The notes beneath the pieces are model-generated. The model was not told the origin of the DNA. It worked only from the letters and a program-made list of their open reading frames with translations, and ran no database searches. The position numbers and the translations under genes are program-made. A stretch of DNA of 64,000 nucleotides, taken from NCBI RefSeq assembly GCF_000003815.2, contig NC_049984.1:21515825-21579824 (forward strand), written 5' to 3'. Positions 1-64,000 of the stretch are shown here, in pieces. Numbering within the stretch: position 1 is the stretch's first letter; each line of letters starts with the position of its first letter. Origin of the DNA: Branchiostoma floridae (Eukaryota; Chordata; Leptocardii; Amphioxiformes; Branchiostomatidae).

Positions 1-317
1 AAATGAGCTGAAATTTGACAGAGATGTGCCTTGATAATGCCCCCATATAAATTCAATAACACTTTTGGTGTACAGTACAACAAAATGCTTATTTTTGACC
101 AATTTTTGACCAAAAAAGGACACTTTTGGCTCCTGTACCTTGGTATTGCAACCGAATGAGCTGAAATTTGACACAGATGTGCCTTGATAATCCCTTCATA
201 TAAATTCAATAACACGTTTGGTGTACAGTGCAACAAAATGCTTATTTTTGCGATTTTTGGCCAATTTTTGACCAAAAAAGGACACTTTTGGCTCCTGTAC
301 CCTGGTATTACAATTAA
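1..317. repeat. 155-bp tandem repeat, two copies
   Basis: Two copies of a ~155-bp unit lie head to tail, starting near 1 and 158. Both contain the blocks TGAGCTGAAATTTGACA, ATAAATTCAATAACAC, CAACAAAATGCTTATTTTTG and CACTTTTGGCTCCTGTACC. The second copy has a small insertion around 258. A third, strongly diverged start of the unit follows at ~318 and leads into the next repeat. No coding potential is seen. Confidence 0.8.
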
Positions 318-528
318 ATGACCTGAAATTTGGTATAGATAGGCATTAGATACTTGGTAACAAGATTCAAGTAAAATTTTTGACATAAACAACTTTAAAA
401 TGATTAATTTTGGCACTTTTCTGAGGGGAAATTTGTTTTCTTTTGGCCTCCTGACGTGACCTTCCGTGACCCCGCACAGAGCCACACCTGTGCGCGTCAG
501 CCGGAGAGTTAATTGAATCAAAGACCTA

Positions 529-599
529 GCCAATCAGCGAAGAGGAGGCCAAAGGCTAATTAATATTCATAAGCGGGGCCTCATGATCCCGTATATAGC
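529..599 (+). promoter_or_regulatory. putative CCAAT/TATA promoter-like block (copy 1)
   Basis: GCCAATCAGCG at 529 is followed by TTAATATTCATAAG and then TATATAG at ~593. The CCAAT part is strictly kept in the second copy at 1153 although surrounding sequence has diverged, which hints at constraint. No transcript can be proposed from sequence alone. Confidence 0.25.
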
Positions 600-1273
600 A
601 GTGTTCCTGCCAGGGGGAGCAAAGCCCGCCTAAGGCTCTCGCATTTTAGACTATTCAGAAGGCTTTATATTGTATCAGTTCTTAGGGGCATATCTATGAT
701 AATCGCAGCAGTCACTTAACTTCTCTTCAGGAGTTTAGCGTAACACTGTTTCAGGTCAAACCGTCAAAGGCAACTAAAAACAAACTTTAACGTTACTGAG
801 TTCAACAGTACTTATAACTTGTTATCCGAAGTTGAAACGCTAGCGATGGTATTTTCGCTGCGCTGTTAGCTCCGTGCGACTGTTGTTGACGGTCTTATAA
901 CGGTATATTTTGCACCCCTGTACCCTGGTATGAGTAACATTTGGTATAGATAGGCATAATATAGTTGGTAAAATGATCCAAGTAAAATTTTTGGCATAAA
1001 GTACTGTAAAAGGCTTAATTACAGCACTTTTTTTAGGGGAAATTGGTTTTCTTTCGTTCTCCATGCCGTGACCTTTCGGACGTTCACCCCACAGAGCCGA
1101 CATCTGCACCTGCGTCTAGCCGGCAGGAAGAGTTAATTCAATTAATGGTTCAGCCAATCAGCGAAGAGGAAAGCGAAGGCTAATTAATATTCATAAGCGG
1201 GACCACACAATACGTTAACTTGAAGACTCAGGCCGTACAGACTTCTCGCCAGGATTTTTTCAAAGCGTCGGAC

Positions 1274-1366
1274 AGGGGTCCGGGGGCCGCCGAATGTCCC
1301 TGGCGGGGTCCAGGGGCAGGGCCACTGTGGGGGGGACCCAGGTGGGCGAAGCCCCCCCGGAAGCTC
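1274..1366 (+). repeat. GC-rich hairpin array
   Basis: Three successive G-rich segments with the theme GGGGTCC each run into a C-rich partner, the last one forming GGGCGAAGCCC followed by GGAAGCTC. Each could fold into a short GC stem. Copy 1 of the host repeat keeps only a remnant (GGGGGAGCAAAGCCCGCC near 615). From memory, similar arrays are dispersed repeats in several marine animals; this was not checked. Confidence 0.5.
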
Positions 1367-1659
1367 TTTCATTTTAGGCTATTGAGAAGGCTTCTTTTAT
1401 CAGTTTTTTTAGGGCCATATCTACGATAATCGTAGCAGTCACTTATTTCTCTTCAGCAGTTTGACTTTAAAATATTTCGGGTCAAAGCTTCAAAGACAAC
1501 TAAAACCTCATAAACAACAAACTTTACTTAGCTCAACAGTATACAAAAATATTGTACGGGTTGCCATCCTTAGTTGAAGCGCTTATTTATAGCGCTAGTA
1601 TCTTCGCTGCGCCGTTAGCCGCCGTGCGACTTTTGTTGACGGTCTGATATCCCTACGTC

Positions 1660-2820
1660 GCCGCCTCGCTGATATTCCCACGGACATGTTTCAAAAAAAA
1701 TACCCAGCAAAAAACGCTGTTCTGCGTCAAATTCTATTCTATAAAACTCAGTGTTACAGTCTAAATATTTTGTAGAAGCACCGCTGTAGGAAAGAAGGTC
1801 CAAGCAATGTAAAACATCACGTAGCATGAAGTTCGCTGTCAACTGGCACACAGCACATGACTGTTTGAAACTCTAAGTCTAATCAACAGCCGTGTTTGAT
1901 TGATAGCCGGCGGTCCTATGATGAATTCGGCGAAAGGTGCGTTAGTTAGAAAATCTGCGTTTAGTTTTGATACGTAATTATAAGTTAGACAGTGGCGAGA
2001 ATGATTATTTTCTCATCAATATTTCTCTTCAGAATTATTTGAACTTAATTGTACATCTAAACAATTGGCTTACCTGTGCAATGTTTATATGATTAATGAT
2101 CAGTGTACTGAAATCATGTGTAACGTATGGCTCCTAGTCAATAGATCAGCATTTTCTCTATAGTGACCACCTGTCTATAGTGGCCACATTTCCTAGTGCT
2201 GTTGTTGTTTGGCATAAACTTTGAACATTTAAATTGTTAGTAACTTTAAACTGCCAGAGTTTCAGCCCAATAAAACACTCTCAGCGCCAGGGTATGAACA
2301 GACTGACCAGACAGACGAAAATAAATCCTCGAACAAGGTTCAATCGTATCTTCCGGGTCTGGCAGGAAGTTGTTAAACTAAAATAAGAATAGGCTCGATG
2401 GTTGATTGCATACAAAGTAAAACAGTTTAACAGTTTTACAGCTTGAAGAAAACAAACGCTCCTACAGTACCTGCACCTGCTTGATAATTATTAAATCGTA
2501 TGCCCTACTTGAATAAAAAAAGTTCATTGCAATAATAAATGTACCCACATCACAAGGAGCTTATACTTTTTTAAACTTACACCTAGTTATCGTACTGAAA
2601 ATTGTTAATGACATTACATGAAGTCATTCAACAATTTTCAGTCATGATGAAAATTTTCTGAATGGAAGGTGTGATAATTGTCATTTTCTGAAAAATAGAA
2701 GCAAGCTGGTGAGATGTTGACAACTAAAACACAGCCTTCGACTATTGGTACATGAATTTTAGCATTTTATTGTTGATGCAAACCCTGAATTGTCTCAATG
2801 GATTCAAACTTGTAACTTAC
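1660..2820. other. no recognisable gene
   Basis: AT-rich sequence without coding potential that I can support. Short open frames are not accompanied by domain motifs. Confidence 0.5.
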
Positions 2821-2989
2821 CTCTTACAACTATATTGTCCTTGCAAGATAGGATTGGCTTCAGCCTTTCTGCACCCATTCCTCTAAGCTTCCGAAACTTG
2901 ACGCCTTCTGGCTATCTCTCTATGACAACATTCTTGCCCACTTTTGAGTATAGTAGGGAAAGGGTGTTTTGGCTCCTGATGCTTTGGCT
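2821..2989 (-). pseudogene. candidate minus-strand exon with one in-frame stop
   Basis: On the minus strand the segment is bounded by a polypyrimidine tract plus CAG (plus 2990-3000) and a GAG|GTAAGT donor (plus 2815-2823). Read in phase 0 it encodes a basic peptide with the stretch LLYSKVGKNVVIER, then a TAG, then PEGVKFRKLRGMGAERLKP. I do not recognise the family. The stop suggests a decayed exon. It lies 3' of the minus-strand exons at 3809-4031 and could belong to the same gene. Confidence 0.35.
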
Positions 2990-3204
2990 CTGAAAAAAAG
3001 GCAATCGCAGTGAAATGGATAACCTTGGACTGCCACACACTCAATACCGATAATAAAAAAAATGAAAGAGAAAAGTCACTAAATATTCACCTTGAAGACA
3101 CAGCCAGTCGGTTACCTTTGAGTGTAATGAGGCTGTGCGAAAGTTGGATTGCGGGGAGCTAAAGGGGAGCTCTACCTTAGAAGCAAGCATACTTCTTGTG
3201 TGTA

Positions 3205-3210
3205 TTGTAT

Positions 3211-3244
<34 letters not shown>

Positions 3245-3262
3245 GTGTATGTATATATATAA
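3205..3262. repeat. AT/GT dinucleotide microsatellite
   Basis: Runs of TATATA with interspersed TATG; simple repeat. Confidence 0.9.
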
Positions 3263-3808
3263 GTCTATGAAAATTAAATGAACTAAACTTGTAACATTTC
3301 CTTATATGTTTATAATCTAGTGCGTAGATCATTTTTCTGGGGGCTGACTGTTTTGAAAACTTAAATATAGTTTTGCCGGGGATCAAAGTCATTTTGTGAC
3401 CCATTGCAAGTGGAAAATGAAGTTGCTAAGGCATACTATGGTTAAGTTCACAATGGTGATGAATGATGATGATGATGGAGTTGACAAGAGAAATGCACTA
3501 ATTACGCTACTTCTGTGTCAACAGCCCCCGGAAGATGGACATTCCCCACAAAACAGTCTCTGTAGTCATCCTGAAAAATGATGTGCATTCCGTTGGTGGA
3601 AATAATAGAAATGGATCTCAAATCACCAACTCACTCACTGTACCTGTAGAGAGCTAATATTTCACTGATCATGACGGGACACGGGCAAAGTAAACAGTAT
3701 ATACAGGTTCATAATACCAAAGAGTGCCAATTATTCTTTTCTACATTTATAGACTCAGTGAACTATGATTCTATGAACGTAAAGTTGAAACATCCCTAGT
3801 CTCCTTAC

Positions 3809-4031
3809 CTGGTAGTGCTTGACAATATTGTCCAGACGGGACCGCAGCAGGTCTGGGTCACCATCGCAGGTCTTCATGGACCAGTAGAAGTGAGTCTTTA
3901 TACCTGCACCTGCAATATAACTTTAAATCAGTTGAAATATGCATGATAGAGCAATCATGATCATGATAGAACGTGTTATCCACAAACCTGTGTCAGACAG
4001 CTCAGGATGCCAGGTGATTGTGTGGTTTCCC
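3809..4031 (-). pseudogene. two spliced minus-strand exons, TE-associated protein fragment
   Basis: Exon 1 (3988-4031) has a CCCCAG acceptor and a CAG|GTTTGT donor; exon 2 (3809-3903) has a GTGCAG acceptor and a CAG|GTAAGG donor. Joined, the phases agree (1 nt + 2 nt make a glycine codon). The product contains ITWHPELSDTG, then KTHFYWSMKTCDGDPDLL and LDNIVKHYQ. I recognise this pattern (WHP-x-LSD, HFYW-x-M-K-x-C-x-GDP, NIxxHY) from proteins encoded in large invertebrate and fish transposons; the family name is not certain. No stop interrupts these two exons, but flanking exons were not found apart from the damaged candidate at 2821-2989. Confidence 0.5.
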
Positions 4032-4034
4032 CTG

Positions 4035-5330
4035 GGGACAAAGGACAATAGAATACGTAACAACACTGAGAAATTGCAAACAAGAAGTAAGGAATACCAT
4101 GCCATGTGTCATTGCCATTGTGTATTGGCGTTTATTCACGATTTTCTTCACCTAGCCGTTGCTTTGGATAGCTTGTTACTTGCTAATGTAAGTTGCGTTG
4201 ACAGCTTCAACGCGGTACCTTGGCCATCTGGAAGGATGATGTAAGCTTTTATATTACACTAGAAAGGCCGACATTTGCTTAAGAGCAAATACAGCATATT
4301 TCAGCCATACCCCTTCCCACGCAACATTGGACTGTTCCAAATCACCCCTGCGCAAAAATGGAACATCCTCTTAACAGTACATTATCCCCCAAAGTGGACT
4401 GGTATTGTGAATTGACTCCAGGTAAAAACAGAGCTTGCTTCTTTGAAATGGTAACATGGTCACATGCATTTCTTTAGGCCATACCAATTTAATTCATTGG
4501 TTCACGGATTCGCTCGCTCCTATTTTTTTGGAAAATAAAATAAAAATTACCACTTAGCAAATTTTTACCATTAATGAAACCATTCACCAACTTTCTGGTG
4601 TAGCAAATTGGCCTTTATATCATAAGCTCCTTAAAATGTGGGTATTATAATTGCAGATATATTTTTCATTCATGACGAATGGGACAAACATAAAAACTGA
4701 CACTACTTTTGTAATTTTCAACAAACAGGTGCTGTTACTGTACAGTAATAGTGTTTTTGTCCTTTTTTTCCAGCTGAAAACGTTTTGTTCTTTATGTTTT
4801 GGATTAGCCCTTATCTTTACCCGAACCATTGTACAATTTTCATTTTTATTTTTTTTTCGCCCTGTCGCTCCATAATTTTTATGAAAAAATCCATGAACCA
4901 AGAAATTAAATTGTTGTGGCCTTAGTAGAGTTTGGACCAATCACAGGATGCTTATTTCTTTGGCTTCTTTTATTTTGTAAACCCACTTCATTTATTTGCT
5001 GCAAAAATTCAACTAGATGGATGTTGCCTTATTGTTCTGTTTCTTATGATCAGACTGTAGAGTCTATTTACATTTTATAATCAAGATATACCAATGGCAA
5101 CAGTAAGATTTTATTTTCAGTCCAAGAGGCTCAGCCTGGCCGCAGCAAAGACTCTGATGGACCCATTGGTAATTAGACATTATGTATTAAAAAGCCCAAA
5201 ATGGCCTAAGTTAGAAAATTGTATGAAATATCACAAGAACGAACGATCACAAGAATAGGGCATATACAAAAGGTTTCATAATACAGAAGTTAAACGGCAA
5301 TACTTCTAAATAGTTGATGACACATATTGC
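4035..5330. other. no recognisable gene
   Basis: AT-rich sequence with short open frames only. A T-rich run near 4840-4860 and several homopolymers are present. Nothing could be assigned. Confidence 0.5.
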
Positions 5331-5334
5331 CAAT

Positions 5335-5712
5335 TTAATGTAGAAGAAGCAACACCGGGTCCCAGTTCTGTGGTAGAAGCGACACCGGGTCCCAGTTCTG
5401 TGGTAGAAGCGACACCGGGTCCCAGTTCTGTGGCAGAAGCGACACCGGGTCCCAGTTCTGTGGTAGAAGCGACACCGGGTCCCAGTTCTGTGGCAGAAGC
5501 GACACCGGGTCCCAGTTCTGTGGCAGAAGCGACACCGGGTCGCAGTTCTGTGGCAGAAGCGACACCGGGTCGCAGTTCTGTGGCAGAAGCGACACCGGGT
5601 CCCAGTTCTGTGGCAGAAGCGACACCGGGTCCCAGTTCTGTGGCGGAAGCGACACCGGGTCCCAGTTCTGTGGTAGAAGCGACACCGGGTCCCAGTTCTG
5701 TGGTGGAAACGA
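5335..5712 (+). repeat. 30-bp minisatellite encoding a decapeptide
   Basis: About 12.5 copies of a 30-bp unit (GACACCGGGTCCCAGTTCTG plus TGGYAGAAGC). In the plus frame that opens after a TAA near 5308 it encodes the repeat VEATPGPSSV; variants are V/A at position 1 and P/R at position 7. Because the unit is a multiple of three and lacks stops in several frames, long open frames exist on both strands (5306-5785 and 5335-5715 on minus). The plus frame runs on to 6044 but the part after 5712 shows no domain. It could be a low-complexity linker of a TE protein; whether it is translated is unknown. Confidence 0.85.
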
Positions 5713-6254
5713 CACCAGATAGTTGGTTAATCTGGATAATCACCACTTTTAGGATAATATTGACCGTTAATACTCCACTAATCAAATATAAGCATGTGCT
5801 ACTGAGGGTACACTTTAGTAGCTACTTTATTAATGGACTTAACCTTTACTCACTGCCAAGTATTCTATCGTGCAGAGGTCCGTGGACAGGCCATTCACTA
5901 TGGCTGGGGAAAAACGCAACAGCAGAACAGTTATATTCACACAAGACGGATATTTATGTTCATGAGAAGTGCAGGTGTTCTGCTGTGTTAATAGAAGTTA
6001 TTTTGCAAAATGGAATTTGCTGGTTCCATTGGCAAATACATTAATTGATGTTGACACTGTAACTTATCCAATTGTAAGAGAAGCACTCAGTTCACCGATG
6101 ATGCGTCAACAGGTGTTTGAGATATCTCACACCAGTACGTATCTAGCCATACCTATCTCCCTCTTGAGAAGAAAGTGTGTGCTGATGAATGTGAATCTAT
6201 CTGTGCAGCCTTCTCCAGACGAGTTTTTCAAAGGTGTTGAGTATAATATTCCAA

Positions 6255-6800
6255 CTTGTTGGCATTCTAAGTAACTACGGTACCATCATGGACACAATGC
6301 ACGAAGTAAACGTCACGACGAGAGATGAGTATGGTCTGAAAGCGGTCGGTATTCTCACGGCACTGGAGAAGTTTGATACCTTGTTTGCTGTACGTTTCGG
6401 CCATCGCCTTTTTTCTGCAGCGGAGGAAGCATCCAAAACGTTGCAGAAGAAGGACCTAAGTGTTCAAGAGGCCGTTTCTTCTGTCAATGCCCTGATAAAA
6501 CACTACGGTAGGCTGCGGACAGATGAAGCCTTCAACACTTTCTACAGTGCAACGGAGGAGACGGCTAGAGGGCTGGACATCGGCGAGCCAGCCTTACCAC
6601 GCTACCGGCGACAGCCCAGACGGCTAGACGAAGGACACACCGGCATGCGACCCCCAAGGTGATTTTCCAGGCGTGCGATCTGCTGATTGGAGAGCTGTCA
6701 CGTGCATGTTACAATAAGGATAACTTGTGCATATTCACAGCACCTAAAGAAGACAAGGAAGACCGGGACCAAAGCGCAAGAAACCACATTAGGGGGTGGG
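6255..6800 (+). pseudogene. hAT transposase fragment (ZMYM/DUF4371-type, C-terminal part)
   Basis: The frame to 6662 contains NYGTIMDTM, TTRDEYGLKA, ILTALEKFDTLF, VRFGHRLFSAAEE, TDEAFNTFY and LPRYRRQPRRLD in the order found in hAT transposases that start with a TTF-type zinc finger (ZMYM-like). Homology starts abruptly near 6260. After the stop at 6660 a different frame still reads QACDLLIGELSRACY, which is the next conserved block, so a frameshift lies near 6660. The N-terminal zinc finger and catalytic region are missing. A separate N-terminal piece of the same superfamily lies at 15558-16470, but the two are too far apart to be treated as one gene. Confidence 0.7.
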
Positions 6801-7670
6801 ACCAAACAATGAGGCAGAACTAGATAGGACTCTTTAATCTGAGGGATGCACTGTTTGAGGAAAATCCACTGTTTCTATTTATTGGACCTTGTGCCACAAT
6901 GTCAGACAACATAACCAATCATCTGACAGCGACCCAGTGTCATGGCTCGGTTAAGTAGTTCTCGCATTACTTTTGCAGTATGCTTAGAATGTCATCCATA
7001 TAAATTACTTGCTGTGACATAGCCTTCAAGTGTGGGAAATTTCTTAGTCCTTTACAAAATATAAGCATCTTTTCCAGCAAATAGTCAATACGAAACCAGA
7101 ACTGATATGGAACAAATGGGGGAAAGTAACTTGATAGTCTTTACATAGTACATTTCCAAATGCACAAGGATATAGATGCACCCTCCATCTGTGGAAAAAT
7201 ATCAAGAACAAATGCCGCCGACTCAATATACCAAACCCCCTTGTCATTTAAAAAACCTTTGTCTAAACACTGAACATTTTGAAAATGACTGTGCCTTACT
7301 GGATGAAAACTGGTCATAGACGGTAACAATAATCATCTATATACAGAATACGCCTGTGAGTCTCTCTATGCAAAGATCAAACGATGGGAGTCATTTAAAG
7401 GCTCTCGCAGGTGACAAGCCGCATCCAACGAGCTCTGGCGGCCGTCAGAGGGTAGTTGTCTATTTCAACAGGATGAAAGCTTGCCATAAGACGCATGGAG
7501 GGAGAACTAGAACGTGAAAGAGGAATACTGTATAGGAAATAGGGTAAGGTACCTGCAGACGTGAATGACTGAACTATTTTAGGGATACAGCTTGTGTGAC
7601 GTGTATTTGCAACTTTTGGTGATACAACCAGACGGGAATCCCTTGTCTGTAGTCCTCTCCACTGCAGGCA
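6800..7670. other. no recognisable gene
   Basis: Short open frames on both strands without domain motifs or paired splice sites that I could support. Confidence 0.5.
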
Positions 7671-7683
7671 AAGAGGACTACGA

Positions 7684-7783
7684 TGAGCAGCAGAGGGTCG
7701 GCTTTCCAAGAGATGGATGCCATACAGGAGAATGGAGTTAACATTAAAATTGGAGGCGTGGAGAAGCATGTACAGATCAAGTG
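7684..7783 (+). CDS. candidate TE exon
   Basis: The frame starting ATGAGCAGC encodes MSSRGSAFQEMDAIQENGVN followed by a short stretch with IGGVEKHVQIKW and then TGGTATGT, a possible donor. The pattern (helix, NGVxI, short V-x-V strand) resembles the segment of transposon proteins that precedes a DLPAKA-type motif, but that motif is not present here. Low certainty on family. Confidence 0.3.
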
Positions 7784-7847
7784 GTATGTCAGCTCTCTCA
7801 ATTTTAGCCTGCATGTTTTATATTTTCGGTGCCTCGTTTAAAACGGC

Positions 7848-8181
7848 ATGGCAGAAGGCCAGGGGAAGGTGTGGAGCACAGCTGAGACGCGCTGTCTGAT
7901 CAGTCTCTGGTCTCAGGAGAAGATTCCGGAGCGTTTGGAGCCTTTTAGAAATAAGGACGGCGTGGTCGATGGCATGGCGACCGAGGGCTACATTCGCACG
8001 GCGAAGCAAGTGCGGGCCAAGTTTAAGGCCTTGAAGTATAAGTACAGAAAGGCCAAGGATGCAAACAGGAGAAGCGGCAGTGGACGTGTAACCTGTCCGT
8101 TCTATGAGGAGTTGGACCAGCTGCTGGGCGATCGCGCTGCCACAGAGCGCAACATCTCGATGGAGAGTAGGGTCGCCTCAG
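7848..8181 (+). CDS. Myb/SANT-like (trihelix) DNA-binding domain exon
   Basis: From ATG 7848 the frame encodes [13 protein letters not shown], then [30 protein letters not shown] and [11 protein letters not shown]. This is the tryptophan-rich three-helix layout of Myb/SANT-like (MSANTD or trihelix) domains, which bind DNA and occur both in host genes and in transposon accessory proteins. The domain fills residues ~8-105. A CTCAG|GTATTT donor at 8181 would end the exon; without splicing the frame runs to 8342 with low-complexity sequence. It lies between other TE-type fragments, so a transposon origin is likely. No later exon was identified with certainty. Confidence 0.6.
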
Positions 8182-8495
8182 GTATTTGCACTATTTATAA
8201 ACAACTTGTTACTATTATTAATATTACACTGAATTCAGGTTTCCTGACCAAGGTTGACCCTGGAGATGTTATCCTGGTACATAACATGACGATAACAAGT
8301 GACCTTTTGCGAAAACAGGGACGGATGTGCCCTAATCCCTAACATTCCTTCCCATTGGTTCAACTACGAGTTCAACTGGACCCTGCGTAACTACAAACAA
8401 ACGTGGAAAGGTCTAAGGGTGCGTAAACTATTGCAAAGCCAATGTAACAAAGCGATCTCTAATCTGTTGCATACATACTCAAAACTTCATGCCTG

Positions 8496-8765
8496 TTGCA
8501 AAAGCATACCGATATATTTTTCAGAGAGGATAGTTCTTTGCATGTGAGTCTAAAGACCTCTGCAAAAGGGCTCCGACGGAAGATCAACAGATGGAGGCTG
8601 AATGAAGTCTATGCACAATACCTTGCAAAGTTTCAGTACTGGGGTAGTAATCCACAGGATCTTTTCCATGGAGAGGATGAACTGTTTGCTGAACTGAAAG
8701 ACATCAAAACAATGAACTTGAATCTTTCGTCCAACTACCAATATGTGAACAGACACATACCTCAG
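8496..8765 (+). CDS. candidate TE exon of unknown family
   Basis: An open frame encodes SLKTSAKGLRRKINRWRL, YLAKFQYWGSNPQDLFHG and DELFAELKDIKTMNLN and ends at ATACCTCAG|GTGACA, a plausible donor. It is unrecognised. Its 3' end and donor were copied in a 72-bp tandem duplication (8735-8878). It lies just upstream of the LINE; coding sequence resumes just beyond the LINE at 13087, so the two could be parts of one interrupted gene (inference). Confidence 0.35.
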
Positions 8766-8878
8766 GTGACAATCTTTCATCTTCCTAACATTATTAAGTA
8801 ATAGTACTACCAATATGTGAACAGACACATACCTCAGGTGACAATGTTTCATCTTCCTAACATTATTAAGTAATAGTA
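8735..8878. repeat. 72-bp tandem duplication including an exon end
   Basis: Two copies beginning CTACCAATATGTGAACAGAC at 8735 and 8807 differ at one base (CTTTC versus GTTTC). The unit carries the candidate exon end and the GTGACA donor, so the splice site is present twice. Confidence 0.9.
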
Positions 8879-8974
8879 CCCATTGATTTATATCATGCAC
8901 ATATGTTGTGGTCTTATACCACTTCAGTAGTCTAGTCTTGTATCTATTCACTCTACATACATATGTAACCATGC

Positions 8975-11900
8975 TTGCATTGTTGTATACCTCGACGTCA
9001 CTGGTTCATCCGCTCTCCTCCTATTCAGTGGCGCACATTCGGTTCTTATCTCAGAATGCCAATCCAAAAGGTCGCGCTGAAATTCGGCTCCTGGAATATT
9101 CAGGGCGGCCTGAAGCGTAAGAGCCAAGATGAAGATTTTATTTCTTATTTCGATGATTTTGATTTTGTAGCTATGCAAGAAACCTGGCTCAAGCCAGGGG
9201 ACCACCTTAGATTAGAATCGTTTAGTTACTGTAGTAGTATTAGAAATGTCAAAAAGTCCTCTAGATGTAGAAGAAGTTCTGGCGGAGTACTTCTCATGTT
9301 TCGCAACAAATTTTCAAAAGGTGTAACAAAGCTCCCCACGAGACATCCCGATTTCCTTTGGTGTAAACTAGACAAAATTTTCTTTGGCCTTGAACAGGAT
9401 TTGTTTGTAGGATGTATTTACCTATCTCCGGAAAACTCAACATCTGTAGACACAAGAAATAACACACTATTTGATATTCTGCAAGAAGATATCTGCAAAT
9501 TTTCCAGCCAAGGCAGCATATTAGTGCTAGGAGACTTAAATGCAAGAACGTCATCTCTACAGGAAACATTTATAGATGATGACTGTTTAAATCAAGAATT
9601 TTTAGATACTAAAGACATACGATACAGATCGAACTGTGACAAAGGGACCAACAGATATGGCACTCAACTTGTGGAAACTTGTTCAGCATCCAACCTTGTC
9701 ATTCTAAACGGCCGTACACCCGGAGATTTTAATGGAAAATTGACATGCCACAAATATAACGGGTCAAGTCTAGTAGATTACTGTATTGTCAACTACGATT
9801 TCATGCCAAAAGTTCAATATCTGAAAATAAGTGATATTTCTGTATTCTCTGACCATTGCCTATTAACTTGTTCGATATCCACCAATTATTCACCTTACGT
9901 CCAACAAATGAAACCTTCAACTCACCCGCTGCCCACAAAATACATCTGGGATGATGACTCGAAAGATAAATTCACAGAAGCACTCCAAGCACCACTGGTA
10001 CTAAACGACTTACAAAACTTCTTGGATAAGTCCTTTGATAATGTGGACAATGCTGCCAATGAATTTGCAGCGATAATTAGTCGTGTAGCAGACAAATCTC
10101 TGGAAAAAATCGTCCACAATAATCGTAAGAAAAAGAAAAAGAAAAAGGCTAGCAAACCATGGTTCACCTCCTCATGCGCTTCTCTTAGACGTAAAGTTAA
10201 CCAATTGGCCACTCTCCTATCCAAATACCCATGGAAACTTGACATTCGACATTCTTATTTTTCTAACCTCAAATTATACAAAAAGAAAATTAAGACAGAA
10301 AAAAGGCACTTTAAAGAAAAACAATGGCAAAATCTTAGCAAACTTAGTAAAGTAGATCCCAAAAAATTTTGGCGGGAAATGAAATTACAAAGACAGGAAT
10401 GTAGCAATAGAGAGGAAGTAGATAATGCCATTAGCCCCAAAGATTGGAGAAATCACTTTGAAAACCTCAATAACTTAGCGGGAAGTAGTCAGTCAGATAT
10501 TAAATTCCACCAATACATAGCCCAAGAGAGACCTGATATCTGTCAGACAACGAACAATCAGATCACAACAGAAGAGCACACAGACAGCATAATTAGTAGC
10601 CTTGAAAAGTTAACACCAAACCCATTAGATCTCGAAATTACAGACGGCGAAATACTAGAGAGTTTACGAAATCTTAAAGGCAACAAAGCTTGTGGTTCAG
10701 ACTCAATCATAAATGAAATGTTAAAATATGGAGATACCAAACTCATATTACCCTTGAAAAAACTCTTTAACACTGTTCTTCATTCCGGCAATTTTCCACA
10801 TCAATGGAGTCGAAGCATCTTGGTTCCAATTCATAAAGGCGGTACTTCATCCAACCCGTCTAATTATAGAGGAATAGCCATATCAAGTTGTGTCGGTAAA
10901 TTATTCACATTTATATTAAGCAGACGTTTTCAACGCTTCCTAGAGAATGACAACTTACTATCCCCTTTTCAGTCTGGCTTTCGTAAAAACTTCCGCACCA
11001 GTGACAACATATTTGTACTCAAAACACTAATTGACAAACAGACATCTGAACCCGGGGGTAAATTGTACGCCTGCTTTGTTGACTTCAAGAAAGCGTTTGA
11101 TTCTGTTTGGAGGAATGGGCTATTTTATAAAATCTTATCTTCTGGTATAGGGGGGAATTTCTTTAAAATCATCCAATCCATGTATTCTAACGTAGAATAC
11201 TGCGTCAAAACGCCAAATGGACTCTCAGATTTCTTTCAGTCGACACGTGGTGTGCGCCAAGGATGTAATTTAAGTCCGCTCTTGTTCAACCTTTATATAA
11301 ACGATCTCCCAGCAACTTTAATGTCACCTTTATGTGATCCCGTCGTCCTAAAAGACACCCCCATAAGTAGTCTTTTATGGGCAGACGACCTTGTACTGTT
11401 GTCAAAATCAGAAACAGGCCTCAAAGAATGTCTCAAAAGATTAGATGACTTTTGCTCTCTTTGGAAACTATCAATCAACAGAGATAAGACTAAAATCATG
11501 ATTTTCTCAAAACAAGGCAGGACAAGTAAGCAACAGCAATCAACTTTCCGAACACAAGGGCACACAATAGACATCACTAAATTCTATACTTACTTAGGCA
11601 TAGATATCACCCCATCAGGGTCATTCTCACGGGCTACTAAACAGCTGCGACTAAAAGCTCTCAGGGCTTCCTTTAAACTCAAATCCTTACTAGCATCAAA
11701 CCATAACCCATCAATTTCCCTTGCCCTTGATCTGTTCCATAGTTTAGTCAAACCTATATTACTTTACTGTGCTGAGGTACTAGGGACAAACATCCAATGT
11801 AGAGACTTGATCTTTAACGGAGTACAGGAATATCCTGCTGAAAATATAAGGGAAGGAATTTATAACATCCTTTCTCCGATATTAGGTTCAAATATACAAC

Positions 11901-12847
11901 TCCTAAAGGTTACACGATTAGGAAAGAAGAACGATGTGACATCGCCTCGTCCTATTCTAGTCCGGTTTAAGAGATATAGTGACAAATTAAATATTCTATA
12001 TCAATCGGAATTACTATCGAATCAAAATATTTTATTAACACATCCCAAATTCTCATATGAAGTGTCTGATCTAGAGCATGTTCTTCTCAATTACTGTAAA
12101 ATCCTACTTCAAGTTCCCAGAAGTTCCGTTAATGCCGCCGTAAGGGGTGAACTCGGAACATTTCCATTATACATTGAAGCCCAATCTCAACTTATTAAAT
12201 ATTGGCTTAGACTACAAAACCTTCCAAACGATAGAATAGTTAAAAAAGCTTACGATTTTGCTGTTGAACAAGAACAGGACTGGGCCGTACATGTACAAGA
12301 CATATTGTGCAGACACGGTTTCCAAAATGTTTGGTTAAACCCTGCAGTTGACGCCAAACATTTTGGAAACGTGTTCAAGGAACGTCTGAAAGACACGTTT
12401 GTTTCTGGCTGGAGGCAAGAGATAAGAAATTATAGCAAATTGCAAACCTATTCTAAATTCAAGACCAACTTCACTCTCGAAAAGTACCTTTCATCAATTC
12501 AAAATAAATCATTTGTTGCTAACATAACAAAATTGCGAATAAGTGCACATTGTTTGGAGATAGAAAAAGGTCGATATAATAATATACCAGCCACTCAGAG
12601 ACGCTGTCCTACTTGCAATCATGGTATCGAAGACGAACTACACTTTCTATTATTATGTCCCACATATACTGAGGAAAGGCAGAAGCTTATGGACGTTATC
12701 AACAAGACTACAAACATAACATTACCTAAGACAAGTTCAGAAACTTTCAATTTACTTATGTCATGTCCTGATGCAATTTCCTTGTACATAGGCCAATACA
12801 TCTCTACTGCTTTTCAAAAAAGGAATCGTACTGACACAAACACTTGA
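8975..12847 (+). CDS. LINE ORF2: APE endonuclease + reverse transcriptase
   Basis: A single uninterrupted frame of 1290 aa encodes a non-LTR retrotransposon polyprotein that nicks target DNA and reverse-transcribes the element RNA there. The natural start may be ATG 9057 (MPIQKVALKF), just before the endonuclease. Endonuclease: GSWNIQG, MQETWLK (E69), LVLGDLNAR, VDYCIVN and SDH (D293, H294). Reverse transcriptase: LVPIHKGG, NYRGIAISS, FVDFKKAFDSVW, GVRQGCNLSPLLFNLYINDL and the catalytic WADD (D804, D805). C-terminal zinc knuckle: CPTC (C1211, C1214) then HFLLLCP. The catalytic residues look intact and there is no frameshift, so it may be young. I place it among APE-type Jockey/CR1-like elements but cannot name the clade. 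No ORF1 was found upstream; the 5' end is unclear. Confidence 0.95.
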   Translation: MHCCIPRRHWFIRSPPIQWRTFGSYLRMPIQKVALKFGSWNIQGGLKRKSQDEDFISYFDDFDFVAMQETWLKPGDHLRLESFSYCSSIRNVKKSSRCRRSSGGVLLMFRNKFSKGVTKLPTRHPDFLWCKLDKIFFGLEQDLFVGCIYLSPENSTSVDTRNNTLFDILQEDICKFSSQGSILVLGDLNARTSSLQETFIDDDCLNQEFLDTKDIRYRSNCDKGTNRYGTQLVETCSASNLVILNGRTPGDFNGKLTCHKYNGSSLVDYCIVNYDFMPKVQYLKISDISVFSDHCLLTCSISTNYSPYVQQMKPSTHPLPTKYIWDDDSKDKFTEALQAPLVLNDLQNFLDKSFDNVDNAANEFAAIISRVADKSLEKIVHNNRKKKKKKKASKPWFTSSCASLRRKVNQLATLLSKYPWKLDIRHSYFSNLKLYKKKIKTEKRHFKEKQWQNLSKLSKVDPKKFWREMKLQRQECSNREEVDNAISPKDWRNHFENLNNLAGSSQSDIKFHQYIAQERPDICQTTNNQITTEEHTDSIISSLEKLTPNPLDLEITDGEILESLRNLKGNKACGSDSIINEMLKYGDTKLILPLKKLFNTVLHSGNFPHQWSRSILVPIHKGGTSSNPSNYRGIAISSCVGKLFTFILSRRFQRFLENDNLLSPFQSGFRKNFRTSDNIFVLKTLIDKQTSEPGGKLYACFVDFKKAFDSVWRNGLFYKILSSGIGGNFFKIIQSMYSNVEYCVKTPNGLSDFFQSTRGVRQGCNLSPLLFNLYINDLPATLMSPLCDPVVLKDTPISSLLWADDLVLLSKSETGLKECLKRLDDFCSLWKLSINRDKTKIMIFSKQGRTSKQQQSTFRTQGHTIDITKFYTYLGIDITPSGSFSRATKQLRLKALRASFKLKSLLASNHNPSISLALDLFHSLVKPILLYCAEVLGTNIQCRDLIFNGVQEYPAENIREGIYNILSPILGSNIQLLKVTRLGKKNDVTSPRPILVRFKRYSDKLNILYQSELLSNQNILLTHPKFSYEVSDLEHVLLNYCKILLQVPRSSVNAAVRGELGTFPLYIEAQSQLIKYWLRLQNLPNDRIVKKAYDFAVEQEQDWAVHVQDILCRHGFQNVWLNPAVDAKHFGNVFKERLKDTFVSGWRQEIRNYSKLQTYSKFKTNFTLEKYLSSIQNKSFVANITKLRISAHCLEIEKGRYNNIPATQRRCPTCNHGIEDELHFLLLCPTYTEERQKLMDVINKTTNITLPKTSSETFNLLMSCPDAISLYIGQYISTAFQKRNRTDTNT

Positions 12848-13085
12848 TGTTAACTCTGTATCGTGTACCACTATGTTCTAGTAATACCTGTTTCCCATGA
12901 ATTAATCCGCTTAGCTAAAGTAGGATAGCGACTAGTCATTTGTTACATAGAACCCTCTTACCATTGTTATGTATAAGCCACCTCGTAGATATTAGTTTTG
13001 ATGTTCTGTACATGTATTACACCCGAACTTGCCATACATTGTACCCGTACAATTGTTGCGCAATAAAGATTGATTGATTGATTGA
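8975..13085 (+). mobile_element. non-LTR retrotransposon (LINE) with TTGA-repeat tail
   Basis: The element carries the intact ORF2, a ~240-bp 3' UTR and the ending CAATAAAGATTGATTGATTG, that is, a polyadenylation-like AATAAA and a short tandem tetranucleotide tail instead of poly(A). Such tails are typical of CR1/L2-type LINEs. The 3' boundary is at ~13085; the 5' boundary could not be placed and no target-site duplication was seen. AT-richer codon use than the sequence just downstream agrees with an inserted element. Confidence 0.85.
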
Positions 13086-13086
13086 A

Positions 13087-13780
13087 TATGCCCCGTACAT
13101 TACAAAGATAAGAGAGCAACACCACACTGATGATCTTGTGATTGAAATTCTTGGTATTGCATGCAAAGCTGGTTATGAGAAGCTGAACGTCCAGGGCACC
13201 GAGAGTACGACTGAGCAAAGTCCAGGGCACCGGGAGTACGACTGAGCACGTCCCACACACCGAGAGTACGACTGAGCACGTCCAGGGCACCGTGAGTACG
13301 ACTGAGCATGCCCCGGACGACTGAGCACGTCCAGGGCACCGAGAGTACGACTGAGCACGTCCAGGACACCGAGAGTACGACTGAGCACGCTAAGGACACC
13401 GAGAGTACGACTGAGCACGCTAAGGACACCGAGAGTACGACTGAGCACGCTAAGGACACCGAGAGTACGACTGAGCACGCTAAGGACACCGAGAGTACGA
13501 CTGAGCACGTCTAGGGCACCGAGAGTACGACTGAGCACGCCCAGGACACTGAGAGTACGACTGAGCACGCTAAGGACACCGAGAGTACGACTGAGCTAGT
13601 CAAAGAAACCGAAGCTCCAATGGACTGTCAACACATGGACGACTCGGGTTTTTAGAGATAGATGACGAGGTAATCTCCGACAGCGACACACTGACGGAAG
13701 ACCAGCTCCTCCCCGCGGCAATTTCGTTGCCGTTGCCTACGAGGAGGGCTGGTTCCTAGGACAGATAGCAAATGTGAATG
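13087..13780 (+). pseudogene. TE protein fragment: helical piece, decapeptide repeats, acidic linker
   Basis: Coding sequence resumes directly after the LINE tail: YAPYITKIREQHHTDDLVIE and ILGIACKAGYEKLN lead into a threonine/glutamate decapeptide repeat (TTEHVQGTES and variants), then an acidic tail LEIDDEVISDSDTLTEDQ. In the next frame VAVAYEEGWFLGQIANVNG (from 13726) follows, a pattern like the small Tudor/SH3-like beta domain at the C-terminus of some transposon proteins. Breaks: one extra base at ~13217 shifts the frame, a TAG lies at 13512, and a shift lies at ~13725. The protein family is not identified. The start seems removed or displaced by the LINE insertion. Confidence 0.5.
13190..13600 (+). 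repeat. 30-bp minisatellite encoding TTEHxxxTES
   Basis: About 13 copies of a 30-bp unit (GAGAGTACGACTGAGCACG plus a variable part and ACACC). Two sub-types alternate in blocks: GTCCAGGGC and GCTAAGGAC. The middle has four successive identical GCTAAGGAC units, indicating recent local expansion. One unit is truncated (13312-13330, CCCCGGACGACTGAG). The unit length keeps the reading frame, as in the other 30-bp array at 5335-5712. Confidence 0.9.
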
Positions 13781-13909
13781 GCAAGACCTCTCAGACCCAG
13801 ACAAGGTGATCCGGGACTTTGCGAAGAAAAAACGGCGACATGCCATGATTGAGTTCCACCTTACGTTACTCGTTTTCTTACCATTACAACAAGCTAACAA
13901 TTAGACCTG

Positions 13910-15450
13910 TGTACCTAAAGACAGGACACAATCACTCACACATTGCCTGCATCCAGGTGGCGGAATCCATGATTTAAGGATACAGCGAGATAAGCAGGGC
14001 TCCTCTACTTATCGTTAGCAGGAGCGTGGTGCTGATGACTGCAGTGTTGCGTGCGTGCATCAGAGACGCTGACAAATCATCTTGAGAGATTCTATAGAAT
14101 TGTAACAGGATGGACCACGGGGGACGACCTGCTGTACTCCATAATCATTCTTCACGCGTGATAAAGAAGGGGTCAACAGCAACAAACCACCAGGCAACTT
14201 GTAACATTGGTACTTACAATTGTAAAAATGTAAATATAGAATTCATATCTGTGTTTTGTCTATTCTGTTGATCGCATGTTATATCCTCTAGAGAACATTA
14301 TAACAACACCAACCAGAATCACAAACACCTCCACGACGTCAGTAGATGTGATCCTGAGATAACACCATGGACAACACAAGAATATTTAGTAATGACCCAG
14401 GAGAGAGACTTCTACTTTGATAAAGCTAGAAGACAAAACCCCTATCCATGTGGCAAACAGATAAGAAATTACGTAATAAGTGTAACATGGCACGATGTTT
14501 GTAAAGAAAAAAACAGTACTACTGTACCGAAATAGAGACTTAAGGGAAAGACAGTAAAAGTCACTAGGATTTGTGTATGTCTTAGGTTTATATCAGCCCA
14601 AGCGCATCCACAACACTTAAATTGACAGAAAACCATGTAATAGAATTTCAGACAGCCGGGCCCCGGGGACAGACCCCCATATATAAATCTTCCCGGAGGA
14701 AGTAAAGTGGGTGACTCGGGCCTGGTTCCCCGACCTCCAGCTCACCGACCGCAGGCTGGATGCCAGGGCAGCATAATTCTTTTCTTAATTAACGTCATGG
14801 GAGGTACGACAGCGTCCACAAGATGACCTTCATCAACCACAGCAGTCCACAATCTGTAGATGGTTAGCGGAAGATCGCCTTATTCTGAAAAACGTCCAGA
14901 GGAGACTGGTTTTCGCGGCTTCGCGCCATCATGTGAACACTGGACAGATTTATTTCCAGATCATGCAAATCATGTTTATTGTTTGTTGTTTCAATTTAAT
15001 TTTCTGAATCTGATGTAAGGTAAGATTCCCTGGTCAGGCCCCAATGCCTTCCAACCAGCTAAACGCGCCACCAAACCAGCTCAACCTGCCTTCCGACCTG
15101 CTGAACCCACCATGGCAACATAGACATTTCAAGAATCAACTCGCAAATCAATGAGCAAGCAAAGGCTGGAGTGGACACCTATTACAGCAAAGTTGGCTTA
15201 CATGGCACCTGGTAAGTTCAATGTCACTCCTTTCTAGCGTTTAAGGACATAGACAAGAAACAGTAGCTGGAGAATTTCGTAGGTTTCGACTTAGAACATA
15301 CATAATTTCTAAACTCAGAGAAAAGAAACTGATCAGAAATGCATAGATGAGGTGTTGACAGAGAGGTTGATCTACTCAACACAGATGCACACGAGATACT
15401 GGAAGAAGACAAGTCCTATTCAACATTGCACAAACAAACCTGTTCTATAA
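13910..15450. other. no recognisable gene
   Basis: Mixed composition; a GC-rich block with TATATAAATC lies near 14640-14700. Short open frames lack domain motifs. Confidence 0.45.
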
Positions 15451-15557
15451 CGTTGCCAATTATAATTGGTGATTAGAATCTTAGAAGTGTTCAATGATGG
15501 CCTTGCTTTTAATAATCACGTACAAGAGTTCATCGCCGCGACAAGAAGTCCGGCTCT

Positions 15558-16470
15558 GTGGCCCTACCCGATTCCGCTAGTGGAGACCGCCGCGACATAT
15601 CCAATTTCACGAAGGGCAACGTTAATGATGTCACAAAACACCGGCTTATCCGGGAAAGAAACCCAGCTGGATTTAAGTTCCCTCCTAAAGTGTACACAGA
15701 CAAACGCAGGAAGGATGGTATCATGAACAGGTACTGCCAGAGGGAATGGTTGGAGACATTCGAGTTCGTGTCCTACTCTACAGAACAGGATGGTCTGTAC
15801 TGTCTCCCCTGTGTTTTGTTTCCCACCTCTTCAACGCGTGAACAACCCACCCTTCTAGTGAAGCGGCCGCATAGAAACTGGAAGGACGCTAAAACGACCT
15901 GCAAGACCAGGGACTCTTGGAGAACCACCGAAACTCAGAAGCAAGGATGAAGGCGTTTAAGGACACTATGCAGAATCCAGGGCGTCGTATTGACCTCTCC
16001 ATGACATCGCAGTCGATCAATCGTACTGAGAAGAACCGCGCTTTTCTCCTTTCAGTCATCAAGTGCCTGGAGGTATGTGGCCGGCAAGGATTCGCCCTTC
16101 GCGGACACCGTGACGATAGTACAGCGGACCCCTTATCCAACAAATGTGCACGCAATGCAACCTACATTTCAAAAACGTCACAGAATCAGCTCTTAGAATG
16201 TATTAAACAATACATAGAATGTATTAAACAATACATTCTAGAGACAATTGTAAAGGGCATAACTAGCCAACCTTCGGTCCACACTATGGCATTATGGCGG
16301 ACGAGGTGACTGACGTAAGCACCTGGGAGCAGTTGGGTCTACTAGTTCGCTACACAAAAAACCAAAAACCTCTGGAAAGGTTGCTCCTCTTTTCACAATG
16401 TGAGAAGATATCAGGAAGAGCCCTGTGCGATACGATCGCTGCTGACCTCGTCAGGGTGAACCTGGACCCA
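15558..16470 (+). pseudogene. hAT transposase fragment (TTF zinc finger + DUF4371 start)
   Basis: Three partly overlapping frames give the conserved order of ZMYM-type hAT transposases: YCQREWLETFEFVSYS and GLYCLPCVLF (TTF-type zinc finger), then RTEKNRAFLLSVIKCLEVCG, GFALRGHRDD, NATYISKTSQNQLLECI (DUF4371 start) and ADEVTDVSTWEQLGLLVRYT (the region of the first catalytic acidic residue, with the typical DExxD). Frameshifts lie near 15900 and 16290. A 21-bp duplication at ~16195-16240 repeats the heptapeptide IECIKQY. The gene ends near 16470 (SGRALCDTIAADLVR, LDP), where Gypsy-type integrase sequence begins. The insertion domain and C-terminal dimerisation domain are missing. Confidence 0.75.
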
Positions 16471-16570
16471 GTGGCCCGGCGAAAACACTGCAGCGTGTAT
16501 ACGTCCGCTTTTACTGGCCCGGTATGACCCAAGAAGTGAAGAAGTGGTGCAGGGCATGTGCCCTATGAGC
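16470..16570 (+). pseudogene. Gypsy-type integrase zinc-binding (H2C2) fragment
   Basis: A short frame encodes AKTLQRVYVRFYWPGM followed by a basic stretch ending WCRAC, the C-terminal part of the integrase H2C2 zinc finger of Ty3/Gypsy elements. A TGA follows after the second cysteine. Only ~30 residues are kept. The junction with the hAT fragment is direct, without a recognisable element end. Confidence 0.65.
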
Positions 16571-16929
16571 CACACGGGCAACGCCAACTCCCACAGCCCG
16601 AGCAAAGCCGTTTTTTCCTCCTTGGGCCGGTGTGACAGCGTTTTCGCCCTCCCGTGATCTCGCCCCCCGGGGCAAAATCACTAGTGTTTTCGCCCCCCCC
16701 CCCACCCACTTCCAGGGAACAGGGAACAGGTGTGCATAGCTGTATACTGAGAAGTATGTATTTACCTGTTAGTACTGAACAGTGCAGGAACAGGTGTGCA
16801 TACCTTTATGGTGATTAGCATATATTCAACTATTATTTTTCTTTCAACTCGAAAACAACCTGGAAGTGCTGACACCAAACCATCTGTTGCTGTTAAACGC
16901 AAAACCAAACCTTCCACCCAACTAAACGG

Positions 16930-17258
16930 AACCAGCCGACCAATACTCGCGGCGTAGGTGGAAACAAATCCAGTATGTGGCCGATCTATTCTGGAGGAGG
17001 TGGGTCAAAGAATATTTACCCACTCTGCAAGGGCGCCAAAAATTGGGCACAGCAAGAAGGAACTTTGCTGTAGGAGACCTAGTGCTATTGAAGGATGAGA
17101 ACACTCCACGAGGACAGTGGCCGATGGGCAGAGTAGTAGAAGTAGCCCGTAGCAGTGACGGACTAGTGCGTCGAGTGCAGCTCAAGACCCAGCGTAATGT
17201 CCTGGAGCGACCAATTGACAAACTAGTATGTATTCTGCCGGAGGAGGAGCAGCCATAG
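16930..17258 (+). pseudogene. BEL/Pao retrotransposon 3' coding end (DUF5641)
   Basis: The frame reads [74 protein letters not shown] and ends [16 protein letters not shown] before TAG-containing sequence. This is the DUF5641 domain at the C-terminus of the BEL/Pao pol protein, downstream of the integrase core. It is uninterrupted over ~105 aa. The 3' flank has a purine-rich tract (TTGGGGGCCAG) and an LTR start, as expected for this family. Everything upstream (gag, protease, RT, integrase core) is missing. Confidence 0.8.
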
Positions 17259-17458
17259 ATGACCAGAGAGCGACCTACCGACCTGAATTCCAGGAGGATT
17301 ACGCGGTCACGTTCGAACTTTAGTACTCTAAGAAACTTATATGTAATGCATGTGCAACGTAGTGAACTAGACAACTATTTGAAACACAGTATAGTCATTG
17401 TGTAAGGAAGTTGGCTTTATTACATGTATGTAATGTGAAATTGTCGTAAAACGGACAA

Positions 17459-17526
17459 TTGGGGGCCAGTGTAAGCGCCAACATTCCTGATTTGAATTTG
17501 TCGCCTTTAGTTTTAGATTAGAATAA
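17459..17526 (+). mobile_element. BEL/Pao polypurine tract and first part of the 3' LTR
   Basis: TTGGGGGCCAG (17459-17469) is followed by TGTAAGCGC at 17470, the start of an LTR. The inverted complement, GCGCTTACA, is found at 32567-32575 at the end of sequence with LTR character. The LTR is therefore inferred to be split by the block 17527-31970. The part kept here is ~57 bp. Confidence 0.65.
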
Positions 17527-17865
17527 AACACCCTCCGGTTTAATTTGGGAATCCCGGTTTAATTTGGGACAACCTCCCGTATTTCAGCAACCTTTAACCC
17601 CAAAGGCTTAATATCGCATATGTTAGGTAACAATGAGGTTAAGAATACGTAGCCGCCATCAATGACCCCCTGGGGATTAGCCCAATTCTGCAGAATTCTG
17701 GAAACTGGAGCCAGAATTCTGCAGAATTCTGGGAACTGGAGCCAGAATTCTGCAGAATTCTGGGAGCCTGAGCCAGAATTCTGGGAAGCCTGAGCCAGAA
17801 TTCTGCAGAATTCTGGGAAGCTAAGACAGAATTCTGCAGAATTCCGAGAACTGAAACCTGGTTCA
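17527..17865 (+). repeat. left inverted terminal repeat with palindrome array
   Basis: The outer ~155 bp are unique sequence (two GGTTTAATTTGGGA motifs, CCTCCCGTATTTCAGC, CATATGTTAGGTAAC); the inner part (17683-17845) is a tandem array of CCAGAATTCTG joined to its own reverse complement, separated by GAGCC/GGAAC spacers. It matches 31627-31970 in inverted orientation. Confidence 0.85.
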
Positions 17866-18926
17866 GGTGATCTCATAGTTTGGTGAAGTCAGGTTCATTG
17901 TTGACATGGTGTATCTTGGGTGGTGGTGAAAGCTTTAGATATAGTCCCTGGGGAACTCTTTCTAATTATTGGCCAGATAGACGTAGAAAATGGCTCACAG
18001 TGAAACGTCAGTAGCTATCTGGAAACTGTCAGTGCTAAGAAGAGGGTCTGCATGCATGGTCCGATTACGCTTTACTCTCAATTCAAGAGGGAAGACAACG
18101 CTTTACGCTAAATTCACAAAGGCTAGAAACGCTGTAGGGTAAATCTTGCTCTTTCCTATGTGTAACGCACACTGGACAAAATGGATTCAAATGTAGTCAA
18201 ATCCGGGGAAAAGGTTTTGCATTTGGTTCGATCGGAAATATCCACATCCTTGCTTCCAGGTATTATTTTGCGGCCTTTTATTCAAAACTTGTAGTTAATG
18301 TAGATGGCAGTGGAATCAATAGCAATGACTGTGCAATTTCAAAATTATTCATGATTTTGTGCTGTGTCCAACTCAGTGCATTGTCCAGCGACATGCTGGG
18401 GCCGGGACCATGGGTAGTTGTTAAAAAGAGTACACGGTTACAATAGGCTACGAAAGGAGGAATAATCTGCTGTGATTTGCGCTGTCCGGTCCATATGACT
18501 TGTGTTGTATAGGTCGGGAAGTTTGTTCACCTTGCAGTCTCGGCTCCTAGTACGTACATACCAGTCCGGTCTAAACTTGCCATTCCGTGACTTAGCAGAG
18601 GCTTGCACAAATCTCCAAGATAATTCGCCTCATCAACTTTGTACAGAATTGATGGCCTCCTAGCTTGGCGTTCTTTGGGTCGGCTGGGTCCCAGGTGGTA
18701 AGCAAAGTCCCGACCAGAACTTGAGAGTTAGAACAGGTCCAAACTTTCTCCATTTCTGCTCTTCCAACAGACGCCAGGAAAATGCTTGCTTCGTCTCGCA
18801 TACCGGTACATTTGAAATCCCCAGGACTGCCTGTCATTGGCTATTCCCTGTCACATGACTCTTATTTGGCCCGAACAGATGCGACACTGTATCAATAAAA
18901 AACACGCAAAGAATACTATGTCGTAT
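17866..18926. other. interior of the 14.4-kb block; nothing recognised
   Basis: No domain motif on either strand. The minus frame at 18592-18837 (81 aa) has no features that I recognise. Confidence 0.4.
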
Positions 18927-19963
18927 AACGGGGGCCGACCTAAGATGCCCCCTGCCCTAAGATGCCCGGATTTTTTGCTGATCTTATTAAAGTACGCCGT
19001 GTTTGTTGCCACTGACTATGATGATTAGAAACATAGATCTCTACAGCTTTTTTTTCTTTTAAAATTTTTTTTACACATGTTCACTTCCTCCTTTTTTTGA
19101 AGACAGAATTTTTACAATAATTTTGGTACTGCCGAATCACTGTGGTCACCTGTTACTAGGTATTGGTGTCTCGTGGCCATAAATAAACAACCAGTAAAAA
19201 CAGCCACACAACTGTCAAACACATAAGAAACAAAGCTTCACAAAACACTACAAATATTGGTCTTCAAATGTTTGTTGAGTAGAAGACCGGCCATAGAAAA
19301 AAACAACATAAACATCATCTCCGTTGTTCCCGCAGGTGGCAGACGAGCGAACGCCCAAAAGATTTGTTACTTTAAAAATGATTCGTACCGTCTATAAGAA
19401 TGAAACTTCACAGAGTGCTGTCGAATATGTTTTCCAATACGTACACAGAGATTTTTTGTGATTTTGGCATTGTCGCTTTTCGTAATGATTTTGTTAGTCG
19501 GGCCGCCGCATTCAGTACATTTCGCCCATTTCCCATGAAAACACGACCTGGATTGTGAAAGATTTAGCCCTTCTCGCGGGAGACAAGAAGCACACACAAT
19601 CACAATTCTACTGTCAAAAGAAAGCTTATATATCATAAAATTCGAATTTTTATTTATATATGTCTAAATTGGTCACCAGCTTCCAAAGAGAGTAAATTCC
19701 AAAAGCGGGGCAAGTTAGGGCGCACTGTTTAACGCGGCTCAAAATCGGAATTTATATTCATGATAACGTCCTCGGTGTTTGCCAGTTGTAACGCGGAGGG
19801 TGAAGAGTTCATGAATAGTATGGATGCCTTTCTTATTCAAGCATGGTAGATGAATGTGTTAAAAATTCAGTTATCAAAACTTGACCACTCTTTGGCAACT
19901 AGTGATGGAGCGCCGTGAGTTCGAGCGCGTAAAAAAAGGGGGCATCTTAGGGCGGCCCCCGTT
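18927..19963. mobile_element. ~1-kb DNA transposon with 27-bp inverted repeats
   Basis: The left end (18927-18953) begins AACGGGGGCCG and contains CTAAGATGCCCCCT; the right end (19937-19963) is its reverse complement with one mismatch. The interior is mostly non-coding. A minus-strand frame at 19367-19636 has a cluster CxxC...CxxC (CASC, CTEC) and could be a zinc-ribbon remnant, but it is not recognised. No clear target-site duplication was found. Confidence 0.6.
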
Positions 19964-19989
19964 GTAACTCTGGCTGTCAACGAACATGA

Positions 19990-20210
19990 AAATGCTCTTT
20001 TTGGGTCAGGAGAGCAAATTAATAGTTTTCGACAAACAAGGTGTATGTCTGATGTCAAGAAACCGTTCCGCATGCAATAAAGTTGGTTCAAAGAAAATCG
20101 GACATCGTTTCGCAAAACCTGTATTTTTTTCAAAAATTGCTCTTTTTGGCTCAGGAGAGCAAATTACCATTTTAGACAAACATTGTGTATGTCTGATGTC
20201 GAGGAACAGT
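19990..20210. repeat. ~148-bp tandem duplication
   Basis: GCTCTTTTTGG...CAGGAGAGCAAATTA at 19993 recurs at 20140; both copies continue with GACAAAC, GTGTATGTCTGATGTC and a GTTC end. Divergence is ~15-20 percent. Confidence 0.75.
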
Positions 20211-20224
20211 TCCTGGACATTTCT

Positions 20225-20430
20225 GTCGTGAAGTGGGCCATCAGATCCATAGAAAATATGGAAAAGAGATTCGTTAGGATCTGCAGATTATCCTTGAAGC
20301 CTTGATTAAATAGCTTTTTGCCGTGAAATGGGCCAGTAGATCCATAGAGATACGGAATAGGGATCTTCTAGTATTTGTGTATTTTTCGAACATACTTTTA
20401 TTGTAGAGTGGGCCCGCTGATGGGTAAAAT
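20225..20430. repeat. degenerate repeat, ~95-bp period
   Basis: GTGAARTGGGCC...AGATCCATAGA occurs at ~20229 and ~20323, with a third partial copy (GAGTGGGCCCGCTGATGG) at ~20405. Confidence 0.55.
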
Positions 20431-20899
20431 GTCTTAATGACGAAAAAAACCCTCAAGACCAGATTGAACATTACAGATTTCCATATTGAAGGATTCGAGC
20501 AAATAACATTTTCGTATTTGTTAACAATCAGGGATCAAACTGTATACGACATTGTATCTCTTTGTATTTTTTATCCTAGCGGATACAGTATCGTATCTGT
20601 TCAGTGTTTTGTCATATCCTATTAGAATCTGGAATTCATTTGTTGTTGGATTCTTCCGTATGGGCATCTGACGAATACCGCGGTATATGCCCACATCCGT
20701 ATCCATCGCTGACAATCCCAGAGGGCAACAACGTCATCATATCCCCTGTTGGTCCCTCTGCATACAAGAATGGGTTTCATACCTCAGATGCTACGACAGC
20801 AAATTTTATATGGTGGGAGCATCAAAGTGTGACAATTCTAGGGGGAATTGGGGGGGGGGGGGCATACTCCTACGGGAAAATGTTGAAATCTTGACCTTC

Positions 20900-21690
20900 T
20901 GAAAAACTATTTCCGGAATTCCCTCATTGTGAGGGACAAATTTTGCTGACAGACTAAGCTAAGTTTAATGAAAAAATACACGGACCGGGACAATTTTTTT
21001 AGGGTAATGACTACAGCATGTCGAGTGCTGAATTCAAAGACCCATAGCATTGCAAGGGAAGTCAGGGGAAAGTTTTAATTCTAACCCCCTAAAATGCAAA
21101 TTTTGCTGCTTAAAGCTTAATGACTTGTCCTAATTAAGCTTAAAGCTTAAGGACATTTCTGTTGGCAGGAAAAGTGAGTCATCATTACAGTCATTCATAC
21201 AGTGTTTAGTTGCCTTGTTGATGTACACTTTCTTACAAACATGTACTACATCATGATCAATACTGATGAAACACTGCATTGTCAATGCTAATACCATTGT
21301 TCTTTCAAGGCACCTCTATAGTGCTTAATACCAGTAGCCTCTAGTTTATCTAAGTAAGTAGGTGTGACAGATTGATTTGTTAGTGAACATACCCATGTGA
21401 CATCACTAAAGCCACTTACTACAGCACACATGCATCATGAGCCAAGCATCCAATGTGACAGAGTGTCTACTAGTAGAAGTACATTCCCAGACCTTGGCAT
21501 GAAATTGCAATTTAAGTGTGTAATCACAGGCCTGGGGTGCCCTGTCTGCTAAGTCTCTCCTTACTTAGAGGATGGTGTGCACTTTTGTACCTCACAAAGC
21601 AATGGAATAAACCTAATAGGCTAGCTGTCTGGAAAAGAACACATACATGTACCTTCCAAGCAAATTGTCAAGGAATTGACATGCAGCTGA
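20900..21690. other. interior of the 14.4-kb block; nothing recognised
   Basis: A G-run lies at 20849-20859. Otherwise there is only AT-rich sequence with short open frames. Confidence 0.4.
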
Positions 21691-21696
21691 GTATTT

Positions 21697-21829
21697 ATCT
21701 CCAAGTAGATCCCATGGTAGCGTAAGATAGTCTTTGTGAGGAGTGTGTTTCCCTACGGGGGCAAATGGACACCTTTTGGATGACTACACTCCTTGGCCAG
21801 TTATGCCATTGTAGGATCTACTTGGAGAT
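21697..21829. mobile_element. MITE-like hairpin element, 133 bp
   Basis: ATCTCCAAGTAGATCC (21697) is the exact reverse complement of the right end GGATCTACTTGGAGAT (ending 21829). The left end continues with CATGGTAGCGTAAGATAG, which is shared with the element at 45737-45870. It is non-coding. Confidence 0.75.
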
Positions 21830-22762
21830 CAGATGAGTAACATCTGTTGGTTGAAGCTCTCTTGCCTGATCCTTCTTGTATCCCCCAGGAGCTCCCTGGT
21901 AGTTTCTGAAACCTGGGGCCACTTGCAGCCATGTACATGACTGTATACATTGTATTGTGCAATGTCCTCAGTGAACACACTCTGTGTCCACCCTTTTGGG
22001 AGAGGAAGAAATTATCAAATGCCTATCTGGACCTCTGCTAAGATGATCAGTAACCACTGGGATGTGCATAGGACTCTTATTAACTTGCAAACCAGCTAAA
22101 ACTTGAATCTCTTTTTCACCACAGTGACTGCAATTTTATTTCTAGACTTGGACTAAGAACAAACTTTATCAATAGTTTTATTTATCTCAGATGCCGTAAA
22201 TCATCCATCTTTAAGTAAAACCTAATGTATTGTGATAAAGATGAAAGAAAAGTTTCATCTAATAACTTTTCAATACTTTTCTTTCAACTTGATAATTTCT
22301 CCTGGGTGAACGGCAGGGTGGTTGAGATACTTTTCCACTGAAAACAGTGAGAGGCTGGGACATCTGACTCTGTCAGTCATTTTGTAGTCTGTACACAAAG
22401 TGCTGGCAGCCCACAAAACCACAGGGGAAACTACCAATCCTTGTCTGTTTCAGGGGTCAGGGGGTCAAATAGTATCCTTCCATAGGTATCATACAGGGAA
22501 CATCACTGTAGAGTCCTATAGATCTGATACAGTTTCTTCAATGTATATGATCCCACTTTTTTTAAATGTTGACTCCTTGAAAACATGTTATTACAAAATT
22601 TCAAAGTGTGATGTACATTTTGTTACGCCCATCCCACTAGTTCCATCACTGTGAACGACTTGGAGTTGGATTGTTTACAGAGGACAGATGCCACATGGCT
22701 GAACTGTGTTTGACACTGTCCGTCCTCCTCTCGTTACACTCCAAGCCATTTGTTACTCTCCA

Positions 22763-22925
22763 GCTCCAAGCAGATGTAAGGATCTAACTTAGTCTAAGTG
22801 CTTTACATTGCCTTTTTAGCTTCCTTTACATGGTGAATTTTTAAAATGTGTGAGACTTTATTTAAGGGTGTTGCAAAGACGATGTCCAAAACACTGAGTG
22901 GGATCCTTACATCTACTTGAAGATG
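22763..22925. mobile_element. MITE-like element related to the one at 21.7 kb
   Basis: The left end CTCCAAGCAGATGTAAGGATC (22765) pairs with the right end GATCCTTACATCTACTTGAAG (ending 22922), with three mismatches. The CTCCAAGYAGAT start is shared with the elements at 21697 and 45737, so the three may form one family. Positions are to within a few bases. Confidence 0.6.
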
Positions 22926-23067
22926 ATAATGCATGGGCAGACTATTACTGTAAGTGTGAGGTTGCCCATGAGGCTAGTTGCAAGAGACGACCTTTTCACA
23001 CCATTTTCTCCCACCTCATGTCAGTCAACTGCCCTCAACAGGATGCAGAAAGATTTAGGGGTACTGA

Positions 23068-23543
23068 GTCCCAACTAGGGCTGGGTACCGGTACGGCGTA
23101 CCAGTACAAAACCGGTTTTTCTCATTGGACCGGTCCAGAAAAAACGGACCTGAAAAAATGTGGTGAACCGGATGTTGGACCGATTGGAAAATGAACTGAT
23201 TATATGATCAGGCATTCACATGTTTTCGGGGTTACCGGTCTAGGCAAATAACAAGAGAGAAGCACTTCTAGAGTACTGACTATATAGTCATTTGTACCAA
23301 CTTTTACAGTCAATCGTACAGGGGTAGTTGAAGCCTTGTAGGATTTTCAAAACGCCAGAGGGAGTCGAATACTACACAAAACAGATTTCCTTGTAGCAAA
23401 ATGGACCGTTGTTTTTAGTATCGCCCATTCACAAGTTTTCACATACTGAATCAGGTTCAGGTCCGGACCTGGACCTGATCCTCTGGACCTGAACCGGCCC
23501 TGGACCTGAATTTTCTGTACCGGTACCCACCCCTAGTCCCAAC
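23068..23543. mobile_element. non-autonomous hAT-type element, 460 bp, with 8-bp target duplication
   Basis: Terminal repeats TAGGGCTGGGTACCGGTAC (from 23076) and GTACCGGTACCCACCCCTA (ending 23535) are flanked by identical GTCCCAAC on both sides (23068-23075, 23536-23543). An 8-bp duplication and TAGGG-type ends are hallmarks of hAT elements. The subterminal regions are rich in ACCGG/CCGGT and GGACCTG motifs. No transposase is inside. The perfect duplication suggests a fairly recent insertion. Confidence 0.85.
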
Positions 23544-23780
23544 TGTCATATTGCCACAGAAACTAATTTAGTTTCAATGCTATGCAGTATATCTTTGACA
23601 CATATAAGAGCTTGCAAATTATTGAGACACGATGTGTTGAAACAACAGTCAACTTGCACTGGGGCCGGGGGAGTGAAAACTGACTATGGGATATGGCTGT
23701 GCTGGATAGCCCATTATTTAATAAAGCAAGAATCATTGTCTAAATTTTGTACCTGGAATAGGAAATATTTCCCGAATACA

Positions 23781-23890
23781 TAAAACGGGGGTCACGTGTT
23801 CGAGGAGGTGTCTCCAGCACGTTAAACAGTCTCAATGCTAAAAAAAATTTGGGTACCTACTGGCTGCTGGTAATACACCTATTATTATTA
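23781..23890 (+). repeat. possible SINE/LINE tail
   Basis: AAAACGGGGGTCACGTGTTC, GAGGAGGTGTCTCCAGCACG and TTAA are followed by an ATT-repeat. This resembles the conserved 3' region of several marine-animal SINEs, from memory. No A/B box is visible just upstream. Confidence 0.35.
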
Positions 23891-23899
23891 TACCTTAGT

Positions 23900-25050
23900 C
23901 TACTACATGTATATGCATATTGTACTAAAGAATAGTAAACCAATTGATTTTTTTCAAAAAATTTTGTTTGTTAACAGCGTAAGAATGTGACCACTTTCCC
24001 TGCTCTGGAACTATGTAATTTGAGCATTTCTTCTCAGGAATGCATTTCTTAAGTTGAAATTTCATGGTGGCTGGCCAAGGCTTCACCCTCAGCTGACCCC
24101 AGTATCCCTATGGGTCAGCCTGGACTCAACCTTCTGTTTTTTTTTGGAGGACCTGAGTGATGGTGGGAGGAAAATCTGTTGTGAAAGAGAAAATGGGTGA
24201 TTTGGGGCATCACAGACCAGACAGACTGATTTCAGTCTATAGTATATATTAAACATATTTGATAGTATTCCTTCAAAAGTGGGATAACTTCCATAAGGTT
24301 ATCTCGTCGACCAAGAGATGCTTGAAACTGAGTTCAGATTCAACCAACCTGACAGATCTACATTGTACCAAATACCAAACAGCCAAACAACCAGACAGAT
24401 CTGTGTATAATCATAACTGTTATGCCCTAATATTATAAAATCTAAAGTAAACTACTAATGTCTCAGGGTTGTGGACAAGCACTGTGTTCTGTGACTGCAT
24501 CAAACTTTTACAAAGACCCTAACACACAAGTGCTCCAAACCTAAAGAATCTAAGGCGGTAATAATATAGAAGCTCATCTAACATTATATCAGAAGGAAGT
24601 AGTCCAGGTGATTCACCTGTAGCTGCATGTTAAACCTGTCTTCTGTTGTCAACTTAGGACAACAAAGACCTGCGGGACAGTTTGAGGGTGCTAACTAGTT
24701 CCATTAGGACACTTAGTACGTAAATGTCCCTAAGTATAACTGTCCTTTAGGGTCAAGGCTAACATGTTTAGGACATGACACAGAGTCTGCCGTCCTTTGC
24801 AGAGAGGGCATTTGGATTTCCCCCATTGAATTAGTTTGTCATATGTTGGGAGCCTTCCGCGAATTCAAAAACACCCAGGAGGTGTTGTGCAAAGAACTTA
24901 AACTTTAGATAGATGTTGACAAGTTTAGCCAGTTTCCCTGTACTTGGAGAGATCTGCATTTTTCTATTTTCATGAGGACACTTCTATGTTGAACTTCATG
25001 ATTATGTAACAGTGAGGTTCAAGTGCCATCAACTGACCAGCCTAACTGGT
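23900..25050. other. interior of the 14.4-kb block; nothing recognised
   Basis: No domain motif or structured repeat could be supported here. Confidence 0.4.
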
Positions 25051-25062
25051 CCGGACCTTTTG

Positions 25063-25125
25063 ACCTAGCAGTTATGGTGTTGCATTCGTTAGCTGGGAGC
25101 CAGGAGACTACTTGCCTTGTGTTTC
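25063..25125 (+). repeat. possible tRNA-derived SINE remnant
   Basis: GACCTAGCAGTTATGGTGTT followed by GCATTCGTTAGCTGGGAGCC resembles a tRNA 5' half (A-box-like part). No B-box (GGTTCGAATCC-like) follows at the right distance, so this is at best a decayed SINE. Confidence 0.25.
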
Positions 25126-25989
25126 AATTATTCCATATTTTTCTCTTCCCCTCCAAAAAGTTTTGATGATCATAAAGCTACCTGTGCGCAAAAGAATCAA
25201 AACCTGTGGAAGATGAAATACATGTTATTTTTTAACAGCCTCTCTAGCGACCAGTAAAGAAATATATTTGAAGAGGCCTGCAAAACCCACAAAAATTTCC
25301 AAACATTTACTGCTGATACAAAACTATAACCCTGTTAATGTGACATAACCCATTCATTATAGAAAACGTGGGACAATTCATCTTCCACTGCTTCCAGAAT
25401 AGAAGTCAAACCCAAAGTGACACAGCTGGTAGGCACATTTGTAGACATTTGTAGGGTAGCCTGACTCCCTAGGTCTCCCGGGAGGAGCTTCAAGTGAGCT
25501 TGTGTTATGCCCAGCTAGTTGGGATGTTTGCAGAAATGAAAGTGTTTATCAAGAAATAAACACAAATGCTGATGACTATTTTGGATACTCTTTTTGTTGT
25601 CTTTTATACAATGTATTATACTTTCATTCCCCAAAACTGTCCGACCAGCCCAGTTTGGTAATGTGACTGAGTGACCAAACACAAGGGCAGGGATCTGGAA
25701 ATTGTTGGCCAGACATCATGTTAGCCTTTGCCAAATTTGCTGGGAACACTGGTGTGACTAATGAAGATTTTCTAGAAGTATGGGCCCAGGTTCCCTGTAT
25801 GAGCCATCCCAAGAAGATTCTAATTATGAAGCCTGGGGCCTGAGGTTTATCATGTGGGCGGGACTGTAACGAAACTGAGTGCTCAATTCAGTAGCGTATG
25901 TTTACCTAGGATTAGCCACGGGTGTGCCAAGGGAACAGAGACAATTCCCTGGTAGCCCAAACAACTTAGTACTGGGTAGGTGGATCATA

Positions 25990-26080
25990 TTCAAGACATG
26001 CAAAGCTGACAATGTCAAAATCACTTGCCCCACTTCAAGACATGCAAAGCTGACAGTGTCAAAATCACTTGCCCCAGGCT
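25990..26080. repeat. 45-bp tandem duplication
   Basis: TTCAAGACATGCAAAGCTGA...TCAAAATCACTTGCCCCA occurs at 25991 and 26036 with a single A/G difference inside. Confidence 0.9.
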
Positions 26081-26119
26081 TTCTGGCTTACAATTACATG
26101 TATGATGTTTCATAATTGA

Positions 26120-27780
26120 TGAAGGAAGGGAACAATATTATTATAGTAAAGAAACCAGACTATTTACCTACACTTACTACCAAAGCAATTATAGTTAACT
26201 CCAAACCTAAGTACATGTAGGCCCTCACAAAGGCTAAATCTGAACTTCTGAATACAAAGCATCAGTTTAGCATCAGTCAAACCTGAAATGTCAAAACAAC
26301 CACTTCCCCATCACTTACCCTAGACACCTACTTTTCCCATTTGAGTGCTTATATCACCAACAACACTAAAATACTACAGATTAAAAGCAACCATCATATG
26401 TTTTATTATATTAAGTATTATTCAATGAACATAGCACACCCTTCTGATTTCCCAATGGTGTTAGTTAACATTGAATTTTTCAGAAAATCGAGTTAATCTG
26501 CCTGTGACATCACTGAGTAACACATCATACAGTAATTCTTGAATTGTTAAATCAAGGGTAACTTAATTCTAGACCTACCAAACCTAGGTTAGCCGGCACG
26601 CCATGACCTGAATCGAACAGTTTTCGAATTTCAAACAGGTTTTCTATGCAGTTCGAATCACTCTGCGGTCTTTACTAGCAACACCTTCAAAATCTGTGAT
26701 AAGTCTTATAGTTTAAACTTTCAGAAACCAGAAGGTTTGCTCCTTCTAACGAAGGAGAGTTTTTGTTGGTTTGAAATCTACAACAGGTTGAATACAACAG
26801 CTGGGGAATTTACGCGAAAGTCACCTGATTTTGATTGTATTTATGACAGGAAATTAAACGATATACATGTACGATCGGTTCAAAAATCTATATGAGCTAA
26901 GAATGAGGCTGAAATACTGTGAATGACTTTGAATTGAAGAAGATACGCATGCAGTTGTATACTCCAGCGACAAGCTTTCTTGTGTGGGATGTTGACACCC
27001 GGAGTCATGGAACGGACTACTTTCTCTCGCGGAAGGAAAAGAAAACTGCATAGAACTCTCGGCATGGCATGGCAACTGAGTTCCCCTTTCCATTGAAACA
27101 TGGCATATCATAAATCTCTTTTAAGTTTTCTGGTTCAATTTCACCGTTTTTGAATCAATAAAATTTTGGCAGACATCTAAACAAGAAATCTTTTTAAAAA
27201 AGCTGTGCCTTGCCGCGTATTTTATGTTATTTTGGTAAGTTAGACTAGATTCTACGCTTAAAAATCCCGAGTTCCACATGTCGCCCCCCCCCTCATTATC
27301 ATAATTTATGTCAGATGAATTATTGGCACATTAAACAGGTTTTGTAAAACTTTTTGACCCACAATGAATATGCATTATTTTTTATTACAAACTAAGTTCC
27401 TTCTGATGCAATTTGTGATATATATTTATATAAACATGGTGAGTTAAAGCGTAGATTTATTACGCTGGACCACATACAGTAACATGCGTCTAGAAGAGCG
27501 TTTTAATACTCGCCTGGAATGTACCATTGTCTAACTAAGCCATGAATCTCGGCAAGGAAAGAAGGGCCTTTGGAAGGGGCTTTGGAAGGGCTGGGTTAAA
27601 AGGTCCGTCCATTGATCCATGGAAAAAAGCTGGCGTAAAGCCTTGCCTGGCGGCAAGGCAAAAAACAGAAAAAGCAAGAAAACCCCTAACATCTATTGGC
27701 ATAACACCGCCACTAATACTTTATTATCATATAGCCAGATGGAGATGACCAATCAGAGGCCCCCATTTCCTATGGGTTAT
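26120..27780. other. interior of the 14.4-kb block; nothing recognised
   Basis: Two short overlapping minus frames at 26854-27111 show no domain. A purine-rich stretch lies at 27550-27600. Confidence 0.4.
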
Positions 27781-27794
27781 CAGGCAGTAACCTG

Positions 27795-27830
27795 AAAAGT
27801 GGTCGGTTATTAGAATAACCGACCACTTTT
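27795..27830. repeat. perfect 17-bp inverted repeat, 2-nt loop
   Basis: AAAAGTGGTCGGTTATT, loop AG, then the exact reverse complement. It is too long and exact to be chance in AT-rich DNA and could be a minimal palindromic element or a replication-slippage product. Confidence 0.85.
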
Positions 27831-28303
27831 TGGACCGCACCATTATAGAGGGGACAGGACGCTAATTCTAGTCTTAAGTATTTATCGATTATATCTATTA
27901 AACAGCGTACTGTACTTTATTTCGAACAATTTATGTTAAAATACAACACAATTAAAAAGATATCAATGATTTTTAAATAGAAAAAGATTGAACATGACTT
28001 TCAACACCCCCACTAAACAAACCCGATGGTCAAATTTGACTTCTATTCGGGGTATTAGAACACGAATCTTGTTCGATCTGACGTGATCGAACAGAACGGG
28101 CGTTCTACCGGCGGGGGTCACCCGCGGTCATCCGCAGGTTGCTACAGTAAACACGCAGAAAACGCCCTGTGTCAGTTGGATAGGCTATATGTGTCAGTTG
28201 AATAGGCTACATGATAATAACGTTAATGCCCCGCCTTTTCCTCGGTGTTTATGGTGAGATAATCCCTGGTCAGGTGCGATAAGCACCTCATAAACCACCT
28301 CGT

Positions 28304-28403
28304 NNNNNNNNNNNNNNNNNNNNNNNNNNNNNNNNNNNNNNNNNNNNNNNNNNNNNNNNNNNNNNNNNNNNNNNNNNNNNNNNNNNNNNNNNNNNNNNNN
28401 NNN
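28304..28403. other. assembly gap (100 N)
   Basis: Exactly 100 N, the conventional placeholder for a gap of unknown size. Any frame reported across it is an artefact. It lies inside the 14.4-kb block, so the true block length is unknown. Confidence 0.99.
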
Positions 28404-28649
28404 TTACTTTCTGTATGCTCATGCAGGTTTTTGTTTTCTGCAATTACTAACAGGAAAGGAGGGAACAACAGAGGATGAATAAAGGTTCTCTTCTTCGCAA
28501 GCTCCGAAGAAAACTCACTTCCTGTCTATGTACACAACAACACGGGAATGGTAGTTGCCACCGTCAGCACACGGCTGGCATTTATTGCCCTCTCTGATAA
28601 AACAACATAACGAATAACAGTCTTACATAGTGGAAGGGACTGAATTTGT

Positions 28650-29000
28650 CCATAACGAGTAAGTGTCTCAGTGTACAAAAAGTTGGAACGGGAACTAAGG
28701 TTCAATATCGTACATTAAGATAGGGTACAACAACAAGCATTAGGCTACAACAACCACGCGAAGCAGTAACACATTGTAGAAGGAACAGAAGGTTGGGTTC
28801 AGAATATCGTGTAGTAACAAGGTACAACAATGAAGGTAGGCTACAAACAACGTAATGCGAAGCAGTTTGCCACGAAGGAGGTACAGAAGGTGTCTATACG
28901 AGTAAGGTCTTAGTGTACAAGGTAAAAAACTTGAACGGAACTAAGGTTCAGAAGATCTTGGAGTCATGAGTTACATGTACGTCAACGGTAAGCGGTAGGG
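28650..29000. repeat. imperfect ~245-bp tandem repeat
   Basis: ACGAGTAAG-GTCTYAGTGTACAA, AACTAAGGTTCA and GGTACAACAA-type blocks occur at ~28655 and again at ~28900, with GCGAAGCAGT between them twice. The stretch is rich in ACAACAA and non-coding. Confidence 0.5.
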
Positions 29001-29827
29001 TGCAAGTACAAGTTAAGCAGGTGAACTACAAGATAACATACCCGCGCGGTAACCTGTAAACGTACTGGGACTAGCTCGACGGAACTAGGTACAGGGTAAG
29101 AGAGGAATAATGCCAGGGGCTAACGCGAACTACAACAACAATGTAACTAACGTAGGTAAGGCAACTGATAATCAAGAATTAACAGCCGATAACGATGGGA
29201 GGGTGGGTGGTAAATTTGCAGCCCGTACGCTAGGAGACGGAGCTGCGAACGAGCTGGGATGGTGATGGGGAATGGGAGGAGAGAGCGAGGGGATGGGATC
29301 AATTAGTGAGGGGGGTAGGGGGTAGCTCACGTGTACTCCGACAGGAAGTGGGACTACATAGCGGCAGTTAATTGTGCCGTCTTTCTTCCTGACGGAATTA
29401 TTGAACCCCCTCCCAACCACGCCCCCGTTCTCCGTGTAATTCCGCGGTGTGTTACGATTACGATATTACGTTTTTAGCACTACAAGAGAGACAAAAAAAA
29501 AGATACCGAAAACAAGTGGCAAAGGTAAGCTTTACCAGCAACATGTAACTGGAGAAAACGAAGTGTTGATCATTTGTCAAATTAGTATCGCTTGCAAACT
29601 CGCAGTAAACTTGGCGGTATTATGATAATAGATGTTATATGCCAAACCAATTTTTTTCATGAATGAAACAGATGGTTTTAGACAACCAAAAAATGACTGT
29701 TGAGTTGAATGAGTTGTCTGCTGAAATGGTTAAAAAGTCAACAATTTGATGACTGCTATATATGGGGTTCAGAATCTAATCTTTGATGAGTCTTCTCAGA
29801 GCTAGTTTTTATGATAGAGCTGATCTG

Positions 29828-29863
29828 CTGGCTCAAAAATAATTTTGATTGTTTTTGAGCCAG
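29828..29863. repeat. 12-bp stem, 12-nt loop inverted repeat
   Basis: CTGGCTCAAAAA and TTTTTGAGCCAG flank TAATTTTGATTG. No further context. Confidence 0.7.
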
Positions 29864-29869
29864 TGGTTG

Positions 29870-31620
29870 TACATGTGGTATAATCAGTAGCAAATTAAAG
29901 CATTTTGTTGTAAATTGTGTCTGGTGTATCTAATAGACTGATTCCTCTGTACGTGTTATTAGTTGTACATGTATAGCCAAGGTTTCCTGAACCAAGATGT
30001 CAGCTTTATCAAGAGGGAATTAAATATTCTTTCACTATTAAACTTCAAGGAGTGGGTCACTCAAAGCATCTGTCTTGAAGACTTAACAATATAATTGAAA
30101 GGTGCTAGTGTAGGGACGGTGGAAAACAAGTCCACAAATTGTGATATTTTGTTAGATGTTGTTAGTAGCTGTTTTGTTAAGTAATTTGGACCCAACTGTT
30201 TAGCACTGAAGCCCAAAAGTGATTAACATGAAGTCGAGCAGACAGTATGTAAAACAACCTTGTTCACAGTAAGACGTTCACTTTGACGACTAAGACAACA
30301 AAAGGTGTGACACCTTTATGCTATTGTTTGAAGCCTTTGGAGGCAGCTATTTAGCACTTATGTTGTATCAAGTTGAAAGGCCCTGTCATGCTGTGTATCT
30401 GTCTATTGTCTGTGTCTGTGATTCTGAATAAAAGAAGCCAGGAGTTGTTGTGTTAGGAACAGTCGGACAGAGGCTTGAGCCAGAGAAGGAGAACAGAGAG
30501 AGAGGGTCCCGACCAACAGCTCCCGTGCGTGTCTAACGGCATGACTGTGTCCTGTGTGTGCTTTCTTAGTCCTGTAGTTTAAACGTTCCTCGTGCAGCAT
30601 TCAAAGAACCTGGGGCCACAACACCGGCCCCGCTTACACTAGCGCTTGTCGAAACATCGATTTCCGGACAATTCAATGTTCCCAGTTGAATGTTCCTTGC
30701 GACTGACCGTCAGGCCGGGTTTACATTTTCTGTGGAAACGTCATTTTTGGTAAAAATCGTCATTAAAAACAATTTCATTAAATGCTAATTTAGGGCAATT
30801 TCTGTCAAGGCCGATGCACAGAAAAGAGGACTTTTCCTACTAGTAAGATAATGACCTACACGGCAATAAAGGTCATCAATTTGTCTGTGTAATATAGAAA
30901 ATTGAAAAAAAAATCGTTAGGATACATTTTCTGAAATCATCGATGGCAGGAAACCACCCCAAACCCGTATAGATCATATGATTTGGGTAATCAGGAGTCA
31001 AGGCCGATACATATTACATGTCTATTGCCAGCTTTCTTGATTATTCATAGTTATTCAATGATTGACATTTCAAATGCCTTTTTTTTTAGACATTTCTCCT
31101 TCAAATATATCACCACAGTACTGGGATAAACATACATGTGTAACTGGTCTTCACTGTGAACTACTTTATGTTCAGCATGATGCAAATGTTCTTAAAACAA
31201 AACAAAGCCAATATAACACTTGCTTTATGTAGCTTGATATCCAGATAGAAAAGCATCTGGCAGTAGGACAAAAGCAGCACAATATCCATATCAAAGTCAT
31301 GTCCATATCAAAGATTCTTAAAAACAGTACTTAAGTTCGATTACAGAAGCACTGGTGCACTGTGAGGCTCAATGGACGAATTTAAGCATTATGCTACACT
31401 TGCCCTGTTATCATTCTTAACTTGGGGCCCAACCTTTGGACACTTCTTTGTTAGCCCAAGACCTATATACCACTCCGATGATTTGGTGTCCGTAGCATCT
31501 TCAGATCGAAAGATACATAAAACTTCCTTAATTATACAAATTAGGGATCACTTAACACAATTGCTGTCTAATTATATTCATCTTCACTTAAACAACCTCT
31601 GGCTCTGCTTTAAATTATGG
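29870..31620. other. interior of the 14.4-kb block; nothing recognised
   Basis: AT-rich, with AATAAA at ~30427 followed by a purine-rich stretch. No coding domain was identified. Confidence 0.4.
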
Positions 31621-31626
31621 ATTAGG

Positions 31627-31970
31627 TTCCTGGAATCCTGCAGAATTCTGGCTTAGCTTCCCAGAATTCTGCAGAATTCTGGCTCAGGCTTCCCAGAATT
31701 CTGCAGAATTCTGGCTCAGGCTCCCAGAATTCTGCAGAATTCTGGCTCCAGTTCCCAGAATTCTGCAGAATTCTGGCTCCAGTTCCCAGAATTCTGCAGA
31801 ATTCTGCAGAATTGGGCTAATCTCCAGGGGGTCATCAATGGCTGCTACGTATTCTTAACCTCATTGTTACCTAACATATGCGATATTAAGCCTTTGGGGT
31901 TAAAGGTTGCTGAAATACGGGAGGTTGTCCCAAATTAAACCGGGATTCCCAAATTAAACCGGAGGGTGTT
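31627..31970 (-). repeat. right inverted terminal repeat with palindrome array
   Basis: Reverse complement of the left repeat. The palindrome array spans ~31631-31814 with six or so units; the last unit has an extra CAGAATTCTG step. The outer half (31815-31970) differs from the left copy at only a few positions. Confidence 0.85.
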
Positions 31971-32575
31971 ATAAGTTTCCCGCCACTAGTACCCCACGGG
32001 AGACTCTAGCAAGGCCAGCCCGGGGGCGGCTGGAATTTGGGACAGAAGGAAGCCAGTCGAGAAAGGAAACCAGCCGGAAAGGGACCTGTGCTGAAGGAGG
32101 CACAGATCAGAGGCCTGGAAAGGGAACGTCCAGGAGACTTAGGACACATAGGCCTGGAGTGAAGACTTCAGGAACTGGAAAGGAAGATTCCAGGAACAGG
32201 AGGACAAAGCTCCAAGACATATGGACAGACTCGGTCGGGTACGTGGGTGACCAAACTATGTTTTACGGCAAAGAACTCATTGCGGATTCGGCTAAGAATT
32301 CACTGCAGATTCGGTCAAGAACTTACTGTGGACTCTGATTCAAGAGGATTTACAACTACAGATGGAATAGGGACAGAAATAGGACTTTCAAACTCAGTAC
32401 GGTGGCTTCTGTACTTTTACTAACTCTATGTACAATATAACTTCAAAACGTTCAGGTTTGTGTCTGCGTCTTACATCTGTGTGAAGAATCCAAGGTGAGT
32501 TCGGTTATTACTTCTTTGTAAACCTAGTATCCCGGCTGAGGCTCCGACGACAAGATCTAGAGTGGAGCGCTTACA
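31971..32575 (+). mobile_element. second part of the BEL/Pao LTR
   Basis: The segment ends GAGCGCTTACA at 32575; its last nine bases are the reverse complement of the LTR start at 17470, the usual TG...CA symmetry. It contains short direct repeats (GATTCGG...AAGAA at ~32285-32320) and no reading frame. Together with 17470-17526 it would form one ~660-bp LTR. The sequence just 3' (from 32576) would then be the original flank. Confidence 0.6.
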
Positions 32576-32610
32576 GTACCCAACAAGGAAAAAGTGGCAG
32601 AGCGTTTTCG

Positions 32611-33420
32611 ATGGCCCTGGCACCCGTCTGCAACGAGTCAGTGAATAAAACTGTGCAGCATCTGTTGTCAATATTTGAGGAGATGGGCAAGGTGGCCGAC
32701 ACAATGGGAGTAGATGGTAGTTTTTTAAATGTTTCTGCAATAAAAACACACATGAAGAACAGAGCGGTGATAGAACAGAGTGACAAGCCTGCTAGAAGAA
32801 GTCCATTTTGGAAGCAGACGAAGAGTGGGGAAATCTCAGTGAGGAAGACCAAGCGAGACGGGAGAAAATCCATCCCTTCACCTGTGCAGCCTACAAAGTT
32901 CAAAATATGTAGGAAATAGGAGAACCAGAGGTTGTGGAGGACGCGCCAGAGGAGGCCATGAAGCCGATATGCAAGAAACGCACATAGGCGCAACTCCAAC
33001 TAAACTTATTATTGATTTGTTATGTGTGCTGTGTACCATCTGCAGAATTAACTTCCTTCATTTCAGGCCCTCCTGACTACTGGTGCGCCTTCATGGCCAA
33101 CATGATACGTTCATTCTCTGCAGCGGTTGTGATATCCCTCAGTTTTACCTGCAGGTATTTATAGAGCTGTTAAAGGATCTAAGCGATTTTTGCCCGAATC
33201 AGGGTTGTAGAACATAATGAAGTGCGAGGAAGGGCTTTGGCACGACATAATGTCGAAAGAGCCCGGCTTCTGCCACTTCAAGGAGCTGAAAGGGCAGCTT
33301 CCCCGATGGAGCCGGAGACAGAGTTGATGGACCAATCTGGAGTGTTCCTGGCGTGGAAAGCGATGGTGAAACCTAATCGGAGAACCAGGGGAGCCCGAGG
33401 TACGTTCGGGTGACAGTGCC
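32611..33420 (+). other. short open frames, not recognised
   Basis: Frames at 32611-32919 (102 aa; helical N-terminus VNKTVQHLLSIFEEMGKVAD then a basic S/P-rich tail) and 33222-33413 have no family that I recognise. They could be remnants of TE genes next to the decayed transposase at 33.8 kb. Confidence 0.3.
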
Positions 33421-33849
33421 CCCCGCGTTCATACAGGGTTCCATTGCCCATCTAGTGGTTCTGTCGCCTTTTTGATCACTTCACCTTCAAATATGTAATT
33501 GTGTAGAATACTATGAGCACGTGTTCCGAAAGTGCAAGGGATTGAGATAATTTTGGATGGCGTTCTGTGAACTGATATAAATAGACGCTTTAAATGTGAT
33601 GTGAAAATAAGTTAGAAAGAGATTGTATTAGGATACTCGTCCTATTTAAAAACTGGTGTGCTGGCCGTAAATAGAAAATCTGTACGTAAGCTTCCAAGCT
33701 GAAGCTCCTCTATTGTTAATTCGTAATACAGGCAAAAATCTTGGCAAACATGACGACGGGATGTGCCTTCCTGAACGGGGATGCTGGTACGCTCTACCTA
33801 TGCGTTCTTGTTTTTTTATGAATAAATATGTTTTAAAAACATGGCTGAA

Positions 33850-34613
33850 GGGCTGATGAGGAGATATATAGAGAAGCTGGGGTCCCTCCTCCTGTGGTTC
33901 TGTCTTTTGACAACTGTTGTAGTGATTCCTGCAGTGGGTCAACAGGCAGGCTGGACCTGAGGTTGTTTCACAAATGGAAAGATGTACACATCCGCCTAGA
34001 TGTTTGGCACTTCATGAGGATTGCAATGGGATGCAATACACAGCCCCACCAGTTGTGTGAGGTGTTCATGAGGAGGTTATCTCTGCGTATTTGAGTGGAG
34101 TGACGAGGACTTGAAACAGCTGAAGACTGCCATAAAAGATCTACACATTCGCCTAGATGTTTGGCACTTAATGAGGAGGCTAGCAATCGGATGTAACATA
34201 GAGTCCCACCAGTTCTGTGGGGCGTTCATGAGGAGGCTCTCACAGTGTGTATTAGAGTGGAGTGATGAGGACCTGAAACAGCTGAAGACTGCCAAAAAAG
34301 ATCTACACAGCCGCCTAGATGTTTGGCACTTTATATGAGGAGGATAGCAGTCGAATGTACTACACAGTCCCATCAGTTGTATGGCGTCTTTAGGGAGAGG
34401 CTCTCACGGTGTGTATTTGACTGGAGTGAGGACCTGAAACAGCTGAAGACTGCCAAAAGGAACATCATGATCAGCAATGGTATCGCGTGTCTGTCAGACA
34501 GTGATGTGTTTGCGCATATCACCAAGAAGAAGCTGTCCCTCCACTGTAACAGACGTACCAGGGATCCAGAAGACACCATCAAACTGATCTCTGAGCTGAT
34601 TGATACCTTCTGA
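33850..34613 (+). pseudogene. decayed transposase with a triplicated segment
   Basis: The frames read PPPVVLSFDNCCSD, then LFHKWKDVHIRLDVWHFMR, then a cysteine/histidine block and FMRRLS. The set W-x-D-[LV]-x-x-RLD-x-WHFMRR, GCxTxSHQxxxxF and CxxEW-S-x-x-D is a conserved block of large invertebrate and fish transposon proteins, and I infer an RNase H-like core. Here the segment from KDLHIRLDVWH to EDLKQLKTA is present three times (starts ~33978, ~34132, ~34294; period 155-161 bp), with frameshifts between copies at ~34090 and ~34335. After the last copy the frame ends KKKLSLHCNRRTRDPEDTIK and LISELIDTF, the usual downstream block. It is non-functional as it stands. Confidence 0.6.
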
Positions 34614-35439
34614 CACATTGTTCAATTTAGCATGAAGTCAACAGCCTCAAATACAGCATCAACGTTCAATGATGACATGGGGGATGCACTGCCTGGTGTA
34701 TCTTCTTTAACTGAGGCTGCGACTGTGGCTTCTCTGGTTGCAGAGGGGAGGATAGCCACCAGGAAATAGAACATGGTATGTAATAGATACATTCGATAGC
34801 TTTTATGCACAATGTTCTGCAATGTTGTCTCCATGTGCTGTATTTTCAAATATCTGAAGTCTATTCATTTTTGAGCAATAATGTAACCATGTTGTATTTG
34901 CATTGTAAATGCATTCAATTTGGGAGAGCTACATGGTATGCAACCTGACACAACCCATTTTTGCATGTCCAAACAAAACTGTGGAAAGATGAGTTATTTG
35001 ATGGGGTGGGCAGTATTCCGTGTCATAGCAAACTTACAGAATAGAAGTCTGCACTTAAGACTGCAGCTAAATCTTGTGGAGAAAATGAGGCCAAGATTGC
35101 TGAGTTGAGGCAAACGACGGACATCTGCTGTTCTTTGAGAAACACAGAGAACACCAAACTACACTACACTCAACTCGCCATTTCCGTACAGCCTGGAGCA
35201 TTTTAACAGAAGGAACAGAGGTGGACTTTTCCTCGTAAATGATAACCTGGTTCCTGTGGAGTAAAAAATGTTAACACTTTTTTTCAACAGGAACAACACA
35301 CACGTGCCAAGGGGGGTGGAAGAGATAGTAACTGACGTATCGGAGAATATTGAGACTTAGGGACGTGGAATTGTGCACTTCAGCTAACAAACGCCGGACT
35401 TTCAACGACAATGCTGAAGGGCATGATAAATAAATATTA

Positions 35440-35810
35440 AGACTTGGTAGATTCAGAATTAGTTAGGATGGATTTTGGTGGACCAAACGACAGGATTGTT
35501 GCAAGCAATTCATCAAAAAGAACACCACACTGCGTAGAACCGTTAAAAGGAGGGGGGTTCAAATATAACTGTATTGGCTACAAGGCAAGCAGTGTCTGTG
35601 CACATAGTCTAGCCTCCGCTTTTGACTGTCAAAAGTCTTGCAGATGATATTTAATTACATATTGAAAAAGGGGGTAACATTAAATGTCACACCAATGTGC
35701 TCTGGGAAAGCATCAAACCCGGGGAGAAACAACGATGCAACAGAAGCAACGGTCAACGAAGATACGAAGTTTGAAATTAACCTCGCAAAATGCCATTTCC
35801 TTTACTCTTA
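35440..35810 (+). pseudogene. SWIM-like zinc finger fragment
   Basis: The frame 35444-35647 encodes RIVASNSSKRTPHCVEPL and FKYNCIGYKASSVCAHSLA, resembling the SWIM pattern (C-x-n-C-x-H) in transposon proteins, preceded by the usual beta-strand lead. After the stop, a different frame reads KGGNIKC and then LWESIKPGEKQRCNRSN, the usual K/G/R-rich follow-on. Frameshifts make it a remnant. It may belong with the transposase at 33.85-34.61 kb. Confidence 0.45.
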
Positions 35811-36199
35811 GGCTTGGACAGTTTGTTTTCTTCATGTTTTGAAATATAGCACTTAATATGCTTTAATTTTCAGGTGGGCTGCTGGTTGCAACATGTCCAC
35901 ACAAAGTTGTGTATGCTGTAAAGTTTGTGTTGTAGGAAATAACATCAACCTGTTCCCGCCTCAGTCAGGGAAAACAAAGGGGAAACTAGCTTTAGTCTTT
36001 CTACCTTTACAAGTCGACAAAAACATATCAAGTACAGTCCTATTCTTGTCCACTTAGCCGTGATAAATGCTTGGCTTTTCTTTTCGTAGGTTTGTTTTAG
36101 TACCGACAGCATCGTCAACATCTCATTCACGGAAAAGTCGCAGAGAAACCGCTTCAAAGTCGGTGGACCATACCCAGAGCCGATAGAGAAGCGGTTCAT

Positions 36200-38880
36200 C
36201 TTTGCACTCGCAAATAAAATCCTCTTGTCAAAGATGGGTTGAACCTATATATTGAATAATTATGACGATATTCGTACGTCATACGACACCTACTCAGTAT
36301 TGTTAAGACAGGTTTTGCCCACCTTGGCTAATTAACTGACCTGGAAACTTTCTGGTGTAATAAATGTTTACCTGGTGGTAATATTATAAAATCTTCAATT
36401 ACTGGCCATGTATCATGTCCATAAGATTTAGTCTGACTTCATTGGTTTTACATAAATATAATTGATATTAAATTATATGAATAATAAGCACTGCTGCATT
36501 TTATCGCTTTTAGGCTCTTGGTGCATCGCTAAGGTATATCTAATTGAAGTAAATTTGGTATGTATGTATTCATCAATAAGTACTCTATAACAATCAGGGG
36601 GGTACATGCTTGCTGATCCAATAATAACAAGGATATTCTTTAATATGTTAAAAATATTGACAAAAATGGCATATTGGCAATATTCATGAAGGTCTTGTTA
36701 AGTCCTAGTGACTTTACAATGTACATTCCCACCTGGATGTTGTAGCACCACATGTCTACTTTCTAAAAATGTCTTTTATGACCGCAAAATATGTTGCATA
36801 TGGTTACACCTTCTGAAATAGAAAAAAATTACAAATATTCAAGTTTTGGCTCCTCCATGGGTGAAATTTGATATCTTTGTTTGGACAAGTAAGGGCAATT
36901 AACTTGTTTACTTAGGGCACTGACAGCAGGGTAGCTGAGCACCTGAGGAAAACAATAGCCAGGTGTTCACACCTTTGCTTGAAAGTGGCATAGGTGGCAG
37001 ACAGCTTGGCTTGGGTTATATCAACAAAACACAAACATGGCTGTAATTTAGTGTAAACAAGAAATATGTTACAAGAATTGTTATGAAGCATGGATTTCAA
37101 AATACAATATGTACACAGAAGACATAACTGTCCTCCTTGATCAAAGATATGTTTGCAATCAGAAACAAAATTCTCCTTGAAACAAATGGAAGATGCTCAT
37201 GTACACTGAAGTTACTTGAATCAAACTGTTAAAAGCTCCTTGCTTGAATGTTGCAAGAGGCCTTATGAGGGCATTTGGCATGAAGGGATTCAAGTGACTT
37301 ATGTAACAAATTTGGTAAAACAATTGTGTACATAAAGGGAATTCTTAGGCAGCTGGTTATTGACAGAGTGACCGAAAGTTCAAAATTAGAGAGTAAGACG
37401 TAGTTAACAGCATGTTATAACTTTACTGCCATTTATAGCTTCAACAAATATAGAATGATACAAATATAGTGTCAACATTCAACTATGTCAGTGCACAACA
37501 GGTAAAAAGCTGCATCTGTTCAGGGCCAGCCCGGGACAGGCAACAAAAACCTTTGAATGTGGGCTCTGGAGCTGTCAGAGCTGGCCTGTGTGGCCCTGAA
37601 ATTACAGTCTGGCGACAGCTTAAGCATGTATTAAAGGAGCAGCAAAATGTGTAACTTAGAGTGGTGCGATACTCTTTTTAACAAGTTAATTACACTCCCA
37701 GACTGAAACTATCCAGGTTATTGCATGTTGTTCCTTGACACACGAGGATTAGACGTGCTTACACTGAGACTTTGATTACAATACAATCCGTTATCTCTTT
37801 ATCTCTATCAAAAGAGTGTTTTCTCAACTATAACGTCCTTGCTCTTGTGAACTTTGCTAAAAAAAATGTGTGTGTGGTAGGTGACGTAACCGTAGTATAT
37901 CAAAACAGACTATTGGTACAACAGTTTTCATATGAGCGTTGTTTTCTATCAAATACCTTGTTTTGGAATAAAAATTGATTATCAAAACAAACAAAGCCGG
38001 CATCAGATCCAGGAAAGAACATGGGGAATTATCAAACTATTGGTCAGCCTAATTGGTCAGACTACACCCTGGTTGAATTTGGTTATCTTTATAAGATTAT
38101 GTCGGGCTATTTGTAATTAAAGTGGTCAAATTTGATGAAACCGTGAATCAATCAGTGTGTAAGTTATTAGAAATACTCCTAAACCCAGGAAATCCTTTGT
38201 CAATCATAATACACATCCAGCACCAATCCCAGACAGTCTGATATTTCACACTCCACAGGAGGACAGGTATCACCTCACCTGGTCCACTGGCACCCTCCCT
38301 GCATTGTTATCACACTGGGCGGGGAGGGGGTAATTATCGAACAATAGGGGAAATGAGGAAAATTCAGGGTCAAAGGTTGTATCTATGTGTTGCTAGGGCA
38401 GCCAACGCCCGCTTTGCTGGGGATCTTGAGATATGTCTTAGTCGCACTGAGTACTACAAAAAATATTTCGCGCAGGGCGATCAGTTTTCTACGGCTTAAC
38501 TACGTAAACTATTTGATTACATAGTATGGTATGTATTGTATAGTAATTGTATAGATATCCACAGTAAATTGTCACATAAGCCAGTTTACACTACAGTAGC
38601 AACTTTAAATGATGGTCACGGGATTGCTTTAGAAAAAAAAGATGCCAGAACTACAACACCCCCTGGTATAAGGATCTGACATATCACTTGAAAGGATTCC
38701 AAAAGGCAGTCATTAGCAAAAACTGAAAAGGCATATCGCTAAGTACCACAGTGGGTGATTCACGTGTAACGTAAAGCGTTTCGTTAGAAAGGAAACCTTA
38801 TCAGACACCAGCGGAAATCACAGAACTCAGGTTGAATATCTGAGACTCAGACAGCTGTCAAGTAATGTCGCTCTTAATAC
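36200..38880. other. no recognisable gene
   Basis: Low-complexity AT-rich DNA. Several 60-70 aa frames have neither domains nor convincing splice partners. Confidence 0.45.
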
Positions 38881-38889
38881 ATTGTCACA

Positions 38890-39006
38890 ATGACAGAAGC
38901 TTGCAACCGGTCCTTTGAGAACTTGAAGACACAGGCTAAGCACCGCCAGCAAGGAAGGACGAAATATGTTGGTGAGACAAAGAATGTACCAGCAGGCGAG
39001 ACAGTG
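38890..39006 (+). CDS. short candidate exon, unknown
   Basis: ATG 38890 begins MTEACNRSFENLKTQAKHRQ, then GRTKYVGETKNVPAGETV before GTATGT, a donor-like site. It is hydrophilic. No homology is recognised and it lies upstream of the RecQ-type remnant. Confidence 0.25.
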
Positions 39007-39285
39007 TATGTATTTTATTTTATGTTTACGCCAACATCAACAAGAGGGACAGAAATGTTAACTTCATGAAGACATACAAGAAGTACCAGGCTTTCTAGGT
39101 CAGCCTCGACACTGACAGCTGCCTTTACTTAGCAAGTAAAAAAAAAATTGGTAGGGCTGCAAGACAACACTAGCTGATTTTGTTTTGTTTTATATCAATG
39201 AAGATATCCGCCGTCTTGGCAACAATAGATATATGGAGGATGACGCACACACAAAAAAGATATGATGAAATCTTAGCTCAAAGTT

Positions 39286-39510
39286 TTGCAGTGCTGCTAC
39301 ACTCAGGACTACCATTGGAAACTTTGGCTACATCATTTCAAACAAAGTATTCCCCAATTAGGTGAAAAATGCAAAAATAGCTGCGACAACTGTCTTCTAT
39401 CTAATATGAATGGACATAACTTTGTAGATGTCACTAATGCTGTGGCATCAAAGTTAATACATACCATTCAAGAATTAGGTCGTTTCCGAAGCATAACAAC
39501 AATAGTGTAG
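39286..39510 (+). pseudogene. RecQ-type helicase zinc-binding remnant
   Basis: The frame contains GEKCKNSCDNCLL followed by FVDVTNAVASKLIHTIQEL. C-x3-CDNC followed by a D-x-T helix is the signature of the RecQ C-terminal zinc-binding region and the start of the winged helix. The N-terminal CRR-type cysteine is not seen, the helicase core is absent and a TAG ends the frame at 39510. RecQ-like helicases occur in some TE cargoes of marine invertebrates; whether this is host or TE derived cannot be decided here. Confidence 0.5.
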
Positions 39511-40014
39511 GTTGCGAGTGGTTATACTGCACATGCTCTTAAACCACATCCGAAACTGACTGAGGCAGAAGTGGAAGAAGAGAAAGTGCTGGTTCAGTTC
39601 TATAAGGCCCAACGGCCCACATATCAGCATGCACTTCATTGACACTTTAACATTTGCCAAAATTACAAGTCACGGTTAACAATACATCATATTCTAAAGG
39701 TAAATTGCACAGCAATTGATAAGCTGCACAGGTTTGCAATGCAAAACGTTTTTGTGAAGGGCATACAAGACCAAGGGTGACCTAACCTATTAAAAGGTTT
39801 CTTCTTTGATATATTTTAACCACTTGTACTTCCGTAACTTAGTTTATATTTCTATTGTGTAAGTAACAATTTGAGTACATGTACTAGATGGTGTATATTT
39901 CAACTTGTTGCAGGCATTTAATGTACCAAGGCTGTGCACTTTAATTAACTCCATACATTAATTTCTTACTGGTCCAGAGATGGTTAACATGAAGAGTACA
40001 AGGTGGGGAAGTAT

Positions 40015-40490
40015 GTTCTGTGGTAGCCTTGATTATATTTGTATACAGAAGTAACAGCAATGTAGCCATGTTGAAGTGAAACTAAATTGATAGTAAAAGT
40101 GCTACCAGTGTGGTAGCTAGAACGGTAGCTGTCAAAGTGGTGATACTAGTTTACCACACTGTTTACATGCAGTTGGTGCACCTCTTGAATGCAAAAATAT
40201 TAAAAGACTTATTATTGGCTGATCACCCACAGAGTTGGTCACAATGAAGAGTAGCACTTGGGTACCAAACTGAGAAAATATGTGGTAGCCTTGATTGCAC
40301 TTGTGAACAGAAGTAACAGCAATGAGGTACATGTAACCGTGACCATAGTTCTAGAGGTAATAGTTTGGTATTAGAGGTGGCACCAAGGACTGTAGTTGTC
40401 AACTTGGTAAGTGATACCAGTCTACCACATTTAGTGTTAGTTGGTGCCCCGCTTGAATGCAAAAATAGAAGACTTGTTGGCTGTGATACC
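40015..40490. repeat. ~262-bp tandem duplication
   Basis: GCCTTGATT...ACAGAAGTAACAGCAATG occurs at 40026 and 40288, and AGCTGTCAA/AGTTGTCAA, TACCACA and GTTGGTGC-CTTGAATGCAAAAATA blocks follow each. Divergence is ~20 percent. Confidence 0.75.
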
Positions 40491-40684
40491 ATATCATGTC
40501 ACTTCATTCTTGTGCTGTTAATCCACTCAAACACTACCAAAAACTGATTCAAGACTGTACCACTACCACATCTATATGTAAGTCTTTACATTATAGACAA
40601 AATAGACAATTGGAGATAATTTTCTATTACAGAATGAGCACAGCTCGTGGCGTTTGAAGACGCAAGTTACAGGGGCACTGATGC

Positions 40685-42540
40685 ATGGAGAGGTGCTTTG
40701 CAAGGGTGAACCGCATGCAATATCCCTACGACACCAACCTGACTCTGAACTTCCTGACTGACATTTTTGTTGAGGCTGCGGAGGTAACCAATAGTGGACT
40801 ATTTGAAATTCCTGACAGGTTTCAATTAGCAAAGCCATTTTTAAGTTTGTTATTCTTTTATTCCTGTTAAGTAAATAATGCCATTTTTTCATAGGTCTCT
40901 TCAGCATTTTGTCCGCACGCACGATGTGTCCACGCCAGGGGGGCACAGCAGGTTTTATACATAAGTAAGTGTTAATGTTTGTATGTTGTCATGTCACGAA
41001 CATCTGCAGGTAACTTTGCTGGATTACTCATTTTTCAATCATTCAATTTGAGTTCGGTCTTTGTATCTGCAATATTACCCACTAACCACAGTATGTTGCG
41101 AGTAACGTTCAGCTGTAGGCGAAAGTTTTGGAAAATGCTGACCAAATTTAACCTATTTTGTATCTTAAGGCCTAATACCTGAGACAAACATGTATGCCAA
41201 ATTAATTTTGTAGGTCACAGAGCGTCTGCGGTGTCTACAACAGAGAGCGCCATATCAGCAAGTTCTTCTGTGCCGGAGACAACACAGCCCGAGGATGCAG
41301 AACCAGCAGCCAACAGGATGACAACGCCGTGTTCGCGAGTGTCAGTGTTCAACGTTGAACCAGCAGCCGGGGTGCCAACGCCGCGATCGTCATCGCCAAT
41401 CAACATTGATTCCGACTCAGACAATGGCATGGACGAGGGAGAGGATGGAGATGACGTAGAGGAAACGTGAGTAAGGTTTCCCGGCCTGATTTCTAAAATG
41501 ATAAGAAATCAGTAACAGTAACTTTGACAGTATTGCCCCAAAATATTTGGCTCGTCTGGACAACTCAAGATTCATTCAATCAGTGCAGCAGGTCATAATT
41601 TAATTTTCGTTTTTCACTAACTTGATTATTTTTCAGTACCCATCGGTCTTGTAATATTACCACGAGGTAGGCAATTAAATAGAATGGCTGAAACTTATTT
41701 TACTTATGTAATCGTATAAAATCCCTGTATCATACAGGAAAGTAAGTAGTGAATACATTAGCTATTTAAGTCGGAACATACATATATAATATAGGGAATG
41801 CCAGTCATAAAAGTGGACATTCTTGAAGTTCATAAGCTGATTCAAGTACTATGGTTCCAACTCTACATGTAGTTGCTTCAATAAAGTAGTAATTTCTTTT
41901 CTTTCATTTCGAATTTGAAGACAAAACCCTAGTGTATGACAAGACCGATGACTTGCCGAATATCATACTCATCGCAGTGAGAAACTTTAAGGTATGTATA
42001 ACAACACAGATGTGCTGCAAGGCCTGTGTGTTACAATTTGTATTGATTATCTCCATGGCCTTTTTCACTACACGTGATGAGCTATTTTCATGAACATTAA
42101 TAGTATGCTGTTCCCTGTAATTCAACGTTTACCATTATATGAATATCATTCTTGAAGCAACATTGGCCGTTTTAATTTACTGTTCAAGCTTAGGCTCCAG
42201 CTGCTTTTTGGCATTTTTTAGCCGAAAACACTAAAAATCGTTAAAAAAAGCCAGAGCCTATAAGTAACCTCTCCTTGCAGTGTAGTTTTAATTGGTACTT
42301 AGCATATATATTGTTATTTTTAATTCACCATTGAGCGGTACGTAGAAAGTTGTCGTAAAGCGTTTTTATATGGATTTACCGAAACAGGAATCATCAGGCA
42401 GGGTTCTACCAAAGATTACAATCAGTTGCACACGTGAAGATGAACTCGACGAAGACGAAATTGACTATAAACTAAAGGCGATAGTGATCGAGGACCGTGT
42501 GATATGTCTGCTGCCAGATGACGGGAAAGAGTCCATGTAA
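40685..42540 (+). CDS. probable spliced gene, unknown function, acidic serine-rich middle
   Basis: Exon chain: 1) ATG 40685 to 40818, ending FEIPD before ACAG|GTTTCA; 2) 40895-40951, after TTCATAG and ending GGGCACAGCAG|GT; 3) 41221-41466, after GGTCACAG, ending GAGGAAAC|GTGAGT; 4) possibly 41638-41667 (TTTTCAG ... CGAG|GTAGGC); 5) 41921-41991, ending AACTTTAAG|GTATGT; 6) 42388-42540, after GAAACAG, ending in TAA. Phases agree for 1-2, 2-3 and 5-6; the link from 3 to 5 is not solved. Exon 3 is rich in S/T/P/A and ends in an acidic run (IDSDSDNGMDEGEDGDDVEE); exon 6 has CTREDELDEDEIDYKLKAIV. No domain is recognised. A domesticated or TE-carried gene is possible. Confidence 0.5.
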
Positions 42541-42559
42541 GAGACATGCGTTACTTTTT

Positions 42560-43900
42560 AAAAACATTTTAGTAAAGATTTGATGTTTGGTAGAATTTTA
42601 AGTTCCAAGATTATTATAACGACAGCATGGTGGCCATGGGCAGAGAGCTGGAGGTCGAGGAAGAGGTCAATGGAGGAGTTTAGCGACAGCTTCCTTCCAA
42701 CAACTAGTGATGATACTGGACACTGACAACAGAGCTGAGGTATGGAGACCTCCCCGTGGTCCCAACCGGACTGAAATCCCCAAGCTAAGAAACTTTCGGC
42801 AAGCCCTTCAGCCCTGGCAACGTGAGCTGAAAACGACCCAGATCGTTTTTTTCTTCTCAATGGAATCCAAAATGGCTTTAAGGTCATGCCAAATCTAGAA
42901 AGACACAACATTTCAAGGGCTGAAGTAGATAACTATAGATCCGTCACATCCTTCTTCACCAGGAACAAGAGCAAAAGAAATAAAACATTATTGGCCTTGA
43001 CATCCAGCAAACCCATCTAACTAAGCTGAACCAGCCCCCACTGAGCCAGAGACACAGTCCCCGAAGTCTGGGTTTCCAAGAGGCTGGACAGCTGTAACAA
43101 TAGACCTGACTAACAAACCCTGAGTAAGTTGGATGTTCTGCCACAAGCCAAAATGAACATCGATGTCATCTATGATGTGTCATGATTTGATCTGCCACCA
43201 ATGATAACGTTTCATTGTAGATAAATATTGTTTTGGGAACCTCATTTTATGATCAGATGTTTCAAGCTGTGCTGACTTCATTTCAAAAAGATAGTGACTT
43301 TGTAGATCAGAGTATGACACTTCTTTATCGGAGTTGCACAGCTGTCGATGTGATCTGCATTGATGTTTGCCTCATCTCAGGAGCTTCTGTACAGGAAATA
43401 CATATTAAGAAAAAAGATTAGCTGTGTACTAGTAACAATCAATTTCATTTGCCAGTCAACACGATAGACATGTCTTGAAGTAGGCCTAGCAATAGCTGGT
43501 ATTTTTTAGCCAGCAGAGAGAAGTGCGGGCTGGTGATATAGTAGAAACATTTCAATTACGATAAACATAAAAAATCTAAAAACACGTACTCGTGGCTATT
43601 ACATGCATTAACACAATATGATCACGACTAAGATGTTTTGATAAGTTCAACGAGTTCGCGAATACTGCAAAGTAGGCCAACCCAGTCCGCCAACACGTAA
43701 ATCAGATAATCCATCACAGATGTCAGCCGTGGTCCGCCTCACAGTGACTTTCAATTCTTGATGAGTCATTTTGTCAGAAATTGCAGTCGAAAAACGGGTG
43801 AATATCATCGATATAGTACAAGACCCTGGATAGCATCAGCAACTAGAAAGTCGGGACAAAACCTGAGGGTATGGGCAAACTGACGTGTTGGTTGCGAGAC
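42560..43900. other. no recognisable gene
   Basis: Short frames (for example 42707-42898) have no recognised motif. Confidence 0.4.
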
Positions 43901-43904
43901 ACAT

Positions 43905-44363
43905 TGGGCCGTTCCAAAAAATAAATGTGGAGGGGGGGTTGAAGAGGTTAGATTTTCCAATTGCTTCACCCCTCCTTTGGATTTCATCCGAGTGCCTGAC
44001 CCCCCCATTGAATTTCATCCGAGTGCCTCGACCCCCCTCTAATTTCATCCGAGAGCTCCAACCCCCCCTTTCTTTCATCCGAGGTCCAAATGCCTCTTAT
44101 ACCCCTTTTCTTTCATCTGAATAACCTTACCCCCTCATAATTTTCATCCTAGAACCTTGCCCTTACAGTACTGTAACTGAGATAGGAGTAAAAGTATCCA
44201 AATCCAGATTTTCTTGACTTTTTGGTAGAAAAACCCATATCCAGACTTATCTTGACCCCCCCGTTCAAACGAAATCCAAATCCAAGATTTCCTTGACCCC
44301 CCCCCCTCAGTAAAATCCGACCTCTTCAACCCACCCCCCACATTTATTTTTTGGAACGGCCCA
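43905..44363. mobile_element. 459-bp inverted-repeat element with internal C-rich tandem repeats
   Basis: The left end TGGGCCGTTCCAAAAAATAA and its reverse complement on the right (ending 44363) continue with ATGTGG, a G-run and TTGAAGAGGT, giving ~40-bp inverted ends. Between 43970 and 44110 a ~30-bp unit (TTTCATCCGAGTGCC plus a C-run) is tandemly repeated, and the right half has CAAATCCA-type repeats. No coding capacity. No convincing target duplication. Confidence 0.75.
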
Positions 44364-44369
44364 TCCAAA

Positions 44370-45730
44370 CGCTGCCTTACACAACGGATAAATACGGCAG
44401 GATTCATCGATGTTCCTAACCAAGAATTCGTCAACATAGACATAACTTAAGAGCAACCAAAATCTTGAAAAGTATTCTTCCTACATAATTACAAAAATAA
44501 GAGGACTATTTCCATGGGAAAATGATCTCCTACTAAGTTTTAGTACTTACCACGGAGCACCCACCTCTCGCCACCGCCAACTGAAGCTGCGTGACTGTGC
44601 GACGGGAAATACTGAACATATCCATCCGCCGTCAAACTGGCTAGCTGTATACATGTGCCAGCAAATAATTAACCGTGAACAGTTTTTTTTCAATCATTAG
44701 CCACATACTATACCAAAGCATGAAAAAATGCCAGCGATCTAAAATTGAGCGGTAATTCGATGAATGCTTCCTCCTTGTGCCGAACTATTTTCTGGCGGCA
44801 CTTGTGTACATCCTGTCTATGGACGGCATTCGGTGGTGTGGAGTAGCGACGCTCACAAAGGGTTTGACAAAACGGAGTGGTTGTGGATAGTAGAAAATGC
44901 AAACTGGTTTTGTTTCGTGACTTTCACAGTTGCCCCAAACAACGTGATCATGACACAGCGAATACTGGAGAATGAACACCTTTATTGCACATTTTGCCCC
45001 ACTTGGCTAAGTACAGGTCACAAGATAAAAATCAAAAATAAAATATGACAATGGTAACAATCATGTACATTTACGATCTAGATGTGCATATATACGTCTG
45101 GTCTACTGTGTGGTTCTTTTTCCAACTGCGACTTTCCTACTTCACCTACTACAATTTCAAATATTTGAAAAGGTAAAATTGGTTCATTTACGTCTTACTG
45201 ACTCTAATAATTCTTTCATATATTTTTTTCCACGTAAACAACTGTACACTGTTAAAGTTAATAAAACATTTGTAGCGTCTACTTGCCAGTCAGAAATGTT
45301 ACAGTCTATTGAAGATGATGTTTTGAAAAAGATTTACACTATGCCCTTCAAACGTACAAGAAATATAGATACTACATTTACAATATGAAAATCAAATAAT
45401 TCATAATTTCTTACCAACAAACTGTTATCTAAAGAAAATATAGGTAAAAGACTGACATTTGTCAATTTTGTTTAGAAAAACAAACCATATCGCATATATT
45501 TGTACAATGTCCCCTTCTGGGATGAGTTTGTATCTTGGTGGAACGGCGCACACAATCTGAAATACTATTAAAGATTAAGGCCACAGCAAGTAAATTTTAT
45601 GGATGACATCCGCGCGCTCATTAATTTTCGCCTGATTTCAGAAGAAAAAAAAAAACAAGAATTTTTTAAAAATTATTCAGGGAAGGCCGGATAGACGAAG
45701 ATGGGTAAAGGTTGTGTTGTAACCTAATCA
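44370..45730. other. no recognisable gene
   Basis: A frame at 45110-45388 (92 aa) contains no recognised domain. An A-run (45644-45656) is present. Confidence 0.4.
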
Positions 45731-45736
45731 TAATCT

Positions 45737-45870
45737 CCAAGCAGATCCTACGGTGCCATAAGATAGTATCAAAGCTGGCCAAGGAGTGTAGCCGGCCAAG
45801 GGAGTCAAACGGGCACCTACGGGAAGTTTGATACTATACATTACGCACCGTGGATCTGGTTCTAGATTAA
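45737..45870. mobile_element. MITE-like element, family of 21.7 kb
   Basis: The left end ATCTCCAAGCAGATCCTACGG pairs imperfectly with the right end CCGTGGATCTGGTTCTAGAT; GATAGTATCAAA near 45772 and TTTGATACTATA near 45828 form an inner inverted repeat. CTCCAAGYAGATCC and TAAGATAGT are shared with the element at 21697. Confidence 0.65.
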
Positions 45871-45926
45871 CCTAATCATTGAATGTAGAATTGACACTAG
45901 AGACTCTGTAGCATTGTCTGTAGTTG

Positions 45927-46026
45927 NNNNNNNNNNNNNNNNNNNNNNNNNNNNNNNNNNNNNNNNNNNNNNNNNNNNNNNNNNNNNNNNNNNNNNNNNN
46001 NNNNNNNNNNNNNNNNNNNNNNNNNN
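45927..46026. other. assembly gap (100 N)
   Basis: Exactly 100 N. A minus-strand frame drawn through it (45872-46117) is an artefact. Confidence 0.99.
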
Positions 46027-46673
46027 ACTGATTTTGTATGGTCATATCAAATTCGCTACTGAATAAAGTCATGTTTAACGTCAAACATATTTTTGTTAAT
46101 ACATCTCGAAATGACAAAATCCAATTCCATAATATACGTCCAAAAACTAGAATCTATCATACCATAGAAGTAAGTATATTGTAACCTTTACACATATCAT
46201 TATAAGGGGTAAGCCACCACTACTCTATATTACTCTTTTTTTTTTTACCTTTGTTACACTAATGAACAGTTTATCCTCGAATCATAGGAATGTGGCATTT
46301 CAAGGGATGGTGTACCATAGCACAGAATAGAGATATTTGTGTATCTGTTTCAGTCTCTGCCTTAAGCATTTTGCCCAAGCGTTGTCAAGAGTTACTAACA
46401 TTATGCAACAGTTTGCAAGATATTGTAATGCTGAAATACATTACTATGCAGTCTTGAAATATACACACAAAGCGATAATGAGAGGCACAGAAACGCATGT
46501 TATGGTACTGATCTCCAGTTGTAAACGATGTCACATTGATAGCCACAATGGGATAATTTTATAAAATAATGTTCTGATAGTGAGCGTATTGCAGTGATGT
46601 ACAATGTATGTAACCTTGTGATTTATCTGTGAGATGCACTGTACTGTGTAAAAAAAATCACAAAAAAAGAGCT

Positions 46674-46824
46674 TCTGTGCGTCAACCAACAACATCCACG
46701 ACAGCGACCAAGCCAGTGTTATTGACCAAGTCACGACGAGTTCAGATTTTTCTTCCATGTCGGATATTCCGGGTTCAGATTGTTCTCTTATGTCCGACAC
46801 AGGAGGCTGTCGCCGATGTGACGA
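46674..46824 (+). CDS. candidate exon, acidic serine-rich, GTAAGT donor
   Basis: One frame reads NNIHDSDQASVIDQVTTSSD, then SSMSDIPGSDCSLMSDTGGC and RRCDE, ending exactly at a GA|GTAAGT donor. Another frame over the same bases (46629-47195) is longer but has shadow-like composition at first; its second half (QCRACQRPPIRNHVGKVV, then helical SFLQQILESSKVKDTMDTAF) looks protein-like and may be the next exon. No family is recognised. Confidence 0.35.
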
Positions 46825-46849
46825 GTAAGTGGAAGAAGTCCCAACGCAT

Positions 46850-47392
46850 CACAAAGAAGGCAACGCCACCCCCACCCCATCTTCCACAGAAGAGGCGCGC
46901 TGCGCGACACCCAGCCTTAGCACAAGATCAGTGCCGCGCTTGCCAGAGACCGCCTATCAGGAACCATGTGGGTAAAGTGGTCGATACGGAGGGCTGTATT
47001 TTGAATATCTCCCAACATAGCTTCCTACAACAGATTCTAGAATCTTCGAAGGTGAAGGACACCATGGACACAGCGTTTGCCAAGGACATACCACAACATT
47101 TAAAAAATAAGATAAAATACGAAAACAAATACCGTTGTTGCAAATATCCACCCTCACCTCACAATATAATGGTTTATTTTTTGTTCAGTTGCTAGCTCTA
47201 GTGTGCTACCAAAGAAAGACACATTACGCAGATACAGTGTGATTCCAGATGCTGTCTACGCTGAAATCCAGAGGAAGTTACAATCAATACTTCCCCAAGG
47301 AACAGCACCGAGGAAGGACATCATCCGGAAAAAGAAAATACTTAGATTTATCGCGGTCCGGCACGGGTAAAACTCGAACCCCGACATCCAGC
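46850..47392 (+). CDS. candidate exons, unknown
   Basis: 46850-47143 reads a basic/proline-rich lead, QCRACQRPPI and a helical part. A second piece follows a TTTTTGTTCAG acceptor at ~47190: SSSVLPKKDTLRRYSVIPDA, VYAEIQRKLQSILPQ and IIRKKKILRF, to a GG|GTAAAA donor-like site near 47369. Both are lysine/arginine-rich, so a DNA-binding role is possible but not shown. The gene structure is unresolved. Confidence 0.3.
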
Positions 47393-47504
47393 CGACAGAC
47401 GTCTGCCAGTGCCAGTGGCTCGCGGCCAACACTAGCACCCCAGGTGCCTGCAGGCCGATTTGAGCTTTAATGAATAAATAATGGTTCAAACAAACCAAAC
47501 TTTC

Positions 47505-47902
47505 GTGACTTTGCTGCGGCACTTCCTACACTTATGCGGCTACAGCAAGACTCAGTATAGCGAACACAGCCTCCGTCTTGGCGGGGCGACGTGGGCCAGT
47601 GACTGTGGAATACCAGCGACCTGATCCAGCTCCAGGGAGACTGGAAATCCAACGCGTACCAGCGCTACACCAGTCACCCCGACCAATCGAATGGGGACAT
47701 CCCTCGCGAATGTGCACACTCCTCTAGAAAAGAGGACACTCCTCGACTTTCAAGGGGACGCTCCTCTGGGCAAGGGGATGTTCCTCCCTCAATTAGGGGA
47801 CGCTCCTCCGGAAATGGTATGTTTACCGGGCATAGGGGACGTCCCTCCAACACCCCCGCCGGCCCGTGGAATCGGCCGAAAACCCGACAAATCCCTTTCT
47901 AG
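47505..47902 (+). pseudogene. tyrosine recombinase C-terminal remnant (Crypton/DIRS-like)
   Basis: The frame from 47505 encodes VTLLRHFLHLCGYSKTQYSE, then EHSLRLGGATWASDCGIPA; after a one-base shift at ~47618 the next frame gives DLIQLQGDWKSNAYQRYT. H-x-x-R followed by GDW-K-S and Y-x-RY is the catalytic signature of tyrosine recombinases, and GGATWA is typical of those in DIRS-like and Crypton-type elements. The frame continues to 47902 with an R/G/S-rich tail (RGRSSGQGDV, RGRSSGNG). Only the C-terminal third is present; the N-terminal catalytic Arg region is missing. It was not visible as one open frame because of the shift. Confidence 0.65.
47725..47860. repeat. irregular RGRSSG-coding repeat
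   Basis: AGGGGACGCTCCTC-type motifs recur at ~47750, ~47796 and, more diverged, ~47703, ~47773 and ~47836. They encode the R/G/S-rich tail of the recombinase remnant. Confidence 0.5.
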
Positions 47903-48115
47903 TTCATCTAAATCACAACATCCAAAACTTTAACCCCGTCAGTGCTCTCGACAAACATGACACCTCGCCAGGTAATGATAGTTTTTGATTAAAAATTGAG
48001 GCATGTTGTAAATAAAGCTGACCGCCGGCAGAACATCACTTCTCTTCAGTGTTTTAAAAGGGCGGCGTATCGCACGCCCGGCAAGCACAACATCGAGTTT
48101 TAGCCTAAATATCCG

Positions 48116-48320
48116 CGTGCTTGTCGAGTTTTAAGGCCTCCCTCCCTAACACACGTACATGGGAGAAGTTTCTGAAACGATGTCAGACGTAGTGTTCTGT
48201 TATGGCCTGTAAAAAGGCCGCGGTGTACTGGAAACGCCCGATAACTACGGTTTACCGTGACAGAGAACCGGGCGCCCGTACATGTGCTGGGGAGGGAAGC
48301 CTGTCTCGACAAGCACACGG
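48116..48320. mobile_element. ~205-bp inverted-repeat element
   Basis: The left end CGTGCTTGTCGAG...GGCCTCCCTCCC...CACGTACATGGG matches the right end CCCGTACATGTG...GGGAGGGAAGCC...CTCGACAAGCACACG in inverted orientation. The loop contains GCCGCGGTGTAC and CCGATAACTACG, of which relatives recur as GCCGCGTTGTAC and CCGAATAACTACG at ~48338-48372. Non-coding. Confidence 0.65.
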
Positions 48321-48403
48321 ATCGGTATCGGGCCATGTAGCCGCGTTGTACAAAAAATCCCGAATAACTACGTCTGATATAACGTCCTTGGTCTGACATC
48401 GTG

Positions 48404-48550
48404 TGAGGTGAGGGAGATAGTGTTGCTTGTGAGGTTAGTGATGAGGTAGGAGGAGGTGAGGGAGATAGTGTTGCTTGTGAGGTTAGTGATGAGGTAGGAG
48501 GAGGTGAGGGAGATAGTGTTGCTTGTGAGGTTAGTGATGCGGTACATGTA
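48404..48550 (+). repeat. 48-bp tandem repeat (3 copies), in frame with the element below
   Basis: GGTGAGGGAGATAGTGTTGC plus TTGTGAGGTTAGTGATGAGG occurs three times with a 48-bp period. In the frame that leads into the ubiquitin-like region it encodes GEGDSVACEVSDEVGG. Confidence 0.9.
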
Positions 48551-48619
48551 GGAGGTGTAAGCGCTAGCCAGGTAAGTACAGATCATAGGAGTAATGTACA
48601 GGGCAGTAATAGGATTACA

Positions 48620-48895
48620 GCTTTGGCTTCGGTGATTTATCTTAATTTTCAAGGTGAAACATATACTCTAGGCACAACTGACCAGTCAATTCAGGTTTGT
48701 AGCTTGCAAAACATGATTAGGGAGTTTTGTGAGCTTGACATTTCATTCAAAAGCCTTTGTTTGGGAGGCACACTTCTGTCCGATGAAATGGACATAGTAG
48801 AAATTTATGATAAAACAGTTAGTGTCATCCAGAGAGGCCCTGCTTCTCAGCCTGTGCCTATTGTAAGAAGTCATCAATCTTTGGAGATTACAGGC
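48620..48895 (+). pseudogene. ubiquitin-like (beta-grasp) domain of the modular element
   Basis: The frame reads VIYLNFQGETYTLGTTDQSI, QVCSLQNMIREFC, SLCLGGTLLSDEMDIVEIY and KTVSVIQRG. Strand-strand-helix-strand order with L-x-x-x-G-x-x-L and a final V-x-V-I-x-R-G matches the ubiquitin-like fold (~75 residues). No C-terminal di-glycine for conjugation is evident, so a structural role is more likely. The call is by pattern only. The natural start is unclear: no ATG lies in frame between the upstream TGA and this region. Confidence 0.5.
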
Positions 48896-50232
48896 ATCCA
48901 CACGGGTGGAATGAAGAACTTAGGAAATGGGTAGATGAAAATACAAATCTTAGTAGCACTGATTGTGTGTGTCGTACTTGTGAGCGTAACTTTCGAGATT
49001 TTTCAAAGAAGACCACCTATACATGTACATCCAAGGAACCTCAAACAATGGTACAGAAATCTTGTTTTTTATCTGAATTCGGATTATGTGACAAATTGTC
49101 AACACATGAAAGTAAGACAATTTTAGCTGATGATATGATGTCTTATATTTCTTCCATTTCTGACTTAGCTGCTGGTTGCATTTCTTTGCCAAAAACTGTT
49201 TCAATGTGTACTTTTCATTATCATCAATTTCATCGATTTCATGATCAAGATAAATGTACACATTGCCATAAGGTAATCAAGTCCCATAAAAGAAAAAGAT
49301 TTTGTCCAAAATTGAACATTTCAGACTCTGCTTTAAAAGTGGTGGAATCAAATTTGTCAGAAGGTTCAATTTTGTGTAACTATTGTTATCAGTGTTTTTA
49401 TAGATCAGGACATCTTTTGAAGAGTGAGGGAAATTTGGAACGACATTTGGATATGTTGAGAAAATTTGAGGAAGAACGCAGCCCCGAAAATTTGCCACAA
49501 ATAGCATAGCGCCAGGTTTCTTGCGCGATTGGAGAAATGTTTCTGGAAAGTAAACCAATACTTCTTGTGGATGCCTATGATCTTTATGTTGAAAATGTTA
49601 ACAAGGTAAACAGAAGCTTTGGAGGCAAAAGGCAAAGTGATGAAACTGACACATTCTAGTACTTTGATTCCCGTTGGCTTTTGGTTGGACTCTGTTATGA
49701 TTTGGGAAACTTTCTTATGATTCACAGAAGTTCAAACACAAAACTTAGTTTAATGTTATACTGTAAAGATTGTGATATTTTAGAATCCCTTCATTTGGCC
49801 CTGTATACTGTAAGAGTAAACTCTCAAAAACATGATCAAGAAATAAAGTTCACTCAATCTTGCTTTTCCTGTATGATAAAAGATGTAAATAAGGATGATA
49901 TCAATTCTGGTCTATTGTCTTCTTTGTTGTATATGAACACTGTGATTCATCAAGAATCCTCAAAATTTATTGGAAGATTTGTCCAGAGTCCAACCTCACT
50001 GCATGAAGTTGACTTGTTCAAAATTGCCAACGAATCAAATCCTGTTGTTTGGAATTTCATTGTTGTGCTGACAATGCAGAAAACCGAAATTTCAATTCAA
50101 GATTTTGAAAGTTTGGACATGAATAAACATTACTTTGGATTTCTTAAGGATGAGACAAGCCATAGTACAGCAAAATTTTTTGAGACGACTTTTCACTACT
50201 TTCCTTATTTTCTTTATTGTCTCAGAAGGCCA
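48896..50232 (+). pseudogene. cysteine-rich zinc region of the modular element
   Basis: The frame begins HGWNEELRKWVDENTNLSS and DCVCRTCERNF, then CTHCHKVIKSHKRKRFC and LCNYCYQCFYRSG: at least four C-x2-C pairs, a likely zinc-binding module of ~150 residues. After a TAG at 49507 the same frame continues (ILLVDAYDLYVENVNK), has a second TAG near 49657, and then runs to 50232 with helical sequence (ISIQDFESLDMNKHYFGFLK). Two stop codons and frame changes at both ends make it non-functional. Confidence 0.55.
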
Positions 50233-51472
50233 ATGTAGTTATCCTTTTCACATGATAAATTCAGAACTGATTTCTTCCTACAGTCAATCTACTGACCTAA
50301 TGCAGCTACTTAATCGCCTCGGTGTGTGCTCTTCCAGTGATACTCATAAAAGATTTATTTCTGGAGTGTTAGATAACTTGACATTGGAAGATAGTTTGCA
50401 TAATTTGACCAAAGATTCTTTTACAGTAGCTTCCATAGACAACATAAATAGTGGTAGCCCCCATGCAGCAGTAACAGGTAGTCCCCGTGGGTGGAACGGC
50501 ACTTCTATTCAAGCTGTCCAACCCAAACCTCAATCTCTTATTGTTTCTAGGCCAAATTTAACTTCTGAATCAGAATCTACTAATAAAGATATTTCCTTAT
50601 GTATAGGTGTAGGTGACATTACTGAAAATGAGGAACCTAAGTCCAAAAAAATTAAACTAGTTTCAAAGTTTAGGCAAAGAAAAAGGTCTCAAACAGAAAT
50701 TGATGCTACTCCATCCCTTACACTACCATCATGTGTGCAGCAGTCTGTAATTCCTTCTGTCAACAGTTCCCTTACTTTGGAACAATTTGGATCTGAAGAA
50801 CAAATCAAATCATCACATATTTTCAACTCTGAAGTGTTCATGTATCAACTGGAAAGATTTATCTCTGATGCAAAAGATTGCTCTCATAAATTACCTGATT
50901 TGAAATGTAAATTATTTTTAGAAAATGACCCAGTTACAGAAAAGTCAAATATTGCATACTTGTCTATAATGAATGAAAATGCTGACTGTAAAGAGACAGT
51001 GTTAAAAGCCATTAAGTTCCTTTACACTTCATTTAATGTTGGGAGTGAGATTGAATATCTGGTTGTAGTAGGAGATGCAAAAACATTTGATCATCTTGTT
51101 AAACTGAAGCATGAGTATGGTCCTACTTTAAGCTGGTTGATTATCTTTCCAGGTGATTGGCACACTTTGAAAAATTACCAGCATGCATTGATGAAAGTGT
51201 ATTGGGAGGGGAGGATTAAAACAGGTCGCCTCTGGTAGAATAAAAGGACATTACTATCGGTTGGCTTGTGCAAACATTTTAAAAGAACCCATAAATTTTT
51301 AGTTCAGGCATGGGAGGCATTTTATAGATGCGAAATTGAATCATTCCTTGAGTATAGAAGAAATTTATCTAATCAACATAAATCAAAGTGCTCTTCATCG
51401 GTTGATAGTATCCTTGATAAGGTACAAACATTTCTGGAGTCTGGACCACACTTTACAGACAGGACTTTATAA
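50225..51472 (+). pseudogene. DUF6589-type RNase H-like core (first part)
   Basis: After a low-complexity S/T/K-rich linker with a basic patch (KKIKLVSKFRQRKRSQ), the frame reads LVVVGDAKTFDHLVKLKHEY and LSWLIIFPGDWHTLKNYQH, ALMKVYWEGRIKTGRLW, a TAG at 51236, and on in the same frame with HKFLVQAWEAFYRCEIESFL. VGDxxTxDH and PGDWHxLKNxQ with the following helix are the hallmark of DUF6589 proteins; the two aspartates fit an RNase H-fold catalytic pair (inference). The frame ends at a TAA inside an 18-bp tandem duplication (51458-51495). Confidence 0.65.
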
Positions 51473-51504
51473 GTAGACAGGACTTTATAAGTAGACAGGA
51501 ATTA

Positions 51505-52980
51505 TTGAAGATTGATTTAAATGGTATAGAGGATGATTTGGCTGAGTTCTGTTCCATTGCTTGTGCCCAAGATGAAGTATTTTTGTTTTGGCATAGATTT
51601 ATTCATGATGATTTTATGGCAAACATTTCTCTATTCATAGCAATAAGATCAGGAAATTGGAATTTGCGTTTGCATTCTTACAAGAAGATGGCCCCTATTT
51701 TCCACGCTTTCGACCATATCACATATTCAAAACTTATTCCACAACATCTGTCTGATATGTTGTCATGCCCAAATTACATTCTGGAATATTTTAAAAATGG
51801 TGGTTTTGTCACAAGCATTAGTGCTAGAAATTTTTCAAATGTTGCATTAGACGAGAGCCATGAGATGCTGATAAACCGTGATACAAAAGGAGTCATTACT
51901 GGACCTAACAAATTTGAAATTGAGGATCTTGTCTTATTCTTACCCTATAGAGCTAAACTAATCAAGCAAGTGAAAGACCAGGTCCTTACCAAATCCAACG
52001 ATAGAACACAAGCTGGAGTCCTGCTATCATTGAACAGGAGAGACAGAATGTTATCTATTACGCCAGCAGAATTGTTGAGGCTAACATTTTCTCTGTTCCT
52101 GTACAAAACAGATCAACCCTTTACAGGAGTTTCTATTTCGAACATTCAAAAGGAAGATTTACTGAAATTCAGGGAAGTTGGTAGGGTGTCCTTTGACACT
52201 TTTATCAAGTTTCGTATTTTGAGTATCCCAAGCACAAAAGCACCTCAAAGGCGAAAGTCTTTAAGAACTTTTTCAGAACCCAAAATGACAAAGTCTAGTA
52301 TTTCTAAATCTGAAAAGGACAAAAAGTTAGTCTTAGAATGTTATCGCAGAGTTGTTTCTTGGTCCCAGAATCAAAATAAGCCCTTATCTGAAATTGCCCA
52401 CCTGTTAGATTTGCCCCAGCTATGTCAGTTTCTGGAGCTGCCTCGTGCTTTATGTGATGCTAATGGTGTCCCTCACAAGGGGACTAAGTCAGCCACCACT
52501 TCTTTTTTCCAGTCTAGATACCCTAGTGCTTTAACTAAAATGTACCCAGTTGGCTTTTCCCCCCAGTGCTCTGTTTTGGAGGGCATGTTTTTGATCAACA
52601 CAGCTCCCTTGGGTCAGCATAGAACTTTTCTTGATTATTCAAATTTTCTGTTTCAAAAATGGGTTTTGCCTTTACTCCTGTCGGGTTGTTATGAAGTCCA
52701 TATAGTATTTGATGACCCAAACAGAAATGGCCTTAGTCCAAAAGATATTGAAAGAAACAGAAGAGACACTGCTTTGGAAAGCGACAATTTGGCATCAATT
52801 GATTCTATTTCTGATATTATACGCACCCCAAAAGACTGGAGAAAATTCATTTCCTCACGTCCAAATAAACGTCTATTGTGTTCTTATTTGTGTTCCTCTT
52901 TACTCACAGTATGTAAACCTCTCTTGAGGCAGCAACAGAAAGTTTTTACAGCTGTGTTTGGCTGCATGCTGCTTCAAGTA
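51505..52980 (+). pseudogene. DUF6589 core (second part) plus PIN-like nuclease start
   Basis: The longest frame (497 aa to 52998). The first half: GNWNLRLHSYKKMAPIFHAF, LIPQHLSDML, FSNVALDESHEMLINRDTKG (conserved LDExHEMxINxxxK, a possible third acidic residue) and FLPYRAKLIKQV. After a basic linker the second half has FSPQCSVLEGMFLINTAPLG, VHIVFDDPNRNGLSPKDIER and NRRD, then SRPNKRLLCSYLCSSLL. VFD...(S)PKD-x-x-R-xRRD followed by NKxxL is the pattern of a PIN/FEN-like region found in related invertebrate ORFs (by recollection). A one-base shift near 52975 moves the end to another frame. Confidence 0.65.
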
Positions 52981-53135
52981 GATACAAACACCTATTGATT
53001 TATTCACCTGATACGGACACTTATCATGTGAGCCTTCCATTTGTGAGGCATACAGATAAAAGAATTGTCATTTTACAAAAAGCTGAACCAAGAAATTGGC
53101 AATGTCTGGATGTGAATGAGTTGCTATCTTGATTT
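52980..53135 (+). pseudogene. PIN-like region, C-terminal end in a shifted frame
   Basis: The frame starting at 52980 reads RYKHLLIYSPDTDTYHVSLP and then ends WQCLDVNELLS before TGA-containing sequence. S-P-D-T-D-x-Y is the acidic motif expected downstream of the region at 52690-52990 and supports the reading of one interrupted protein. Confidence 0.6.
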
Positions 53136-53139
53136 TACA

Positions 53140-53660
53140 AGGACCCTGATCTTTCCTCCATTTCTAGAATTCTACTACCCCATATAATACAGTCACTGTT
53201 TATCGGTAGTCGGTAGTAGTATTTTGTCTGAAGGATTTGATGAGATTATGAAAGTTTGGTTTGGTAATTTGGATAGGCATGTAGGTTTCCAAGTTTGTGT
53301 TACGTTATATTATATTTCAATTGATGTTCAACTTATCTATTAAATTTGTTACAGGCTTTATCAACTACACAGGAGTTGTGAGTATGCTTGGAAATAGAAT
53401 TCACTCTGTTTTGGTTTTAGCTGCCATTGGTTCATCTGTGTTATCTTTTTCTTCCAAGTTGTCCTCTATTCTAGCAATTAAGCAGTTAGTCAGTTATTGT
53501 TTCACGTAACGGTCCCCATATACCTGCCGAGTTTCTTGATGGGTATGGTAGTATACTAAAAAACGTATTAACTGGATTGATTGTGGGCTGGGGAATTGTT
53601 TTTGGAAAACGAGCCTTAATGAGTACAAGTTTGCATGATGATGTGTGCAATTGACTGTCC
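53140..53660. other. possible 3' part of the modular element
   Basis: A frame at 53297-53509 (VVSMLGNRIHSVLVLAAIGS) is hydrophobic and could be decayed downstream sequence. No terminal repeat was found. Confidence 0.25.
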
Positions 53661-53662
53661 AG

Positions 53663-53826
53663 GCCAGCACATTACATCTACGATGAAGTGATTAAAGTGG
53701 ACAACAGAGACGTTGTGTTCAAGGCTGGCTACATTTGCGATGCGTTCTGCCAAGACCTAAAGAAGAATGCATGTGCGTTCTTAAACGGAAAGGGAGGAAC
53801 GATGTTTCTAGGCGTCCTTGACAATG
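53663..53826 (+). CDS. AlbA_2 (Schlafen-type) domain exon
   Basis: The exon runs from a CTGTCCAG acceptor to a GACAATG|GTAAGG donor. It encodes YIYDEVIKVDNRDVVFKAGY, then KKNACAFLNGKGGTMFLGVL and DNG. The order (E/D)xRDxxFKAG ... xxxCAFLNxxGGTxxxGVxDNG is the Schlafen AlbA_2 fold core, known for RNA/DNA handling and seen in SLFN and SLFNL1 proteins. No stop lies inside. It is a single exon of a larger protein; a following exon could be 54079-54190. The origin (host SLFN-like gene or TE passenger) is undecided. Confidence 0.6.
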
Positions 53827-54078
53827 GTAAGGAGATTACTATTGTTCACATCAACACCATGCATTGTAAGGATACAGTTACATGTATGCTCATGAACAAT
53901 TTTACAAATCAGAATAATCAATTATCTAGTATAAATAGCAATACAGAAATAGAATTATGATCATTGTGTGAAGTTATGTATGTAATATGTTGCGCTTTTA
54001 GCTTTTATCTCTGGTGATATTGAAATGACTCCTTATATTTACAGCTGCTGAATATGACAATTAATAACTACTTTTAGA

Positions 54079-54190
54079 CAACATTTGAAGAAAAGGCAGG
54101 GTTCCCATATGAGAGATTGAAGAAGAGGGTTGCTGTTGAGGGAGTAGTAGTACGTGGGGGATATAAGCTCAAAAAACCCTGTCGTCAAAG
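54079..54190 (+). CDS. candidate exon after the Schlafen-type exon
   Basis: Bounded by CTTTTAG and CAAAG|GTGAGT. It encodes TFEEKAGFPYERLKKRVAVE and GVVVRGGYKLKKPCRQR without a stop. Family unknown. It follows the AlbA_2 exon after a ~250-bp intron, but the phases do not join simply, so it may belong to another transcript or an exon may be missing. Confidence 0.35.
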
Positions 54191-54439
54191 GTGAGTATCA
54201 GTGATAGCTACATGGTTTTGCACAAGACACAGGCTGCCACACCAGACCAGCCCGATGGTGAGACAGGCAGTGACTCCGCAGTGAAAGGCCCACGTTCACT
54301 GACTCCTGCTGAAGCATCTATAACCAACAAGTCGTTCCCAATACAAGAGATCAACGGCACTCTACACAGCGCTGCCCCAACCGATAACCAATGATATTTT
54401 TCATCTGCTAAAAGATCGCAAAACTCCTTCTGAACACCT

Positions 54440-54760
54440 ATGCGGATTTATTTGCTGTCGGTTTATATCCCACGTACCATGGTACTTCTGGAAGCTGGAA
54501 AGAAAACACATCAATTCAGCTCTTGGGATGAATTCCTTGCCTGGATGGAGAAGGAAGAGATGAGCAAGTGCTGGTGTGTGTACTTCAGTAAGCACACTGG
54601 AGACACTGTTAGAAATTCTGCCTTGTATCCTTACTATATCTGCCAGTTTGATGGAAGCTAAGAGCGTAATGTTGCCAATGGACAGCCCTCTGGCCAGGAG
54701 GACAAGGACGATTCACAGGACGATGTCTAATGTTGGACTCAGACGATGAGTTCCTCAGTT
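54440..54760 (+). pseudogene. FLYWCH/SWIM-transposon-like N-terminal fragment
   Basis: The frame contains HQFSSWDEFLAWMEKEEMSK and CWCVYFSKHTGDTV, then YYICQFDGS before TAA. An F-x-S-W-x-E-F lead, a beta-hairpin and YYxCxxxGS form the start of a cysteine/histidine domain common in MULE/SWIM-type transposon proteins. The rest is lost to stops within 100 bp. Confidence 0.4.
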
Positions 54761-55119
54761 TTTCACCGGTTTGCCTTGTGAGACATTTGACCGGAGAACA
54801 TCACAACAGGAGTGACAAGCTACATAGAAGGGCAGCTGAAATCGTGGGCCTTGTGTTTGCGGAGGACCTTCATGTTGTATAAAAGTTTTGTCACTGCAGA
54901 AACCTACTGAGTTTAAGTGCCGGGCAGAAGGATGTAACAGAGTGTATGTGCGGCCTAAGCCTAGAGTAACACATTCTCGCCGTGAGTGAGACGGAGAGAC
55001 AGGAAGTTTCTATGCATTATTAGAGACGACATAACTCATCAGAACCACCAATTGCAACGCATGATGCCTGTGACGCAGAGACTGTGTACTGTGGTCCAGG
55101 AAAACCGTTCCCTGAATTT

Positions 55120-55141
55120 TTTTTTTTTTTTTTTTTTTTTG
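55120..55141. repeat. poly(T) run
   Basis: 22 or so T; it may be the tail of a minus-strand retroposed sequence, but no body is recognised. Confidence 0.7.
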
Positions 55142-55199
55142 CCATCTTATGCCTAGGTTACACATAGCCGAATTTGGCTCCCGACTCTCTCCCGACTAT

Positions 55200-55450
55200 G
55201 GTTTAGGAGTGATTCGGGAGCTAGTCGGCTGTAGTCGGCTGGCGTTCGGCTGAGTCGGATGACGTTCGGCTGGTGTTTGGCTGAGTCGGCTGGTGTTTGG
55301 CTGAGTCGGCTGGTGTTCGGCTGCTCCATCCTAATGTTTTGAAATGTTCAAAACATTCGGCTCTGAACGGCAACACTGGAATGGGTCGGTTGGTGGTCGG
55401 CTGGTGTTCGGCACGGTCGGCTAGTGTTCGGTTGGTGTTCGGGAGTAAGT
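55200..55450. repeat. GTCGGCTGGTGTTCGGCT-type repeats
   Basis: About ten irregular copies of a ~20-bp motif (TCGGCTGGTGTTYGGCTGAG). The stretch GGAGTGATTCGGGAG at ~55206 has an inverted partner CGAATCACTCCCGAA at ~55598, so the repeats may lie within a ~400-bp inverted-repeat unit. Confidence 0.6.
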
Positions 55451-55679
55451 CAGCAGTCAAATTAAATCTTAACCACGCCATAAACATTGCTGATTTACTC
55501 CCAGCTTGTTTCCAACTTACCAATGATTTACCCCAAGACCTTAGACAAATCTCTGCTAACTCATTCCCAACCAAAAAGACTATTGCCAGAACGTAGACGA
55601 ATCACTCCCGAACTTCACACGACCGACATCCAGCTAAAAACAAAAAGACCCATAAATGCCGCACTGGAGCTATATGTGA

Positions 55680-56240
55680 TCTAAATTTGATCTCTTGGTG
55701 ATGTTTACAAATAGAACAAACGACGTCAGGGACAAGCGGGATCCAACGGCTGTTACTGAGGGTTTTCGAAAACTCATTCAGACTTCCCGCGATAAGTTCC
55801 CACACACTCCCATAGTTTTCTCCACCATTCCGCCCAGACGTGACTCTAAGCTACAGGAAATTGGTGATCAGGTGAACTCTTTCCTGAACATCGTAGCTGA
55901 AGAGACAAGCTACGTACACGTTACGGACAACAGCAACCTGTCGAACATGGGGACGGTCAAAGAAGCTCTGTATTGCTCAGATGGTTATCATTTGAATAGA
56001 TTCGGAACCCGCATGATGGTCTCCAACATCAAAAGAGTGGTTAACCCCATTATAGGTCTGGGTAACTACACCAGAGCGCAAAGGCAAACTTCCAGTCACC
56101 CCAGGGTCAACGTGCTGTGTCTCCAAGATTCATCCAGCATCCTGCAAATGGTCAGAGGTAACACCCACGTGGTCCCAGGGCCGGAGAATTTCCGCCAACT
56201 GAAGGTCAAGGTCTTCTCCCAAGTTCAATTGAAACAATAG
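55680..56240 (+). pseudogene. SGNH/GDSL esterase-like fragment (LINE ORF1-type)
   Basis: The frame reads FDLLVMFTNRTNDVRDKRDP, then FPHTPIVFSTIPPRRDSKL, VNSFLNIVAEETSYVHVTDN and LYCSDGYHLNRFGTRMMVSN. NDV, S-x-I-PPRxD and DGxHLNxxGxxxxxxN are blocks III-V of SGNH hydrolases. The first block (GDS with the nucleophile) is absent: a TGA precedes the frame at ~55677. Such esterase domains are known in ORF1 proteins of CR1-like LINEs and in TE-linked invertebrate genes. ATG 55701 could start the remaining frame. A proline/glutamine-rich tail ends at TAG 56238. Confidence 0.6.
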
Positions 56241-56864
56241 GTAGAGGCACTAACTGGTCAAAAATGTGGCCCAAAGAAATAAGGTTTTGTGCCGGACGTA
56301 AACAACAACTCCATCTTGAATCTCACCAAACCACACAAGAATATAACAATGTTAGCCAATCACTTCACACGAAAACTCCAAACAACGCCATGTAGCAACC
56401 ATGCTGATAATTCATCCACAATGCATATAACGGCTTGTTGTTGTTTTCGTTGGGCGCTGAAGTTTCTTTTTTTCAATGCGACATAGATATGCCTCAAACT
56501 CGGAAATATGGATTGAATACACATGCACAAGAAAGAAGAAATGTTGTTTGCCCCCAGGCTTATTTTTTCTGAGCACTGATTTTTCGTTAAGGGTGAAAAT
56601 TTACGAGGATTGATGAGGAACTTTCCATTTGGTACGTACCAACCTTGTGTCTTGCAAATTTGATGTGTTTTATTTCGTAGCGCATTTTTGTTGTTCACTA
56701 GAACCGACACAATGGGTTGAATGTGAATTTATTGTAGGCTTATCTTCTTTGTTTCATGGCTATTTTCCAATTTCATGGCCAAAGTAATAGTGGGATGTGT
56801 CATTGTCTAAATACAATAGATTTCTAGAGATTGTTTAACTTCCGCTCCATTTCTTGTTTTTTAG

Positions 56865-57593
56865 ATAAAGGACCTCAGGGTAAAGATTGGCCAGGATTTC
56901 CTGAGTCCAGCAGACCTGAAGTACCTGAGCAACGCCAAGCCTGAACTCATGTCGGATGAAGAAACCGATGAGGAGCGGGAGAAAACATGGGTGGTCAGGC
57001 GACCATCCTGGCGGGCCAAGAAACTCACCAGGATCATTGACCGATGCCAGCCGGGGGTGGAAGCTCTGATTGCAAAGAACCCCCAAGCTAGATACACAAG
57101 GATAAGCTCTACCGAGCCTAGCAAAAGAGATGTGCCAGACATACGCATTGTAGGGAAGGAATACCTAGACGTTGGACAGGGGGGTGTAGATGACAGTGAA
57201 GCACAGGAGGAGAGTGAGGTACAGGAAGAGAGTGAGGTACAGGAAGAGAGTGAGGTACAGGAAGAGAGTGAGGTACAGGAAGAGAGTGAGGTACAGGAGG
57301 AAAGTGAGGTACAGGAGGAGAGTGAGGTACAGGAATAGAGTGAGGTACAGGAATAGAGTGAGGTACAGGAATAGAGTGAGGTACAGGAATAGAGTGAGGT
57401 ACAGGAAGAGAGTGAGGTACAGGAGGAAAGTGAGGTACAGGAGGAGAGTGAGGTACAAGGGGAGAGTGATGTATCGGAGGAAAGTGAGGTGTCGGAGGAA
57501 AGTGGAGAGGGAGAGACGAGGGAGAGTATGAAATGGAAGATGGAGTACGTCCATTTGAAGATGAGGAGAATGGAGAGGCTAGTGGCTGATTGA
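56865..57593 (+). pseudogene. TE-associated exon ending in EVQEES hexapeptide repeats with four TAGs
   Basis: The exon opens after a TTGTTTTTTAG acceptor in phase 0: VKIGQDFLSPADLKYLSNAK, then MSDEETDEEREKTWVVRRPS, WRAKKLTRIIDRCQPGVEAL and SKRDVP. SDEE-T-D...W-x-V-R-x-P-x-WR is a block that I know from multicopy invertebrate TE proteins of unassigned type. From 57195 an 18-bp repeat encodes EVQEES. TAG replaces the glutamate codon at 57336, 57354, 57372 and 57390; beyond that the frame stays open through EVSEES variants to a basic end (MKWKMEYVHLKMRRMERLVA) and TGA 57591. It is clearly one former coding sequence. Confidence 0.6.
57195..57512 (+). repeat. 18-bp minisatellite (EVQEES)
   Basis: About 17 copies of GAGGTACAGGAAGAGAGT; sub-variants GGAGGA and GAATAG form blocks. 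The GAATAG variant occurs in four adjacent units. Confidence 0.9.
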
Positions 57594-57599
57594 GATGAT

Positions 57600-58100
57600 G
57601 TGATATGTACTTAAATTGCATCAGTGGCAATGTATAGACAACGAAAGGTTCAGTCTGATACTACACATATATGTTATATTACAACAATTTCAGTTACTAC
57701 AGTGCTAGTGGAATCTAGAGTAGGTAACAAAGGGAACTGTGACATACATTGGATTGTACTAGTATATCATCTTGACATGATATACATTTCTCTGCATAAT
57801 CACATTGTATTTTCTCTTTTTATTCTTTTCTGTAGTTTCAATCACTTAGTATTTGGTTTTGAATAAAGGTTTATCATTCATACATCCATTCACTCCTATG
57901 TATTTTATAAGGATACAGTAGTATAAATATTTTCTCTGTAGGCATGTCGGATCTGCCTACTGAGGTGAAGGTATAGGTGAGAATAACGTTAATATTCAGG
58001 AATGTGTGAAGCAGGGATATACTAAAGCGAGCGGAAAATTCAAATGCCAGATCTGTTTGTAGCCACAACGAATGCAGGAAAATGCGTCCAATAATACGTT
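57600..58100. other. no recognisable gene
   Basis: AT-rich with AATAAA near 57862, which could be a polyadenylation signal for the preceding exon (inference). Confidence 0.4.
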
Positions 58101-58109
58101 TGGAATTCT

Positions 58110-58640
58110 AAAAAAAAACATATTGGATCTAAACGTATCCGCGGCAAATGCTAAGGGTAACGTAAGTAAACGAAGAAATCTCCGAAAAAGCGATTATTCC
58201 AAAAATGCGACGAAATCCCTAGCTAAAAAAATGACTTCGCATCCGGGGCAAATGCCGTATTGGAATTTCTTAGGATCCGACCATGCCAAATATACAAGGA
58301 AATCCTTTCAAATAGACTTCGCATCCGCGGCAAATTGGGATTCTTTAGGATCCGACCTTGACAAATATACGAAGAAATTCATATAAAAACGACTTGGCAT
58401 CGGCGGCAAAGGCCGTTTTGGGACCCATTCATTCCAGGTATTCGAAGAAATTGTTTAAAAAACGACTTCGCATCCGAGGGAAATACCGTTTGGGGATTCT
58501 TTGCGATCCGATCATTCCAGGTATTCCAAAAAAACGATTTCGCATCCATGGAATATCCTATTTTGTGATATGTTTGAGTCTTTTCAGTCCGGATCCCAAA
58601 AATCCAAATTTCGGATATTTTAGGGATCCAACTCGAATCC
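58110..58640. repeat. diverged ~75-bp satellite
   Basis: Units starting ACTTCGCATCCGNGGCAAAT at ~58232, 58317, 58391, 58464 and 58536, each followed by TTCTTNGGATCCGA and AGGTATTCGAAGAAAT-type blocks; an earlier degenerate copy lies at ~58120. The period is 72-85 bp. Confidence 0.7.
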
Positions 58641-58725
58641 GTTTGCATTCGCTAGCATTTGTTACAAATACGCAAATATCCCTGCTCGGATATGGCTACA
58701 TCCGATGCCATTTCCCCCAGTGCAA

Positions 58726-59188
58726 CAGTAAATTAGAAGAGCAGTGCCACTGGATGCTTTGATACCTAACAGTAAGTTAGAAGAGCAGTGCCACTGGATG
58801 TTTTGATATCTAACAGTAAATTAGAAGAGCAGTGCCACTGGATGTTTTGATATCTAACAGTAAATTAGAAGAGCAGTGCCACTGGATGTTTTGATACCTT
58901 ACAGTAAGTTAGAAGAGCAGTGCCACTGGATGTTTTGATACCTTACAGTAAGTTAGAAGAGCAGTGCCACTGGATGTTTTGATATCTAACAGTAAATTAG
59001 AAGAGCAGTGCCACTGGATATTTTGATACCTAACAGTAAGTTAGAAGAGCAGTGCCACTGGATGTTTTGATATCTAACAGTAAATTAGAAGAGCAGTGCC
59101 ACTGGATGTTTTGATACCTAACAGTAAATTAGAAGAGCAGTGCCACTGGATGTTTTGATACCTAACAGTAAGTTAGAAGAGCAGTGCC
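58726..59188. repeat. 44-bp tandem satellite, ~10.5 copies
   Basis: CAGTAARTTAGAAGAGCAGT followed by GCCACTGGATGTTTTGATAYC. Copies are nearly identical; A/G at position 7 and CTAA/CTTA or ATCT/ACCT at the end vary between neighbours, showing recent unequal exchange. Confidence 0.95.
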
Positions 59189-59387
59189 TTGAGAATGCCT
59201 CTATAACGGTTTACGTGGCAGTATATAAGGTGAATGGGAGTTGCGGATCAGGTCACTCAAGCTTTCTTTTTTTGCAACAGGCAATGGCACTTTGTTGAAC
59301 AAGAAATTTGGTGATCAAAAGCCAAAAAAAAAGAAAAGATTCTGGTGAAGGTGCTTAAAGCTGGCCAAACCAGCTCACACTGATGAA

Positions 59388-61622
59388 ACTGGTGGACACA
59401 ATGGCCAGGTTAAAACAATATATGCCATTGCAGTCCGATTCTACTGGCCCGATCAGTCAGTGCACATCAAGAAATCGGTAAGCATTCAGCTATCATATTT
59501 TGATCTTGTCAATTTGTTGTTAACACATGAGTTAAGATACTGTGTGATTGATGAGAGTGGCAGCCAGACTATATTCCGTACATATTTTACCATCAATTGT
59601 ATGAAGAGAAATTATGTAATGAGATGTATAACATTAGTTAAACTGCCATCTTGCTAAAATAATCCCCCCCCCCCCAAAAAAACAGCCTTGTGACAACTTG
59701 TTATGCAACACATTCCTTTTTAATAAGTGTTCCAGCAGTGATATCAAAGTTTTCATAGAATCATAATTGGATGACTGAGGAGACCAGGTTATTGTGACTT
59801 TACATCACAGCTTTCCATGTGCATCAATTCTTATTTACACCAATACATTTACAGGTCAGCGAATGTAAAGGGTGTCAGCGTATGGAGAAGATGCCTAGTG
59901 GTGTGAAAAATTTACATCCCATTAAGGTGATTGTTCTTTTTACTTTAATGTGGATTTTGATATAATATTAATGTCTTTAAGTTCATCAGGTAAATCAATG
60001 TTGTGATAAGGGGAAAATGGACTGTTGCTCTGGTTTACAGTTTGTGTTAATTCTGTACAGTAATGAAATTTAAAGACCAACCCCGTACTATAAAAGCACC
60101 CAATAAATTCGGCTAACGTAAACTACTAGAGCTCAGTCTTCTGTTCACTGTGGTGGAGTTCACATCGGGGAAGGCTGGCTGAGACGGCTGACCAACACAA
60201 GTTTATTTTCAATTCAATTTTGATATTAGGATACTACATTAGGTATTAAAGTATGATTATACATAAAGCTTTACCTAACCCAGAATATAAAGTAATGAAA
60301 ATGCTGGCTTGTCTTACTCTGGTACTGTGAGACATACCTGACAGTTACATGTACAGTCTACATAGCCCCTGTTGGTACACTTGCAAACAGACACCACATT
60401 ATTAGCCATATTTCTAGACACATAAATATCAGAGCTAATTCAGTTATAAGGAAGATTTTCAAGTTGCAATCATGTGTAGATACAAAAAGACATTTTGATA
60501 CAAAGTTGGCAGAGCAGACTTGAAAGTTTCAATTTGAACACAAGGTTGGTTTCCCAAAATTTGAAAGTTGCTGTTATTAGGACCTCGATTATGTAACTTT
60601 GTTACAGCTATCTGGATCATTCTGCAGGGTTTGATAGTGTTTCCTTGAAAACCAGTAGAGAAAAATATTTGAATTTTTGACCAGTATTTTATGCTAATCT
60701 GTCCCTGCCTTTGTTTCCAGTGTGTAGACAGTCTGAGATTTTTATTAGTTTATGTATTTATAGGGGTCAATTCACCCCTCTAGCTGCTGGGATGGTCACA
60801 GTAGGGAGTACTTCCTTAGTGCTGTGCCCAGGGCACTCCTGTTTGGTCTTTAACAATGGTTTTAGGTTTGCGGTAAGGAGTCACAGCAAAAACCAAAAAC
60901 ATGAAACCACCACAAACATTTCAAGAATTTTCTGTTCAGTATGTTAACTGTATTGTTCAAAAGGCATTGATTTTTACTTAATCAGTATTTTGTTATGGTT
61001 AGATATGCTAGATAACCAAAGATGTCAATAGAAGACATTACAAGACACTGAATGCTTGATTCTAGTACAACTCTAATTCTATAATTAATTCTGTAATCAT
61101 AATTGGTGAATATGAGGTAGACTTCTACAGGAATCACTCCAGGAAACTTAAAAACTGTATTTGTTAACTTGGATGATCTCTATCTTATAGCTGAAACATT
61201 AACTTTTGATCAACGGTAGTTCCCCTTTATTGGGGTAACCTACCTATATCTATTGTTTTCAAAAAATATTTCAAGTATTTTGGAATATCAAATCAATGAA
61301 TTGACATGATTGATATATAAAACAATGGATATATACCCAACGAGAAAAAGATGAATTAGCATTATGTAAGGGACTTAGTTGTTTAACTTTGAGTCCATTT
61401 TGTATTGTGAATAGATATAAATCAATTCTGATATGTAACTTAAGTCTATCATCGCATTCATTTTTACACAGGTGACAGGCCCTTGTAGGGATGGACCTTA
61501 TCGGTCCATTACCAGAGACACCAAGAAAGAATATATACATTTTCACTGTCACTGACTACTATAAGAAGTGGGTAGTGTCGTTCCCCATCCCAGACAAGTC
61601 AGCGATTTCTGTGGCTGCATAA
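59388..61622 (+). pseudogene. three-exon integrase remnant (GIN/Ginger-like)
   Basis: Exon 1 (~59388-59477): GGHNGQVKTIYAIAVRFYWP then HIKKS|GTAAGC. Exon 2 (59855-59926, exactly 24 codons): VSECKGCQRMEKMPSGVKNL, HPIK|GTGATT. Exons 1 and 2 join in phase 0 and together form the integrase H2C2 zinc finger. Exon 3 (61472-61622): after one base shift, MDLIGPLPETPRKNIYIFTV then TDYYKKWVVSFPIPDKSA, the start of the integrase catalytic core with the first aspartate, ending at TAA 61620. Introns inside an integrase fit GIN-type domesticated genes or Ginger transposons rather than an intact LTR element. The shift at the start of exon 3 and the missing second half make it a remnant. Confidence 0.6.
59930..61470. 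other. intron-like region; nothing else recognised
   Basis: AT-rich sequence between integrase exons 2 and 3. The frame 60711-60947 is not recognised. Confidence 0.4.
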
Positions 61623-61949
61623 TGAATAAGACGGAACGGCAATGGACTGAATTTGCGTTTTTCTGACGTTTTTACACCCGTTGAGATATCAAACAAACGG
61701 TGTTTTCCTTGCATGTATTAAAAGAAACATTCTGTGTCTTTGTAACGACACCGATTTGATATATATGTTGTATATTCTTGACATTCAAGAACTTGAAAAA
61801 AAGGTTTCTTGTTTAGCAATACAATGTAGATGTAATGTTATATGATTTGATATTGATAAAACATTGATCAATTTACAGAAACTGGAATAATCCAGCTTTG
61901 TATGTGGACACAATATCTGATTTCACACTTCATTTCATTTCATTTGATG

Positions 61950-62628
61950 AAACTAGGGGGAGCATCCGCCAATTTCAAAATGAACGGCAAAGTCAGGACA
62001 GGGAGTATGGTGCACATCCATCCAGCTTGGCAGCCCCTTCGACGGAAAACCGTGGACTATCCAACACAGGTGACCTTCAACAACACCCATCGGAAAATGC
62101 AACGGCGAAAAACCGTGGACCATCCAACACAAGTGACCTTCAACAACAGCCAACGGAAAATGCAACGGCAGAAAACCGTGGACTATCCAACACAGGTGAC
62201 CTTCAACAACAGCCAACGGAAAATGCACCGGTGGAAAACCGTGGACTATCCAACACAGGTGACCTTCAACAACACCCAACGGAAAATGCAACGGCGGAAA
62301 ACCGTGGACCATCCAACAAAGGTGACCTTCAACAACACCCAACGGAAAATGCACTGGCTGAACACCCTAGCCCACCCACACGGTAACCGCAACGCCGGAA
62401 AACCCTGGCCCACGTGCACACAGCATTGGGACTGCAGAAGTGGGTAACGATGAACCGTCCAACACTGAAGCACCAACGCGCGAAAACAACCACTTCAGAC
62501 TTGCTACTCTTACTCCAGCAGAGGCAGTGGTAAAATGTCTTTTGGAAAGATATGAAAACCCACGTAGATGGTGTTATTTAGATAGTGTAGACAGTGTAAA
62601 TGGTCTCATGAAGAAATCTTTGACATAA
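61950..62628 (+). CDS. 63-bp coding minisatellite exon, unknown protein
   Basis: The frame from 61898 to 62386 reads five 21-residue units NRGLSNTGDLQQHPTENATA between ~62047 and 62361, flanked by HPSSLAAPSTE and HPSPPTR. Two other frames are open over the same repeat because the unit is 63 bp. After a stop at 62384, a second frame (62440-62628) reads NDEPSNTEAPTRENNHFRLA, TLTPAEAVVKCLLERYENPR and RWCYLDSVDSVNG. The repeats share the N-x-x-x-SNTxxxx wording with that second frame (EPSNTEAPT), so they probably belong to one protein with a frameshift at ~62385. No family is recognised. Confidence 0.4.
62047..62361 (+). repeat. 63-bp tandem repeat, 5 copies
   Basis: AACCGTGGACYATCCAACAC followed by AGGTGACCTTCAACAACACC and CAACGGAAAATGCAACGGCG. 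About 90 percent identity between copies. Confidence 0.9.
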
Positions 62629-63124
62629 AAATGAAAATGTGCTACAAAAATGACTATTTTGAATATGGTTTAAACAGAATGAAGGAATGAATGAGACCTG
62701 TCTTGTACATTAATATTTTTGCCACACTGGGCAAAGTATAGGTCAAAACAAAAGAAAGGTATAGAAAGTTAACACAAACAAAAGTAAACTATCATTAGAT
62801 TAACTTATCCCTTGTCAGCTATAGAGATTTAAAAAAATGTTTGACTTTGGATGTTTGTGTAATGACATGAGGAATATGAATTTGTGTACTGTACGTATTT
62901 GTATATGAAATGGGGAAAAAGGTTTAGTACAAGGTAATGAAGTTCATTTCTGCTTCTAAAAACTGGTGTCCAGAATTTAAGAGAGTATATTTCATTCTGT
63001 GAAAAGGGCACACAAAGGGCTAAAAAAATACGATATTGCATCTAAACTGCATCTTGTGATGACACAAAATGATGTACCAGACCAACTACATAATTCTTAT
63101 GTTGAATTTCATTTCCTTGTTCAG

Positions 63125-63340
63125 AGCAAAGTGCGGTCACCAGTTGCGCTGTGATCAGGGGACCCATGGAGTAGTCATTTTCCCCACTCAGCTGCTCAAT
63201 GCTAAACGCACGGACGGAAGTGCTCTGGGATACTTAAGAAAGTTGATTCATTTCTACTTTATGAAGGAAGTGCTAGCAGCATCCAGCCACAAGGGAAAAG
63301 TATGCTTCCTTGGACGAGAATATCATGACAGCCACCATTT
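63125..63340 (+). CDS. possible BEN-domain exon
   Basis: Between a CTTGTTCAG acceptor and a CCACCATTT|GTGAGT donor the frame encodes AKCGHQLRCDQGTHGVVIFP, TQLLNAKRTDGSALGYLRKL and IHFYFMKEVLAASSHKGKVC. L-x-x-L-x-x-x-F-x-x-E-x-L-A-x-S-S-x-x-G-K is the helical signature of BEN domains (DNA- or protein-binding modules in chromatin and poxviral or TE-associated proteins). ~45 residues match; the C-terminal helices would lie in the next exon. Confidence 0.45.
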
Positions 63341-63590
63341 GTGAGTTGTATCTGATAATTCAAAGATGGCATGCTATAATTCCAATGAAACACAGATAAC
63401 ACCCATGTTTCTTACATTACCAAAGGTTATCGAACATAAATCACTGCAAAATGAACAGCAGATAACATCGCACGTTATTTGCAATGGCGTCCATGGGATT
63501 TTTGTTATTCATTAGTTCATTGTATTACTGTTTCACTTTCTTATCATTATGACATGCATTCATTTTTATATTTTCTGGTCTTGTTGCAGA

Positions 63591-63864
63591 CCTTGCGAAC
63601 AACGCCTAAACATTGGAGCTTCTACTATCAGCATTAGAAGCGGAGGATGTTAACAACTTGGTAGAGGAGGTAATATATGTTTTACAGGACAGCTACACAC
63701 CAAGGCATAGAGTCAGTGTCATCGATCCTCACAAGATGTTCGACATCAAAGAATGGTTGGACCAAACCATGAATGATGCACAAAACCATAATAGCCCCCA
63801 CTCCTTCAAGATCATCGAAATGGATAGAGAGGTAAAAGTAATCGCCACGGTCGGTTGGAAGTGA
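63591..63864 (+). CDS. candidate terminal exon, unknown
   Basis: After a TTGTTGCAG acceptor, one frame spliced from the BEN-like exon gives a short end (CEQRLNIGASTISIRSGGC, stop). Another frame is longer: ALEAEDVNNLVEEVIYVLQD, RHRVSVIDPHKMFDIKEWLD and FKIIEMDREVKVIATVGWK, stop at 63862. The longer one looks protein-like (IDPHKMxDIxxWLD) but its upstream join has a TAA. I cannot decide between them. Confidence 0.35.
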
Positions 63865-63869
63865 TGTGA

Positions 63870-64000
63870 AGTAGCTTCACATAATGCCGAGCACACCAAC
63901 CGAAAGAGGCCCAGACTTTTTTTATTCCTTTGCTAACCACATGCGCACATTTGACAATGCCACATAAACAACCAAAATCAGAATATAGGGTTTCTTCTCT
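63870..64000. other. no recognisable feature
   Basis: Short AT-rich end of the window. Confidence 0.5.

Follow-up and report, generated by a model that had tools for sequence, protein, structure and literature searches.

A block of about 14 kb with inverted ends lies within one LTR in a 64,000-nucleotide stretch of contig NC_049984.1 of Branchiostoma floridae (the window), which raises the question of what this block is and how it could have moved when no gene is recognised inside it. We consider it very probable that the block belongs, as a single copy, to a family of giant non-autonomous terminal-inverted-repeat (TIR) DNA transposons.

The insertion unit and the interrupted LTR

The insertion unit comprises 14,444 bp (positions 17527–31970), in agreement with the earlier note, which had put it at about 14.4 kb; since about 100 N interrupt the sequence near 28.3 kb, this is an assembly length only. 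The inverted arms are 97% complementary across 177 nt (17524–17700 and 31797–31973), and the complementarity continues in further blocks as far as 17858 and 31613; the inverted ends are about 340 bp long. The boundary letters are ATAA/AACACCC...GGGTGTT/ATAA (17523–17533 and 31964–31974), where ATAA is the 4-bp target duplication (17523–17526 and 31971–31974, both on the plus strand).

To the left of the unit lies a 57-bp piece of a BEL/Pao LTR (17470–17526, plus strand), which starts with TGTAAGCGC at 17470, is preceded by a G-rich tract, ends in the left ATAA and matches the start of six LTR copies elsewhere (L032, L033, L034, L036, L037, and L042). The rest of the LTR (31975–32575, plus strand) finishes with GCGCTTACA at 32575. 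Just upstream of the LTR start, positions 16926–17255 match DUF5641 (Pfam, E-value 1.7e-31), which we take to be a domain typical of BEL/Pao integrases. In six of the seven LTR copies examined elsewhere, both flanks are adjacent with a single ATAA; in the seventh, L035, the left part is missing, and thus the junction is not covered. The inverted repeats, the flanking ATAA and both LTR termini reported in the earlier note are all seen in the sequence, and its reading of the unit as a very large inverted-repeat element inserted once into a single BEL/Pao LTR is supported by these six empty sites. Nor is the inverted end structure due to chance, since ends of the same kind were read at ten giant copies. 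Inverted terminal repeats, a target duplication of fixed length, and an empty site are the features of a TIR (class II) DNA transposon, and all three are seen here.

The unit starts with a terminal core (17527–17683, plus strand) formed by the AACACCCTCCGG terminus, two GGTTTAATTTGGGA modules, and a stretch conserved in families A, B, and C (see below) and in three short relatives. It is followed by an array of paired 10-bp palindromes (17684–17870, plus strand; nine CAGAATTCTG) with a period of mostly 31–32 bp, the interior without a recognisable gene (17871–31625), the right array (31626–31806, minus strand; eleven CAGAATTCTG), and the right terminal core (31814–31970, minus strand), which repeats the left core in reverse complement, with identity at 166 of the first 170 positions. 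Two parts of the interior stand out. Long matches of segment 21168–22186 are seen in giant copies only (40 of 1212 candidates scored), its inner stretch of about 90–135 bp being a high-copy repeat, and the stretch at 27184–29660, unaligned with any other examined copy, contains nested high-copy repeats (27300–27665 and 27722–28300) and the assembly gap.

Giant families and their short relatives

The earlier note suggested looking for other copies of the terminal repeat arranged as inverted pairs, and such pairs are indeed present, the unit recurring with its own 4-bp duplications. The genome contains at least 15 giant TIR pairs, listed by place, from three related families (A, B, and C), which have a terminal core of about 160 bp in common; one copy of a family D was read. 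The pairs span 9.7–18 kb, and one is 40 kb, about 17 kb of that being N. Core segments of the interior run in the same order in the other copies of family A, and the interior stretches found only in the window copy are, at least in part, nested repeats. Some giant copies are 98–99.5% identical over kilobases, and the window copy, with mostly 86–97% identity per bin, has no near-identical partner; recent movement is shown for other giant copies and not for the window copy.

The element ends are mostly AACA(C/G)CCTCC(G/A), with AACAC constant, or AACAG in family B; the termini of the damaged copy C10 break the AA...TT pattern. The 4-bp duplications are exact in nine out of ten giants with both ends read (ATAA, TAAG, GTCT, CTTT, TACA, AAAT, TATA, TAAA, and AGAA), the tenth, C10, being degraded and having no exact duplication, and in four out of four short copies read, that is, in 13 out of 14 overall. 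The duplicated letters are free sequence of a fixed 4-bp length at independent sites. When the two arms of a copy are compared, 159–167 of the first 170 positions are identical in eight out of nine giants; the ninth, C14, scored 43 in a register that is two bases off, and its printed letters agree between the arms. Arrays of paired 10-bp palindromes, again mostly with the 31–32-bp period, occupy the arms in a similar layout, the palindrome itself differing by family: CAGAATTCTG in family A and, judging from the single copy, perhaps in family D, and TTATGCATAA in families B and C.

There are also many short relatives (0.2–2 kb) with the terminal sequence of the giants. Many short elements have ends close to the family C ends, most at 92–96% over up to 194 bp and some down to 82%. 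According to the earlier note, a terminal repeat occurring mainly as a short solitary element with its own target duplications would speak against its reading; the terminal sequence is indeed abundant in short elements, but each of the four that were read has two ends flanked by a single shared duplication and is a miniature rather than a solitary arm. The short elements are probably internal-deletion derivatives moved by the machinery of the giants.

Coding potential of the interior

Comparison of 131 out of 132 window ORFs of at least 45 aa with Pfam revealed no transposase and one marginal zinc-ribbon match (E-value 0.0068). Similarly, no transposase was found among 148 out of 190 ORFs of at least 62 aa from eight loci of other copies, where two marginal matches, DUF5337 (E-value 0.00077) and YIEGIA (E-value 0.0018), have no bearing on the question. 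In 52 interior ORFs of at least 75 aa from copies C8 and C3 and 26 ORFs near 12 further TIR sites, 13 Pfam families were matched. The sole transposase match among the 52 interior ORFs is HTH_48 of Mos1-type transposases (E-value 1.4e-9), placed by sequence (by eye) at L011:1293–1631, inside C3; it is present in C10 as well and absent from the other examined loci. Since this fragment belongs to a high-copy genomic repeat (150 of 1246 candidates scored), it is taken here as a putative nested mariner-type fragment. For most of the other families, the match comes from sequence flanking short sites or from pieces resembling host genes (BLTP1, ELP1, CCDC93, RVT_1), and a PipB2_N match (E-value 0.0036) is of untraced origin. 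The Pfam scans left out ORFs of C13, C10, C14, C5, and the family B copy C165. Unsequenced N account for about 17 kb in C14, 2.1 kb in C340, 0.9 kb in C13, and about 0.1 kb in the window copy, and these gaps could conceal coding sequence. The Rfam search yielded no matches, a tRNA search of the window under a bacterial setting found none, and a search of a phage collection with the TIR produced no match, which has little weight for an animal genome.

If the giants were autonomous, a transposase would be encoded in the interior, either split over numerous small exons or of a type that the libraries lack. A long interior is common to many copies, some of its short stretches are alike in families A, B, and C, and an undescribed enzyme would escape Pfam. 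Frames of up to 303 aa are present at the contig end of C340 (L043); they lie in a tail beyond the part aligning with other copies, and seven ORFs of this tail gave several weak Pfam matches, all under the Pfam cut-offs. Apart from this unaligned tail, no ORF exceeds 156 aa in the examined giant copies (N runs set aside), including copies with about 99% identity. Moreover, there is no codon signal, as only 279 out of 1068 indels are multiples of three, and 3-base periodicity is seen in eight out of 471 overlapping sequence windows at the 5% level; coding conservation between families is rejected, since similarities between the families are found on either strand and in many cases contain stops. 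Hence we regard autonomy of the giants as improbable. Another possibility, a composite in which two independent short elements landed in opposing orientations and are now mobile together with the intervening host DNA as a single unit, draws on the resemblance between the family C ends and the ends of numerous short elements. It is rejected as extremely improbable, as each arm has one outer terminus, one duplication surrounds the whole giant, the short elements read are two-ended, and the interior segment at 21168–22186 has its long matches in the giants, as described above.

Relation to known systems and a possible mechanism

The remaining reading, compatible with giant non-autonomous elements, is that these are derivatives of a described group with 4-bp duplications (Sola, Academ, a Kolobok relative, or Chapaev), and the chances of this seem to us about even. 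Non-autonomous families usually follow a described autonomous one. On the other hand, none of the 41 matches of the other transposon-like ORF of the window (51421–52995) lies between the TIR pairs listed (by eye), the nearest being 17 kb outside the C165 pair, and relatives of the window ORFs at 48823–52998, considered for Academ, also lie between no TIR pair listed. Kolobok termini follow the 5'-RR...YY-3' rule, to which the AA...TT ends conform, although a two-base rule is weak alone and the C10 ends deviate; Kolobok proper is specific for TTAA, whereas the duplications here are free 4-bp sequences (PMC9587614). According to the same source, KolobokP, found in Branchiostoma, has 5'-RR...YY-3' ends and 3–5-bp duplications of solo repeats, but its long terminal repeats are direct rather than inverted, its TIRs are just 11–18 bp, and its non-autonomous forms in the oyster set are 1.7–3.3 kb (PMC9587614). 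Chapaev (CMC), a candidate of the earlier note, produces 3–4-bp duplications, consistent with the 4 bp seen here, and CAC/GTG is found two bases inside the family A and C ends (AACAC...GTGTT); still, terminal 5'-CAC/GTG-3' is described as invariable in Chapaev (PMC4079192), whereas here AA/TT are constant bases of the element and family B has CAG, and so the candidate does not fit. Ginger, also proposed in that note, fails at the termini. Ginger1 and Ginger2 are similar in having 4-bp duplications and TIRs of 40–270 bp and have been reported from Branchiostoma floridae; Ginger ends are TGTNR, Ginger1 duplicates CCGG or CCGT, and Ginger2 targets RTATAY (PMC2836005). The AACA(C/G)CC termini and the duplications ATAA, TAAG, GTCT, CTTT, and others rule out Ginger1, and the differing termini rule out Ginger2.

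Other systems differ more clearly. Mariner/Tc1 elements duplicate TA, and are ruled out by the free 4-bp duplications and by the high-copy nature of the HTH_48 repeat in C3 and C10; Polinton/Maverick elements, whose duplications are 6 bp long and which encode, for example, polymerase B and integrase, are ruled out by the 4-bp duplications and the lack of any such domain match in the ORFs scanned. Foldback/Galileo elements combine long inverted ends that contain tandem repeats with extensive non-coding variation, as seen here, but Galileo is a P-superfamily element with duplications of about 7 bp, compared with 4 bp and paired 10-bp palindromes in our elements. Mutator duplications are 8–10 bp, against 4 bp here. 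Pack-MULEs, plant Mutator-like elements with captured DNA, resemble the giants in having no transposase between the inverted ends and in moving in trans (as probably here), but contain gene fragments, none of which was recognised in the giants; Pack-MULEs of the first report are up to 7 kb (PMC6431247). Non-autonomous TIR transposons with MITE derivatives are alike in the inverted ends, the fixed-length duplication, the lack of a transposase, and the many short relatives sharing the ends, and unlike in that here the units reach 9.7–18 kb, with near-identical full-length copies without own genes and long arms with palindrome arrays. Among the papers listed by literature searches, none describes the element family, judging by title and abstract. 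Names may exist in Repbase, where unclassified non-autonomous elements are given general names (PMC4455052), and a 2006 paper on MITEs of Branchiostoma floridae may have named the short relatives.

As giant non-autonomous transposons, the elements would be mobilised by a transposase supplied in trans, which would bind the long ends, cut the element out or copy it, and insert it at a target site cleaved with a 4-bp offset between the strands; repair of this offset would yield the 4-bp duplication, the target of the window copy being the BEL/Pao LTR. The enzyme is likely a DDE-type transposase acting in trans, and the palindrome arrays are putative binding sites of this transposase or a partner protein. 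Mobilisation in trans is inferred by elimination, because no transposase source was found in the sequences scanned. Between the two options of the earlier note, a giant non-autonomous element and an autonomous one of an undescribed type, the former is better supported, given near-identical copies and no own gene. One point against it is that DNA transposition has been reported to fall significantly above 6 kb of cargo (PMC6431247). More speculatively, and in our view rather unlikely, the three giant families with their miniatures might form an undescribed DNA-transposon superfamily, whose enzyme, or a partner protein, would read the arrays of paired 10-bp palindromes, spaced by about three helical turns, at either end; the palindrome being read would have changed with layout and terminal core conserved, and owing to the long ends 10–18 kb of gene-less DNA could move in trans free of the usual size penalty.

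Most non-autonomous DNA transposons are short. Here, units of about 10–18 kb without own genes have multiplied at full length, some being 98–99.5% identical, alongside miniatures that share their ends. The size of the cargo is regarded as a limit on DNA transposition (PMC6431247), and with gene-less giants and same-ended miniatures side by side, the question of size can be tested within a single family. With their similar layout and different letters, the arrays suggest that a protein has changed its DNA specificity but kept its arrangement on the ends.

Insertion into a BEL/Pao LTR

The element occupies positions 17527-31970 of the window (14,444 bp, of which about 100, near 28.3 kb, are N). 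Both inverted arms described in the earlier note are present: positions 17524-17700 and 31797-31973 are 97% complementary, and with additional matching blocks each arm reaches approximately 340 bp. ATAA is read directly outside both ends, followed by AACACCCTCC at the left junction and preceded by GGAGGGTGTT at the right one. Upstream of the element, a DUF5641 stretch (16926-17255, E 1.7e-31), a domain that we take to be typical of BEL/Pao integrases, is followed by a G-rich tract and then by the LTR start at 17470.

The right LTR piece was used as a query against the window's own genome (G000; 513,431,437 bases, 431 contigs; window at C6:21515825-21579824), yielding 46 matches, 12 of which, one being the window itself, were retrieved as loci. 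Seven loci (L032-L037, L042) were examined for the junction: in six, the left LTR piece runs directly into the right one and ATAA occurs once at the junction, and L035 has no left piece; L038-L041, similar to the LTR in its later parts only, fall outside this count. These copies, matching both sides across the junction, bear out the proposal of one insertion into one LTR, and we consider the insertion real and well supported. The window LTR lacks a stretch of approximately 20-40 bp beside the junction that the other LTR copies carry, which we take as variation among LTR copies.

The window contains other features as well. A 1292-aa open frame at 8969-12847 (+ strand), with endonuclease and reverse transcriptase domains, is a long frame of a non-LTR retrotransposon. 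Three open frames of 228, 371, and 525 aa at 48823-52998 (+ strand; DUF6589 in the middle frame, E 4.3e-7) represent another mobile-element family, possibly intact, of no assigned class; the 525-aa frame has 41 genome matches, several of them inside open frames of up to 2762 aa. About twelve 30-bp repeats at 5345-5716 lie in a 244-aa open frame and encode EATPGPSSVV-like units, and a region of about 460 bp at 43905-44363 has 52-bp inverted ends (92%) with C-rich tandem repeats between them.

Giant copies and their short relatives

Searching the genome with a 174-bp end sequence produced 40 scored matches, many of them inverted ends 9.7-18 kb apart; one inverted pair is 40 kb apart, approximately 17 kb of this being N. 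Family A (94-100% identity to the query) has pairs on contigs C6 (the window), C8, C3, C13, C10, and C14, and one end seen on C148, C5, and C340; family B (74-78%) has pairs on C16, C2, C4, C323, C165, C158, and C13, and family C, on C17 and C7. Target duplications were read in ten giants, and a 4-bp duplication is exact in nine: ATAA (C6), TAAG (C8), GTCT (C3), CTTT (C13), TACA (C14), AAAT (C16), TATA (C2), TAAA (C17), and AGAA (C165); in C10 the ends are damaged and the duplication is inexact (TGCA vs. TGTA). Contig C340 (L028) starts exactly at the outermost base of a family A end; the assembly may have broken at this repeat, or the copy may be unintegrated.

A 22-base end pattern (up to three mismatches) occurs at 98 genome sites vs. 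one for the reversed control, and a second, degenerate pattern, at 102 vs. none; many of these sites form inverted pairs 0.2-2 kb apart. All four short copies read have exact 4-bp duplications (AACT, TTTT, AGTA, AGTA), and most short elements are 92-96% identical to the family C end, some down to 82%. Taken together, these data indicate a terminal sequence common to giants and miniatures. The earlier note had considered that the terminal repeat might occur mainly as a short solitary element with its own duplications; short elements do exist, the four read being two-ended miniatures, but so do giant inverted pairs, at least 15 by place in the three families together, all counts being lower bounds.

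Interior of the giants

Core segments are collinear between the window copy and the other fetched family A copies (those of C14, C148, C5, and C340 being fetched or assembled only in part), with substitution identity per 500-bp bin of 79-100%, mostly 86-97%, and many indels. One exception, the segment at positions 1400-2437 of the element, matches only C14, where it is displaced and inverted (L020), and thus probably represents a separate repeat. Between families A and B, similarity is confined to the ends and to small pieces of the interior. Among the best 40 of 1212 candidates scored for a 1-kb interior piece, long matches are confined to giants and one older copy (C10:937636), and an inner stretch of about 90-135 bp is a high-copy repeat. 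Region 27184-29660 does not align to other copies and consists, at least in part, of nested high-copy repeats; the nested repeat of about 365 bp at 27300-27665, with at least 27 further copies at 98-100% identity, is a young, high-copy element. Tandem units of about 145 bp are numerous in C8, C13, and C148 (L009:1621-4052, L014, L026) but form a short array in the window copy (19989-20213).

The longest N-free ORF in the giant loci checked is 156 aa, except for the C340 tail (L043), where frames of up to 303 aa lie beyond the part alignable to other copies. Pfam scans, which left out ORFs of C13, C10, C14, C5, and C165, gave one marginal match (E 0.0068) for 131 of 132 window-copy ORFs of at least 45 aa, two marginal matches for 148 of 190 ORFs of at least 62 aa in eight loci representing copies of families A, B, and C, and, for 52 interior ORFs of at least 75 aa in the C8 and C3 copies, a single clear match to a transposase (an HTH_48 fragment). 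This 113-aa fragment (C3, L011:1293-1631) is also found in C10, is absent from all other fetched loci, and belongs to a high-copy repeat (best 150 of 1246 candidates scored); we interpret it as a mariner-type fragment nested in these giants, the mariner-type region spanning L011:1200-1720 and L015:1177-1697 (C10). Close to the start of the fragment is a 41-bp stretch that occurs again, in inverted orientation, at L011:1743-1783.

Across the alignments of eight copies with the window copy, 279 of the 1068 indels (26%) have lengths divisible by three, and a three-base periodicity of mismatches is significant at 5% in eight out of 471 overlapping windows; between-family matches occur on both strands, many with stops. 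Since neutral evolution after insertion would give the same picture in such codon tests, the stronger argument against a gene comes from near-identical copies without ORFs: C8/C13 (99.1% over 5.5 kb), C13/C340 (99.5% over 4.2 kb), and C3/C10 (98.9% over 2.2 kb). The window copy has no near-identical partner among the copies compared.

Palindrome arrays and classification

A terminal core of about 160 bp is common to families A, B, and C and three short copies; the short copy of type D shares mainly its outer 30 bp or so. Inward of the core lie perfect 10-bp palindromes, CAGAATTCTG in family A and TTATGCATAA in families B and C and the C-type short copies, mostly in head-to-tail pairs with a 31-32-bp period and, in family C arms, also singly every 21-22 bp. 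The twelve giant arms tested have 14-23 palindromes each vs. a mean of 0.3-0.6 (maximum five) in letter shuffles; two short copies with N runs, which inflate the counts, were left out. All 20 occurrences of CAGAATTCTG in the window are in the two arms, and the D-type copy has two, within chance expectation. The palindrome arrays may bind a protein.

According to published descriptions, Ginger elements end in TGTNR and Ginger1 duplicates CCGG/CCGT (PMC2836005), and Chapaev elements always terminate in CAC/GTG (PMC4079192). Kolobok elements, which have RR/YY ends, are specific for TTAA, and the repeats of KolobokP are direct (PMC9587614). None of these groups fits the giants in full as so described, including Ginger and Chapaev, which the earlier note had named as candidates and which differ in ends or duplications. 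Hence, we limit the claim to a non-autonomous TIR DNA transposon and leave the superfamily open. What is surprising is not a TIR element as such, but the size of gene-less units multiplied at full length, together with the palindrome arrays.
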